From an uncultured Bacteroidales bacterium (lineage in GTDB: Bacteria > Bacteroidota > Bacteroidia > Bacteroidales > Muribaculaceae): a DNA stretch of 49,242 nucleotides. The stretch lies in contig CACYVC010000035.1 of the NCBI GenBank assembly GCA_902777835.1, forward strand, positions 1 through 49,242, read 5' to 3'. Made by a program: the position numbers and the translations under genes. Below, one piece after another: positions 1-49,242 of this stretch; position 1 is the first letter of the stretch, and every line of letters starts with the position of its first letter. Under the pieces are notes generated by a model. That model ran no database searches and was not told where the DNA came from. It was given only the letters and a program-made list of their open reading frames with translations.

Positions 1-60
1 AGAAGTTAAGCCTCACCACGCCGATGGTACTGCGAAAGTGGGAGAGTAGGTAATCGCCCC
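1..60 (+). rRNA. rrf: 5S ribosomal RNA, 3' end only
   Basis: The first 60 bases read as the 3' part of a 5S rRNA: a GAAGTTAAGCC-like segment, CGCCGATGGTACTGC, then GTGGGAGAGTAGGT and the closing strand ATCGCCCCC. The gene begins upstream of the window, so this is the tail of an rRNA operon. A strong terminator follows directly. The exact 3' end (about 58-62) is estimated from the family, not measured. Confidence 0.9.
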
Positions 61-65
61 CTATG

Positions 66-99
66 GAGACTCAGGAACCCGTTCCTGGGTCTCTTTTTT
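66..99 (+). terminator. Rho-independent terminator of the rRNA operon
   Basis: GAGAC at 66-70 pairs with GTCTC at 89-93, and CAGGAA at 72-77 pairs with TTCCTG at 82-87, around a short CCCG loop. A run of T follows from 94. It sits immediately after the 5S gene and ends rRNA transcription. Confidence 0.85.
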
Positions 100-211
100 G
101 TTTCCCGCGCGATTCCCGCGCGCGATCTTCCCGTGACCGCCCAGAGCCTAAAATCTAGCCGCTCACCTGAACGCCGCGCTTGCGGCGCAATACTGAACAA
201 CAACCACGCTT

Positions 212-390
212 GCTTTTTTCCTTCAACTCTTTCCTATCACTTTCCTTTCCTTCTTTCTTTTCCTCCTTCTTTCTTTTCCTCCTTTTTTCTTTTCCTTTTC
301 TTTTTCTTCCACTTTGCTTCCTTTCTTCTCCTCTGTTTTCCTCTTTACTCTCTTTTCCTATTATTCCCTTTTTCTCTTTCTTTTTTTAGA
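212..390 (+). other. Polypyrimidine tract between rRNA operon and uppP operon
   Basis: About 180 bases are almost entirely C and T on the plus strand, built from CTTTCCTTCTTT-like units with few purines. Open frames across it translate to Phe/Ser/Leu runs and are not credible genes. The whole 100-441 stretch holds no recognisable gene. Such purine/pyrimidine asymmetry can form triplex DNA, but no function can be shown from sequence. Confidence 0.8.
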
Positions 391-418
391 CTTTTAATGA
401 AAAAAATGGCTCTAGATA

Positions 419-449
419 TTGACAAACGCTTTTTCAGGTTGTAATTTTG
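419..449 (+). promoter_or_regulatory. Promoter of the DUF3098-uppP-truB-queA group
   Basis: TAATTTTG at 442-449 matches the Bacteroidetes -7 element TAnnTTTG. TTGA at 419-422 sits at the -33 spacing, with 19 bases between. The predicted start site near 456 leaves a leader of about 55 bases before the ATG at 513. Confidence 0.65.
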
Positions 450-512
450 CAACGTAAAAAGGTGTTATGTAAAAATGACACTTAAAACGGTATTAAAAGA
501 ATAATTTTTTAT

Positions 513-929
513 ATGGCAATCACAAAGAAACAGACCAATCAAAAGATGTCTCCACGTGCTGCTAATGCTGTAGCTGCAACCAAATCACAAACTCCAGTCA
601 ACAAATCATCAAAACCACATAATTCAAAAGTGGAAAAGGAATCAATGCCAATGGGTAAGATGAATTATATTTTGATGGGTGTGAGTTTGCTGATGATAGT
701 TGTTGGTTTCTTCTTGATGAGTGGCAGCAGCAATGAAGGTTCTAACTTTAACTACGATGTGTTTAACTCTACTCGCATCGTGGTGGCACCTTTTATCACG
801 TTCTTGGGTTTTTTGTGCATGATACCCGCAATTCTATATAAGGGTAAAAAGGATGATGATGTTGCCCAGGCACACGATGGTGTTGATGAAGGAACCCCAG
901 CAAGCAACGTTATTGTTGAGGGTAAATAG
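513..929 (+). CDS. DUF3098 family small membrane protein
   Basis: This 138-residue protein has a basic, Lys/Ser-rich N-terminal tail (about 1-45). Two membrane segments follow, near 50-70 (MNYILMGVSLLMIVVGFFLM) and 88-107, joined by a short Ser/Asn loop, and the C-terminus is charged. This matches the DUF3098 family of Bacteroidetes, whose function is unknown. In related genomes the gene usually lies between ftsX and uppP. Here uppP follows as expected, but an rRNA operon stands upstream in place of ftsX. It is the first gene after the promoter at 442-449. Confidence 0.8.
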   Translation: MAITKKQTNQKMSPRAANAVAATKSQTPVNKSSKPHNSKVEKESMPMGKMNYILMGVSLLMIVVGFFLMSGSSNEGSNFNYDVFNSTRIVVAPFITFLGFLCMIPAILYKGKKDDDVAQAHDGVDEGTPASNVIVEGK

Positions 930-999
930 TGTGTGAAAATAATAATTTGAACCACAATGCTGAAGGAAAGTTGTCTTTTAGCATTAACACAATCATATA

Positions 1000-1845
1000 A
1001 TGGACTGGATACAATCAATCATCATTGCGATAGTTGAGGGTTTGACCGAATTTCTCCCAGTGTCATCTACTGGCCACATGATTATCACCGAGAATATGCT
1101 TGGCGTGCCCATTGACGACAAGTTTGTGAATGCTTTCACGGTAATCATTCAATTTGGTGCTATTTTGTCGGTAGTGTGTCTCTACTGGAGGCGATTTTTT
1201 GTACTGAAAAAGGTAGAGGATGGTGCTACAGGCTGGAAAGCTTTCCTGCAGAAGTATGACTTCTATTGGAAACTGTTAGTAGCGTTCATTCCCGCCGCCG
1301 TTATAGGCCTTGCATTGGGCGATTTTATCGAGGAACTCATGGGCAACGTGTGGGTTGTTGCCGTGATGCTTGTGGCAGTGGGTGTGCTATTGCTCTTTGT
1401 TGACAAGTGGTTTGATAATAAGCAAGACAAACCCCTAACCGAGCGTCGTGCATTCACCATAGGTTTGTATCAATGCATCTCTATGATTCCTGGAACCTCT
1501 CGCTCGTTTGCTACCATTGCCGGTGGTATGCAGCAGGGGCTTACTCGCAAGACAGCCGCTGAGTTCTCGTTCTTCTTGGCGGTGCCCACTATGGCTGCTG
1601 CTACAGGCTACGAGTTACTCAAGATGCTAATGAAAGAAGAGTATCGTGCTGCGCTAACCGAGCACTTGGATGTATTACTTATTGGTTGTGTGGTAGCATT
1701 TATAGTTGCTATTCTTGCCATCAAGTTTTTCATTTCGTTCCTTACCAAATATGGCTTCAAGGCATTTGGTTGGTATCGCATTATTGTTGGCGGACTGATT
1801 TTAGTGCTACTGCTTACAGGCCACTCTTTACAGATGGTTGACTAA
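1000..1845 (+). CDS. uppP: Undecaprenyl-diphosphatase (BacA/UppP)
   Basis: This inner-membrane enzyme removes a phosphate from undecaprenyl diphosphate to regenerate the lipid carrier for peptidoglycan and surface-glycan synthesis. At 281 residues it has normal length. Both family signatures are visible: EGLTEFLPVSSTGH near residues 13-26 and PGTSRSFATIAGG near 163-175. Several hydrophobic segments fill the rest. It starts at ATG 1000, 70 bases after the DUF3098 gene, and is followed 11 bases later by truB, so the genes are probably co-transcribed. BacA-type proteins also confer low-level bacitracin tolerance when abundant. Confidence 0.95.
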   Translation: MDWIQSIIIAIVEGLTEFLPVSSTGHMIITENMLGVPIDDKFVNAFTVIIQFGAILSVVCLYWRRFFVLKKVEDGATGWKAFLQKYDFYWKLLVAFIPAAVIGLALGDFIEELMGNVWVVAVMLVAVGVLLLFVDKWFDNKQDKPLTERRAFTIGLYQCISMIPGTSRSFATIAGGMQQGLTRKTAAEFSFFLAVPTMAAATGYELLKMLMKEEYRAALTEHLDVLLIGCVVAFIVAILAIKFFISFLTKYGFKAFGWYRIIVGGLILVLLLTGHSLQMVD

Positions 1846-1856
1846 TATAACAATCT

Positions 1857-2690
1857 ATGCTCAATCCCATAGAAGGCGAAATATTTTATGTAGATAAGCC
1901 ACTCAAGTGGACTTCCTTTGAAGTGGTAAAGAAGGTGCGTGCGCGGCTTCGCAAGCGGCTCGATGTTAAGAGTCTGCGTGTTGGTCATGCAGGTACCCTA
2001 GACCCTCTCGCAACTGGAGTGCTTACCGTGTGCACTGGTCGTGCCACTAAGCGCATTGAGGAACTGCAGGCTGGCGTGAAAGAGTATATAGCCCATCTGC
2101 GACTGGGTGAGACAACTCCTTCTTTTGATCTTGAGACCCAAGTAGATGCAACCTATCCCTGGCAGCATATCACTCGCGAGCAAGTTGTGAGAACTCTTCA
2201 AGAGCAATTCACAGGCACCATTGAGCAGGTTCCTCCAGCATTCTCGGCATGCAAGATTGACGGCAAACCCGCCTATAAGCTTGCCCGCAAAGGCAAGGAT
2301 GTGGAGATACGTGCCAAGACTTTGATTATCGACGAGGTAGAGCTGCTGGAATGTGGACTACCCGAAACGCCCACAATTGTAATACGTGTAGTGTGTAGCA
2401 AGGGCACCTACATTCGTGCTCTCGCCCGTGATATTGGCGTTGCCTTGGGTAGTGGTGCTCATCTCACAGCATTGCGCCGCACTCGCATTGGCGAAATAAC
2501 AGTTGAGAACTGTGAGAGCGTTGATCACTTAATAGAACGGCTTGAAACTGAAGAAATGGTATCGCCCGACCGTGCTGAGCAAGAACGGCTAGAGCGTGAG
2601 CGCGAGAAGAACCGTGCCATGGCTCGCCAACGCAAAGCCGAGCAAGCCTTAAAGCGCGAGATTCGAAAATCTCGACAATCACAAATTTAG
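1857..2690 (+). CDS. truB: tRNA pseudouridine(55) synthase TruB
   Basis: TruB makes pseudouridine 55 in the T-loop of tRNAs. The catalytic motif GHAGTLDPLATG lies at residues 43-54, with the nucleophilic Asp at 49. Further family blocks include PPAFSACKIDGKPAYKLARKG and CSKGTYIRALARDIG. The protein is 277 residues; the last 45 or so are a highly charged Glu/Arg/Lys tail, probably helical, as in many Bacteroidales TruB proteins. It lies 11 bases after uppP and 69 bases before queA, so two tRNA-modification genes sit side by side. Confidence 0.95.
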   Translation: MLNPIEGEIFYVDKPLKWTSFEVVKKVRARLRKRLDVKSLRVGHAGTLDPLATGVLTVCTGRATKRIEELQAGVKEYIAHLRLGETTPSFDLETQVDATYPWQHITREQVVRTLQEQFTGTIEQVPPAFSACKIDGKPAYKLARKGKDVEIRAKTLIIDEVELLECGLPETPTIVIRVVCSKGTYIRALARDIGVALGSGAHLTALRRTRIGEITVENCESVDHLIERLETEEMVSPDRAEQERLEREREKNRAMARQRKAEQALKREIRKSRQSQI

Positions 2691-2759
2691 AGTATTTTCA
2701 CTTTTAACTTTTATATGATTTTTTAGTCTAATCACATATTAAAATCGTTTCACTTACAC

Positions 2760-3812
2760 ATGAAATTATCGGAATTTAATATTGCAATGCCTAGCGATTT
2801 AATCGCTTTACACCCAGCTGAGAATCGTGATGAGGCAAGATTGATGGTGCTGCATCGCAAGACTGGTGAGATAGAACACCGCATTTTTAAGGATATTATC
2901 CACTATTTTGACGACCAGGACACATTTGTCTTTAACGACACTCGCGTCTTTCCCGCTAAACTCTATGGTAACAAGGAGAAGACTGGCGCAAAGATTGAGG
3001 TGTTTTTGCTGCGTGAACTCAATCAAGACAACAAACTCTGGGATGTGCTTGTGGAACCAGCAAGAAAGATACGCATTGGCAATAAGTTGTATTTTGGACT
3101 CGACGAGGGAATGGTTGCTGAGGTTATTGACAACACCACATCTCGTGGTCGCACACTGCGATTCCTCTACGATGGTCCACACGACGAGTTTAAGGCCAAC
3201 CTCTATGCTTTGGGAAACACTCCTTTACCCTATTACATAGGCCGTGAAGCGGAACCCGAAGATGAACAGGATTACCAGACGATCTTCGCCGAAAAAGAGG
3301 GTGCTGTGGTAGCTCCAGCAGCTGGTATGCACTTCAGCCGAGAGTTGCTTAAACGTATGGAGATAAAGGGTATCCGAGATGAGTATATTACCGTACACAT
3401 TGGATTAGGCAGTTTCCGTAATATTGATGTGGAAGATCTCACCAAACATCGCATGGACAGTGAGCAGATGATAATTCCCGAAGGTGTTGCCGAGCGTATC
3501 AACGAGCGCCGCGATAATGAGCACAAAGTGTGTGCCGTTGGCGTTTCTACCTTGCGTGCTATGGAAAGCTCGGTAAGCATGAATGGCCACATCAAGGCCT
3601 TTGACGGATGGACTAATAAATTCATCTTCCCGCCCTATGATTTCACCACAGCCGATGCTCTTGTCACCAATTTCCATATGCCATACTCAGTAATGCTCAT
3701 GATGACCTGTGCTTTTGGTGGCTATGACCAGGTGATGTCAGCCTATAAAGTGGCAATCGAAGAGGGCTACAAGTTTGGAGCCTATGGCGATGCTATGCTG
3801 ATTATTGACTAA
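2760..3812 (+). CDS. queA: S-adenosylmethionine:tRNA ribosyltransferase-isomerase QueA
   Basis: QueA transfers and isomerises the ribosyl part of S-adenosylmethionine onto 7-aminomethyl-7-deazaguanine in tRNA, giving epoxyqueuosine. At 350 residues it has the normal full length. Visible family blocks are [18 protein letters not shown] at the N-terminus, [33 protein letters not shown] and [15 protein letters not shown] near the C-terminus. The ATG follows truB by 69 bases in the same orientation. A weak hairpin (AAGGCT...AGCCTT, about 3828-3850) lies after the stop, without a clear T-run. Confidence 0.95.
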
Positions 3813-3865
3813 GATACATAATATAAAAGGCTAAGTAGCAAAAAGCCTTAATCCTTCTCTCTCTT

Positions 3866-4399
3866 ATGCCAATTCTCAAGAAAATATGGCAATCTACTCT
3901 TGGCGAAACGTTTAATGTCGCCATTATGTTGATTGCCATTTTTTGTTCACATAATGCTCATGCACAGTATTTTGCTATTAATCAGAAGAGCGATAGCTTG
4001 TGGGTGCTCACACTCAGCAACGAGAGTGGCAAGGTTGTCGATTCTTGGCAGTTGCCATATCCCGTATATCGCTTTGACAAAGCCGATATAGATGCTGACG
4101 GCTCGATTGATGCCGTGGTGGGCGTGTTCAAGTCGTCACGCTTTTTTACCACACCGAGTCGCAGGGTGTTCATCTTCAAGAACTTCAATGGCAAGGTGCG
4201 TCCGTTGTGGCTTGGCAGCCGCTTAGGTGGCGAGTTGGTTGATTTTGCTGTTGTTGGCAACACTATACGTGCCATTGAGAAGACCGAGGATGGCTATGTT
4301 GTGAGCAACTACACTTGGAAAGGTTTTGGCATGGGTTTTCATTCGCTCGTTGCAACGAGCGACAATATTGATGAATGTTATAATTCACTAGAACAATAA
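3866..4399 (+). CDS. Exported protein of unknown function
   Basis: This is a 177-residue protein. The N-terminal hydrophobic stretch ends in HNAHAQ at about residue 34, which looks like a signal peptide with cleavage after AHA. The mature part contains a DIDADGSIDAVVG block, resembling a calcium-binding FG-GAP/EF-hand-like loop, inside a beta-rich sequence. Similar short exported proteins are common in Bacteroidales and carry no assigned role. It is followed 15 bases later by the DUF3160 gene, so the two may act together in the envelope. Confidence 0.6.
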   Translation: MPILKKIWQSTLGETFNVAIMLIAIFCSHNAHAQYFAINQKSDSLWVLTLSNESGKVVDSWQLPYPVYRFDKADIDADGSIDAVVGVFKSSRFFTTPSRRVFIFKNFNGKVRPLWLGSRLGGELVDFAVVGNTIRAIEKTEDGYVVSNYTWKGFGMGFHSLVATSDNIDECYNSLEQ

Positions 4400-4414
4400 T
4401 CTCCTAAACTCAAA

Positions 4415-6847
4415 GTGATGAAAAAATTCTTTTTATTAATGTTGGTTTCGCTGCTTACGGTGGTTAGCCTTTGGGCTCAAGAAGAGCAGCAACCCGTCAA
4501 CTTGGTGTTGCCAGGCAATGGCAATATCGACGTTGAGAAGTTGAATGGCGACATCAACTTCAATATGGATGTGTCGCAGCTTAATCTCAATGAGATTAGA
4601 GTGCTCAAGGCCGCCCTTGGTGCGCGCCAAGGCGAGCTTATCATGACATCGGAGCTAAGAAGGCTATTTGATGCCACCTCATGGTACACTGAAGTCGCCG
4701 AGAAGCGTGCGGGACTTTACTGGGATAATGAGAAAAACGACTTAGCCCCAGCTATCACTACTCCCATCACCTTTACAGCCGAGGAACAAGCGTTTATCAA
4801 GAAACTAGACCAAGCCGAGAAAAATCTTGTTGCCAGGAATCTTGTTACAACAGGCGCCAAGAGTCATCCACAGAAAGGTCCAAACCTTGACAACCTTGCC
4901 AACCCGCTTCAGATGACCGAGATTCCAAGAGAGTTATCTGCAAAACTCGCAAATAATGGCTTTGCCATTGTTCCCGATGATAAAGAACAACTGTTCCATA
5001 TTTATGAGAACAATGACTACCATGAGTTCCCAAGTTTTGTCACTACCGACCTTTATCTTCAAACCTATCACATGTATTTTGACTACATGCTTCGCAAGAT
5101 GGAGGAAGGCAAGATGCTGGGCGTGATGACCAATTACACTAAGCAGCTATATACCGTCATGATGCAGAAAGCGAAGACCAGCAAGGGCAATATGCGTGAT
5201 GCTGCCCAACGTGATGCTGCCTACTTTGCTATCGCCCACGCTCTGTTTACCGGCAAATCCTCACTAAAGGTCCCCCAGAAATATGCTGCCATGGCTAAGA
5301 AGGAGATTGAGAATGTGAAAGCCGCTACGAGTGCTTATTCTGATTTTTTAGACTATAAGGAGGTGAAGTTTATCTACGACATTTACCGTCCTCGTGGCCA
5401 TTACACCCGCAGTGATGCCCTTAAGCGTTATTTCATGGGAATGATGTGGTTGCAGAATGCGCCGTTTGGCAGTGACAAGCCCGAACAACTGCGTGCAGCC
5501 CTGCTAATAGCTAACGAGATAGGGTCAAGCGCAAAATTCACCAAAACCTACAAGAGCATTGACGAGCCCATCGCCTACCTAATGGGCAACCCCGATAACC
5601 TGAGCATGCTGCAAGTTTATGAGATAATGAAAGAGGATGGCGCCACCATCACCAAACTCATGACTAGTGCCAAGGACTTGGATAGGGTGAAAAAGAAAAT
5701 TGAGGCCAAAGATGAGATTCAGACCCGCATCCGTCCCAAGTATGAGCGTAGCAGCCATTGCAAGATAAACCTTATGCCTCAGCGCTATCAGCCCGATGGA
5801 GAGGTGCTGCAGGAGATGGTCGATTATGATAACGAACTCACCATGCGCGATGTACCCAAGGGACTTGATGTGCTTGCCGCTATGCGTGCCAATGGTGCCT
5901 ATCGCATCCTTACCGAGGAACTTAAAGAGGATATGAAGTGGAACAAATATACCGAGAATATGAACCGCATGATAGCCCGCATGGGCGAGATTGACTGGTC
6001 GTCGTCGGTTGCTAATATGTGGATGCAGACTCTCAAAGACCTCACCACCAAGGACACCAAAATGCCTTATTTCATGCTTAATCAGGCGTGGGAGAAGAAG
6101 AATCTCAACACCGCCCTAGCATCGTGGGCCGAACTTAAGCACGACGCTATCCTCTATGCCAAGCAGCCAATGGGTGCTGAATGTGGCGGTGGCGGTCTGC
6201 CCGAGCCTTACGTAGTGGGATATGTAGAGCCCAACGTGGCTTATTGGACTAAGGCAATAGAGTTACTTGAGGCCACTAGCAAAGTGTTGACCAAAAATAA
6301 TATGATGACTCCCGAGATGGAGGCCATCACAACCCAGATGCGCGAACAAGCACAGTTCCTGCTCAATGTCAGCAAAAAAGAGCTTGCAGGCACACCGCTT
6401 GCCGAAGAGGAGTATTACAAAATCGAGAGGATAGGTTCGGAGTTTGAATATTTGACCCTTCAGATTATGGATGCTGAGCCAGGCTCGCGTTGGAGCATGA
6501 GTGTGTCGGGTGCCGACCGCAGCATCGCTGTAGTTGCCGACGTTTATACAGCCAATGCCGACAATAACCCCTCTAAGAGCGTGCTTTATGAGGCAGTAGG
6601 TCCTGCACACAGCATCTATGTTGTGGTAGAGATAGGAGGTTACCTCTATCTCACTCGTGGTGCAGTGTTCTCTTATCGTGAGTTCCAAGAGGATATCGCT
6701 GCCCCCCGCAAGACCGATGAGGAGTGGCAGGAGGAACTCAAAACTCAACCTAACAAGGGAATCCCCAACTGGATGAAAGAGGTGATTGTACCTCTCGATA
6801 AGCCTACACTCGACAATGAGTACATTTTCTATAGTACGGGTTGCTAA
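4415..6847 (+). CDS. Exported DUF3160 family protein
   Basis: This 810-residue protein has an N-terminal signal peptide (MMKKFFLLMLVSLLTVVSLWAQ, cleavage after WA). Most of the mature region matches DUF3160, with the characteristic FVTTDLYLQTYHMYFDYMLRK block near residues 210-230 and a GGGGLPEPYVVGYVEPN block near 593-609. DUF3160 has no known activity. The downstream CapA-type gene starts inside its last 32 bases, so the two are probably translationally coupled. The C-terminus ends in Cys within a short tail; no sorting domain is visible. Confidence 0.8.
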   Translation: MMKKFFLLMLVSLLTVVSLWAQEEQQPVNLVLPGNGNIDVEKLNGDINFNMDVSQLNLNEIRVLKAALGARQGELIMTSELRRLFDATSWYTEVAEKRAGLYWDNEKNDLAPAITTPITFTAEEQAFIKKLDQAEKNLVARNLVTTGAKSHPQKGPNLDNLANPLQMTEIPRELSAKLANNGFAIVPDDKEQLFHIYENNDYHEFPSFVTTDLYLQTYHMYFDYMLRKMEEGKMLGVMTNYTKQLYTVMMQKAKTSKGNMRDAAQRDAAYFAIAHALFTGKSSLKVPQKYAAMAKKEIENVKAATSAYSDFLDYKEVKFIYDIYRPRGHYTRSDALKRYFMGMMWLQNAPFGSDKPEQLRAALLIANEIGSSAKFTKTYKSIDEPIAYLMGNPDNLSMLQVYEIMKEDGATITKLMTSAKDLDRVKKKIEAKDEIQTRIRPKYERSSHCKINLMPQRYQPDGEVLQEMVDYDNELTMRDVPKGLDVLAAMRANGAYRILTEELKEDMKWNKYTENMNRMIARMGEIDWSSSVANMWMQTLKDLTTKDTKMPYFMLNQAWEKKNLNTALASWAELKHDAILYAKQPMGAECGGGGLPEPYVVGYVEPNVAYWTKAIELLEATSKVLTKNNMMTPEMEAITTQMREQAQFLLNVSKKELAGTPLAEEEYYKIERIGSEFEYLTLQIMDAEPGSRWSMSVSGADRSIAVVADVYTANADNNPSKSVLYEAVGPAHSIYVVVEIGGYLYLTRGAVFSYREFQEDIAAPRKTDEEWQEELKTQPNKGIPNWMKEVIVPLDKPTLDNEYIFYSTGC

Positions 6848-7754
6848 AGTGATAATAATAGCAGTGGCGGCTTCGGTCGCCACTGCCATTCATGCAAGCG
6901 ACACGCTCACGGTGACCTTCACCGGTGACGTGCTGCTTGACCGCGGCGTGCGAAGCACTATAGAGCGTCATCATGGCGATGCCAATTGTCTGTTTTCGCC
7001 ATCGGTAGATTCGGTGTTTGCTCGCTCGCAGTTTGTTGTTGCTAATTTGGAATGTCCTGTTACCGAGATTAAAAGCCCTGCTCTTAAGAATTTTGTTTTC
7101 CGTGGAGATCCCGAGTGGTTGCAGGTGTTAAGGGAGCATGGTATCACGCACCTTAATCTTGCCAATAACCATAGCATTGACCAGGGTAGGAAGGGTTTGC
7201 TTGACACCCGCGACAATATCGTTAAGGCTGGTATGGTGCCGATAGGAGCTGGCTGTAACATGGATGAGGCGGTAGAGCCTGTGCTTATCTCCGCTAGTCC
7301 ACGTAATGTCTATGTGGTGGCGTCGCTCAGACTCGCACTGGAAAATTTTGCCTATCTTCCCGACCAGCCTTGTGTGAGCCAAGAGAGCTTTGAGCAGATG
7401 GAGCAGAGGGTGCGTCAGTTGCGTGAGCAAGACCCCGAGTGCTGCATCGTAGTGTGCCTGCATTGGGGCGCAGAGCATGTGCTGCGACCAGCAATCCAAC
7501 AGATGTCGCAGGCCCACCGCCTCATTGACGCTGGTGCCGACTGCCTTATATGTCACCACACCCACACTATGCAGAGCGTGGAGCACTATAAAGGCGCTCC
7601 AATCTATTACAGCATAGGAAATTTTATCTTTGACCAAAAACGTGAAATTAATTCCCGCGCTTGCATGGTGCAGTTAACAATAACCTCCACTACAGTAGAG
7701 GCCGAGACTATTCCGGTCGTTATAAAAGATTGTGTGCCAGTGGTAGGGAATTAG
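6816..7754 (+). CDS. CapA-family (poly-gamma-glutamate synthesis type) metallophosphatase-like protein
   Basis: I chose ATG 6816 because it gives a proper signal peptide (FSIVRVAKVIIIAVAASVAT, then AIHA); the upstream TTG at 6786 does not. The 312-residue protein shows CapA blocks in order: FTGDVLLDRGV, NLECPVTE, LNLANNHSIDQG, VVCLHWGAEH, CHHTHTMQSVE and YYSIGNFIFDQ. These carry the Asp/Asn/His residues of a calcineurin-like metal site. CapA proteins act in poly-gamma-glutamate capsule export, but many Bacteroidales homologues stand alone without capBC, as here, so substrate and role are open. The start overlaps the DUF3160 stop by 32 bases. Confidence 0.8.
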   Translation: MSTFSIVRVAKVIIIAVAASVATAIHASDTLTVTFTGDVLLDRGVRSTIERHHGDANCLFSPSVDSVFARSQFVVANLECPVTEIKSPALKNFVFRGDPEWLQVLREHGITHLNLANNHSIDQGRKGLLDTRDNIVKAGMVPIGAGCNMDEAVEPVLISASPRNVYVVASLRLALENFAYLPDQPCVSQESFEQMEQRVRQLREQDPECCIVVCLHWGAEHVLRPAIQQMSQAHRLIDAGADCLICHHTHTMQSVEHYKGAPIYYSIGNFIFDQKREINSRACMVQLTITSTTVEAETIPVVIKDCVPVVGN

Positions 7755-7796
7755 GAGTGACTATGAATAATGATGCCTTAACACTTATCACTTCCT

Positions 7797-8129
7797 TTAG
7801 ATTTCCTCAAATTCGGCATCGCTTACTATCTCATCTTGATATTTTGAACTGGTGCCGTTTGTTGACTGTGTTTCGTTGTGTTCATTATCGTCGGGTCTGC
7901 CTTCCATTTCCTCAAAGCTCACGTATTCGCCTGTCTCATCAGAATAGCGGCGATAACGTTCTTTGATCTCGTTTTTCTCGTCGTTTTTCTGTGAGTCAGC
8001 TTGATTCTGGTTGGCTTGGTCCATTGCGCGGTTATAATCGTTCTGGAATTTGCGCACGGCACGCCACACCTTGATGACAGGTGAGAACAAGAATAGCAAC
8101 AGAAGCAATATGATAATGAGAAACCACAT
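7797..8129 (-). CDS. DUF4834 family membrane-anchored protein
   Basis: The 110-residue protein has one N-terminal membrane segment (FLIIILLLLLFLFSPVI), then a basic region and a long acidic Gln/Asn/Glu tail. The conserved block YRRYSDETGEYVSFEEMEG identifies the Bacteroidetes DUF4834 family, whose function is unknown. It is the last gene of a minus-strand group with psd and pssA, 54 bases below pssA. That order is recurrent in Bacteroidales, so a link to phospholipid metabolism is possible but unproven. It converges with the CapA gene. Confidence 0.75.
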   Translation of the reverse strand: MWFLIIILLLLLFLFSPVIKVWRAVRKFQNDYNRAMDQANQNQADSQKNDEKNEIKERYRRYSDETGEYVSFEEMEGRPDDNEHNETQSTNGTSSKYQDEIVSDAEFEEI

Positions 8130-8183
8130 GTCTATATTATTTTATTCATCAATCAGCAACAATTGTGCCAATAATTGCGGTTA

Positions 8184-8894
8184 TCATTTCTCAGGGAACA
8201 GTGCCGATGCAATTATATAGAAAATTATGACGCATGCCAGTCCTGAGATGCCGCCTACAACTAAGAATGCCACTGTGGCGATAACTAGAGCATATTGCCT
8301 GAAGTTCTCCTTCAGCCCAAAGCTATGAATCTTGAGTGAGAACATGCGCAGGTTACACACCATGAGTAGCGACAATGCCACAATGAGAGCAAGCACTATC
8401 CAAGGGCTGATGGTGTGATGCTCGGCATAGTAGTTGATGAACCCAATCCAGAAAATGGCGTTGGCAGGAATGGGAAGGCCTGTGAATGTGGTTGTCTGAT
8501 TGGTGTCGATGTTGAACCTCGCTAGTCGCAGAGCACCAAAGACGGGAATAATCAAAGCAGCATAGCACATCCATTGTGGACATCCAGCGGGAACCATCAC
8601 ATTGAAAAGTATCATGGCAGGTGCCAGACCAAAGGTCACGCAGTCGCTAAGTGAGTCAAGCTCTTTGCCTAGTGCTGAGACAGCATGAATTAGGCGTGCC
8701 ACAAGACCATCGCAGAAGTCGGCGACAGCACCCAGCGCGATAAAGACAAACGCCAGTTGATATCCTTTCAATCCCATAACCGCTGTGGTGGAGAATGGGT
8801 CAAATGCAACCACAATAGCCAGTGCCCCACACAGCAAGTTCAGGCATGTTATAGAATTAGGAATATTGTTCTTTATGGATTGTAGAATTTTCAT
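8184..8894 (-). CDS. pssA: CDP-diacylglycerol--serine O-phosphatidyltransferase
   Basis: This membrane enzyme condenses CDP-diacylglycerol and serine into phosphatidylserine. The CDP-alcohol phosphotransferase signature is read as DFCDGLVARLIHAVSALGKELDSLSD near residues 60-85 (D-G-x-x-A-R-x8-G-x3-D-x3-D), given here only as a description of positions. Several membrane helices surround it, and the length of 236 residues is normal for the subclass II enzyme. It starts 13 bases below psd, which decarboxylates its product, so the two genes form an operon for phosphatidylethanolamine synthesis. Confidence 0.93.
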   Translation of the reverse strand: MKILQSIKNNIPNSITCLNLLCGALAIVVAFDPFSTTAVMGLKGYQLAFVFIALGAVADFCDGLVARLIHAVSALGKELDSLSDCVTFGLAPAMILFNVMVPAGCPQWMCYAALIIPVFGALRLARFNIDTNQTTTFTGLPIPANAIFWIGFINYYAEHHTISPWIVLALIVALSLLMVCNLRMFSLKIHSFGLKENFRQYALVIATVAFLVVGGISGLACVIIFYIIASALFPEK

Positions 8895-8907
8895 TTTCCA
8901 GAAATCT

Positions 8908-9576
8908 CTATTTCAGTCTTGCTATTGGTGTGATGCCACCAGTGGTCTTGTCGCCTAGTTTCACCAGAATCTCACTATTGAGAGGCAAGTAGATATCTAC
9001 ACGTGAGCCAAACTTAATGAAACCAATGAAATCGCTGATATCTACTTCGTCGTCGGCCTCAACGTAGGTGACGATGCGGCGCGCTATTGCACCAGCAATT
9101 TGACGCACCAGCACATCTTCTCCATTCTTTTCGCTCTCAATTACTATAGCCGAACGCTCGTTGTCAGTACTCGACTTGGGAAGATAAGCAGCAAGGAAGC
9201 GGCCCGCATGGTGCTTAACATATTTCACCTTGCCCTTGAGGGGAACCCAGTTGGCATGCACATTAAACACCGACATAAACACCGAGAGTTGGATGCAGTT
9301 ACGGTGCAGGTATTCGCCCTCATACACCTCCTCAAGAGCCACCACTTTGCCATCGACGCTGGAAACAACAACTCCGTCGCTGTCGCCCTTGAAGTGTCTC
9401 TGCGGCAGTCTGAAGAAGTTGAGCACCAAAGCAAACATAATGATGCTTATCACCATCAGTGTGATGGGGATGGCCTTGGGCTCAATGAATAAAAAGGCGA
9501 GCACGTTGATTGCCAGCAGTATAAACAGCAGTACAAAGATGATGTTCTGTCCCTCTTGATGTATCTTGACTTTCAT
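8908..9576 (-). CDS. psd: Phosphatidylserine decarboxylase proenzyme
   Basis: This enzyme decarboxylates phosphatidylserine to phosphatidylethanolamine. The proenzyme self-cleaves to form a pyruvoyl group; the FIKFGSRVDIYLP block near the C-terminus holds the Gly-Ser cleavage site. Two hydrophobic segments lie near residues 10-45. I use the ATG at 9576 (222 residues), because the upstream extension to 9699 crosses the promoter at 9604-9611 and adds a non-homologous leader. The length then matches the short bacterial/archaeal type. pssA follows 13 bases downstream. Confidence 0.92.
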   Translation of the reverse strand: MKVKIHQEGQNIIFVLLFILLAINVLAFLFIEPKAIPITLMVISIIMFALVLNFFRLPQRHFKGDSDGVVVSSVDGKVVALEEVYEGEYLHRNCIQLSVFMSVFNVHANWVPLKGKVKYVKHHAGRFLAAYLPKSSTDNERSAIVIESEKNGEDVLVRQIAGAIARRIVTYVEADDEVDISDFIGFIKFGSRVDIYLPLNSEILVKLGDKTTGGITPIARLK

Positions 9577-9603
9577 TTCGTGAAAAATCTTTATTTCAAA
9601 CTG

Positions 9604-9611
9604 CAAAGATA
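9604..9611 (-). promoter_or_regulatory. -7 element for psd-pssA-DUF4834
   Basis: The minus strand reads TATCTTTG here, an exact TAnnTTTG element. It lies 28 bases before the chosen psd ATG, which supports the shorter psd start. No good -33 TTTG is seen at the standard spacing. Confidence 0.6.
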
Positions 9612-9708
9612 ATAAAAAGTTTTCAGATTTTAGTTTAAGAATAAAGATTTTTCCAAATAATGAATGCTTGTAATCAAAATCCGAAAGAAAAATGCTCAAT
9701 AATTATAG

Positions 9709-9735
9709 TCTTTATTCAAAAAGTGATTACCTTTG
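9709..9735 (+). promoter_or_regulatory. Promoter of the dockerin/FGE gene
   Basis: TACCTTTG at 9728-9735 fits the -7 consensus TAnnTTTG, with a TTTA-like -33 near 9712. The leader before ATG 9780 is about 38 bases. The intact promoter suggests that the frameshifted gene downstream is still transcribed. Confidence 0.65.
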
Positions 9736-9779
9736 CAGTAATGAAACGCAACATAATTAATCATTAACAAAACAACATT

Positions 9780-10777
9780 ATGAAGAAAACATTACTTGCT
9801 CTTTTAGCATTTGTCGCTTGCAGTGTGGCAGCCAATGCCACTGTTTATGGCGACGTGAATGGTGACGGCGATGTGACAGTTGTTGATGCCACTGCAATTT
9901 ACAATTATCTTCTAGAAGGCGATGAAACCTACCTCGCTACTTGCGACGTGGATGGCGATGGATATGTCACAGTTGCCGATATCACAATCGTCTATAACAT
10001 TATTTTAGGAAACGAATTGCCCGTGGAACCTCCTGCACCAGTGACCGAATACACCGTTAATGGTGTGACATTCAAAATGGTGGAAGTGGAAGGCGGCACT
10101 TTCATGATGGGAGTTGACCAGCAAGTGGGATACGCTTATCCAGCCCACGAGGTAACGCTTAGCACCTATAGCATTGGTCAAACCGAGGTCACTCAGGAGT
10201 TGTGGGTGGCTGTGATGGGATCAAATCCAAGCTACTTCAATGAATATGGAAATGCCGATTTGCACTCTAATCATAATTCATGGGACGCAGGCATCAATCT
10301 CCAGCGACCTGTTGACTATGTGAATTATGGCGACTGCTTGGCTTTTTGTGCAAAACTCAATGAGATGACAGGCTTGAACTTCCGCATCCCTACCGAGGCC
10401 GAATGGGAGTTTGCCGCACGCGGTGGAAACCTGACTCATGGTTCAATGATGTGGCTTGGTGGAAAGAGACTATTCCTTCACCCACATTGTGGACTGATGG
10501 TTGGGGCACTCAGACCGTGGCAACTAAGGCTCCCAACGAACTTGGAATCTATGACATGAGTGGCAACGTTGAGGAATGGTGCTATGACTGGTTTGCCACC
10601 TATAGTTCTACCGCAGAGCCACTGACCAACCCCACAGGACCAGCAACAGGAACTCAACGCGCTAAGCGTGGTGGCACTTGTACCAACCAATACGCATATA
10701 GCCTGATAGTGTATTACCGCCAGCCGCAGAACCCTGACGCTCGCGGCAACACCCGTGGCCTGCGTCTCGCTCTGTAG
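9780..10777 (+). pseudogene. Exported dockerin + FGE-fold (SUMF1) protein, frameshifted
   Basis: The gene reads in one frame from 9780 to about 10442 and in another from there to 10777. Domains in order: signal peptide (ends VAANA, about residue 21); a dockerin-type pair of loops, GDVNGDGDVTVVDA and CDVDGDGYVTVADI (residues 22-80); and an FGE/SUMF1 fold starting at VNGVTFKMVEVEGGTFMMG. The second frame supplies the rest of the fold (NDVAWW, GTQTVATKAPNELGIYDMSG, RGLRLAL). Compared with the sister protein at 46966-47010, the codons for the YTYSGSNTI segment are missing exactly at 10442/10443, a loss of about 25 bases. So this is a deletion rather than a homopolymer slip. It could also be an assembly fault. 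As it stands the product loses the C-terminal third of the fold. Confidence 0.8.
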
Positions 10778-10814
10778 AGTCAAGAATAATGCAATAAAAG
10801 CGATAAAGAAAAAA

Positions 10815-10849
10815 GAGACAGTGGAGCAATCTCCACTGTCTCTTTTTTT
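10815..10849. terminator. Bidirectional terminator between dockerin/FGE gene and manC
   Basis: GAGACAGTGGAG (10815-10826) pairs perfectly with CTCCACTGTCTC (10831-10842) around a CAAT loop. T-runs flank it on both strands (10843-10849, and the A-run at 10808-10814 read on the other strand). It can end both converging transcripts. Confidence 0.9.
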
Positions 10850-10872
10850 GTTTTGTAACTAATGTGTTTTCT

Positions 10873-11952
10873 TTACATAAACTTGTCACCGAAGTGTGTT
10901 TTAGCCTCGTTGACGTAGGTTTTAATTTTCTGCTCATCGTTGATGGGCACTATGAGTAGTGCATCGGGTGTGTCGGCTATGACATATCCGTTAATGCCTG
11001 ACACTACTACGAGTTTATCGCCCTGAGCAGCGATTACGTTGTTGTGACTGTCGAAGGCGAGGACCTTGCTGTTGGGGGTAACGTTGGCATCTCTGTTCTT
11101 AGGCGCGTTGTCGTAGATAGAACCCCAAGTGCCAAGATCGCTCCATCCGAAGTCCACCTTCTCGACAAATACGTTGCTTGATTTCTCCATTAGTGCATAG
11201 TCAATAGAGACATTAGGGCAAGTGCCATAGAGATTGTTGATGATTTCTTGCTCGTTGCTGGTGTTGAAGATGTCGCCAGCATGGTCAAAAACCTCGGCAA
11301 TCTCGGGTGCGTGAGTGCGCATCGCGTTGATGATGGTATCTACGCCCCAAAAGAACATTCCTGAATTCCAGAAAAACTCTCCACTCTCGAGGAACACATT
11401 GGCAAGTTCTTTGTTTGGCTTCTCGGTGAATGTCTTCACCTTAGAGAATGCCTCGTCGATATGTTCGCCTTCCTGTATGTAGCCGTAACCCGTTTCAGGA
11501 CGGTTGGGCTTAATGCCAAAGGTGACTATAGCATCGTTGTTCTCGATGAAGTCAAAAGCCTTAATTACGCAGTCGTTGAAATCGTTCTGCCTCAGAATCA
11601 AGTGGTCGCTAGGTGCCACCATAATCTTAGCGTTTGGGTTTATGGCCTTGATGTGCCAGGCTGCCCAAGCGTTGCATGGCGCAGTGTTGCGCATCACTGG
11701 TTCGAGCAAAATCTGATTAGGCTTGATATCGGGGAGTTGCTCCTGAATGATGTCGGCATATCGCTCGTTTGTCAGGAAGATGATATTCTCTACGGGTATG
11801 ATGCCTTCGAGCCTGTCGTAGGTGAGCTGCAGCAGGCTACGTCCAGTGCCCAGAAAATCAATAAACTGTTTGGGCATAGCAGTGCGGCTATATGGCCAGA
11901 ATCGGCTTCCCACACCGCCACACATAATTACGCAAAATCGGTCTTGTTTCAT
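10873..11952 (-). CDS. manC: Mannose-1-phosphate guanylyltransferase
   Basis: This enzyme makes GDP-mannose from mannose 1-phosphate and GTP, the precursor for mannose- and fucose-containing surface glycans. The nucleotidyltransferase signature GGVGSRFWPYSR followed by PKQF lies at residues 12-29. Further blocks are VAPSDHLI, PNRPETGYGYI, FTEKPNKE, FFWNSGMFFW and VDFGWSDLGTW. At 359 residues it is the short form without the isomerase/cupin domain found in bifunctional enzymes. It begins 23 bases below the CNNM gene and probably shares its transcript. Confidence 0.92.
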   Translation of the reverse strand: MKQDRFCVIMCGGVGSRFWPYSRTAMPKQFIDFLGTGRSLLQLTYDRLEGIIPVENIIFLTNERYADIIQEQLPDIKPNQILLEPVMRNTAPCNAWAAWHIKAINPNAKIMVAPSDHLILRQNDFNDCVIKAFDFIENNDAIVTFGIKPNRPETGYGYIQEGEHIDEAFSKVKTFTEKPNKELANVFLESGEFFWNSGMFFWGVDTIINAMRTHAPEIAEVFDHAGDIFNTSNEQEIINNLYGTCPNVSIDYALMEKSSNVFVEKVDFGWSDLGTWGSIYDNAPKNRDANVTPNSKVLAFDSHNNVIAAQGDKLVVVSGINGYVIADTPDALLIVPINDEQKIKTYVNEAKTHFGDKFM

Positions 11953-11975
11953 ATTTGTATTATTGTTGTGGAGAT

Positions 11976-13274
11976 TTAATTGTTATTGTCGTTATCGTTT
12001 GGGTTCACTGTGAGAGTGATAAGCTCAAGGCGTGCTCCACTCTTCTTGGTGATGTTTACAGTGAACTGATCTATGTTGTGTTTCTCGCCTTGATTAGGAA
12101 TCACTTCGAGGCGGTTTACAATGTATCCGGCAATGGTCTGGTAGTCGTCGCTCTCGGGTAGGTCGAGGTCAAACATCTCATTGATGCGCTCTATCTCCAT
12201 GCGTCCCGAGAGTTCGTAGGTGTTCTCTCCAGTCTTGCGGGCTATGAGTTTGCGGCGGTCGTGCTCGTCCTCGATGTCTCCAAATATTTCCTCTACGAGG
12301 TCTTCGAGTGTCACCATACCTGCCGTGCCGCCAAACTCATCTACCACAATCGCCATGCTTTTCTTCTCCTTCAAGAGATTCTGCATCATTTTCTTGGCGA
12401 GCATTGTCTCGGGGGCTATGATTACGGGCTTGATTTGGTCTTTCCAGTTCACGTCGGGCTTGAAGAGCTCGCTCACTTGTATGAAGCCTAGCACATTGTC
12501 GATGTCGTCGTGATATACAACGAGTTTCGATAGTCCCGACTTAGTGAAGAGCTGGCTCAGTTCCTCTCTTGTGGTATCGGCGATGTCAACGCCCACTATC
12601 TCGTTGCGTGGAATCATGCAGTCGCGCAAGCGTGTGTCGCTGAAGTCGAGTGCGTTCTCAAATATTTTCACCTCGCGCTCCACCTCACGGTTCTCATCTT
12701 CGCTTTTGTCGATATTTTCTTGCAGATAGTCATCGAGCTCGCCCACCGAGATGAGCCTGATTTCCTTTTTCTCGTTTTTGAGGCCAAACATCTTCATCAA
12801 AGCCATAGAGAGCCATGAAGTGAACTGTGATATTGGATATAAAATGAGATACAGAAAAAGCAATGGCACAGCAAATATCTTAAGGGAGCGATTGGGGTTG
12901 ATGCGGAACGTCATCTTTGGTATAAACTCTCCCATTATCAGAACGATAGCCGTAGAAATGAGCGTTTGAACCAGCAGAATCAAAGCTTCATTGTCGGCTC
13001 CCAACCATCCCTCGAGTGGCTCTTTCAGCAGCCATGCGATGCCGATACCATAAACCACATGCACAATGTTTTGTCCCACGAGCATAGTGGATATAAACGT
13101 CTCACGGTGAGCATAGAAGATGTTTAGGATTTGGCTCACCAGCCCTCCTTTTTTGATGTCGATTTCGGTCTTTACTTTGTTAGACGACACAAAGGCAATC
13201 TCCATGCCCGAGAAGAACCCTGCGAGCACAAGCGCCGAAATGGTGAGAATGAGATATGGTGTAAACTGTTCCAC
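11976..13274 (-). CDS. CNNM/CorC-family membrane protein with CBS domains (GldE-type)
   Basis: The 432-residue protein has an N-terminal CNNM (DUF21) membrane domain of four hydrophobic segments (about 1-165) and a linker. A CBS-domain pair follows (about 195-330; [18 protein letters not shown] and [29 protein letters not shown]), then a C-terminal transporter-associated domain. Members of this family handle divalent cations; in gliding Bacteroidetes the homologue is called GldE, but no gliding genes are visible here. It lies 10 bases after lptC and 23 before manC on the same strand, suggesting one operon. Confidence 0.88.
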
Positions 13275-13284
13275 TGAGGTTTAT

Positions 13285-13953
13285 TTAGTTAAATGTCGGG
13301 AATCTGGTATCGTTGACAGGGACTATGGCTTGCACGCGATTGACCTTGTATGTGGTGATCTTTTCGTTTGACTCATAGCCATATCCCTCAAGAATCTTCT
13401 CTTGCGCCTGCATTCTTATGAACGAGTCGCTATAGTATTTGCTGGCCTTGCGGTCCCAGAACATTTGGTTGGTCTCTATCTTGCTTCCGTCTTTGCTGGT
13501 GATAGTCACCATGCTGTTGAGGCTCCAAAGGGCTTTTTCCTCGTCGTAGTAGGCTGAGTCGCAAGTTATCTCACTGCCATTTTTGTCGTGTATGGTGATG
13601 TTGCCCGTGAGGTTTAGCATGCGTGTGGAGCGGTCATAATGAGCAGAGTCACATTTCATCGACATCTTCACCTCAAAGCTATGCTTGTCGAGTTCTTCGG
13701 CGATAAGTCCATCGGGGAACACCCAGTGCGGATGTTCCTGCTCCTCATAGGCAAGCCATGTCTTAGTAGTGATGCGGTATCTTGTCATTCCTGAGTCGCT
13801 GAGCAAAGTCTGCACGTTGTGTGAGACCATAGTTGGCTGTTTTGATGCGTCGATTTTTTGATTGGCGGCGATGCCGTCATCATCCTTGCAGCCCGAAGCT
13901 ATCAAGATGACAATTAAGATTGCAATAATAAAATAGTATCTACTCTGCTTCAT
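13285..13953 (-). CDS. lptC: LptC-family lipopolysaccharide export protein
   Basis: The 222-residue protein starts with a membrane/lipobox segment (IIAILIVILIASGC), giving a likely lipoprotein Cys at residue 21. A beta-jellyroll-like region follows, with repeated blocks such as CDSAHYDRSTRMLNLTGNI and CDSAYYDEEKALWSLN typical of LptC/OstA folds. LptC bridges the inner-membrane LptBFG transporter to periplasmic LptA. No other lpt genes are adjacent, which is usual in Bacteroidales. The CNNM gene follows after 10 bases. Confidence 0.8.
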   Translation of the reverse strand: MKQSRYYFIIAILIVILIASGCKDDDGIAANQKIDASKQPTMVSHNVQTLLSDSGMTRYRITTKTWLAYEEQEHPHWVFPDGLIAEELDKHSFEVKMSMKCDSAHYDRSTRMLNLTGNITIHDKNGSEITCDSAYYDEEKALWSLNSMVTITSKDGSKIETNQMFWDRKASKYYSDSFIRMQAQEKILEGYGYESNEKITTYKVNRVQAIVPVNDTRFPTFN

Positions 13954-14060
13954 TATTTGTTCTCAACTGTGTTGAGCAATTATTCTTTTTAGTTATTCTA
14001 GATGACTAGGCAGTATTGTTCCTACTTGCCACTTAGCACTTAAATAAAACTAATCACTTA

Positions 14061-15305
14061 TTACCTGATCTTGTTCTTCCAGAACCACATCTCATTGAAG
14101 TTGACGCTCAACGTAATGTTGAGGTAATCTTCCTTGATGAGGTCGGATGGGGCAGTGTAGCGGTGGCGCCATTCCACTCCAAGGTTCACAAGGGTCTTGT
14201 TGCCCGCCAATGCAGGGAATGAGAATCCTAGTCCTACGCCATAATCGCGCACGTTATTGCTGTTCACGTTCATGTAGTCGTTGTTGTAGAACGCACCCAC
14301 ACGGTAGGTCATGCGGTTAAAGTAGTTGCCACGAGGGTTAGGAAGATATGACATTCCTGCCGACACTTTCCAGCGGTCGTTCCACTTGGTTTGTGGTGCT
14401 TCAAAGTAGTCAATGGGAGTGTATTTGGCTTTCGACCATTGCTGATAGGTGTAGTCTATCTCAAAATTGAGTCGATTGTCATAGGTGTAGCTTATACCAG
14501 CACCAAAGGTTTGAGGCAGCTCATAGTTGCCTTTCATCGACATGAAGTTCACAGTGTCGAGTTTTGTGTCTTGCGACACGTCGGCCATTGTTCCCCATGC
14601 GTTGCCGTGCAGCGTTTTCTTGGGCGAGTAGGTGAGACCTATCACAACCTTGCTCTTGCGCGAGATATTGAAGGCATACTGCAGACCAGCGCGCATGTTC
14701 CAGTCCTTGACCTCCAGGTTGCGTGTAAACTGTGTTGATGATGTGGATTCTACGTTTGTGGTGTTGGTAGTAGAACCAAAGAGGTAAGAGAAATTGGCAC
14801 CTATAGAGAGCCCCTTAAATGGCTGGTAGCCCACACCGGCAAAGAGTTCGGAGAGACCTCCAGAGCCAATGCGAGAGTCGTTGCCGTTAGTGATGTCGCC
14901 GCCAAAGCTGTAGCCCACACTCGAGAACGGCACCACGCCAATGGCAGCACCAAGATTTTTTGCGAGTCTGAACTCCATAGTTATGTAGTCAAGGCCGCCA
15001 CCTAAGCTATATCCGCTTTTGTTGCCTTCCTTCGACCAACAGTTAGTAAGGTCGAGGCCCATGTCCCACAGGAAGGTTAAAGAATCTACTTGTGAGTAGC
15101 TAGCGGGATTCATAACGTTGATTTGACGGCCGTTCTGCATGGCGATACCCACGCCACCCATCGCACGCTGTATGCCTGTGGCATTGTCACTGAGAACGCC
15201 ATAGCCAAGCTTTGAGTAGGGTGTTGTTGACAATTGTGCCATAGCGGGCATGTGGCAAGCAGCCACAAGCGCTACTGTAGATATGATGTATTTAATGAGT
15301 TTCAT
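14061..15305 (-). CDS. Outer-membrane beta-barrel protein, OmpP1/FadL-like
   Basis: The 414-residue protein has a signal peptide ending MPAMAQ near residue 23, and begins its mature region with LSTTPYSKLGYGVL. Glycine- and aromatic-rich alternating segments follow to the end, as in a barrel, and the C-terminus is basic after FNEMWFWKNKIR. An AMGGVGIAMQNGRQINVMNP block near residue 50 resembles the FadL/OmpP1 N-terminal hatch. Its substrate is unknown. It lies upstream of lptC with a 107-base gap, and has its own promoter at 15338-15345. Confidence 0.7.
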   Translation of the reverse strand: MKLIKYIISTVALVAACHMPAMAQLSTTPYSKLGYGVLSDNATGIQRAMGGVGIAMQNGRQINVMNPASYSQVDSLTFLWDMGLDLTNCWSKEGNKSGYSLGGGLDYITMEFRLAKNLGAAIGVVPFSSVGYSFGGDITNGNDSRIGSGGLSELFAGVGYQPFKGLSIGANFSYLFGSTTNTTNVESTSSTQFTRNLEVKDWNMRAGLQYAFNISRKSKVVIGLTYSPKKTLHGNAWGTMADVSQDTKLDTVNFMSMKGNYELPQTFGAGISYTYDNRLNFEIDYTYQQWSKAKYTPIDYFEAPQTKWNDRWKVSAGMSYLPNPRGNYFNRMTYRVGAFYNNDYMNVNSNNVRDYGVGLGFSFPALAGNKTLVNLGVEWRHRYTAPSDLIKEDYLNITLSVNFNEMWFWKNKIR

Positions 15306-15337
15306 TGTTAGAATAAGTTGATTTTTCTACCAAAGTG

Positions 15338-15345
15338 CAAAGTTA
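15338..15345 (-). promoter_or_regulatory. -7 element for the outer-membrane protein gene
   Basis: The minus strand reads TAACTTTG, a full match to TAnnTTTG, 33 bases before the ATG at 15305. A TTTA at about 15361-15364 may serve as a weak -33. Confidence 0.6.
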
Positions 15346-15389
15346 GTAAATACTATTAAATAAAAGTGGTTTTCTACATTTTTTAGCAT

Positions 15390-15779
15390 TTACTTCTCGT
15401 TCTTTTCATCGCTTTTGTTGCTGGTGAGCTTAGAGAGCATAAAAGTGGCATAGATTTGCAGTACGGCACCGGCAAGTAGGAAGGCTACCCAGCTGCGCTG
15501 CATGTCAATGTTGGAGGAAAAAAGGCAGTAGGCTCCCACGCAATATGCAATGGCCGCCCACACGTTCATCCTTGACAGGCGCTTAATTCTTAACTCATCG
15601 CTAGGACTTGGTATAAAGAACTGTGCCACCAATGTGCCGGCGGCTCCGGCAGCAAGCAGGTAGCGTTGCCACGATGGCATGGGTGTGATAAAGAGAGGAA
15701 TAACGGCTGCTGCGAACAATACTGTCATTGATACGCACAGCAGTATGTTGCCTATATTTTGCTTTGTGTTTTTATCCAT
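15390..15779 (-). CDS. Small integral membrane protein, unknown function
   Basis: The 129-residue protein has four predicted membrane helices (about 10-31, 37-53, 72-89 and 94-114) and a charged C-terminal tail. It matches no family that I recognise with certainty. It lies three bases after the FtsB/DivIC-like gene on the same strand, so it is almost certainly co-transcribed with it. A role at the cell envelope or division site is only a guess from this position. Confidence 0.6.
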   Translation of the reverse strand: MDKNTKQNIGNILLCVSMTVLFAAAVIPLFITPMPSWQRYLLAAGAAGTLVAQFFIPSPSDELRIKRLSRMNVWAAIAYCVGAYCLFSSNIDMQRSWVAFLLAGAVLQIYATFMLSKLTSNKSDEKNEK

Positions 15780-15782
15780 TTT

Positions 15783-16088
15783 CTATTTAATATCAGTCTC
15801 ATATACATCCTCGTTGGTGCGTTTCATGTGGTATTGCTCGCGTGCCAGTTTCTCGAGGTGCTCGGGGTCGGTGTCGAGTTCGCGGAATTTTTTCTCATAG
15901 TACATGGCAGAGTCCTCTTTGCTCTTGATTTGCGCATTGAGTTTATTGATTTCTGACTTCTGTTTTGAGATTTCCATGTAGTTGTATTCTCCAAAGAACA
16001 GCAACATCAGGATGAATGCCAAGAAAAGCAGAAACGGCAAGTTCAGCCACAGAGGAAGCCACTTGGGGCGCTTGATTTTTATTTTCAT
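15783..16088 (-). CDS. FtsB/DivIC-type septum formation protein
   Basis: From ATG 16088 the protein has 101 residues: a basic cytoplasmic start (MKIKIKRPKWLPLWLN), one membrane helix (about 15-35) and a coiled coil (about 40-70). A conserved LEKLAREQYHMKRTNEDVY block ends it, as in FtsB/DivIC proteins that join FtsL in the divisome. The upstream extension to 16133 lacks homology and is rejected. A TAACTTCG-like -7 sits on the minus strand at about 16122-16129. The small membrane protein gene follows directly. Confidence 0.85.
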   Translation of the reverse strand: MKIKIKRPKWLPLWLNLPFLLFLAFILMLLFFGEYNYMEISKQKSEINKLNAQIKSKEDSAMYYEKKFRELDTDPEHLEKLAREQYHMKRTNEDVYETDIK

Positions 16089-16278
16089 CTCGTTCTCGTT
16101 TTTACTCGTAAATTTAGAGTGCGAAGTTAGCAATAATTCCCAACATCCACAATAATAATTTCACGTTTAACAATTATTTAGGTGGAATGTGGAAGGTGGA
16201 AAGAGGAAGGGAATCGAAATTGTCCTCTATGCTGTGACTGTCGCAGCCACTTAACACTTAAAACTTAACACTTACTAC

Positions 16279-16956
16279 TTATTCCAGCAATCCTGGCCTT
16301 AGTTTCTTAGTTCGGGCGAGCGCTTGCTCCATTTTCCATTCCTCGATTTTGGCGAAATTGCCGCTGAGCAGTATTTCGGGCACCTGCCAGCCGTTGAACT
16401 CGGCAGGACGGGTATATACTGGAGCTTCTAGCAGATTGTCTTGGAAAGAGTCGCTTAGTGCGCTCTGTTCGTCTCCAATTGCTCCAGGGATAAGCCTCAC
16501 CACAGCGTCGGCGATCACTGCTGCTGGCAGTTCTCCACCAGTGAGTACATAGTTGCCGATGGATATTTCACGGGTGATAAGGTGCTCGCGTATGCGGTAG
16601 TCCACGCCCTTGTAGTGGCCGCACAGGATAATGATATTCTGTGCCAGCGAGAGTTGGTTGGCAATAGGTTGGTTAAACATATCACCATCGGGAGAAGTGA
16701 AAATTACTTCATCATAGTCTCGCTCACTCTTGAGGTGCTCGATGCAGCGGAACACGGGCTCAATCTGCATCACCATGCCTGCCTCGCCGCCAAAGGGGTA
16801 GTCGTCAACCTTGCGGTGCTTGCGCAGCGACCAGTCGCGCAGGTTGTGTATGTGGATTTCTACCAGCCCTTTGTCCTGCGCACGCTGCACGATACTGCAG
16901 TGCAGAGGCGACTCTAGCGCCTCGGGCATCACGGTGAGTATGTCAATTCGCATCAT
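16279..16956 (-). CDS. trmD: tRNA (guanosine(37)-N1)-methyltransferase TrmD
   Basis: TrmD methylates G37 of tRNAs next to the anticodon and prevents frameshifting. The protein is 225 residues and shows the SPOUT blocks: [45 protein letters not shown] and [14 protein letters not shown]. The C-terminal [19 protein letters not shown] follows. The start is one of two adjacent ATGs (16956 or 16953). The upstream EptA-like gene stops at 16959, two bases away, so trmD appears to depend on its transcript. Confidence 0.95.
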
Positions 16957-16958
16957 GG

Positions 16959-18803
16959 CTATTTCTTTGTTTTGTTTTCCTTGCCTTTATTTACCACCTC
17001 GTCGTAGTCATACTGGTCATACACAATCCTCTTCTTGGGCTTGTAGTCGGGGCTTGAGATATCGCGGCTTGCATCGTAGTATTTTGTCTTTATGCCTGCC
17101 AAGCGCAACAGCATGACACTAATGTCAAGGCTAATGCCCTTGCGGTCAACGGCAGCGCGCATCTGCTTCACTAGCTCGGGATGCTTGGCAATGAAGGTGT
17201 TGCTACACCACACCATGAATGGCACGTCGTTGTCGCAGTGGAAGTAGTCGGCTTCGGCGCGTGTGCCGCCTTGGCGTCCGCAGTGGTCACGGAAGTCGTA
17301 GGCCTCATCACCATGGTCAGGAAGATAAATCACCACGGTGTTCTTGTCGCGCCAGATGTCGAAAATGGCTCTCATCACGGCATCGTTATAGAGGGTGGCA
17401 TTGTCGTAGTGCGCTATGTAGTCTTTTGCTTCTTTGGTGATATAATCTTCGGTGCGGTGGATGGAGTCGGCGGTAAACTTGCCGAACCCTTTGCCTCTAG
17501 GATAGCGGTATCCGGGGTTCACATGTTGGCCTTTGAGGTGGAAGATGTAGAGGTTGTGCTTGCCAGGAGGAACCTTGGAGTTGTCTATGAAGTCGGCAAC
17601 CATCTGGCCATCATATTTGAAAGGTATCGCCGACATCTCGTCGTAACTCAGTTTGGCGATGGTGTCGTTATAGAGGAACGCATTCACCGAAATGGTGTAG
17701 AGTTCGGTCTTTTGATACTCGCGCTGCATGTCCCAGATATAAACCTTGTAACCCGCATGACGGAACACGGTGGGGAACATGGGGCTCTCATACCAGTACT
17801 CGTTCTTCGACATGTCATTGAGAGAGAAGAAGTTCTTCTGCACCGTAGAGGTGGCATTGTAGGGACTAACAATGTCGTTAAACACGATGAGGTTGCCACG
17901 ATTGCGCTCCTTGATCATGTAGGGTGTGGTGTTATGCTCGTAGCCATAAATTGCGGCGTGGCTCTTGATGTAGCTCTCGCCAAAGACCATAACCACGTTG
18001 AGCGAGTCTTGCTCGGTAACCTCGATGGGTGTCTTATATACCTCACGAGCCACGTCAATGGCTTGTGCCACATCGGCATGACTGGTGCTCAGATAGCTGA
18101 AGGAATAGATTACGCAGCTAACATTGTCGAGGGCATTGGTGCCAAAGTCGGCAACCCAGCTGCTCAGATCTTTGGAGTGCTTGCACGTCGCCATCCTAAC
18201 ATAATTGTGGCTATAATAAGCGCCAAAGAGGATTAGTGGCACCAATAGCACTGTCAGCACTATTTTTACCACTTTATTGTGAGCCGCCTTGATGAACCAC
18301 CTGCGTAGCCATTCGCTAAGCGCCACCACAATTATTATGGCAACGACTATGCCGTAGGTGATAAGGCTAGGTGTGGCAAAGGCATAGGTGGTGATAAACT
18401 CGCTCGCCTCGCTCTCGTTGGTTTCAGCGAGAAGGGTGAACAAGCGCGCGCCAATTCCCATCTCAAAGTTCAGGTTCACAAAGATATAGGTTGCCTCAAG
18501 CAGAATCACAAGGAAGTAGATTATGCTCTTATACAGCGTCCTTATGGGGCGCTTGCGACACATGTGAAGGCCCAGCGTCAAGAGGTAGCATACAAAGGTG
18601 CCCAGTGCCAGGCACCGCAGGCCATGGTCCCAGTGGTTGCCATCGAGATAGAAGCATCCCACAAGGTAACCAAAAGTGACTCCACAGTTGATGAACCACA
18701 TCACAAGGAAGAAATTAAAGTCTTCAATGATAGGTTTCATCAACCAGTTTGCAGCCTTTACGAGCCACTTCCAAAATGCCTTTATTTTCTCTTTATATTT
18801 CAT
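16959..18803 (-). CDS. Phosphoethanolamine transferase (EptA-like, sulfatase fold)
   Basis: The 614-residue protein has about five membrane helices in its first 215 residues and a periplasmic alkaline-phosphatase/sulfatase domain after it. Key blocks are [19 protein letters not shown] (nucleophile region), [27 protein letters not shown], and [20 protein letters not shown] with metal-binding Asp and His. EptA-type enzymes move phosphoethanolamine from phosphatidylethanolamine to lipid A or glycans and can lower polymyxin susceptibility. The lipid A target is inferred, not shown. trmD follows two bases downstream. Promoter at 18835-18842. Confidence 0.85.
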
Positions 18804-18834
18804 TGATTATTTTACTATTTCACAAAAAATCGTG

Positions 18835-18842
18835 CAAAATTA
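18835..18842 (-). promoter_or_regulatory. -7 element for the EptA-like gene and trmD
   Basis: TAATTTTG on the minus strand, 32 bases before the ATG at 18803. It lies in the divergent 238-base gap shared with parC. Confidence 0.6.
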
Positions 18843-18978
18843 GTAAATAAAAATCTCAGTGAGAAATTTATCCTATAAAAGTTTGAAGAAAAAATATTTG
18901 ACTAGAGTTTTTATTGACAAATAACAGAAAATGCGGCGTGTTTTTCGGTTTTCTCGTGGATATTTCGCCAAAAATTAT

Positions 18979-18986
18979 TAACTTTG
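18979..18986 (+). promoter_or_regulatory. -7 element for parC
   Basis: TAACTTTG matches TAnnTTTG. The predicted start near 18993 falls well before ATG 19043 and at the in-frame TTG at 18995, which argues that 19043 is the true start. Confidence 0.6.
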
Positions 18987-19042
18987 CCGATTAATTGCTA
19001 CTGTTGCAGTTATTTCACTCTGAAAAAGCCACAAAACAAGAT

Positions 19043-21790
19043 ATGACTAACGACGAGAATAATCTTAATCAGAACAACGTCGAGGAGACTCCACAGCAAG
19101 ACAATACAGGAGCTCCTGAGGCTGCTGGAATGCCCGAGGTAAACGAGGCTGGCGATACACGTGTCACGCATCAAAATCCCAAGGACAAGAAATTGCGCCT
19201 CTCTGGAATGTATGAGAATTGGTTTATCGACTATGCCAGCTATGTTATTTTGGAACGTGCCATTCCGCACATCGAGGACGGACTAAAACCCGTGCAGCGA
19301 CGCATCCTCCACGTGATGAAGGAGAGCGACGATGGTCATTACACTAAGGTTGCTGGTATAGTGGGCGACACTATGCACTATCACCCACATGGCGACGCTT
19401 CCATTGGCGACGCGCTGGTACAGTTGGGACAGAAGGAACTGCTCATCGACACCCAAGGAAACTGGGGTAACATCCTCACTGGCGACGGGGCTGCAGCCCC
19501 TCGTTATATCGAGGCAAGGCTTAGCGAGTTTGCCCTCGAGGTTGCTTTCGACAGCAAGGTCACCGACTGGACTCTGAGCTACGATGGCCGCAACCGTGAA
19601 CCCATCACACTGCCAGTGAAATTCCCACTACTGTTGGCGCAAGGCGCTGAGGGTATCGCTGTGGGTCTGTCATGCAAAATTTTGCCTCACAACTTCAACG
19701 AGATACTTGATGCAGCTGTTGCCTACCTCAAGGGCGAGGAGTTCCAGCTATATCCCGACTTCCCTACTGGCGGATATGTGGATGTAAACAACTACCGCGA
19801 CGGCGAGCGTGGTGGTAGTGTGAGGGTTCGCACCAAGATAGAGAAGGTCGATAACAAGACCCTTCTTGTCAAGGATTTGCCTTATGGCAAGACGACTAGC
19901 ACGCTCATCGACTCCATTTTGCGTGCTGCCGAGAAGGGGAAGATAAAAATCAAGAAGGTGGAGGACAACACATCCTCGACTGCCGAGATTATAGTAACCC
20001 TGCAGCCTGGCACCTCAAGCGACAAGGCTATTGACGCCCTTTACGCCTTCAGCGACTGCGAAACTAGTATTTCGCCAAACATCTGTGTAATCAAGGATGA
20101 GAAGCCACAGTTCCTCACTGCAACTCATTTGCTTCAGTTCAGTGTTGATCACACGAAGGACATTCTCAAAAAAGAGCTTGAGATTCAGCGTCTCGACACT
20201 ATGGAGTCGCTGTTCTTTGCCTCACTCGAAAAAATCTTCATTGAGGAACGCATCTATAAAGATAGGGGATATGAGCAGGCTAAAGACGAGGATGCTGCAG
20301 TTAACCACATTGACAAGCGTTTGGAACCGTTCAAGCCACAGTTCTACCGCGCCATTACCCGCGACGATATACTGCGCCTGATGGAAATCAAGATGAAGCG
20401 CATTGTCAAGTTCAACAGTGACAAGGCCGACAATTACATCGCCATGCTCAATGAGCGCCTTGCCGATATAGACTACAAACTCGCGCATCTTGTGGAGCAC
20501 ACCATCAACTGGTATGAGAACCTGAAGAAGAAATATGGTCACTTGCATCCTCGCAAGACCACCATTCGCGACTTCGACACCATCGTAGCCAGCAAGGTTG
20601 CTGAAGCCAACGAAAAACTCTATATCAACCGTCAGGAGGGATTTATTGGCACTTCTCTCAAGAAGGATGAATTCATCTGCAACTGCAGCGACATTGACGA
20701 TATCATCATCTTCTATAAGGACGGTAAATACAAGGTTATAAAGGTTGCCGAGAAGATATATGTGGGCAAGAACGTGATGTATGTGGCAGTGTATAAGCGC
20801 AACGACACTCGCACCATCTTCAATGCTCTATATACCGATGGACGTGGTGGCACTACCTATATGAAACGATTTGCTGTGACTGGCGTCACCCGTGACAAGG
20901 AATATGACATCACTCAAGGCAAGCCTGGGTCAAAAATTGTGTGGTTCACTGTAAACCCCAATGGAGAGGCCGAAGTGCTGCGCATCACGCTTAAGCCCAA
21001 GAAGCATCTTAGGGTGCTGCAGTTTGACGTGGACCTTGCCGACCTTGCCATCAAGGGTCGCACGGCGCGTGGCAACATGGTGACCAAGAACGAGATTCAC
21101 CGCATCTCTCTCAAGGAGCAAGGTCGCTCCACACTGGGTGACCGCGAGGTGTGGTTCGACCAGGATATTCTGCGCCTCAACTATGAGGGGCATGGAATAT
21201 CGCTAGGCAAGTTTGGCGGAGATGACCGTGTTCTCGTGATAATGAAGAACGGCGATTTCTACACTACAACCAGTGAGGCGACCAACCATTACGAGGAAGG
21301 CATTCTGAGGATTATGAAATATGATGCTGGTATGGTATGGACCGCCATCCTCAATGATGCCGACCAGGGATATGTCTATCTCAAGCGTTTCACGCTCGAC
21401 GACAATAACAAGAAACAGCGCATGATAGGCGAGAACCCCGAATCTACGCTCATCCTCTTGACTAACGAAAAATATCCTCGCTTTGAGGTGAAATTTGGAG
21501 GTGATGACAGTTTCCGTGAGAACCTTATCGTTGATGGTGAGGAGTTCATTGCTGTCAAGAGTTTCCATGCCAAGGGCAAACGACTCACCAACTATAATGT
21601 GGAAACAGTCACCGAATTGGAACCACGCATTGTGGAGGAAGAAGTTCCACAAGAAGGCGAGGAACCTGTGAGCGAAGAAGGCGAAGTGTTCAGCGACGAC
21701 ATCAGCCAGCAGGAAGTGCTTGATAAACTCACAGGACAGACTCGACTCTTTGAAGACGAAGAACCCTCAGAACTGAAAACTGAAAACTGA
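19043..21790 (+). CDS. parC: DNA topoisomerase IV subunit A (GyrA/ParC family)
   Basis: This is the breaking-rejoining subunit of topoisomerase IV, which decatenates daughter chromosomes. From ATG 19043 it has 915 residues. The N-terminus is acidic and Asn/Gln-rich (about 1-50), a Bacteroidales feature. Conserved blocks follow: YASYVILERAIPHIEDGLKP, VAGIVGDTMHYHPHGDASI and GDGAAAPRYIEARLS, whose Tyr is the DNA-linking residue. Beta-propeller repeats fill the C-terminal third and a Glu-rich tail ends it. The upstream TTG at 18995 is rejected because it overlaps the predicted transcription start. The DUF3316 gene follows one base later. Confidence 0.93.
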   Translation: MTNDENNLNQNNVEETPQQDNTGAPEAAGMPEVNEAGDTRVTHQNPKDKKLRLSGMYENWFIDYASYVILERAIPHIEDGLKPVQRRILHVMKESDDGHYTKVAGIVGDTMHYHPHGDASIGDALVQLGQKELLIDTQGNWGNILTGDGAAAPRYIEARLSEFALEVAFDSKVTDWTLSYDGRNREPITLPVKFPLLLAQGAEGIAVGLSCKILPHNFNEILDAAVAYLKGEEFQLYPDFPTGGYVDVNNYRDGERGGSVRVRTKIEKVDNKTLLVKDLPYGKTTSTLIDSILRAAEKGKIKIKKVEDNTSSTAEIIVTLQPGTSSDKAIDALYAFSDCETSISPNICVIKDEKPQFLTATHLLQFSVDHTKDILKKELEIQRLDTMESLFFASLEKIFIEERIYKDRGYEQAKDEDAAVNHIDKRLEPFKPQFYRAITRDDILRLMEIKMKRIVKFNSDKADNYIAMLNERLADIDYKLAHLVEHTINWYENLKKKYGHLHPRKTTIRDFDTIVASKVAEANEKLYINRQEGFIGTSLKKDEFICNCSDIDDIIIFYKDGKYKVIKVAEKIYVGKNVMYVAVYKRNDTRTIFNALYTDGRGGTTYMKRFAVTGVTRDKEYDITQGKPGSKIVWFTVNPNGEAEVLRITLKPKKHLRVLQFDVDLADLAIKGRTARGNMVTKNEIHRISLKEQGRSTLGDREVWFDQDILRLNYEGHGISLGKFGGDDRVLVIMKNGDFYTTTSEATNHYEEGILRIMKYDAGMVWTAILNDADQGYVYLKRFTLDDNNKKQRMIGENPESTLILLTNEKYPRFEVKFGGDDSFRENLIVDGEEFIAVKSFHAKGKRLTNYNVETVTELEPRIVEEEVPQEGEEPVSEEGEVFSDDISQQEVLDKLTGQTRLFEDEEPSELKTEN

Positions 21791-21791
21791 A

Positions 21792-22667
21792 ATGACACGC
21801 AAGGTTGACATACGGTTTCTTATTGTCATGCTTTTAGTGGCATGTGGTTGGCAGTGCGCGCTGGCGCAGGACAGCGACGAGAAACCCTTGCGGCCTGTAG
21901 CAACTGTAATTTCGGCCCAATATGGCCACGCTTCGTTGCTCGACACCTACCTCTCGTCAGTGAGATATGGCGGGCATGCCATGTCAATAAACTACGAAGC
22001 GCAGCAGGCTACAAGTTTTGCACCTGAGAGCTGGACTAGGCAACTCAGTGTAGGCGTTGACTACGATTACACTCACAATCCTGCCGGCAACCACACCTTG
22101 CATTCGCTTATGGTCGATGGCAGGTGGGGAATGATGCACCGCTGGAAAGATGTGTTTACTTCTGGCCTTCAGTTCCAGCTTGGCGGTGCCACTCAACTGC
22201 GTGGCGGTGTCCTATATAACGCCAATAACAGCAATAATGTGGTCTCGGCTCGCATAAACTGGAACGTGGGACTTTTGGGACAAGCCATCTACAACACTCA
22301 CATCAAACGACTGCCCATCACCGTGCGCTATCAAGCTGCGCTACCAGTGGTGGGCGTGTTTTTTGCCCCTGATTATGACGAGGCATATTATGAGATTTAT
22401 CTAGGCAACCATAGCAATCTTGCCCATTTTGGTTGGTGGGGCAACCGTTTCGACCTCGACCACATGCTCTCGGCCGACCTGCATCTGGGAAACACCATTC
22501 TCAGGATTGGTTACCGCAACAGAGTGAGCACGTCGTGGATCAACAACATCAGCACTCGCGACATGACGCACTACATCGTGATAGGTCTTGGCGGAGAGTT
22601 CTTGAATATTGGTGCCAAGAACAGAAATAAGTTGAACAACAAGGTAATATCGTCGGTTTATCAATGA
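21792..22667 (+). CDS. Exported DUF3316-like protein
   Basis: The 291-residue protein has a signal peptide (FLIVMLLVACGWQCALAQ; cleavage after ALA, residue 25). The mature part is beta-rich with alternating aromatic residues, as in a small outer-membrane or periplasmic barrel. I assign it to DUF3316 from its general pattern (IYNTHIKRLPITVRYQ, followed by LPVVGVFFAPDYDEAYYEIY). Function is unknown. It starts one base after parC, and its stop overlaps the S41 peptidase start as ATGA, so translation of the two is coupled. Confidence 0.65.
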   Translation: MTRKVDIRFLIVMLLVACGWQCALAQDSDEKPLRPVATVISAQYGHASLLDTYLSSVRYGGHAMSINYEAQQATSFAPESWTRQLSVGVDYDYTHNPAGNHTLHSLMVDGRWGMMHRWKDVFTSGLQFQLGGATQLRGGVLYNANNSNNVVSARINWNVGLLGQAIYNTHIKRLPITVRYQAALPVVGVFFAPDYDEAYYEIYLGNHSNLAHFGWWGNRFDLDHMLSADLHLGNTILRIGYRNRVSTSWINNISTRDMTHYIVIGLGGEFLNIGAKNRNKLNNKVISSVYQ

Positions 22668-23677
22668 AACGCTGGTTGAATATATTGCTGCTCATTTTTG
22701 CGCTGCTACCTCTCGCGGCGTGTCATGAGGAGGTGGAGTGGAAAGATAACCCATACGGAAACTTTGATGCCTTGTGGACAATCCTCGATGAACACTATTG
22801 CTTCTTTGCCTACAAGGATATCGACTGGCAGGAAGTGCGCTCCCGCTATCGCAGCAGGATTTCTAAAGATATAACTAGCCGTGAACTCTTCGATCTGTGC
22901 AGCGAGATGCTCAAGGAACTCCAGGACGGTCATGTAAACCTTGTTTCGTCCTACGACGTGTCGCGATACTGGATTTGGGAACAATATCCTGAAAATTACA
23001 ACGAGCGACTCATCGATGAACATTACCTCAACTTCAACTACCGCCGAGCATCAGGCATTAAATATCAAATTCTGTCGAACAACTATGCCTATATGTACTA
23101 TGGTGACTTCTCTAGTGGCGTGGGTGACGGAAACCTTGATGTGGTGCTTAACGATCTGGCGCCAAGCGACGGACTGATTATCGACGTGAGAAATAATGGT
23201 GGAGGGTATCTCACTAACGTCGAGACGCTGGTGGGTCGCTTCATCGACGAGCGCATCTATGCCGGCTCCATTCAGCACAAGACAGGGAAGGGACATAATG
23301 AATTTTCCGAACCTTTTAAATACTATTTTGAGCCAGCGCGAGGACGCGTGCACTACAACAAGCCTATTGTAGTGCTTGCAAATAGGGGATCGTTCAGCGC
23401 TACAAACAATTTTGTCTCTATCATGAAGTCGCTTCCCAATGTTACCGTGGTGGGCGACACTACGGGTGGCGGATGCGGACTGCCATTTACCAGTGAGTTG
23501 CCAAATGGCTGGAGCATACGTTTCTCGGCAGCACCAATCACTGGTCCAGATGGAAAACTTACTGAATTTGGTGTGGAGCCCGATGTCAAGGTCGATATGA
23601 CCGAAGCCGACATGGCACAGGGCAAGGACACCATCCTTGAGACTGCTTTTGAAATATTGAAACATAAACGTAGTTGA
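22664..23677 (+). CDS. S41-family peptidase lipoprotein
   Basis: The 337-residue protein starts with a lipoprotein signal peptide (ILLLIFALLPLAAC, lipobox Cys at about residue 20). The tail-specific-protease core is clear: DGLIIDVRNNGGGYLTNVE near 167-185, and VLANRGSFSATNNFVS near 238-253, with the Ser of GSFSA as nucleophile. The later TTGGGCGLP block lacks the Gly-Lys-Gly Lys of classical Ctp proteases, so it is closer to the tricorn-like subgroup. No PDZ domain is obvious. It probably cleaves envelope proteins or peptides; the substrate is unknown. trmO follows five bases after its stop. Confidence 0.82.
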   Translation: MKRWLNILLLIFALLPLAACHEEVEWKDNPYGNFDALWTILDEHYCFFAYKDIDWQEVRSRYRSRISKDITSRELFDLCSEMLKELQDGHVNLVSSYDVSRYWIWEQYPENYNERLIDEHYLNFNYRRASGIKYQILSNNYAYMYYGDFSSGVGDGNLDVVLNDLAPSDGLIIDVRNNGGGYLTNVETLVGRFIDERIYAGSIQHKTGKGHNEFSEPFKYYFEPARGRVHYNKPIVVLANRGSFSATNNFVSIMKSLPNVTVVGDTTGGGCGLPFTSELPNGWSIRFSAAPITGPDGKLTEFGVEPDVKVDMTEADMAQGKDTILETAFEILKHKRS

Positions 23678-23682
23678 GCATT

Positions 23683-24351
23683 ATGGAAATCACCCCCATC
23701 GCCACATTCCACTCGCCATTTAAGGAGAAGTTTGGCATTCCGCGTCAAAGTGGGATTGTGAGCGCTCTGGAGGGAACAATAGTGCTTGAGCCACAGTTCC
23801 GAAACCCCGATAGTCTTAGGGGGCTTGACGAGTTTGACTATATATGGCTAATCTGGGAATTTTCGGCCAATAAACACTCTGCCACATCGCCCACGGTGCG
23901 TCCACCACGTTTGGGTGGCAACACTCGTATTGGGGTATTTGCCACACGCTCACCCTACCGCCACAATCGTTTAGGACTCTCGGCAGTGAAGCTCATGAAT
24001 GTAGAGCTTGATACCCCGCAAGGCCCTGTGATTCATGTTTCTGGTGCCGACTTGATGGATGGCACACCCATCTATGACATAAAACCCTATATCGCCTACG
24101 CTGATGCTTATCCCGAGGCTCGCTGTGGATTTGTTGATAGCAACAACTGGCAAGTTCTCGACATAGATATTCCTGATGATATAGCGCAACAGTTCTCGCC
24201 CAAGCAGCTCGACGCTTTGCGGCAGACTCTTGCCTTAGACCCTCGACCTCACTACCACGACGACCCAACAAAGGTTTACGGTATGAGGTTCGGCAACTAC
24301 GACATCCATTTTACCGTTGATGGAAAAAAACTGAAAGTAATTGATGTATAA
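23683..24351 (+). CDS. trmO: tRNA (N6-threonylcarbamoyladenosine37-N6)-methyltransferase TrmO
   Basis: TrmO (YaeB/TsaA) methylates t6A37 in certain threonine tRNAs. From ATG 23683 it has 222 residues. Visible blocks are ITPIATFHSPFKEKFGIPRQ, LRGLDEFDYIWLIWEF, PPRLGGNTRIGVFATRSPYR and LDIKPY-like YDIKPYIAYADAYP, which bind S-adenosylmethionine within a beta-barrel. A TTG at 23674 would overlap the preceding stop and is not preferred. The nucleoside kinase gene starts 20 bases later. Confidence 0.9.
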   Translation: MEITPIATFHSPFKEKFGIPRQSGIVSALEGTIVLEPQFRNPDSLRGLDEFDYIWLIWEFSANKHSATSPTVRPPRLGGNTRIGVFATRSPYRHNRLGLSAVKLMNVELDTPQGPVIHVSGADLMDGTPIYDIKPYIAYADAYPEARCGFVDSNNWQVLDIDIPDDIAQQFSPKQLDALRQTLALDPRPHYHDDPTKVYGMRFGNYDIHFTVDGKKLKVIDV

Positions 24352-24371
24352 AATATAAAAATTTGCTCCCC

Positions 24372-26057
24372 ATGTTACAAATCCGATGTAAAAACAACAA
24401 TGCGACAAAAGAATTTCCGGAGGGAACGTCGCTACTAGAAGTGTACAAGGCTTTTGCCGATGACCTCAATTTTAAGTATCCTGTGGTCTCGGCTAAGGTG
24501 AACAATGCCTCACAGGGGCTCAAGTTCAAACTCTTCCAGAACCGTGATGTTGAGTTTATGGATGCGCGCCGTGGCTCAGGTTTCAGGGTTTATGTGCGTT
24601 CGCTGTGCTTTGTGCTCTACAAGGCTACAACCGACACCTGCCCAGATAGCAAACTATTTATAGAGCACCCCATCTCGGGTGGATATTACTGCAACCTTCG
24701 CAAGAAAAGTGGTGAGCCAGTCACCGACGAAGACATTGAGCGCATTAAGGCTCGCATGCATGAGATTATCGATAACGACATGGTGTTCCACCGCCATGAG
24801 GCGACAACCGAACAAGCCATCAAAGTTTTCGCTGAGCGCGGTTTTGCCGACAAAGTAAAGCTATTGGAGTCAAGCGGACAAATCTACAGCGACTACTTCA
24901 CACTGGAAGATACGGCAGACTACTTCTATGGACCACTCTTGCCATCGGCGGGGTATATTAAAGTTTGGGATGTAATAAAGTATAAAGACGGTTTGCTGCT
25001 GCGTGTTCACGATTGGGATAACCCCACAAAGCTTTCGCCCATGCGTGATATGCCTCGCACCTTCGAGATGTTTGCTGAGAAAGTGCACTGGGATGTGATT
25101 ATGCGTCAGTCTAATGCCGGTGACGTAAACAAGGCGATTCTTAATGGCTATGCGTCAGAGCTCATACAGGTGAGCGAGGCATTACAGGAGAAAAAGATTG
25201 TGCAGATTGCCGAGGAAATCAACCGCCGCTTCCGTGACAAGGAGAATCCCATCCGCTTAGTTCTCATCACAGGGCCATCAAGTTCGGGAAAAACCACATT
25301 CTGCAAACGTCTTTCTATCCAGCTGCTGGCGTGTGGCTTGCGTCCTCTGTCGTTCTCTACCGACGACTACTTTGTTAATCGTGAGGACACTCCGCTTCTG
25401 CCTAATGGTGACTACGATTTCGATAACATCAAGGCGGTGGATTGCGAACTCCTTGAAGATCATCTTACACGACTAATGAATGGTGAGCGTGTAGAGATTC
25501 CTGAATTTAACTTTGTGACTGGAAAGAGGGAGTTTAACGGCAAGAAACTTAAACTCAAGAACGATACTGTGCTCATTATAGAGGGTATTCACGCCCTTAA
25601 CCCAATGCTTACAGAGCGCATCCCTGATGACAAGAAGTTTAAGGTGTACATCTCTACCCTTACTAGTATTTCACTCGACGACCACAACTGGGTGCCCACC
25701 AGCGACAACCGCCTGCTGCGTCGCATCATTCGCGACTACAACAAGGGGGCATTCAGCGCAACTGAGACCATCAGCCACTGGAAGAATGTGTGTGAATCGG
25801 AGGAAAAGTGGATTGCGCCCTATCAGGAAAATGCCGACATGATGTTCAACTCGGCGCTTAATATTGAGTTTGCTGTGCTGCGACCATTTGCTGAGCTTAT
25901 CCTTTCTACAGTACCAAAAAACTGCCCGGAATATTCCGAAGCGCACCGCCTGCTCAAGTTTATTCACTACTTTATTCCTGTTGATGACAAGGAAATCCCG
26001 CCCACAAGCATTATGCGTGAGTTCCTCGGTGGATCGAGCTTTAAGTATAAGAGGTGA
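24372..26057 (+). CDS. Nucleoside (uridine-type) kinase with threonyl-tRNA-synthetase-like N-terminus
   Basis: From ATG 24372 the protein has 561 residues. Residues 1-60 form a TGS-like ubiquitin fold (FPEGTSLLEVYKAF). Residues 80-200 resemble the threonyl-tRNA synthetase second additional domain (FIEHPISGGYYCNL). The C-terminal half is a phosphoribulokinase/uridine-kinase domain with a P-loop (ITGPSSSGKTTFCKRL, about 297-312) and STDDYFVNREDTPLLPNG. This fusion is widespread in Bacteroidetes, Firmicutes and Thermotoga and annotated as nucleoside kinase; the exact substrate is uncertain. The upstream TTG at 24363 is not favoured. Confidence 0.88.
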   Translation: MLQIRCKNNNATKEFPEGTSLLEVYKAFADDLNFKYPVVSAKVNNASQGLKFKLFQNRDVEFMDARRGSGFRVYVRSLCFVLYKATTDTCPDSKLFIEHPISGGYYCNLRKKSGEPVTDEDIERIKARMHEIIDNDMVFHRHEATTEQAIKVFAERGFADKVKLLESSGQIYSDYFTLEDTADYFYGPLLPSAGYIKVWDVIKYKDGLLLRVHDWDNPTKLSPMRDMPRTFEMFAEKVHWDVIMRQSNAGDVNKAILNGYASELIQVSEALQEKKIVQIAEEINRRFRDKENPIRLVLITGPSSSGKTTFCKRLSIQLLACGLRPLSFSTDDYFVNREDTPLLPNGDYDFDNIKAVDCELLEDHLTRLMNGERVEIPEFNFVTGKREFNGKKLKLKNDTVLIIEGIHALNPMLTERIPDDKKFKVYISTLTSISLDDHNWVPTSDNRLLRRIIRDYNKGAFSATETISHWKNVCESEEKWIAPYQENADMMFNSALNIEFAVLRPFAELILSTVPKNCPEYSEAHRLLKFIHYFIPVDDKEIPPTSIMREFLGGSSFKYKR

Positions 26058-26060
26058 TAA

Positions 26061-26195
26061 TAGTTCACAGTTCATAGTTCACAGTTCATAGTTGAGAGGG
26101 AAGAGTTGAGAGTTCACAGTTCACAGTTCATAGTTCCCGATCCCCGATCTCTGATCCCCGATCCTCGACCTCCGACCTCCGATCCTCGATTCAGT
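26061..26195. repeat. Short-unit intergenic repeats (AGTTCAYAGTTCA and CCGATCCY)
   Basis: The first block (26062-26135) repeats AGTTCACAGTTCATAGTT-like units with an inserted AGTTGAGAG segment. The second block (26136-26190) repeats CCGATCCC, CTGATCC and TCCGACC units. Neither contains a frame. The first unit recurs at 30604-30634, and a related TAACTC unit at 43865-43900. Confidence 0.75.
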
Positions 26196-26241
26196 TCACA
26201 ATGTGTGATTAGTTAATTCATATAATTACCTATTCTTAGTG

Positions 26242-26273
26242 ATTGTCTATTGTTCCAGAAAACAGTAATTTTG
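26242..26273 (+). promoter_or_regulatory. Promoter of the secreted protein gene at 26388
   Basis: TAATTTTG at 26266-26273 is the -7 element and ATTGT at 26242-26246 the -33 region. The leader before the ATG at 26388 is about 108 bases and AT-rich. Confidence 0.6.
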
Positions 26274-26387
26274 CATTCTGAAAAATAAGATATCTTGTAG
26301 ATAAACTATAGTGTTGAAATTTAGTGTTTTGTCACAAATAGATATTTAATAATATATTATTTATTAACCATTTAATCGTTTTATATT

Positions 26388-27593
26388 ATGAAGAAATTTT
26401 ACATGATTCTTGCAGCGATTGCTGCTTTTGCTATTAGTGCTCAGGCTCAGAATGTGGGCACTATCAACGTGGGCGACTGGGAAGACTCCTTCCTCTACAA
26501 TGGCTCTTATTTTGACATGGCACCAACTAACTTCTATCTGGCTCACACCGGAACTCAGATGATTTATACTCCCGACTTGCTCTCCGACCTCGATGGCAAG
26601 CAGAACGTGAAAATCACTGGACTGAAGTTCAAGTTCTACGATGAGACCTTTGAGGAGATTGTTCGCAACACTAAGGTTTATCTCCAGGAGATTGATGCCA
26701 CTGAGTTCGCCTTAAATGACGATGGCATAAAGCAGTTCTTTGAGTTTGGCGAGCCAGTTTATGAGGTTCAGTTAACCATCGACATGCTGGAGTACTATGG
26801 TGAGGATTGTACTCTTGAGTTCCCTGTAGATTTCAACTTTACCCCTGGCAAGAGCCTGCTCGTGACCATCGTCTTCGACGCCGAGGATGACGACAACTGC
26901 ACCATGGGCAGCGACTATGCTTCCTTCTACACCTCGGGCATCGGCGGCAAGGCTATGACCTACACCGACAATTGGGAGAGCTTCATCGACTATGCCCTGG
27001 GTAATGACTGGCCCAATGCTACCGCTATGCTGGGCTGCGGCACCAACGTTGAGCTTCCTGTTACCGAGATTTCTTACACCTATGAGGATGAGCAGCCTGT
27101 AGTAGAGGAAGGTTTCTTCTTGGTAGGTGACTTCAACGACTGGAACCAGACCGCTGAGGGTGGTCGCCTAGCGTTTGACGAGAACGATAAGATCGAAGGT
27201 CTTGAACTCTGGGCCGGTGAGGAATTCAAGGTTATTGCTTTCGACGAAGATGGCACAATCTGGTTCGGTGGCCAAGACGATAACAATGTTGGCTACTTCT
27301 TGCTCAACAACGACCTCATGGGCCAGGGCATCATGTGCGTTGAAGGTGATAACGGTGCAAACTTCCGCGTTGAAGAGGCTGGCACTTACAACATTCAGCT
27401 GGATGTTCTGAGAGACTTTGGTGGTGCAGTTTTGATGACTGTCACCAAGGAGGACCCAAGTGCAATCAGCACCGTTGGTGTTGACATTAAAGCCGACAAC
27501 GCTTACTACAACCTGATGGGTGTTAAGTACAACAGCATGCCAACTGTTCCTGGCATCTACATCCACAACGGTAAGAAAGTTGTGATTAAATAA
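26388..27593 (+). CDS. Secreted protein with SusE/F-like module and type-IX-like C-terminal tail
   Basis: The 401-residue protein has a signal peptide (MILAAIAAFAISAQAQ, about residues 6-21). An acidic beta-sandwich region (about 22-235) follows. A second module begins at EGFFLVGDFNDWNQ (about 240-360) and resembles starch-binding or SusE/F-like carbohydrate modules. The C-terminus is YYNLMGVKY...PGIYIHNGKKVVIK, the short form of tail carried by type IX secretion substrates in Prevotella-like bacteria. It is probably displayed on or released from the cell. The ligand is not known. A strong terminator lies about 180 bases downstream. Confidence 0.65.
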   Translation: MKKFYMILAAIAAFAISAQAQNVGTINVGDWEDSFLYNGSYFDMAPTNFYLAHTGTQMIYTPDLLSDLDGKQNVKITGLKFKFYDETFEEIVRNTKVYLQEIDATEFALNDDGIKQFFEFGEPVYEVQLTIDMLEYYGEDCTLEFPVDFNFTPGKSLLVTIVFDAEDDDNCTMGSDYASFYTSGIGGKAMTYTDNWESFIDYALGNDWPNATAMLGCGTNVELPVTEISYTYEDEQPVVEEGFFLVGDFNDWNQTAEGGRLAFDENDKIEGLELWAGEEFKVIAFDEDGTIWFGGQDDNNVGYFLLNNDLMGQGIMCVEGDNGANFRVEEAGTYNIQLDVLRDFGGAVLMTVTKEDPSAISTVGVDIKADNAYYNLMGVKYNSMPTVPGIYIHNGKKVVIK

Positions 27594-27614
27594 AATGCTC
27601 ACGCTCGCAAAAAT

Positions 27615-27716
27615 TGAGCAAGCTCATCCTTTGTCTCGCTTAATTGCATTTTTAAATGAGAGCAGAACTGAGCTCGCTCAAGTTATGCCGAACGTGAACA
27701 ACTTCGAGCGAAGCTC
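27615..27716. repeat. Cluster of three perfect mini-hairpins after the secreted protein gene
   Basis: TGAGC-AA-GCTCA (27615-27626), TGAGC-TC-GCTCA (27669-27680) and GAGC-GAA-GCTC (27706-27716) are three tiny perfect stems sharing the GAGC/GCTC arms. They lie in a gene-free stretch before the terminator. Confidence 0.7.
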
Positions 27717-27774
27717 AACATTATCATTAAATGAAATGCTAGTGAAGTAAACTTATCACAAGTTTTTACAACAC

Positions 27775-27812
27775 AATTCCCCGCGTGGCACTTGCTGCGC
27801 GGGGAATTTTTT
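27775..27812 (+). terminator. Terminator downstream of the 26388 gene
   Basis: AATTCCCCGCG (27775-27785) pairs with CGCGGGGAATT (27798-27808), followed by a T-run. The stem is GC-rich and perfect. No gene lies between it and the stop at 27593. Confidence 0.85.
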
Positions 27813-27995
27813 GCCTTATAGAGTCTTGTGGGCTCTTCGCTTAAAATTGAATTAAAAATATAATTCCTACGAATCTTTTTGTTTATCAACGTATTAACTT
27901 GTCTAAACACTCAGAAAATCAGTTGTTAAAAAAAACGTAGGCAAGGTGCTGTGTTTTGCATATTAAGGTTATTTTTAAATTATTAGGGTGTTTTC

Positions 27996-28026
27996 TTTGT
28001 TAAGTTTAGTATTTTCCCTATTTTTG
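27996..28026 (+). promoter_or_regulatory. Promoter of the BspA-type gene
   Basis: TTTG at 27996-27999 and TATTTTTG at 28019-28026 match the -33/-7 consensus with exactly 19 bases between. The predicted start near 28033 leaves about 50 bases before ATG 28084. It also shows that the GTG at 27988 cannot be the true start. Confidence 0.8.
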
Positions 28027-28083
28027 CAAACAGATGACTTAAACCTAATGCAAAAACACACAGATCAATCAAATTTAAACTAT

Positions 28084-30599
28084 ATGGAACGATTAAAAAA
28101 ATATTTAACAAAACTCGCATTGCTGGCAATCGTGGCAATGCTCCCACAACTGGCTAGCGCCCATGATTTCGAGGTGGATGGCATTTATTACTTGAAAAAC
28201 GGTAACAATGCTACTGTGACTTACAGAGGAAGTTATTCTTCTTCTTACTCAAACGAATATACTGGCGCCGTGAATATCCCATCAACAGTAACATATAGTG
28301 GTAAAACTTACTCGGTGACTTCGATTGGCAGTGATGCCTTCTCGGGTTGCACTGCCTTGACATCGGTGACCATCCCCAACTCGGTGACCTCGATTGGTAA
28401 TAGTGCCTTCTTTGATTGTAGTAGCTTGACATCGGTGACCATCCCCAACTCGGTACTGCCTTGACCTCGGTTAACATCCCCAACTCGGTGACGACGATTG
28501 GCATATGTGCTTTCTTAGAATGCAGTGGCTTGACCTCGGTGACCATCCCCAACTCTGTGACTTCGATTGGCGACGATGCCTTCTCTTGGTGCCTTGGCTT
28601 GACTTCAATGGTAGTAGAGAGTGGAAACACAAAATATGATTCCCGCAACAACTGTAACGCTATAATAGAGACTGCTACTAACACTTTAATCAGTGGTTGC
28701 AATAATACCATTATCCCCAGCTCGGTGACTTCGATTGGCGACGATGCCTTCTTTGGTTGCACAGGCTTGACCTCGGTGACCATCCCCAACTCGGTGACTT
28801 CGATTGGCAACAATGCCTTCTATTTTTGCAGTGGCTTGACCTCGGTAGCCATCCCCAACTCGGTGACAGAGATTGATTATGGAGCATTTTGGGCTTGCTC
28901 AGGCTTAACCTCTGTGACCATCCCTAACTCGGTGATTTCGATTGGCGACTGTGCCTTCCATGGTTGCAGTAGCTTGACCTCGGTGACAATCTCCAACTCA
29001 GTGACTGAGATTGGTCTTGGCGTCTTTGATGGTTGCATAGGTTTGACCTCAATGGTTGTAGAGAGTGAAAACACAAGATATGATTCCCGCAACAACTGTA
29101 ACGCTATAATAGAGACTGCTACTAATACTTTAATCTGTGGCTGCAAGAATACCATTATCCCCAACTCGGTGACTTCGATTGGCGGCTATGCCTTCTTTGA
29201 TTGTAGTAGCTTGACATCGGTGACCATCCCCAACTCGGTGACCTCGATTGGTAATAGTGCCTTCTTTGATTGTAGTAGCTTGACATCGGTGACCATCCCC
29301 AACTCGGTGACTTCTGTGACTCTCACTGGTAAGGGCGCATGGTATCCCAAGAATAATATGCCGTCCATTAATCATATTAAGACTGTAAATATCGGCAGTG
29401 GCATAACTTCATTGGGAAACTTCGGTTTCACTCCCGATGTGGTAAATTGCTATGCTGAAACGCCACCCACATGCTCTTATGGTACATTCTCCAATTATGA
29501 CGGAGCTTTGCATGTGCCACCAGCATCTATGGTTTCGTATTTTACTGCAGACTATTGGCAGAATTTCAATAACCTGGTTAATAATTTAACCGAAAAGGTT
29601 ACTTTGGATAAGACAACTGTTAGTATTGTTCTATGGCAGACATCAGCATTGACAGCTACTACTGTTCCTGAAGGAAACAATATCTTGTGGGGCACAAATA
29701 ATCCATCAGTTGCAATTGTTGATGAAAATGGAATGATAACTGCTACGGGAGAGGGTGAGTGTGATGTCTTTGCCACTCTTGCCACAAATCCTGCTGTATA
29801 TGCATGGTGTCATGTTACCGTATCTTATCCTGAAATAAACATTACACTAAGCGATGAGAGTCTTGAGATGAATTTGAGCGAAGAGAGAACATTGACTGCA
29901 ATTATTACTCCAGAAAATACTGGCCTTACTTTAACTTGGTCATCAAGTAACACGAGCGTGGCAACTGTTGACAAAAATGGCAAGGTGACTGCCATTGGCG
30001 AAGGCGAGTGTGACATAATTGCCACAGTTCTTAACTATACTGCAACTTGCCATGTGACGGTGACAAACAATGTCACCATTAGTCTCAATATCGAGAATGC
30101 CATATTGGGAGCTAACCAGTTGCTGACAGTTTATCCCTCTTGCGTTCCCGACGTGCCAGTGGAATTAGTTGTGACCTCAAGTGACCCAAGTGTAGCTGTT
30201 GTAAGATTGGTGAATCTCACTAATGCTCCTGCTGCGGGTTTGATGACTTTCCCCGAGAAGGGTATGGCACTTAATTATTTTGAGGAGTTGGTAGTTCCAA
30301 GTGAGAGTAAATATCCTACCTTGGCAAGCACTAAGGCGATCATGATTGTGGGTGCACAGAATGGCACTGCCACCATTACTGTGACTACTGCCGACGGCCA
30401 GGCCGTACCTGCTGTGCTTGAGCTGCGCGTGGTTGACGTGGATGGCGACCGCACTATCACCTCGACCGATATCACCTGCCTATATAACTACTTGCTCAAT
30501 GGCGATGACACTTTCATCACCACTAGCGACACAAACGGCGACGGTTTCATCACAAGCACCGACATCACCGTGTTATATAACTTGATGTTGGGAAACTAA
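28084..30599 (+). pseudogene. BspA-type leucine-rich-repeat/Ig/dockerin surface protein, frameshifted
   Basis: The first frame runs from ATG 28084 to a stop at 28464; the rest is in another frame from about 28455 to 30599. Order: signal peptide ending LASA (residue 26); a run of 23-residue LRR_5 units of the form [18 protein letters not shown] (about 28310-29330); two bacterial Ig-like (BIG_2) domains with VATVDKNGKVTAIGEGECD (about 29600-30070); a further beta domain; and a C-terminal dockerin (VDGDRTITSTDI and DTNGDGFITSTDI). At 28455 a repeat unit jumps from NSV straight to ACTGCC, consistent with loss of 34 bases by recombination between repeats. The first-frame product would be a truncated 126-residue secreted fragment. 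A sequencing or assembly collapse in repeats is possible. Confidence 0.8.
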
Positions 30600-30603
30600 T
30601 AAT

Positions 30604-30634
30604 TAGTTCACAGTTTATAGTTCATAGTTCACAG
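30604..30634. repeat. AGTTCACAGTT-type short repeats
   Basis: Three to four copies of AGTTCAYAGTT follow the stop of the dockerin gene directly. They are the same unit as at 26062-26135. Confidence 0.7.
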
Positions 30635-30707
30635 TTGCCACTAAGCAACGAGGGGCGTCTGGAAAGTAAGGCGACCCTTTTGCTGCGTGGTGGGTGCAAT
30701 ATTTTTG

Positions 30708-30857
30708 CCACTCCTGATGGAGTGGAAATTAGAGCACTTCGTGCTAAAATTGTAATTGCGCTGACGCGCTAAAATTCTGTTCTAAAATTATTACAATGGG
30801 AATTTTAGCGACGTAGTCGCCCATATTTTTAGTGCGGAGCACCACAATAATTTTAGA
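30708..30857. repeat. Array of five perfect mini-hairpins with AAAATT/AATTTT linkers
   Basis: Five tiny perfect stems follow each other: CCACTCC-TGAT-GGAGTGG (30708-30725), GCAC-TTC-GTGC (30734-30744), GCGC-TGAC-GCGC (30758-30769), GCGAC-GTA-GTCGC (30808-30820) and GTGC-GGA-GCAC (30832-30842). The first three are followed by AAATT or TAAAATT and the last two preceded by TTTTA, so the array has overall dyad symmetry. No gene lies in 30600-30927. Confidence 0.75.
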
Positions 30858-30870
30858 GGCCTATAAAGCC

Positions 30871-30909
30871 AAGTACCCGCTGATGATTTGCAAACATCTG
30901 CGGGTACTT
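30871..30909. terminator. Terminator hairpin between converging genes
   Basis: AAGTACCCGC (30871-30880) pairs with GCGGGTACTT (30900-30909), with partial pairing inside. It lies just after the stop of the minus-strand gene at 30928 and can end transcripts from either side, though T-runs are weak. Confidence 0.65.
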
Positions 30910-30927
30910 GTAATTAATGAAACATGA

Positions 30928-32514
30928 TTATGGTTGACGAGTCATTGAAAATGTACCATAGGTTAAATGATTCTCAGTAGAACCCCAATTCCTAGTGGCA
31001 TTTCCAGCTATACTTGTTGGGTTAATAAGATTGTCAAATGTTCCCGTAAAGCCTTTAGAATAATACATAGGCCATGAAGAACCTGAACTGTCGCTGAAAC
31101 TGATTTTTATAGAGCCATCATTCTGTACGTTCCAACTACCTGTATTCGTGGTGTGTGCCATAAACAGGTAACCACTTACGTGAGTAAATGTGGCTTTACC
31201 ATCAGCAGTCAAAACAATTGTTGATGATTCTGATTGATTATTATCAAAAAATTCCGTACAGCTCCAGGTTCCAGCCAAATCTGGAGTAGAGAATGTTATG
31301 GCTTCTTGCTCATAGATATATGTGTCACCAACCTTGACATAGGCATAGCATTGATACGTTTTCCATGGTTTTAACCCTGTCAACATCACTTGCTGTTCTC
31401 CTTCAATTGTTTGGGCAGGAAAAATTAGCTTATTGTTGCCATTCTTTACAATTACGCCACAGTCCATACATTTGTCAATTCCAATGAATTTGCAATTGGC
31501 AATAGCTGAAATCAAATTAATATCACTGACTGAGACGACTGAAGCAGTTGTGGAAACTAAGCTATTCTCATTGGTCAAAGCAATACGCAATCCAATATTT
31601 GCAGTCTTGTGAGTCATGACACGCTTACAATTATGGACAGAAACACGGCAAGATTTTGCTATGTCAATTCTACTACCTCCACGAAGCACGAGATATTCAC
31701 CTTCGTCAGGGCCAGTTGGGTTTATTTGTGATTCAGATGTGTATTCAGTCCAATAGTCTTGACACCACTCCCACACGTTTCCGCTCATATCGTAGATACC
31801 TAATTCATTGGAATCTTTTGTGCCTACCGCGTGTGTGACAGAGCCACTATTATCTTTATACCACGCCACGCTATTAATGTCGTTGCTGCCTGCATATTTG
31901 TATCCCATACTCTTGTTTCCGCCACGAGCAGCAAACTCCCATTCAGCCTCGGTAAGTAAACGGAACCTCAAACCAGTCAATTGTCTCAATTTGAAGATAA
32001 ACTGTTGGCAATCAACCCAACTTACATTTTCTACAGGGTAATTGACATCACCTTTATGATAACTAGGGTTGTTGCCCATTACAGCCTCCCAAAGCTCTTG
32101 AGTGACCTCGGTCTGACCGATATAGAAAGAGCTCAGTGTCACCTGATGAGTGGGGCTTTCATCGCTCTCAGCATCACTGCCTTGCTCAGCAGTGGCACCC
32201 ATGGTAAATGTGCCACCCTGAACCTCAACCATTTTGAACGTCACGCCGTTGACATGATATTCAATAACACTATTAGGCTGATAATTTCCTAGCAACACAT
32301 CATAAACAGCAGTGACGTCGGCAGCGGTGATGTTGCCGTCGCCGTTACAGTCGCCATGCACGAGGTTGCTGGTATCGTTGTTGAGAAGGTAATCGTAGAG
32401 TGCTGTGATGTCGGCGGCTGTGATTTCGCCGTCACCGTTCACGTCACCATGAATCGCCGCATAGCTTGCCACTGTTATCGATAACAGTAAAAAAACGGAT
32501 AATAATTTCTTCAT
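30928..32514 (-). CDS. Exported dockerin + FGE-fold + lipocalin-like protein
   Basis: The 528-residue protein has a signal peptide (about 1-20) and a dockerin pair at 22-77 (GDVNGDGEITAADI, GDCNGDGNITAADV). An FGE/SUMF1 fold follows at about 88-315 (VNGVTFKMVEVQGGTFTMG, YIGQTEVTQELWEAVMGNNP, EWEFAARGGNKSMGYKYAG, NELGIYDMSGNVWEWCQDYW). Then come a fibronectin-like linker (about 320-415) and a C-terminal lipocalin-like sandwich beginning LAGTWSCTEFF. The RGGS block before SCRVSVHNC keeps only part of the catalytic Cys pattern of true formylglycine-generating enzymes, so enzymatic activity is doubtful. The fold is intact here, unlike at 9780. Confidence 0.8.
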   Translation of the reverse strand: MKKLLSVFLLLSITVASYAAIHGDVNGDGEITAADITALYDYLLNNDTSNLVHGDCNGDGNITAADVTAVYDVLLGNYQPNSVIEYHVNGVTFKMVEVQGGTFTMGATAEQGSDAESDESPTHQVTLSSFYIGQTEVTQELWEAVMGNNPSYHKGDVNYPVENVSWVDCQQFIFKLRQLTGLRFRLLTEAEWEFAARGGNKSMGYKYAGSNDINSVAWYKDNSGSVTHAVGTKDSNELGIYDMSGNVWEWCQDYWTEYTSESQINPTGPDEGEYLVLRGGSRIDIAKSCRVSVHNCKRVMTHKTANIGLRIALTNENSLVSTTASVVSVSDINLISAIANCKFIGIDKCMDCGVIVKNGNNKLIFPAQTIEGEQQVMLTGLKPWKTYQCYAYVKVGDTYIYEQEAITFSTPDLAGTWSCTEFFDNNQSESSTIVLTADGKATFTHVSGYLFMAHTTNTGSWNVQNDGSIKISFSDSSGSSWPMYYSKGFTGTFDNLINPTSIAGNATRNWGSTENHLTYGTFSMTRQP

Positions 32515-32572
32515 ACATTGATTGTTTTTAATTGGTTAATGAAAAATTTTACAAAAGATTTTTTTCCAAAAG

Positions 32573-32580
32573 CAAAGATA
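32573..32580 (-). promoter_or_regulatory. -7 element for the dockerin/FGE/lipocalin gene
   Basis: TATCTTTG on the minus strand, about 59 bases before the ATG at 32514. ATTG on the same strand (32602-32605) sits near the -33 spacing. Confidence 0.6.
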
Positions 32581-32689
32581 AAGATTTTTTTTGAAATAGA
32601 ACAATAATGATGAAAATAATATTTATTAAAATAGGTAGTAGAAAGGAAAGCAGAAATTTACTACTTTCGCAGTGACTACCGAACTACGT

Positions 32690-32877
32690 AGAGATTCAGA
32701 TATGGACTACAATGGCAACCGAATCATTGCAATTGAGATTCAGAACATTATTAGGGTATTCTTTGATAACTCCTTGAGAAGTGTTGTTTTGCCCAATAGT
32801 CGTTCTCCTGAAAGCTGAATGGCTTTATGACTGAAATACTTGTCTGCAGTTATTGGATGTAAATCTCTATAATACAT
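32690..32877 (-). pseudogene. Relic of an AAA (AAA_14/DUF4143-type) ATPase gene
   Basis: On the minus strand, ATG 32877 opens a frame of 45 codons reading MYYRDLHPITADKYFSHKAI, then QLSGERLLGKTTLLKELSKN, and stopping at 32740. It matches the start of AAA_14/DUF4143 ATPases, where a YRDL leader precedes a GxRQVGKTTLLKEL P-loop. A second frame just past the stop gives LNCNDS, matching the conserved LNCDD after the P-loop, so the gene is frameshifted. Nothing further of the roughly 380-residue family is present. The promoter at 32892-32899 is still intact. Confidence 0.6.
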
Positions 32878-32891
32878 ATCTATTTTTGTTG

Positions 32892-32899
32892 CAAAGATA
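32892..32899 (-). promoter_or_regulatory. -7 element in front of the ATPase relic
   Basis: TATCTTTG on the minus strand, 15 bases before the ATG at 32877. It agrees with a once-functional gene with a very short leader. Confidence 0.45.
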
Positions 32900-32952
32900 T
32901 TTGTTGAATTTTCCTACTTTTCGGTATTAGGCTAATGATGTTTCATATAAAA

Positions 32953-32997
32953 ACTACACCTCAATAGTTTTGTGTCTAACTTCTGGGGTGCAGTTCA
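32953..32997. mobile_element. Probable insertion-sequence end relic (IS3/IS150-like inverted repeat)
   Basis: Read on the minus strand, 32997 downwards begins TGAACTGCACCCC, then AGAAGTTAGACA. This resembles terminal inverted repeats of the IS3 family (IS150 group). An internal imperfect palindrome (CACCCCAGAAGTT / AACTATTGAGGTG) follows. No transposase frame or second end was found, so it is at most a solo relic. The 32515-33085 gap otherwise contains the ATPase relic and no other gene. Confidence 0.35.
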
Positions 32998-33085
32998 AAG
33001 TCGCTGCTCGGAATGTTTTTTAGCAGAAAAACTCTCTCTATGGTGCAGTGAATAAGTAGCAATTTAAAAATATAATTAATTGCTG

Positions 33086-34024
33086 TTATGTTTTTTTAGA
33101 TAGGGATTTCAATATTTGAGAGGTTAATTTGTTTGAAAAAATATTAGCTCCCTTTTTATTTAGGTGCATGGTGTCATGAAATAACTCTCCTTTTACAAGT
33201 TCTAAATCATTTGAATAATCAAAGAATGGTATGTTGTATTGAGCGCATAGATTGACAATCTCTTTATAAGCAGGGCTATTTCTGTCTATATATCTTAAAT
33301 ATGGTGATATACAGATAAACAATTCAATACCTTTATTTTGTGCAATTTGAATAGTTCTCTCTAATTCTTGCCTTGAAAGAGGATTTACTTTACGGGTATC
33401 TTTTTCGGGTATTATTTTATATTCTTTTTCTTCTCCGTCTAATGCCCAAAATCCTAATGGGTATTCTGTAGTAGGATGTAAATAGGAGGTCAATAAATCA
33501 AAAAATTCTTCATTGTATTTATACATCTCAAAGTTCATTAATACTCTATGAAGAAAAGTTTCATTATCATCTAGAACTTTTTTTACATTGGAATTTACAC
33601 TGTAATATGGACGCATATATTTCAAGGCTGACATATTAGTTGAACCTGCCAATGTCCAAGGTTGTAGATCAATTATTACTATTTTAGGGACTTTTCTATC
33701 TATCAGGCTCTTCATCTCACAATAAAAATATGGATAATCTTGATAGGTGTTGCCTGTGTTATATATGGAATATTTTGTCCCAAAACGAGTGTTTATGCTG
33801 TCTCCTATTAATTGAGGAACATAGTTGGATCTTGCAGAAGAGCTGCCTAAAATTATGATATCAGCTGTGGCAGCATTAAGGCAGTAATTTAGTCCACAAT
33901 GTTCCTTCTCTAGATTCTTATGAGAGATAAACCTCATAATATATCCAAAGATACAATCAAAACAATACAGACATAAAAGAACTGTAACGAAACAAATAAG
34001 TATTTTAGTGAAACCTTTCTTCAT
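33086..34024 (-). CDS. SGNH-fold membrane-anchored protein of the FkbH-ACP-MBOAT cassette (DltD-like role)
   Basis: I choose ATG 34024 (312 residues), because it gives an N-terminal membrane anchor (KILICFVTVLLCLYCFDCIF) and starts one base after the MBOAT stop. The periplasmic part shows SGNH/GDSL blocks: ILGSSSARSNY with the nucleophile Ser at about 61-62, a GNTYQDYPYF region, and ELFHDTMHLNKKGA near the end, carrying the Asp and His of the triad. Its position after an MBOAT and an acyl carrier protein mirrors DltD in the D-alanylation pathway, so I infer that it helps transfer or hydrolyse an acyl group at the cell surface. The sequence is AT-rich compared with flanking housekeeping genes. 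Confidence 0.72.
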   Translation of the reverse strand: MKKGFTKILICFVTVLLCLYCFDCIFGYIMRFISHKNLEKEHCGLNYCLNAATADIIILGSSSARSNYVPQLIGDSINTRFGTKYSIYNTGNTYQDYPYFYCEMKSLIDRKVPKIVIIDLQPWTLAGSTNMSALKYMRPYYSVNSNVKKVLDDNETFLHRVLMNFEMYKYNEEFFDLLTSYLHPTTEYPLGFWALDGEEKEYKIIPEKDTRKVNPLSRQELERTIQIAQNKGIELFICISPYLRYIDRNSPAYKEIVNLCAQYNIPFFDYSNDLELVKGELFHDTMHLNKKGANIFSNKLTSQILKSLSKKT

Positions 34025-34025
34025 A

Positions 34026-35471
34026 TTAGAATTGGAAATATATAAACTGTCCTCCATCAAGATTACCACACAGGAAAACACAAATTAATAATATAATAAT
34101 TGATGCTATCCTTATAGATAATCTCTTTGAGTGAAGAAAATGAATATTATATTTGTTTTCGTCTTTAAACTCCTTAAATATCAAAAGTAGTATAAATGGT
34201 ATTCCAAAAACGAAAGCTGTCTTATTTACAAATGGTAGGCCATATCCATAAGTCAATCTTTGCATTATCTCAAAAGACTCAGAAAGATTGCTTGCCCTGA
34301 AAATAATTAGTCCAACTGTAACAAGGAGAAACGTTATTAATATGCGTGGATACTTATAATAAGCCTTCTTTTTGAGAGAATACTTTTTTTCAAATTTTCT
34401 TCTTTTTCTTTCGGTTGCAGCTATTATGATTAGAATTATACCATGATAAGCACCAAATAAGACATATGTCCAATTAGCCCCATGCCATGCGCCTATGACA
34501 ACAAGATTGATAAAGATTGCTATATACATTCCATATTGTCCGAGGTTTCTAAAGCGTACATTAAGTGGCATATATATATAATCTGTAATCCATGTCGTCA
34601 ATGACATATGCCATCTTCTCCAATATTCACTTGTGTTCTGAGATAAAAAGGGTCGATGGAAATTCTCTCTAACTTTAAGTCCTAGTAACTGTGAAACTCC
34701 TATGGCCATCTCAGAATAACCTGAGAAATCGGCATACATTTCAAAGGAATACAAAAGAACAGCAATTAGAATTGATGTGGCATTATGATGTGAATAGTTG
34801 TCAAGAACTGCGCTCGTGTAGCCAAAAAGTCTATCAGCAATACATACTTTTAGAAATAAGCCCCAAATGATTCTTCGGGTTCCTTCTGCCACGTTATCAT
34901 AGTCGAATTGTCTAGATTTGTTTAATTGAGGAATAAATTCGCCTGGCCTATCAATAGGGCCCGAAAGTATTGTTGGGAAAAAAGCTATGAATGTGGCAAA
35001 TTGGATAAAATCTTTAGTTGGCTGAATGTTTTCTCGATGAATTTCCAATACATAGCTAATCAGTTTAAAAGTAAAAAAGCTAATACCGATTGGCATGATA
35101 ATGCTAAAGGTGCTGAGATGTGCATTTAAACCAAAAGATTCAAAAAGATGTGCGAACTCTTGCACAAAGAAGCCTAAATACTTGAAATAGAAGAGTACAC
35201 CAACTCCTAGCACTACCCCTAAAGTGGTTAGATGTGATGCTCTCTTTGGATTATCTTTATTATTCTTTTTTATTTGTAATCCTAGCCAGTAAAAAACTAT
35301 TGTAATAATGGCTAGAAGTGGTATCATCTTCCAGTCGGCCCACCCATAAAAGAAATAACTAGCAAGTAACAACCAAAGATTTTGTGCTTTATAGGATTTT
35401 CTTAATAAGACAAAATATGGTAAACTTACAACAGCAAAAAACAGCCAAAAGATGATAGAATTGACAACCAT
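34026..35471 (-). CDS. MBOAT-family O-acyltransferase (AlgI/DltB-like)
   Basis: The 481-residue polytopic protein matches the AlgI/DltB type of membrane-bound O-acyltransferase. Key blocks: ASYFFYGWADWKM (about 37-49), MPIGISFFTFKLISYVLEIH (126-145), SGPIDRPGEFIPQL (170-183), WRRWHMSLTTWITDYIYMPL (284-303) and IGAWHGANWTYVLFGAYHG (326-344), whose His330 is the expected catalytic residue. Such enzymes carry acyl groups from a cytoplasmic thioester donor to an extracytoplasmic hydroxyl. The acyl carrier protein gene lies seven bases upstream, a natural donor. AlgI partners for alginate acetylation (AlgJ/X) are absent. Confidence 0.88.
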   Translation of the reverse strand: MVVNSIIFWLFFAVVSLPYFVLLRKSYKAQNLWLLLASYFFYGWADWKMIPLLAIITIVFYWLGLQIKKNNKDNPKRASHLTTLGVVLGVGVLFYFKYLGFFVQEFAHLFESFGLNAHLSTFSIIMPIGISFFTFKLISYVLEIHRENIQPTKDFIQFATFIAFFPTILSGPIDRPGEFIPQLNKSRQFDYDNVAEGTRRIIWGLFLKVCIADRLFGYTSAVLDNYSHHNATSILIAVLLYSFEMYADFSGYSEMAIGVSQLLGLKVRENFHRPFLSQNTSEYWRRWHMSLTTWITDYIYMPLNVRFRNLGQYGMYIAIFINLVVIGAWHGANWTYVLFGAYHGIILIIIAATERKRRKFEKKYSLKKKAYYKYPRILITFLLVTVGLIIFRASNLSESFEIMQRLTYGYGLPFVNKTAFVFGIPFILLLIFKEFKDENKYNIHFLHSKRLSIRIASIIILLICVFLCGNLDGGQFIYFQF

Positions 35472-35478
35472 TGATTAT

Positions 35479-35721
35479 TTATTTAAGTTTTTCTTCTATG
35501 GAATTCACCATCTCTCCAACATTGTTCCATTTCATTATTTCTAAAGAAGAGAACTTAAACTTAAACTTCTTCTCTATAGCTACAATAAGTTGGATATGGC
35601 TCAGTGAGTCCCATTCTTCAATATCATTGGCGCTTGTCTCGTCTGTCAGATTACATTCGTCAAGATCGAGCACGTCAATAAAGATCTCATTCAATTGATC
35701 AAAAATTTCTTGTCTTTCCAT
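35479..35721 (-). CDS. Acyl carrier protein
   Basis: The 80-residue acidic protein has the phosphopantetheine attachment motif EWDSLSHIQL, with Ser39 as the site, and the usual four-helix pattern. It is not the housekeeping AcpP, whose motif is DSLDTVEL. It lies between the FkbH-like gene (95 bases upstream) and the MBOAT gene (seven bases downstream). In FkbH systems such a dedicated carrier receives a glyceryl group from 1,3-bisphosphoglycerate, and in Dlt systems the equivalent DltC carries D-alanine. The glyceryl load here is inferred. Confidence 0.9.
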   Translation of the reverse strand: MERQEIFDQLNEIFIDVLDLDECNLTDETSANDIEEWDSLSHIQLIVAIEKKFKFKFSSLEIMKWNNVGEMVNSIEEKLK

Positions 35722-35816
35722 AATTACACTATATAAAACTCTTATTTAGTTATTCTAAAAAACTATCTTCCTTCAAATAATAGAAAAAGCATATTATCCT
35801 ATTTTCTAGAAGTAGA

Positions 35817-37559
35817 TTATTCAAACGTTTTTGTTTCAATAAAACATTCGCGGGGCTGGTAGCTTTCAACATTCAATTGGTATTGATCTGTTTCAGTACA
35901 TTCAATTTTGCTGAAACCTAGATCTGAATAGTGATTCTCTACCATTTTATTCTTAGGTGTGGGTAGATACTCTCCAATTATTCTCTTATAACCAGCTGCT
36001 TTGGCTTTCTCTACCATAATGTTCAGAGTAAAGTTTTCCATGCCACGCTTCAAAACACGGCAGCTCATAAACCAAGTGTCAATAAACAATGTATCGGCAT
36101 CCAGCTTTTTCATAATGATTACAGCTATTAAGCCATTATCACCAAACTTGTCTTCCAGAGTAAAGCTTATGTCAATTACATCGGGATTCTCAGCCAAAGC
36201 TGTGATATCGGCTTCAGTATAACGAACAGTGCGCAAATTAAACTGATTGCTACGTTGAGAGAGTTGAGCAATGCGAGGTGTGTTAAACTTGGTGAAGCCA
36301 CTAACAGTAGATACCATATTAAGTGACTTAAGAAAATCAGCCTCATTGGTAAATGTCTTAGAAAGTGACACTCGTTTAGCTTCTACTTGATATTGCTTAG
36401 TTCTGTCTTTGTCGGCAGAGCTGTAGCTGGCAGTCTCAAAAAGATTGAGGGAATAGAGATATTCTAGATAATCTCCAGGATCTTCTGGTAATTCTGGAAC
36501 AGTGATACCCTTTATGTGCTCTCTTACAATATTTCGCTCAAAAGGATTGTCATCAAGAAATACCATGGAGTCAAAGCCTATATTTAAGATGCTTTGAATT
36601 GTACGGATGTTATCGACCTTTGTTTCCCAATTGGCTTGGAACACAGCGATGTCATCAAGCTTGAGTATCATATCTGGGTGCTTCTCAAAAGGCTCTTTAG
36701 CTGTTTCTTCGTTGTTTTTTGATGCTACACAAATGATAATACCACGTTGTTTCAGCTTTTTTATCCACATTTGGAACTCAGTAAAAGCTTTGCCTATTCC
36801 TAATCCATGTCCAAGTTGAATGCCTTCAATACCATCATCGCCAATAACACCACCCCACACAGTGTTGTCAAGGTCAAGAATTAAGCACTTTTTGAATTGT
36901 CCTTTGATGGCGCAAACAATATCCATCGCTCTAGAAGCCACATAGGGCAGTGCATCAATGCTTAATATCATTTCTGTGCTAACATATACATTAGAGGCAA
37001 ACATGAAATCTCGACCCAGTTTGTTTTGGAGTCCAGATATGTCACAAATAAAAAGGTTAGAATAGTGTTGAGCAAGATTCATCAACTCATAATTGAGCTT
37101 GCGAACTTGATAACTAAGCGAAGAAGTGACTTTGTTGGCGTAACTGCCAAAGACTGTATCATCGATTTCAGGATAGTTGAAATAGATGATCTTCTTATTA
37201 GCCAAAGCAGGAATCTCACATATAGAAGTTATGAATTCTAGCCTCTCATCAGCTAGTTTTATCTGCTGCTCAATAGGTAACTGACTATGATGTTCTCCCA
37301 ACTTGTGAGTTGATTGGAACACGATAACCATGTCTGCATCAAACTCATATAGTTCGCTTGTTGGGTCCAAAAACTGGCGCTCTACTTGGTTATACTCTGC
37401 TTCGAAAAGATTGATGTTATAGCCACGCTCTGCTCCTGCTCCTTTAATGGCTGTGCCAAGAAATTGAGTGGCAGTATCGCCAATTAACGATATTTTAATT
37501 GATGGATAGGCTGATAAGTCGCTCTTTAGCAATTTCTTTAATTCTTTAAATTGAAGCAT
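35817..37559 (-). CDS. FkbH-like HAD-IIIC phosphatase/glyceryl-ACP loading enzyme
   Basis: The 580-residue protein has an N-terminal SGNH-like region (about 20-215; SLIGDTATQFL). The HAD-IIIC catalytic domain follows with CLILDLDNTVWGGVIGDDG, where Asp229 and Asp231 are the nucleophile pair, and VFLDDNPFERN near residue 345. A C-terminal GNAT-like acyltransferase domain (about 440-575; FTLEDKFGDNGLIAVIIM, MSCRVLKRGMENFTLN) completes the family layout. Characterised FkbH proteins transfer the glyceryl group of 1,3-bisphosphoglycerate to an acyl carrier protein with loss of phosphate. Close Bacteroidales homologues occur in surface-polysaccharide loci. No polyketide synthase is near, so a glycan-modifying role is more likely. 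It is the first gene of the cassette and has a leader of about 370 bases. Confidence 0.85.
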   Translation of the reverse strand: MLQFKELKKLLKSDLSAYPSIKISLIGDTATQFLGTAIKGAGAERGYNINLFEAEYNQVERQFLDPTSELYEFDADMVIVFQSTHKLGEHHSQLPIEQQIKLADERLEFITSICEIPALANKKIIYFNYPEIDDTVFGSYANKVTSSLSYQVRKLNYELMNLAQHYSNLFICDISGLQNKLGRDFMFASNVYVSTEMILSIDALPYVASRAMDIVCAIKGQFKKCLILDLDNTVWGGVIGDDGIEGIQLGHGLGIGKAFTEFQMWIKKLKQRGIIICVASKNNEETAKEPFEKHPDMILKLDDIAVFQANWETKVDNIRTIQSILNIGFDSMVFLDDNPFERNIVREHIKGITVPELPEDPGDYLEYLYSLNLFETASYSSADKDRTKQYQVEAKRVSLSKTFTNEADFLKSLNMVSTVSGFTKFNTPRIAQLSQRSNQFNLRTVRYTEADITALAENPDVIDISFTLEDKFGDNGLIAVIIMKKLDADTLFIDTWFMSCRVLKRGMENFTLNIMVEKAKAAGYKRIIGEYLPTPKNKMVENHYSDLGFSKIECTETDQYQLNVESYQPRECFIETKTFE

Positions 37560-37935
37560 TATTTATTAAAACTTTGAGTCTCGTATAACCCCCAACAAGA
37601 CTTGTTACACTTAAATCATTGTAAAAGTGTGGGTTTCTCTACATGCACTCTTCTGTCCCCCAAATGTGTCTCGCACAGCTAGTCAATCAAAACAGAACAA
37701 CATATAGCTCATAACTTTATGTGTATATACTCACACGTGCCATATGGATGCGATACAACATTAGAAGTAACTATACACATTAAATGAGCATCTACAGAGT
37801 TTCCTGATTATTGTCTGACTTTTTTGTTTGCGAAATCTTTGAAAATCATAGACCAAGAGCCATAGTAGACACTTCTTATTTACGTGTCACAACTTTCCGC
37901 TGCACTTTCGTTTTAGCTAAAGATGTAAGACGTTG
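37560..37935 (-). other. Long untranslated leader of the FkbH cassette
   Basis: Transcription from the -7 element at 37936-37943 would give a leader of about 370 bases before ATG 37559. I see no conserved riboswitch core. Only very short frames exist, for example a 13-codon frame starting MIFKDFANKK near 37855. It is AT-rich. The rest of the gap, 37944-38119, shows nothing recognisable. Confidence 0.45.
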
Positions 37936-37943
37936 CAAAGATA
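37936..37943 (-). promoter_or_regulatory. -7 element for the FkbH-ACP-MBOAT-SGNH cassette
   Basis: The minus strand reads TATCTTTG, an exact TAnnTTTG. No convincing -33 TTTG is seen at 19 bases, so an activator or upstream start remains possible. Confidence 0.5.
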
Positions 37944-38119
37944 CTCAAATTTTCGAAAATGAATAGTCGCTTCTTTAAAAAATATAGTTTTTCATGTTTC
38001 AATAATATTATTTGTAAAACAGTTTTCATTTCTTATTAAATTAAATAATACAAATAGAAATATTAAAAATAGTACTATCAAGTGTTTGAACTCGTCAGTG
38101 ATTTATGTGATTCAAAATA

Positions 38120-38150
38120 ATCCCGCGTGACTTTGGTGGCCACGCGGGAT
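38120..38150 (-). terminator. Terminator of the DUF4886 protein gene
   Basis: ATCCCGCGTG (38120-38129) pairs with CACGCGGGAT (38141-38150). On the minus strand it is followed by TTATTTTG. It lies 37 bases beyond the stop of the gene at 38187. Confidence 0.75.
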
Positions 38151-38186
38151 GTTGTTTTGTGTGTGTTTTATGGTGAAGAGATTGTG

Positions 38187-41100
38187 TTATCTTTTCACTT
38201 TGAGAGTGGCGGCTTGGTGGCCGTCGGTGGCGCGGAGGATGTAGATGCCTTTAGCGAGATTATCTAAGCTAAGGGTGTTGTTGTCTGCTGCCACTTTTTG
38301 GCCGTTGATATTATAGACCTCAATCATTCCGGGAAAGTAGGCGATGTTGCCACTTACGGTGATTGCTGCCTTGTTGTCTATCACATTCTCAATGATGGTA
38401 GAGACTTCGACTTCTGTCACGCTATTCTCGTCGATGCGGAAGTAGTAGTCGCGGTCGGCTGTGATGTCGTAGTCGGGCAGTTGCTTGCCATTGTTCCAGT
38501 TGTTGAAAATGAGGTGATAGTTGCCACCCTCGGTGTTGAGCAGGAACACTTTATAGGTGGTTTCTTTGTTGAAGCTTACTTCGCCCACGCTTGCCTCACC
38601 AGGCCATGCGCCGAAGAGTTCGCTGTCGCCCCAAGCGTAGAGGCCAAGAGCATCCCAGCCAGTTTGGTCGTCAACATAGATGTAGTACTTTGATGCAGGA
38701 ATTGTGGGGAGTTCGCCACTGATGCTGAAGTCGTCGATGCCAATCGCCATGGCGGCATTAGCAGCGTCGCCGCTTGCTACGGTGATGTTCCATGCGAGGT
38801 AGAGGTCGCAGCCGCGTGAGATGGGCACGTCGAGCACGTCGCTCACAGCCACTGTCTCGCCAGGTACACTGGCATAGCCTGCTGTCTCGCTGTCAGGGGC
38901 AAAATATGTGCGGAACTTGTCGCCAGCGCTGGTCCAGTTGCGGCCGTCAATCGAGTAGTAGAGCTGCACTGCAAAACCTGCGCCATTAGAACCCTTACGG
39001 TATTTCTCCACGTTGTAAGAAACATTCACGTTCTCAATGTTCTTCCTGCCAGTGTTCAATAGGTGAGCATAGAGGTTGACGCAGCGGGTAGCGTCGGCAA
39101 CGCCTGTAGAGATGCCTCCGAGAGCGCGGTCGCTGGTGTCATCGGCACCAAAGTTCCAAGTGCCGTTCTTGGCATTGCTTGGCAGGTTCACGCCGCCGCT
39201 ATACATAGTCTCGGTGTCGGCCATGTCAAAGCGTCCCACAGTTCGTGGAGCGGTGAGCTGGCGGTCGATGCGCCAAGCATCGGGTAGGGTAGCGGTAGCC
39301 TCATCGCCTATGGCGTTGAAGTTCTCAGTAGCGTTGAGTGTCTCTTCGTTGAGCTCGATGGCGGGGAAAACTACAACCTCGGTCTCAGCAGCGGCAACCT
39401 TAACGGTAGCGTCGGCGCTGAAGTTGCCGGTAGTGGCGTTCACGTTGAAGGTACCGTTAGTGCCGTTGCTTGTGAACACGTTGTTCTCGTCGATGTTGCC
39501 ACCGTCACTCAGTGTCATCACTACAGGATCGGCAGGCTCAATTTCCATGCCGAACTGGTCGCGAACGGTAACTTTGTAATGCACTTGGCCAGCGGTGTGG
39601 TCAACATAGTTGGTGAAACCGTTGAGAGCGTTACTTGCGTAGGTGCGCATGCTTGCAGCCTCGCTGGCACTCAAGTCACTTGGCGCATAGGTGATAGATG
39701 CAGGGTCTTCGCCGAATATCAATCCATACTCCATAGCTGCAGCCATATAGGTGGCCTTGAGAGTTGGGTGGCGGTCATCGAGGAACCAGGTGTTAGTGCC
39801 TTCTGCACCCTCAGCATCATAAACAGCCTGATAAGCCACGCCCACGGGGCACAGTGTTACGCCTAGGTCAAGAGCCACGTCTTGGTAGTTCTTCACAAAT
39901 GTGCTGTTGAAGGCGGTGTAGTTGCTCCAGTCGCCGCTGTAGGCCCAGTTGATGGGCACGATGATGATGGCGTTAGGATTGGGGCAGTATTCGCGGACGT
40001 AGTCAACCCAGCGTTTCACGTTGGCGCGGAAGGCCTCGATGTTGGTGCGTGGGAGCGAACTCTGCTCTTGCAGGATAATGTGGCTCCAAGCCTCGCTGCG
40101 CACGAGCATCTTGGCGCCAGGATTGCCATCCTCGGCTACACCGTCGCCCTCTTCCCAATGAGTCTGGAGCGACTTGCCGAGCAGGGTGTGCTTGGTCCAG
40201 TTAGCGTTCTTGCCCATAGCAGCAGCGATGTCGTTGAACACTGCGTCTTGGTCGTTGTAGTAGATAAGGCTGTTGTTGAGCGACAGCACTTTAACCTCGG
40301 CGGGCAACTCGGGAACGAGCACCACGTCGGCAGGTTGCAGAGTCATGGTGGTGGGAGTAGAAGCACTCTTCACGAGGCTATACTCGCCAGTCGAGAGGTT
40401 GAATGTCACGTCGTAGGTGCCAGCAGCAGTCGAAACTGTGCCTGTGCTACCTTTGACGAGTGTGCCGCTGGTGTTATCGCCAGTAAGGTCGCTTTCAGCA
40501 CCCCACACGCCCACCATGCCTAGGCGCTGATAGATGCGCCAGTGGCAGTAGCCGTCATCGCTAGCGCTCATAGTCACCTGGCCAGTGAAGATGTTGTTTT
40601 CGATGAGTTGCAACTTGCCGCTGGTGTCCATATAGTTCCAGCCGTTGTTGTCGCCAATCATATACACTTCGGTGAGGCCAGTCTCATCGTCATCGCTTTG
40701 GAGCAGCAGGGTAGCGCTACCATTGGCGATGGTGAGGATGATTTTCTTGCACACGTAGGTGTTACCACCGCAAGAGATGTTGTCGTTAGTGCCAAGCACA
40801 AGCGAGTAAGGTGTGTCAATCATCACTGAAGTGCCGTTGCTGCCGTAGTTGCAAGCGCTGCTCCAGTTGGCATCAGCAACTTTGAAGGCACCGCTCAATG
40901 TCTTGTCGTAGAGCACATAGTTGCCCTCGCCCTCGTCGCTGAACTCCCAGTCGGTAACTGCGCCCCAGCTGTTGACCTCGCCGCGCAGATAAATGCCCGA
41001 TGCCACAAAAGGTGGACGACTTGGATCTACCCAGCCAGTGTAGTTCTCGGGGTCGGTAATTTCAGTAACCTCAGTAGAGGTTAGACAAAGATAGTAGTCT

Positions 41101-42053
41101 CGGTTAGCGGTGATGTTCATTGTCTGGCTGTTGCTGCCGCCGTCGGTGAATGTGAGAGTGTGTTCGGCGCCATCCATGTCGATGGCCCACACCTTATAAT
41201 TTACGCCATTTACTTGAGCGCTGCTCTCGGGCAGTGAGCCATTCATGTAGAGTGTGCTCCACTTGGTAACATCTTCTACATAGATATATGCGCTCAGATC
41301 TTGAGAGGCAAAAGTTGCGTCTATTGCCACATTATCTATAGAGAGGCCCATCGCCTTGTTGGGACTTGAGCCGCTTGCCACGCTGATGTTCCATGCGAGG
41401 TAAAGCTGTTCGCCTGCGGCGATGTTCACCTTGAGTTGCTTGCCGTTGATGGCAGTAGAGCTGATGGGCACGTTGGCAGCGCCAGCAGTGGCAGCATCGG
41501 GAGCGAAATAGGTGTAGAAGTCTTCACCAGCGCTGGTCCAATTGGTTCCGTCGGTCGAGGTGTAGAGCTGCACAGCAAAGCCAGCTGCGTTGTCGCCATC
41601 GCGGTACTTCTCGATGTCGTAGTTGATGGTGAGTTTGGTAATGGCTTCGTCGCCAGCGTTTTTCACGCATGTCATCACATTGATGCAGCGAGTGCCACCG
41701 TCAACGGTGGTTGAGAGACCGCCCACCGAGCAATCGCTGGGTGTGCTGCTCGACTGGAAATTCCAGGTGCCGTTCTTGGCATTGCTGGCAAGACTAGTGC
41801 CACCAGTGTACATTACAGTAGTGGAAGCACTTGCAAAACTGCCCACAGTGCGTGGAGCGCTGAGGTTTCTATCCACTTTCCAGCCTTGAGGCATTTGCAG
41901 TGTGGCTTCACCGGCTGTGGCATCCCACATGCCATCGAAGTCCTGAGTCACTTGTGTGGCAGAGGCATTTACCTCTACCACGTCTTGAGCCTGAGCGCTG
42001 CTCCAACCGAGCATCACCATAGCTACAAGAATTAAGAATAAGTGTTTCTTCAT
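38187..42053 (-). CDS. Large secreted DUF4886 (SGNH-like) protein with duplicated sandwich domains and type IX tail
   Basis: The 1288-residue protein has a signal peptide (ending SSAQAQ, about residue 23). Order: beta-sandwich A1 (about 25-250); a small module with YIYVEDVTKWSTLYM resembling starch-binding CBM26 units; two SusE/F-like modules (about 345-570; GIYLRGEVNSWG, VYMIGDNNGWNY); a DUF4886 SGNH-like hydrolase domain (about 590-810; LSLNNSLIYYN, SHIILQEQSSLPR, WFLDDRHPTLKATYMAAAM); an Ig-like link; sandwich A2 (about 905-1135), clearly a copy of A1 (SAPRTVGSF versus TAPRTVGRF, both with SNAKNGTWNF); and a second CBM26-like unit. A type A sorting tail ends it (IEVYNINGQKVAADNNTLSL, GIYILRA). 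It likely binds and deacylates a polysaccharide outside the cell; the substrate is unknown. Confidence 0.78.
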   Translation of the reverse strand: MKKHLFLILVAMVMLGWSSAQAQDVVEVNASATQVTQDFDGMWDATAGEATLQMPQGWKVDRNLSAPRTVGSFASASTTVMYTGGTSLASNAKNGTWNFQSSSTPSDCSVGGLSTTVDGGTRCINVMTCVKNAGDEAITKLTINYDIEKYRDGDNAAGFAVQLYTSTDGTNWTSAGEDFYTYFAPDAATAGAANVPISSTAINGKQLKVNIAAGEQLYLAWNISVASGSSPNKAMGLSIDNVAIDATFASQDLSAYIYVEDVTKWSTLYMNGSLPESSAQVNGVNYKVWAIDMDGAEHTLTFTDGGSNSQTMNITANRDYYLCLTSTEVTEITDPENYTGWVDPSRPPFVASGIYLRGEVNSWGAVTDWEFSDEGEGNYVLYDKTLSGAFKVADANWSSACNYGSNGTSVMIDTPYSLVLGTNDNISCGGNTYVCKKIILTIANGSATLLLQSDDDETGLTEVYMIGDNNGWNYMDTSGKLQLIENNIFTGQVTMSASDDGYCHWRIYQRLGMVGVWGAESDLTGDNTSGTLVKGSTGTVSTAAGTYDVTFNLSTGEYSLVKSASTPTTMTLQPADVVLVPELPAEVKVLSLNNSLIYYNDQDAVFNDIAAAMGKNANWTKHTLLGKSLQTHWEEGDGVAEDGNPGAKMLVRSEAWSHIILQEQSSLPRTNIEAFRANVKRWVDYVREYCPNPNAIIIVPINWAYSGDWSNYTAFNSTFVKNYQDVALDLGVTLCPVGVAYQAVYDAEGAEGTNTWFLDDRHPTLKATYMAAAMEYGLIFGEDPASITYAPSDLSASEAASMRTYASNALNGFTNYVDHTAGQVHYKVTVRDQFGMEIEPADPVVMTLSDGGNIDENNVFTSNGTNGTFNVNATTGNFSADATVKVAAAETEVVVFPAIELNEETLNATENFNAIGDEATATLPDAWRIDRQLTAPRTVGRFDMADTETMYSGGVNLPSNAKNGTWNFGADDTSDRALGGISTGVADATRCVNLYAHLLNTGRKNIENVNVSYNVEKYRKGSNGAGFAVQLYYSIDGRNWTSAGDKFRTYFAPDSETAGYASVPGETVAVSDVLDVPISRGCDLYLAWNITVASGDAANAAMAIGIDDFSISGELPTIPASKYYIYVDDQTGWDALGLYAWGDSELFGAWPGEASVGEVSFNKETTYKVFLLNTEGGNYHLIFNNWNNGKQLPDYDITADRDYYFRIDENSVTEVEVSTIIENVIDNKAAITVSGNIAYFPGMIEVYNINGQKVAADNNTLSLDNLAKGIYILRATDGHQAATLKVKR

Positions 42054-42103
42054 TTTGAAATGGTTTTATTTGGTTGATGAAAATTGTTGCAATTTCAACA
42101 CTG

Positions 42104-42111
42104 CAAAATTA
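42104..42111 (-). promoter_or_regulatory. -7 element for the DUF4886 protein gene
   Basis: TAATTTTG on the minus strand, 51 bases before the ATG at 42053. The remainder of 42112-42465 shows no gene; it is AT-rich and includes direct copies of CAAAATCAAAACC (near 42147 and 42215). Confidence 0.6.
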
Positions 42112-42465
42112 TCACATCTTATAAAGAAAAATAATACCCCTAAATCAAAATCAAAACCATTTTTGCAACTAAGTATTCTGATTTTTAGGTATTTAAATGT
42201 TTTGGTGTCTTGTCAAAATCAAAACCGACACATTGTAAATAATGTCAGTTGTCTCTGCTGTTGACCATTTGGCACGCTTTTTGTATTTTCTAAATATGAA
42301 TATATGTGCCCATGTTGTTCCTGAATGTATTAATGTAATGGAGTGTTCTATAAATTTCAGGCATCCTTTATTAAAGATTTCAGATTTCATTTTACATTTA
42401 TCATTTTAGTTCTACTTGTCAAAAACAACCGTTTTTGATAGGGTTATTATTAATAAATGTTAAAC

Positions 42466-42537
42466 GTGTAATATTTACACCAAAAATATTTGGTGGTGTA
42501 AAATTTACACACTAATTTTGCTGCGTAAAAATTACAC
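42466..42537 (+). promoter_or_regulatory. Three palindromic operator sites in the vWA/macro promoter
   Basis: Three 15-base sites share one palindrome: GTGTAATATTTACAC (42466-42480), the perfect GTGTAAAATTTACAC (42496-42510) and GCGTAAAAATTACAC (42523-42537). The second fills the spacer between -33 and -7, and the third covers the predicted start site. Spacing is 30 and 27 bases. This arrangement is what a dimeric repressor needs. The regulator is not in the window and I cannot name it. Confidence 0.7.
42489..42520 (+). promoter_or_regulatory. Promoter of the vWA/macro-like gene
   Basis: TTTG at 42489-42492 and TAATTTTG at 42513-42520 form a -33/-7 pair with 20 bases between. The ATG at 42564 is about 37 bases after the predicted start. 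Confidence 0.7.
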
Positions 42538-42563
42538 AAATAGTTTTAATTAATAAAACATCT

Positions 42564-43775
42564 ATGATTTCATCTAACTTTTTCAAGAAAATGCTTGGCT
42601 TAAATGCCTGCGAAGAAGCCATCGGCAACGGTGGCGGGAATTCTGAGAGTGTTAACAACAGTAATGAACCAATTCAAAATCAACAAGAAATGAACAATTC
42701 AGAGACTTGCGCTAAAAAAGCACGCATCTACAACCTTATTATCGTGGATGAGAGTGGTTCGATGAGTTCGCTTAGGGATGCTACCCTGAGTGGGGTAAAT
42801 GAAACTATCAACTCGATTCGTGGGGCACAGAATGAGTTTGCCGATACACAGGAGCATTTCCTCACTCTAGTAACTTTTGACTCTAATGGCTATTCTGAGC
42901 CAGTACGCACCTTGTATAACCGCAGGCCCATCGCCGAAGTCGAGGATTTCAAGAATTATAACCCAAGCGGTTGCACTCCTCTCTATGATGCTATGGGACA
43001 ATCGATAAATGAGTTATACAACTACATCAAAGACGACGAAGATGCCAGTGCTGTGGTTACAGTGCTAACCGACGGTTATGAGAACTCGTCGCAGGAATGG
43101 AGTGGTCCTGCCCTGAAGGCTCTAATTGAGAAGCTCACGCAAGAGGGTTGGTCCTTCTCCTACATGGGAAGCGATCACGACGTGAAGCAAGTGAGCTTCA
43201 ACCTCTCAATCAACAATGTGATTGAGTTCAGCCATGACGTGGCTGGTGTGGGAAGCACTTGGGATCGAGAGAGTTCGGCAAAGCGAAATTTCTACCGCAA
43301 GATGGACAGGGAGTATCGCAAAGGACGCAGACAATCAAAAGAGGAATGGCTTAAATGCAAGCGCCAGATGGCAAGTGAATATTATGAGAACCGCGTTACT
43401 CCTAACCAAATTAACGATTTGCAAGATGGTGAGATCTTTGTCTTCGGCAGCAATCCACAGGGTTTTCACAGCGGTGGTGCGGCGCAAGTTGCAATGGAGC
43501 GTTTCGGGGCCGTATGGGGACAAGGCGAGGGATTGCAAGGCAAGAGTTATGCTATCCCAACTACTTGTCCGCTCGAGCAGATGGCTGAAGCCGTGCAACG
43601 ATTCGCCATGTTTGCCGACCAGCATCCAGAGTTGCGATTCCTTGTAACTCGAGTAGGCTGTGGCATTGCCGGCCACTCAGTTACTGATGTGGCTCAACTG
43701 TTCAGATGTTGCGTCCGCCTCGAAAACGTGGCACTGCCTACTGAGTTCTGGAAAATTCTTGGTCTGACCATGTAA
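42564..43775 (+). CDS. Fusion of von Willebrand A domain and macro-like domain
   Basis: The 403-residue cytoplasmic protein has an Asn/Gln-rich start (about 1-50). A vWA domain (about 55-235) follows, with the MIDAS metal motif DESGSMSS and later VTVLTDGYENSS. After a basic linker (RKGRRQSKEEW), the C-terminal domain (about 290-403) has EIFVFGSNPQGFHSGGAAQ, then FGAVWGQGEGLQGKSYAIPT and VTRVGCGIAGHS. This glycine-rich pattern resembles macro-like ADP-ribose-binding proteins of phages and bacteria. No signal peptide is seen. It is expressed from a promoter with three operators. A role in NAD/ADP-ribose signalling, stress or phage response is inference. Confidence 0.72.
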   Translation: MISSNFFKKMLGLNACEEAIGNGGGNSESVNNSNEPIQNQQEMNNSETCAKKARIYNLIIVDESGSMSSLRDATLSGVNETINSIRGAQNEFADTQEHFLTLVTFDSNGYSEPVRTLYNRRPIAEVEDFKNYNPSGCTPLYDAMGQSINELYNYIKDDEDASAVVTVLTDGYENSSQEWSGPALKALIEKLTQEGWSFSYMGSDHDVKQVSFNLSINNVIEFSHDVAGVGSTWDRESSAKRNFYRKMDREYRKGRRQSKEEWLKCKRQMASEYYENRVTPNQINDLQDGEIFVFGSNPQGFHSGGAAQVAMERFGAVWGQGEGLQGKSYAIPTTCPLEQMAEAVQRFAMFADQHPELRFLVTRVGCGIAGHSVTDVAQLFRCCVRLENVALPTEFWKILGLTM

Positions 43776-43864
43776 TTCCTAACTCTCTCCACTCTCCACT
43801 GTCTAAGACAATTAATGACAAGAGATTTTAGCGTTTGAGAGGGTTTATTAAAGACAATTTTCTC

Positions 43865-43900
43865 TTAACTCATAACTCTCAACTCATAACTCATAACTCT
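43865..43900. repeat. TAACTCA/TAACTC short repeats
   Basis: TAACTCA, TAACTCTCAACTCA and TAACTCATAACTC units repeat in tandem between the vWA gene and the next gene. Nearby 43780-43800 has ACTCTCCACTCTCCACT. The unit resembles the other short-unit repeats of the window. Confidence 0.65.
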
Positions 43901-43943
43901 CCTCTCTCCATTTTTTCATTATTATCTTTTAAAAAACTAAATT

Positions 43944-44369
43944 ATGGCTTACTCAATTGGTGATTTGTTATGTGGTGCGCAAACTATTGCCACCAGCGTG
44001 TTTGGCAAGCAAAGAGAATACCATCTCAAGTTCAACAACGAGGATGACGGACTTTGGTATGTCGATTTCCCAAATTGGCCTTTTGACCACCACAACTTGC
44101 TGATGGTGGCAGGTGCCGACAAGCTGTGTGACTTTTTGAGCGATGACGGCAAGACAACGCGTGTCGATGTCATTCCAAGCAGCGAACGCAAGGATTTGCC
44201 TGGCTATGCCGAACTAGTGCAAGGCAAGCATTCCCTCACTGGCGGCTCCTTCTACACCGTCAACGATCTCCCAGGCTTCGAGCGCGAGATATGGCTCTGC
44301 CCAGTAACCCTCTTCGTTTTAGGCCGCTATCCCAAGTATATGTATATCAAGAAATCTCAAGCGAGCTAA
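43944..44369 (+). CDS. Small cytoplasmic protein, DUF6717-like
   Basis: The 141-residue protein has no signal peptide or membrane segment. Its core GLWYVDFPNWPFDHHNLLMV followed by AGADKLCDFLS resembles the small DUF6717 family (a W-V-F/D-P start, then a GAD motif); I hold this assignment lightly. It follows the vWA/macro gene by 168 bases with repeats between, and a strong terminator follows it. It may therefore belong to the same operator-controlled transcript. Function is unknown. Confidence 0.6.
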   Translation: MAYSIGDLLCGAQTIATSVFGKQREYHLKFNNEDDGLWYVDFPNWPFDHHNLLMVAGADKLCDFLSDDGKTTRVDVIPSSERKDLPGYAELVQGKHSLTGGSFYTVNDLPGFEREIWLCPVTLFVLGRYPKYMYIKKSQAS

Positions 44370-44390
44370 AGACGATTAGCTGATCAGCAA

Positions 44391-44422
44391 AAATGCAGTC
44401 CACCATTGGACTGCATTTTTTT
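44391..44422 (+). terminator. Terminator after the DUF6717-like gene
   Basis: AAATGCAGTCC (44391-44401) pairs perfectly with GGACTGCATTT (44408-44418) around a six-base loop, followed by a T-run to 44422. Confidence 0.9.
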
Positions 44423-44497
44423 ATCAACGTAGTGAGTGTCGCTGAAAACAACAGACGAATAATTGGAAACAGATATTGTAAAAATTCTTATTATTAT

Positions 44498-44528
44498 TTT
44501 GTTTTTTTGATTATTTTCTTTAAATTTG
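44498..44528 (+). promoter_or_regulatory. Promoter of the 1134-residue LRR/FGE/dockerin gene
   Basis: TTTG at 44498-44501 and TAAATTTG at 44521-44528 with exactly 19 bases between, a full consensus promoter. The leader before ATG 44619 is about 85 bases. Confidence 0.8.
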
Positions 44529-44618
44529 CAACTGAAATGGAAGTTAAATGATTTATCAGTAATCAACTGATGGCTTAACGCTGATAATTAATAACTAAAT
44601 AATAAAACCCATAGCATT

Positions 44619-47600
44619 ATGAAAAAATTATTACTTATTCTTGTGGGTCTGCTCACGGTAGTGACTGCGTGGGCAAGCTCCGCTACCGAAGGAGCCGACA
44701 ACAGTAGAGATATCGGACACAACTACACCTTCAACAGTGAGACTGGTGAGTTGTTGCTCCTTTACGGCGAGTTCAGCAAAGACTACAAGTGGGGCAGTGA
44801 GGTTGACCCATCATCTGTCAAGAGTGTTACCGCCACTGGCAACGTGACTTTCATTGACGACTGCTCGGAGCTGTTCAAGGGCTTCAACAATTGCACGAGT
44901 ATGGATTTGTTCGGTGTTTTCACCGGTGAAGCTACCAATATGAGCATGATGTTCCAAGGTTGCACTAGGCTCACTACGCTCGAAATCTCGAACTGGAACG
45001 TCCACAATGTAACTGATATGAGCTGGATGTTCGCAAACTGTACATGCCTTCCATCGCTTGACCTATCGGACTGGCTCACCGAGAATGTCACTGACATGAA
45101 CAATATGTTCATGGGCTGCTCGATGCTCACCTCACTTGACCTTTCGGGATGGAGCAACGACAATGTCACTAACATGATGTCGATGTTCAGTCAATGCATT
45201 AACCTCTCCTCGCTCAACCTCTCGGGATTTAGAACCCCCAATGTCACCAATATGACCAATATGTTCTCAGCTTGCTCACAGCTAACCTCGCTTGACCTAT
45301 CGGGATGGGACACCTCCAATGTCATCATCATGACGAGTATGTTTATATCCTGCACTAACCTCCAATCGATCAACATCGCTGGGTGGGAAATAAGCAATAA
45401 CATTGCCTCATTGGGCGCTATGTTCGCAGGCTGTAGTCATCTCACCACCATCTACGCTTCCACAAGTTGGAATGCCGAGAATGTCCCTGCAAATAGTGCA
45501 CCTAATATGTTTAACTCTTGCACAAGTTTGGTGGGCGGCATGGGCACTACATTCAACAGCAACTATACCGACAAGACCTATGCCCGCATCGACCGCGGCA
45601 CAGAGCAACCGGGCTATTTCACTGGGGTTTTCACGCTCTCCCTACCCGATAAGGTGACGGCTTCGCCTAATCCTGTCTGCTCTATTGACGGCGCTCGCTA
45701 CTATGCCGCAGGCTCCACCGTTACCCTTACCTACGACGGCGAGGTGCCACAGGGCAAAATACTCATCTATAAAGTGAACGGCACTCAAATTGAGGGCAAC
45801 ACCTTCCAGATGCCGCTGGATGATGTCACTGTTACATATGAAATAAATGCGTTGCCGTGCAACTACACCTACGACAGTGAGACTGGTGCGTTGACGCTTA
45901 TCTCGGGCGAGTTCAGTAAGAACAAAAAGTGGGGCAGCGATGTGGTTGCCAATGCCGTCACAAGCGTCACTGCTACTAATCAGGTGGGCTTCGCTGGCGA
46001 CTGTACTGAATTGTTCAAGGGCTTCACAAATTGCACAAGCATGGATTTGGGCAGTGCCAGCACCAGCGAAGTCACCAACATGAGCGAGATGTTCCGTGAA
46101 TGCCAAAGCCTCACCTCGATTGACCTCTCGGGTTGGAATACCAGCAAAGTCACCAACATGCTTTACCTGTTTTATAAATGCACAAACCTCAAATCAATCA
46201 ACCTCACGGGCTGGGACTTGGGCCAAACCACCAATATGATTAGTACGTTCAGAGAATGTGATAGCCTCAACACCATCTACGTTTCTACAAGTTGGGATGT
46301 AGGGAATGTCAATATCTCACTCAGTATGTTTGCTTATTGCTATGAGTTGGTGGGTGGCTGTGGCACCACTTTCAGCGCCGATCACACAGATGTAGAATAC
46401 GCCCGTATCGACCGCGGAGCTGAAGAACCGGGATATCTCACGGGTGTGTTCACGCTTTCTCTGCCCAATAATGTGACGGCTTCGCCTAAACCCGTATGCA
46501 CTCTTAGCGGCGCTGATTACTACGCCACGGGAGAAACCGTTACACTTAACTACCGCGGTACGGTGCCCGAGGGTAAGATGGTCGTCTATAGCGTGAATGG
46601 CATGCCAATTGATGGCAACACCTTCCAGATGCCTTTGGATGATGTCACTGTTACTGTCACCTTTAGATATTTGCCAATTGAAGTGGCTGTGGGTGATCTC
46701 ACGTTCAATATGATTAAGGTGGACGGCAATGATGAAATCTCCACCTTCTATATCGCCGAGTGCGAGGTGACCGAAGCGCTGTGGCTGGCGGTGATGGGTG
46801 GCGACAACCCAAGCAGCAACCCGGGCAATCTTGAGGACAATCGGCCAGTGGAAAACATCTCATGGAACGACTGCCAAGAGTTCATCGCCAAACTGAAGCA
46901 GATGACAAGACTTGACTTCCGCTTGCCAACCTCGGCCGAATGGTTGTTTGCCGCAAGCGGGGGCAACGACACCCATGGCTACACCTACAGCGGCAGCAAC
47001 ACTATTGATGATGTGGCTTGGTACGCCAGCAATTGCGAACAAAAACAGACCGTGGGCACCAAGGCTCCCAATGAGCTGGGCATCTACGACATGAGTGGCA
47101 ACGTGTATGAGATTATCCAAGAAGCCACAGGAGCTTATGGCGGCGGATGGCATTCCCCTGCAAAAAATTGTAAGGTGAATTATTACTGGCCCGCAAATGA
47201 AGACTATACCGACAATGACACTGGCTTCCGCCTCGCCATCACTAACTTTATTGAGATTCCAGAAACTGTCACTGTGGGTGACATCACGTTTAATATGATT
47301 AAAGTGAATGGCAATGATGATATTTCCACATTCTACATTGGCGAGTGCGAGGTGACCGAAGCACTGTGGCAGGAAGTGATGGGCAATAATCCAAGCAGTT
47401 TACAAGGCGACCTTGCCGACAATCTGCCAGTGGAGAACGTCTCATGGAACGACTGCCAAGAGTTCGTCGCCAAACTGAAGCAGATGACAAGACTTAACTT
47501 CCGCTTGCCGACCTCGGCTGAGTGGGGGTTTGCCGCAAGCGGTGGCAACAACAACCATGGCTACGCCTACAGCGGCAGCAGCAACATCGATGATGTGGCT

Positions 47601-48023
47601 TGGTATAACGGCAATTGCAGCCAAAAGCAGACTGTAGGCACCAAGGCACCTAACGAGCTGGGCATCCATGACATGAGTGGCAATGTTTATGAGATTATAC
47701 AAGAGGCTACACGTGTATGGGGTGGAGGATGGCATTCGTCGGCAAATAATTGTATGACAACAAGTTACTGGAGCGCAAATGAAGCCTTCTCCGACAATGA
47801 CACCGGCTTACGCCTCGCTCTCACCAACTTTGATGAGATACAAACTGTTACAGGCGACGTGAATGGCGACGGCGATGTGACAGCAGCCGATGTGACCTGC
47901 ATCTACAACTACTTGCTCAACGGCGACGAGACCTTCATCGACACCTGCGACGTTGACGGCGATGGCTTCATCACCTCAGTTGACATCACAGTGATTTACA
48001 ACATAATGTTGGGAAGTAAGTAG
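44619..48023 (+). CDS. Exported BspA/DUF285-LRR, tandem FGE-fold, dockerin protein
   Basis: The 1134-residue protein has a signal peptide (ending AWAS, about 1-20). DUF285-type leucine-rich repeats of the form LTSLDLSGWNTSNVTNM follow (about 30-330), then an InlB-like beta module (about 338-413). A second repeat block (415-610) and a second InlB-like module (611-685) come next. Two FGE/SUMF1 domains in tandem follow at 687-878 and 880-1072, nearly the same sequence (EVTEALWLAVMGG versus EVTEALWQEVMGN; both with NDCQEF and APNELG). A dockerin (GDVNGDGDVTAADV, CDVDGDGFITSVDI) ends it at 1078-1134. In place of the enzyme's active Cys pair, both FGE copies have GGGWHS...NC, so they are probably binding folds. 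Likely a cell-surface adhesion or assembly protein. Confidence 0.82.
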   Translation: MKKLLLILVGLLTVVTAWASSATEGADNSRDIGHNYTFNSETGELLLLYGEFSKDYKWGSEVDPSSVKSVTATGNVTFIDDCSELFKGFNNCTSMDLFGVFTGEATNMSMMFQGCTRLTTLEISNWNVHNVTDMSWMFANCTCLPSLDLSDWLTENVTDMNNMFMGCSMLTSLDLSGWSNDNVTNMMSMFSQCINLSSLNLSGFRTPNVTNMTNMFSACSQLTSLDLSGWDTSNVIIMTSMFISCTNLQSINIAGWEISNNIASLGAMFAGCSHLTTIYASTSWNAENVPANSAPNMFNSCTSLVGGMGTTFNSNYTDKTYARIDRGTEQPGYFTGVFTLSLPDKVTASPNPVCSIDGARYYAAGSTVTLTYDGEVPQGKILIYKVNGTQIEGNTFQMPLDDVTVTYEINALPCNYTYDSETGALTLISGEFSKNKKWGSDVVANAVTSVTATNQVGFAGDCTELFKGFTNCTSMDLGSASTSEVTNMSEMFRECQSLTSIDLSGWNTSKVTNMLYLFYKCTNLKSINLTGWDLGQTTNMISTFRECDSLNTIYVSTSWDVGNVNISLSMFAYCYELVGGCGTTFSADHTDVEYARIDRGAEEPGYLTGVFTLSLPNNVTASPKPVCTLSGADYYATGETVTLNYRGTVPEGKMVVYSVNGMPIDGNTFQMPLDDVTVTVTFRYLPIEVAVGDLTFNMIKVDGNDEISTFYIAECEVTEALWLAVMGGDNPSSNPGNLEDNRPVENISWNDCQEFIAKLKQMTRLDFRLPTSAEWLFAASGGNDTHGYTYSGSNTIDDVAWYASNCEQKQTVGTKAPNELGIYDMSGNVYEIIQEATGAYGGGWHSPAKNCKVNYYWPANEDYTDNDTGFRLAITNFIEIPETVTVGDITFNMIKVNGNDDISTFYIGECEVTEALWQEVMGNNPSSLQGDLADNLPVENVSWNDCQEFVAKLKQMTRLNFRLPTSAEWGFAASGGNNNHGYAYSGSSNIDDVAWYNGNCSQKQTVGTKAPNELGIHDMSGNVYEIIQEATRVWGGGWHSSANNCMTTSYWSANEAFSDNDTGLRLALTNFDEIQTVTGDVNGDGDVTAADVTCIYNYLLNGDETFIDTCDVDGDGFITSVDITVIYNIMLGSK

Positions 48024-48041
48024 AAAAGAGTACAGAGTGTG

Positions 48042-48067
48042 CCCCTCTAGCATCAATGCTAGGGGGG
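48042..48067 (+). terminator. Hairpin after the LRR/FGE/dockerin gene
   Basis: CTAGCAT (48047-48053) pairs with ATGCTAG (48056-48062) across a two-base loop, with flanking CCCC and GGGG extending the stem past one bulged T. There is no clear T-run, so terminator strength is uncertain. Confidence 0.55.
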
Positions 48068-48069
48068 TA

Positions 48070-48109
48070 CATTGTGCATTAAGGATTGTGCATTATGCAT
48101 TAAGCATTG
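48070..48109. repeat. GCATTAAGGATTGTGCATTATGCATTAAG-type short repeats
   Basis: Four near-copies of the unit ATTGTGCATTA / GCATTAAGCATT lie between the terminator hairpin and the small minus-strand gene, and they overlap that gene's last codons. Confidence 0.6.
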
Positions 48110-48261
48110 TTACGACAGTGCCTGTATACGGTTGAAGCATTGGCGAGCAAGTCAGTGATGTTCTGAAGGAGTGAGCCGACGTTTTCCGGCGAGATCGACT
48201 CCTTCTCGGTCTCCACACGGAATGCGGAGATAAGTTGAGTCAGTTGTGTTGTGTCAATCAT
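48100..48261 (-). CDS. 53-codon small protein, probable stand-alone or truncated N-terminal module
   Basis: On the minus strand, ATG 48261 opens 53 codons: MIDTTQLTQLISAFRVETEK, then ESISPENVGSLLQNITDLLA, ending NASTVYRHCRNNA. The ESISPENVGSLLQ pattern is familiar to me as the N-terminal part of larger Bacteroidales structural or phage-tail-like proteins, which suggests a truncated or free-standing module; I cannot confirm this. It is amphipathic-helical with no signal peptide. A perfect promoter (48287-48317) precedes it with a leader of only about 18 bases. Its last codons run into short repeats, so the original C-terminus may have been lost. Confidence 0.55.
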   Translation of the reverse strand: MIDTTQLTQLISAFRVETEKESISPENVGSLLQNITDLLANASTVYRHCRNNA

Positions 48262-48286
48262 AATACTTTTGCGTTAGGTTACACCG

Positions 48287-48317
48287 CAAAAGTAGAAAGA
48301 GAAAGAGTTGTGACAAA
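48287..48317 (-). promoter_or_regulatory. Full-consensus promoter of the 53-codon gene
   Basis: On the minus strand, TTTG (48314-48317) and TACTTTTG (48287-48294) are separated by exactly 19 bases. The element overlaps the upstream side of the plus-strand promoter for the acetyltransferase gene, so the two are divergent and close. Confidence 0.75.
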
Positions 48318-48332
48318 AGACAAAAAAAATTG

Positions 48333-48340
48333 TATCTTTG
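48333..48340 (+). promoter_or_regulatory. -7 element for the hexapeptide acetyltransferase gene
   Basis: TATCTTTG matches TAnnTTTG, 30 bases before ATG 48371. TTG at 48308-48310 is a loose -33. Confidence 0.65.
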
Positions 48341-48370
48341 CAGCGTAATTAGAACGATAAATCGGAATTT

Positions 48371-49018
48371 ATGGAGATAAAAAACAGACCAAATCCCAAT
48401 GAGGCTTTTCCGAATCCTAAGATTCCAAGCCTTTGCTTCATCAAGAACGTGGTGAAGAACCCGCGTATCATTATAGGTGACTACACTTATTACGATGACG
48501 TGGATGGAGCTGACCAATTCGAGAAGCATGTCACTCATTTCTATGATTTCATCGGTGACCGTCTGATTATTGGCAAATTTTGCGCTATTGCCAAGGGCGT
48601 GGAGTTTGTCATGAATGGAGCCAATCACAGGATGGATGGTGTGACAACTTATCCGTTTTACGTTATTGGCGGTGATTGGGGCAGTGCCATTGCACCTGTA
48701 AAAGACGAATTGCCTCTGAAAGGCGATACCGTTGTGGGCAATGACGTCTGGATTGGCCAGAATGTTACCATCATGCCAGGCGTACATATCGGTGATGGAG
48801 CCATTATCGGCACCAACTCCGTAGTGGCATCAGATATTCCTCCATATTCTGTAGCCGTTGGTAATCCCTGCCGTGTCATTAGGAAACGCTTTGACGATGA
48901 GTTTATTAGCTATCTTTTGCAACTGAAATGGTGGGATTGGGACATAGAGAAGATAGAACGTAACTTCAAAGCCTTGTCAAGTGGCGATTTGTATTTAATC
49001 AAAGAGATTAAAGATTAG
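48371..49018 (+). CDS. Vat/CatB-type (xenobiotic) hexapeptide acetyltransferase
   Basis: The 215-residue protein has left-handed beta-helix repeats (about 75-165) and the family blocks RIIIGDYTYYDD, DRLIIGKFCAIAKGVEFVMN, ANHRMDGVTTYPF (with the likely catalytic His), GDTVVGNDVWIGQNVTIMPG and YSVAVGNPCRVIRKRF. A WWDWDIEKIE tail ends it. This is the xenobiotic acetyltransferase family that includes streptogramin (Vat) and chloramphenicol (CatB) acetyltransferases. Length and tail fit Vat, but many chromosomal members are uncharacterised, so resistance cannot be claimed. It has its own promoter, and a kinase-like gene starts 11 bases after it. Confidence 0.85.
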   Translation: MEIKNRPNPNEAFPNPKIPSLCFIKNVVKNPRIIIGDYTYYDDVDGADQFEKHVTHFYDFIGDRLIIGKFCAIAKGVEFVMNGANHRMDGVTTYPFYVIGGDWGSAIAPVKDELPLKGDTVVGNDVWIGQNVTIMPGVHIGDGAIIGTNSVVASDIPPYSVAVGNPCRVIRKRFDDEFISYLLQLKWWDWDIEKIERNFKALSSGDLYLIKEIKD

Positions 49019-49029
49019 TTTTTACATAT

Positions 49030-49242
49030 ATGGTTATACTGATAACAGGTGCTTCACATACGGGTAAAACGCTTCTTGCACAGCGTATGCTTGAGAAATA
49101 TAAGTATCCATATCTGTCTATAGATCACTTGAAAATGGGTATGATCCGAAGTGGTAAGACTAATCTTACCCCAGAAGACGATGATGCCCTTACGGATGAG
49201 CTTTGGCCGATTGTGCGTGAAATGATAAAGACTGCAATAGAG
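49030..49242 (+). CDS. P-loop ATPase/kinase-like protein, N-terminal part only
   Basis: ATG 49030 opens a frame that runs 71 codons to the window edge without a stop. It begins MVILITGASHTGKTLLAQRM, a clear Walker A motif (GASHTGKT). Then come KYPYLSIDHLKMGMIRSGKT and an acidic segment. The pattern fits small bacterial nucleoside/shikimate-kinase-like or AAA_33 kinases. The remainder lies outside the window. Its start 11 bases after the acetyltransferase stop suggests that they share a transcript. Confidence 0.7.
   Translation, partial: MVILITGASHTGKTLLAQRMLEKYKYPYLSIDHLKMGMIRSGKTNLTPEDDDALTDELWPIVREMIKTAIE

Follow-up and report, generated by a model that had tools for sequence, protein, structure and literature searches.

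A predicted carrier-fed acylation cassette with an FkbH-type loader and a fused-shuttle MBOAT in a rumen Muribaculaceae bacterium

The cassette lies on contig CACYVC010000035.1 of assembly GCA_902777835.1, which comes from an uncultured Bacteroidales bacterium (Muribaculaceae) of the rumen. The window, that is, the whole stretch of DNA analysed, is 49,242 nt long, and the cassette occupies positions 33,086-37,559. The preliminary description had proposed a four-part cassette of FkbH, acyl carrier protein (ACP), MBOAT and anchored SGNH protein, and all four genes were found at their place and strand. The features are as follows.

37936..37943, minus strand: promoter-like TAnnTTTG element TATCTTTG (weak evidence)
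35817..37559, minus strand: FkbH-family acyl loader, 580 aa, with an FkbH_N domain, an HAD-IIIC domain and a C-terminal GNAT-fold domain
35479..35721, minus strand: stand-alone acyl carrier protein, 80 aa; phosphopantetheine site Ser39, codon 35605-35607
34026..35471, minus strand: MBOAT acyltransferase, 481 aa; His330, codon 34482-34484
34029..34046, minus strand: C-terminal acyl-shuttle hexapeptide FIYFQF of the MBOAT, residues 476-481; acceptor Tyr478, codon 34038-34040
33086..34024, minus strand: predicted membrane-anchored SGNH-fold transferase (DltD-like), 312 aa; N-terminal helix 2-36; presumed catalytic residues Ser62 (33839-33841), Asp284 (33173-33175) and His287 (33164-33166)

The TAnnTTTG element, which we take to be the Bacteroidota promoter consensus, heads a leader of approximately 370 nt and is conserved in the related loci L031 and L032. 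A known riboswitch in this leader was considered and dropped, as Rfam gave no matches in the window at the gathering threshold. The end of the ACP gene is separated from the MBOAT start codon by 7 bp, and the SGNH gene most likely starts at ATG 34024, one base after the MBOAT stop codon; GTG 34081 was rejected as its start because that of the L032 homologue favours ATG 34024. All four genes are under purifying selection: the dN/dS values against L031 were 0.035 for FkbH, 0.055 for ACP, 0.076 for MBOAT and 0.105 for SGNH. These low values mean that the four-gene cassette is more than a chance arrangement.

The FkbH protein exceeded the curated cut-off of NCBIfam TIGR01686 (300 bits; cut-off 146.65) and matched Pfam FkbH_N with 294 bits. 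Its nearest solved structure by sequence was 3SLR (BF1531 from Bacteroides fragilis; E 1.3e-178, residues 3-382). In the structure model, the N-terminal part resembled BF1531 and the C-terminal part GNAT acyltransferases. The HAD-IIIC aspartates are Asp229, Asp231, Asp336 and Asp337. Cys500 (codon 36060-36062), located in the GNAT-fold domain, is the same in all 104 aligned FkbH rows. Asp229, Asp231, Thr233, Trp235, Ser280, Asn282, Lys314, Asp336, Asp337, Glu341, Ser499, Cys500 and Arg501 are all identical in the window protein and in the eight proteins compared with it. Two of these eight are from methoxymalonyl-type operons, which encode a 3-hydroxyacyl-CoA dehydrogenase, an ACP, an acyl-CoA dehydrogenase and FkbH, with polyketide synthase (PKS) genes near. 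This conservation supports the earlier proposal that the FkbH protein is the likely loader of the ACP. Characterised FkbH proteins load glyceryl groups from 1,3-bisphosphoglycerate onto carriers. A precedent for a lactate-loading FkbH was not found in the literature passages at hand on one candidate.

The ACP, likewise expected to be a dedicated one, matched PP-binding above the cut-off (34 bits; cut-off 20.8), and Ser39 lies inside the DSL of the motif EWDSLSHIQL. The DltC model scored 16.7 bits on this protein, below its threshold of 68.

The MBOAT gave 68.8 bits against PF03062 (cut-off 27). Its only NCBIfam match was TIGR04091 (DltB), with 222 bits, below the cut-off of 375. His330, in GAWHGANW, occupies one of the positions with a conservation of 90% or more among the MBOATs of the set, and the protein deviates at one such position, Glu244, where 60 of the 66 members have Gln. 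FIYFQF is the exact C-terminal end of the protein and is preceded at a short distance by two additional hydrophobic segments (residues 414-432 and 451-469). The same end, F-x-Y-x-x-F, is found in 64 of the 66 MBOATs; the exceptions are L100, which ends in FIYFQY, and L095, an MBOAT that adjoins an ACP and ends in FIYNL, without the final Phe. According to the portion available of a 2025 paper on the shuttle, FXYXXF is the acyl-shuttle motif of PatA-type MBOATs, the Tyr of this motif was shown to be acetylated in PatA, and MBOAT/SGNH pathways other than Dlt work without a carrier protein (PMC12148441).

There is no gene for a separate DltX between the MBOAT and SGNH genes; the motif is at the MBOAT C-terminus instead. 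This means that the cassette is not a DltB plus DltX machine. As the motif is of the PatA type, it is rather a hybrid, in which a Dlt-like carrier feed is combined with a PatA-like fused shuttle. The preliminary description had matched ACP, MBOAT and SGNH with DltC, DltB and DltD; the analogy is sound, but it was incomplete, as the C-terminal shuttle motif had been missed.

The SGNH protein had no match in Pfam. In an alignment of 25 sequences Gly60, Ser62, Pro241 and His287 are invariant, and Asp284 is nearly so. The AlphaFold2 model had a mean pLDDT of 91.3, and its best Foldseek match was DltD of Enterococcus faecium (6pfx; E 1.1e-5), with generic SGNH esterases and thioesterase I close behind (E from 1.4e-5). 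The global fit of the model to DltD was loose, with TM values of 0.41 and 0.35 and an rmsd of 10.8 Å. Among the 25 homologues, Pfam DltD was found in one (E 0.044) and DUF1574 in nine; DUF1574 is listed as an SGNH family in the part available of one source (PMC9487903). Judged from the model, the SGNH fold is secure, and so is the N-terminal anchor. The DltD subtype is not secure, because generic SGNH esterases score almost equally and the fit is loose. A weak PDB match of the SGNH profile, CgnD, was dropped, since it belongs to crocagin biosynthesis according to the passages available.

The absence of DltA, noted earlier from the window, extends to the genome, which is 90% complete: TIGR01734 had no match above the cut-off (559.85), the best being 281 bits in an NRPS-like ORF of 2435 aa on another contig. 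A canonical dlt operon was dropped for this reason.

The probable task of these four genes is to load a small acid from sugar breakdown onto a carrier, bring it through the inner membrane and link it to a polymer at the surface. With confidence somewhat above even, we consider the cassette to be a carrier-fed transmembrane acylation system, most likely for glyceryl groups, that acts on an extracytoplasmic glycan; the chemistry of each step, the identity of the glyceryl group and the surface-glycan acceptor are what we infer here. The substrate of FkbH would be the acyl phosphate of a metabolite of glycolysis, 1,3-bisphosphoglycerate being the likeliest, and the HAD domain would remove the metabolite's other phosphate. 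The C3 acyl group would then be held on Cys500 and move on to the phosphopantetheine arm of the ACP dedicated to it, so that glyceryl-ACP is formed. On the cytoplasmic side, the MBOAT would accept the acyl group from the ACP and, with His330, transfer it to Tyr478 of its own FIYFQF tail at the periplasmic face. From this tail the group would move to Ser62 of the membrane-anchored SGNH protein, which would finally esterify the glycan.

The recurrence of the FkbH-ACP-MBOAT core was followed in 73 loci. These were selected for their resemblance to the FkbH of the window and so do not form an unbiased sample; their neighbours were labelled with profiles built from these same loci, at self-chosen thresholds. 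An ACP is located within 4 kb of FkbH in 68 of them and an MBOAT within 6 kb in 59. In 46 loci the MBOAT directly follows the ACP (within 200 bp), and 45 of these 46 MBOATs have the shuttle motif. No MBOAT is near in the remaining 14 of the 73; in four of these the sequence stops within 3 kb on the downstream side. Across 296 Bacteroidota genomes sampled evenly, an MBOAT was present at three of the 24 FkbH loci fetched apart from our own (22 above and two below the curated cut-off), so that the FkbH genes of this phylum mostly have another function. Among annotated plasmid regions with FkbH, three of the 11 opened had an MBOAT. The genus survey covered the surroundings of 29 of the 31 FkbH matches apart from our own, leaving out a fragment in G013 and a weak match in G006. 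The FkbH tree places 67 MBOAT-linked rows in a clade of 80 rows (SH-aLRT 99), separate from those FkbH proteins of the same genus that are linked to KAS III and form a clade of their own. Proteins of 450-800 aa were used as input for this tree, with duplicates dropped; both trees were made by a quick method and include several long-branch rows. A restriction to Bacteroidales was not borne out: FkbH, ACP and MBOAT are together also in Clostridia, Ignavibacteriota and Alphaproteobacteria. Sinorhizobium meliloti has an MBOAT ending in FLYQGF, an ACP, an FkbH and a protein that looks SGNH-like by eye and had no profile match. The ACP of this cassette was not equated with the published SMb20651, an ACP cotranscribed with a fatty-acyl-CoA ligase homologue according to the part available of the source (PMC7232532).

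The nature of the acceptor leaves the most room for another reading. It is unlikely, though it deserves some weight, that the acceptor is peptidoglycan, a lipid or a surface protein rather than a capsule or LPS-type glycan. The cassette stands alone in the window: among the ten window proteins scanned there was no glycan-synthesis gene beside it and no glycosyltransferase, and a GDP-mannose-type nucleotidyltransferase, encoded over 20 kb from the cassette at 10873-11952, was the only one pointing to glycan synthesis. PatAB, moreover, acts on peptidoglycan, as stated in the accessible part of the source (PMC12148441). On the other hand, the expectation that relatives lie near glycan genes was confirmed: 21 of the 73 loci have a GT2 or GT4 gene at a distance of up to 9 kb, and capsule biosynthesis and export genes lie 4-7 kb from the S. 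meliloti cassette.

The identity of the acyl group was approached through 66 cassettes, defined by FkbH, ACP and an MBOAT of more than 400 aa, among 82 input loci. A VOC protein is found inside 18 of these and MaoC, with or without an SDR, inside another 18; three have a methyltransferase, two of them together with VOC, and 27 are plain, with no tailoring gene. Prevotella aff. ruminicola Tc2-24 (locus L042) is one example with MaoC and SDR. VOC and MaoC never occur in one cassette (0/66, although many rows are related, so that the 66 are not independent of one another), which is what one would expect of alternative routes. The best NCBIfam model for one VOC relative was methylmalonyl-CoA epimerase, with 58 bits, below the cut-off of 115. 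Judged from gene content, the inserted VOC, MaoC plus SDR or methyltransferase suggests that the C3 acyl group is exchangeable across related cassettes. The window has none of these genes, so plain glyceryl is the likeliest group there. These tailoring enzymes would also suit a machine of the same kind that exports another C3 acid (L-glyceryl, lactyl or O-methylglyceryl) made by enzymes encoded elsewhere in the genome, which we regard as rather improbable: the window MBOAT and its two closest relatives belong to plain cassettes, as do seven members of the supported nine-row set around it, the other two having VOC.

A wider interpretation, rated a little short of even, takes the carrier-fed system as the minimal, unmodified form of a widespread, exchangeable platform for surface acylation. 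Glycolysis would supply FkbH directly with a C3 acyl group that is already activated, the acyl phosphate of 1,3-bisphosphoglycerate, so that no ligase is needed; optional tailoring might follow, and the fused-shuttle MBOAT, fed by the carrier, would act together with the SGNH protein. VOC might epimerize the group to L-glyceryl, dehydration by MaoC and reduction by the SDR might give lactyl, and the methyltransferase might give O-methylglyceryl.

It is improbable that the MBOAT and SGNH proteins form an ordinary acetyl-CoA-dependent O-acetyltransferase, with FkbH and ACP serving an unrelated pathway and their adjacency incidental. Such an assignment would agree with the C-terminal motif, shared with the PatA type, an acetyl-CoA user in the part available of the source (PMC12148441), and with related loci that have FkbH and ACP without an MBOAT. 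It would also agree with the five other MBOATs of the same genome, which served as a control for the link between MBOAT and ACP: all of them end in FIYFQF or FIYNQF, and none has an ACP-profile match nearby (8.7-10 kb around each). However, the MBOAT directly follows the ACP in 46 of the 73 loci, the linkage of the three genes extends from Bacteroidota to Clostridia and Alphaproteobacteria, and the window cassette shows no further protein that would use the ACP.

A PKS context was dropped, consistent with the preliminary description: the genome has one ketoacyl-synthase match (PF00109), in an ORF of 425 aa, and a self-made KS motif occurs in none of the 73 loci, a weak result because the same pattern was found in only two of five control stretches annotated as PKS or KS, of which some contain just part of the gene. 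These results, the membrane anchor of the SGNH partner and the capsule genes beside the S. meliloti cassette make it very improbable that the cassette serves to produce or modify a small secreted molecule of the peptide or polyketide type. In favour of such a role are the natural products served by characterised FkbH proteins, the NRPS-like ORF and the suomilide clusters of cyanobacteria, in which glycerate is loaded by an FkbH domain and a sugar presumably acylated by an MBOAT, according to the parts available of two papers (PMC10143770, PMC13122637).

The carrier-fed system proposed here can be compared with several known ones. Gellan carries a glyceryl ester; it was dropped as a precedent because the literature search gave nothing. 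Glycerate is reportedly esterified in vioprolide, and there, as in Campylobacter flagellin, it is a substituent of the final product, like the proposed product of the window cassette. In Campylobacter, cj1302 is named fkbH domain-containing, and flagella of strain 11168 have dimethylglyceric acid on pseudaminic acid; the part available of this source credits the dimethylglyceric acid to cj1295, not cj1302, and states no MBOAT-SGNH step (PMC7099621).

With the Dlt system (DltA, DltB, DltC, DltD and DltX; D-alanylation of teichoic acids), the cassette has in common a carrier-bound acyl group, an MBOAT and an anchored SGNH protein. It differs in that FkbH replaces DltA, the MBOAT has the shuttle peptide as part of its own chain with no DltX between the genes, and the MBOAT and ACP score below the DltB and DltC cut-offs. 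With PatA/PatB and the MBOAT-SGNH pairs of alginate, cellulose and secondary-wall acylation, it shares the C-terminal FXYXXF, the MBOAT His and the anchored SGNH protein; the acceptor Tyr follows two extra hydrophobic segments, as in the PatA type. PatA-type pairs use an acyl-CoA donor and no carrier, as far as the accessible part of the source states (PMC12148441), whereas the window encodes a dedicated ACP and its predicted loader. The FkbH proteins that load glyceryl onto the ACP in polyketide pathways (OzmB, FkbH and the tetronate type) belong, like the window FkbH, to TIGR01686, and those of methoxymalonyl-type operons agree with it in the HAD residues and the SCR cysteine. In contrast to these, no PKS is present here and the product is apparently passed to a membrane acyltransferase. 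No description of FkbH loading combined with MBOAT-SGNH acylation was found in the literature; the novel element is this combination of two known machineries. If correct, the model would mean that an acyl-Tyr shuttle can run on a carrier protein without DltX, would give glycerate-type esters on bacterial surfaces a genetic basis, and lets the tailoring genes predict the acyl group; relatives in S. meliloti and Chryseobacterium allow direct testing. It would join FkbH loading, described for natural products, with MBOAT-SGNH acylation, which is known with acyl-CoA donors or D-alanine.

All four genes lie on the minus strand, at the positions given in the preliminary description:

37559-35817, minus strand: FkbH protein
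35721-35479, minus strand: carrier protein (ACP)
35471-34026, minus strand: MBOAT acyltransferase
34024-33086, minus strand: SGNH protein, probable start codon ATG at 34024

The FkbH and ACP genes are 95 bp apart and the ACP and MBOAT genes 7 bp; a single base separates the SGNH ATG from the stop codon of the MBOAT gene. The ORF list gave GTG at 34081 as the SGNH start; the ATG at 34024 agrees with the homologue in L032, which, like L031, is a related locus. Measured against L031, which stands closest to the window in a tree built from 119 FkbH proteins, the dN/dS values were 0.035 (FkbH), 0.055 (ACP), 0.076 (MBOAT), and 0.105 (SGNH); these low values mean that each of the four is maintained. 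FkbH is preceded by a leader of about 370 nt (37560-37943, minus strand). It has a TAnnTTTG element immediately followed by a block that is conserved in both L031 and L032, and an additional stretch missing from both relatives; an Rfam search of the leader gave no match. Just downstream of the cassette (32973-32993, minus strand) is a 21-base stretch, which we take to resemble an insertion-sequence end. No second copy of it was found in the window, and no inverted repeat around it in 32480-33100.

The FkbH protein matched TIGR01686 with 300 bits (cut-off 146.65) and Pfam FkbH_N with 294 bits. Its residues 3-382 matched B. fragilis BF1531, a protein of solved structure, and in the AlphaFold2 model (mean pLDDT 87.6) the C-terminal part resembles GNAT acyltransferases. 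Eight other FkbH proteins were compared with it; two of them come from methoxymalonyl-type operons close to PKS genes, and one is a fragment of a PKS-fused copy. In this set 27 positions are invariant, among them D229, D231, D336, D337, E341, and S499-C500-R501. Cys500 (SCRVLKRG), identical in all 104 rows of the FkbH alignment, might be the carrier of the acyl group. Loading of glyceryl from 1,3-bisphosphoglycerate onto ACP by FkbH proteins is described in passages of PMC7489565, PMC5318452, and PMC3679948, which in turn rely on the original work on OzmB and that of Sun et al.

The DltB alignment covers the MBOAT up to residue 392. The 89 residues beyond contain two hydrophobic segments (414-432 and 451-469) and end in FIYFQF. 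According to the available part of PMC12148441, the acyl-shuttle motif FXYXXF occurs both in DltX and at the C-terminus of PatA-type MBOATs, which carry it on two extra transmembrane helices that DltB does not have, and PatA acetylates the Tyr of its own motif. Among 66 MBOATs (that of the window and 65 from the loci L001-L103), the exact F-x-Y-x-x-F terminus was present in 64; the exceptions end in FIYFQY (L100) and FIYNL (L095). Residue 244 (34740-34742) is Glu in the window and Gln in 60 of the 66.

The SGNH protein had no match in Pfam. G60, S62, P241, and H287 show no variation in 25 aligned relatives and D284 almost none; nine of the 25 match DUF1574, which the consulted part of PMC9487903 lists among SGNH families without known activity. 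The model of the protein (pLDDT 91.3) has an N-terminal helix. Its best Foldseek match was DltD (E 1.1e-5), followed closely by acetyl xylan esterase (E 1.4e-5) and thioesterase I (E 5e-5). Because these esterases score nearly as well and DltD superposes only loosely, the fourth protein is assigned, on the predicted fold, as an anchored SGNH protein and not as DltD.

The genome of the window has six MBOATs. The five others end in FIYFQF or FIYNQF, and two of them have an SGNH-profile neighbour; no ACP-profile match was found in the 8.7-10 kb around each of the five. Adjacency to an ACP is therefore special to the FkbH-linked MBOAT. The genome has one FkbH copy and one ketoacyl synthase match (in a 425-aa ORF), and nothing above the cut-off for DltA; absences from this genome are provisional because the assembly is 90%-complete. 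L143, a locus of the same genome (G000:C2:46000-62000), has an NRPS-like ORF of 2435 aa with two adenylation-type matches.

Scanning species genomes with the FkbH protein of the window yielded 73 loci, selected by similarity. An ACP lies within 4 kb in 68 of them and an MBOAT within 6 kb in 59; ACP is directly followed by MBOAT in 46, and an SGNH-profile protein adjoins MBOAT in 43. A GT2 or GT4 glycosyltransferase is within 9 kb in 21/73. The KS motif, an ad hoc pattern and a weak test, was found in none of the 73. Four of the 14 loci having no MBOAT end less than 3 kb downstream. Across 296 Bacteroidota genomes sampled evenly, FkbH was above the cut-off in 23, the window's own included; of 24 other FkbH loci retrieved (22 exceeding the cut-off, 2 under it), 3 were MBOAT-linked. 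FkbH matches occurred in 28 of 37 genomes of the window's genus, as against 0/24 other genomes of the order; nine of the 37 (the window's own and eight relatives) have FkbH, ACP, and MBOAT. In the FkbH tree, an 80-row clade (SH-aLRT 99) comprises 67 MBOAT-linked rows, from Bacteroidota, Clostridia, and Ignavibacteriota, and 13 rows without MBOAT, including single Fibrobacterota and Spirochaetota rows. The MBOAT label changes 13 times on this tree versus a shuffled mean of 38.7, a contrast to which near-copies add.

Among 117 plasmid records with a match, 13 were examined; two were unannotated, and FkbH, ACP, and MBOAT occur together in three of the 11 annotated regions. On S. meliloti pSymB, MBOAT (FLYQGF), ACP, and FkbH lie about 4-7 kb from capsule biosynthesis/export genes including RkpR, together with a protein that resembles SGNH proteins on visual inspection (motifs GGST and DPGH), is annotated as a TonB-dependent receptor, and had no match in the profile search. 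A Rhodobacteraceae plasmid has ACP, FkbH, MBOAT (FIYFNF), VOC, and a weakly SGNH-scoring protein (11.8 bits). Tistrella mobilis has, distributed over both strands, FkbH, methyltransferase, ACP, MBOAT (FIYAGF), and a hypothetical protein. In the other eight regions, which have no annotated MBOAT, the FkbH neighbours are a WcbI-type protein (Niveispirillum), methyltransferase and VOC (Paroceanicella), other enzymes (Erwinia), and PKS or ketosynthase genes (Methylosinus, Rhodococcus, and three Streptomyces).

It should be mentioned that genomes of the same genus have a second, different FkbH locus (L113-L123 and L168-L176), typically with ACP, KAS III, VOC, GT2, FkbH (about 530 aa), and a 74-aa ACP. 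KAS III is present in 19 of these 20 loci and an AT3 acyltransferase in 14 of the 19; DegT and PglD-like genes are present in L114, the one locus of this type that was scanned. The KAS III-linked FkbH proteins form a separate clade in the tree, and this locus looks like an acylated amino-sugar pathway. Elsewhere, FkbH-ACP without MBOAT is followed by an aminoglycoside-3-N-acetyltransferase-like protein (L064) or by a FrhB-type protein, an aldo/keto reductase, and others (L067 from Treponema, with the same clusters in L073 from Fibrobacteria). FkbH-ACP may thus feed other transferases.

The 66 cassettes with FkbH, ACP, and MBOAT comprise 27 plain ones, 18 with VOC, 18 with MaoC with or without SDR, and three with a methyltransferase, two of which also carry VOC; VOC and MaoC were never found in one cassette (0/66). 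The Pfam matches of these tailoring proteins are Glyoxalase_4, MaoC, adh_short_C2, and Methyltransf_23, and the best model for the Rhodobacteraceae VOC, with a score under the cut-off, is methylmalonyl-CoA epimerase. Such genes point to modification of the acyl group on the ACP before its export in some lineages. The products might be L-glyceryl, lactyl, and O-methylglyceryl groups; the literature examined describes no such routes for these cassettes. The supported set of nine rows around the window MBOAT has seven plain cassettes, including the innermost three, and two with VOC.

Ten proteins of the window were scanned. They are dockerin, FGE-sulfatase, BspA-like, DUF4886, and housekeeping-type proteins, two without a match, and a GDP-mannose-type nucleotidyltransferase more than 20 kb from the cassette; none of them points clearly to an acceptor. 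The protein directly upstream of the cassette (38187-42053, minus strand; 1288 aa) has an SGNH-type domain, DUF4886, and below the threshold also matched a starch-binding module and a Por secretion tail; it is likewise upstream in L031 and L032. FGE-sulfatase is combined with dockerin type I domains at 30928-32514 and 44619-48023, the latter protein also having BspA-type repeats.

Taken as a whole, the chain from FkbH via ACP and the MBOAT shuttle to the SGNH protein, with a glyceryl-type group, seems fairly probable, and the four-part membrane machine stands on firmer ground than the nature of its cargo. FkbH and MBOAT occur together in the literature on cyanobacterial peptides; in the portions available of PMC10143770 and PMC13122637, the FkbH serves an NRPS as loader of glycerate, and a sugar or another group is the presumed target of the MBOAT. 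A broader search on these protein families and glyceric acid found FkbH in one source, the aeruginosin review. For FkbH and capsules, the relevant source, available in part, is a Campylobacter flagellin paper (PMC7099621). No FkbH-fed MBOAT-SGNH system was recognised by title or abstract in the open-access literature, which does not prove its absence. MBOAT-SGNH pathways besides Dlt have no carrier protein as presented in the available text of PMC12148441, whereas the window cassette encodes one; unlike Dlt, where the shuttle motif is on DltX, the cassette has the shuttle fused to the MBOAT. MBOAT-SGNH acylation is rated as known, and the loader and the hybrid donor/shuttle arrangement as new.
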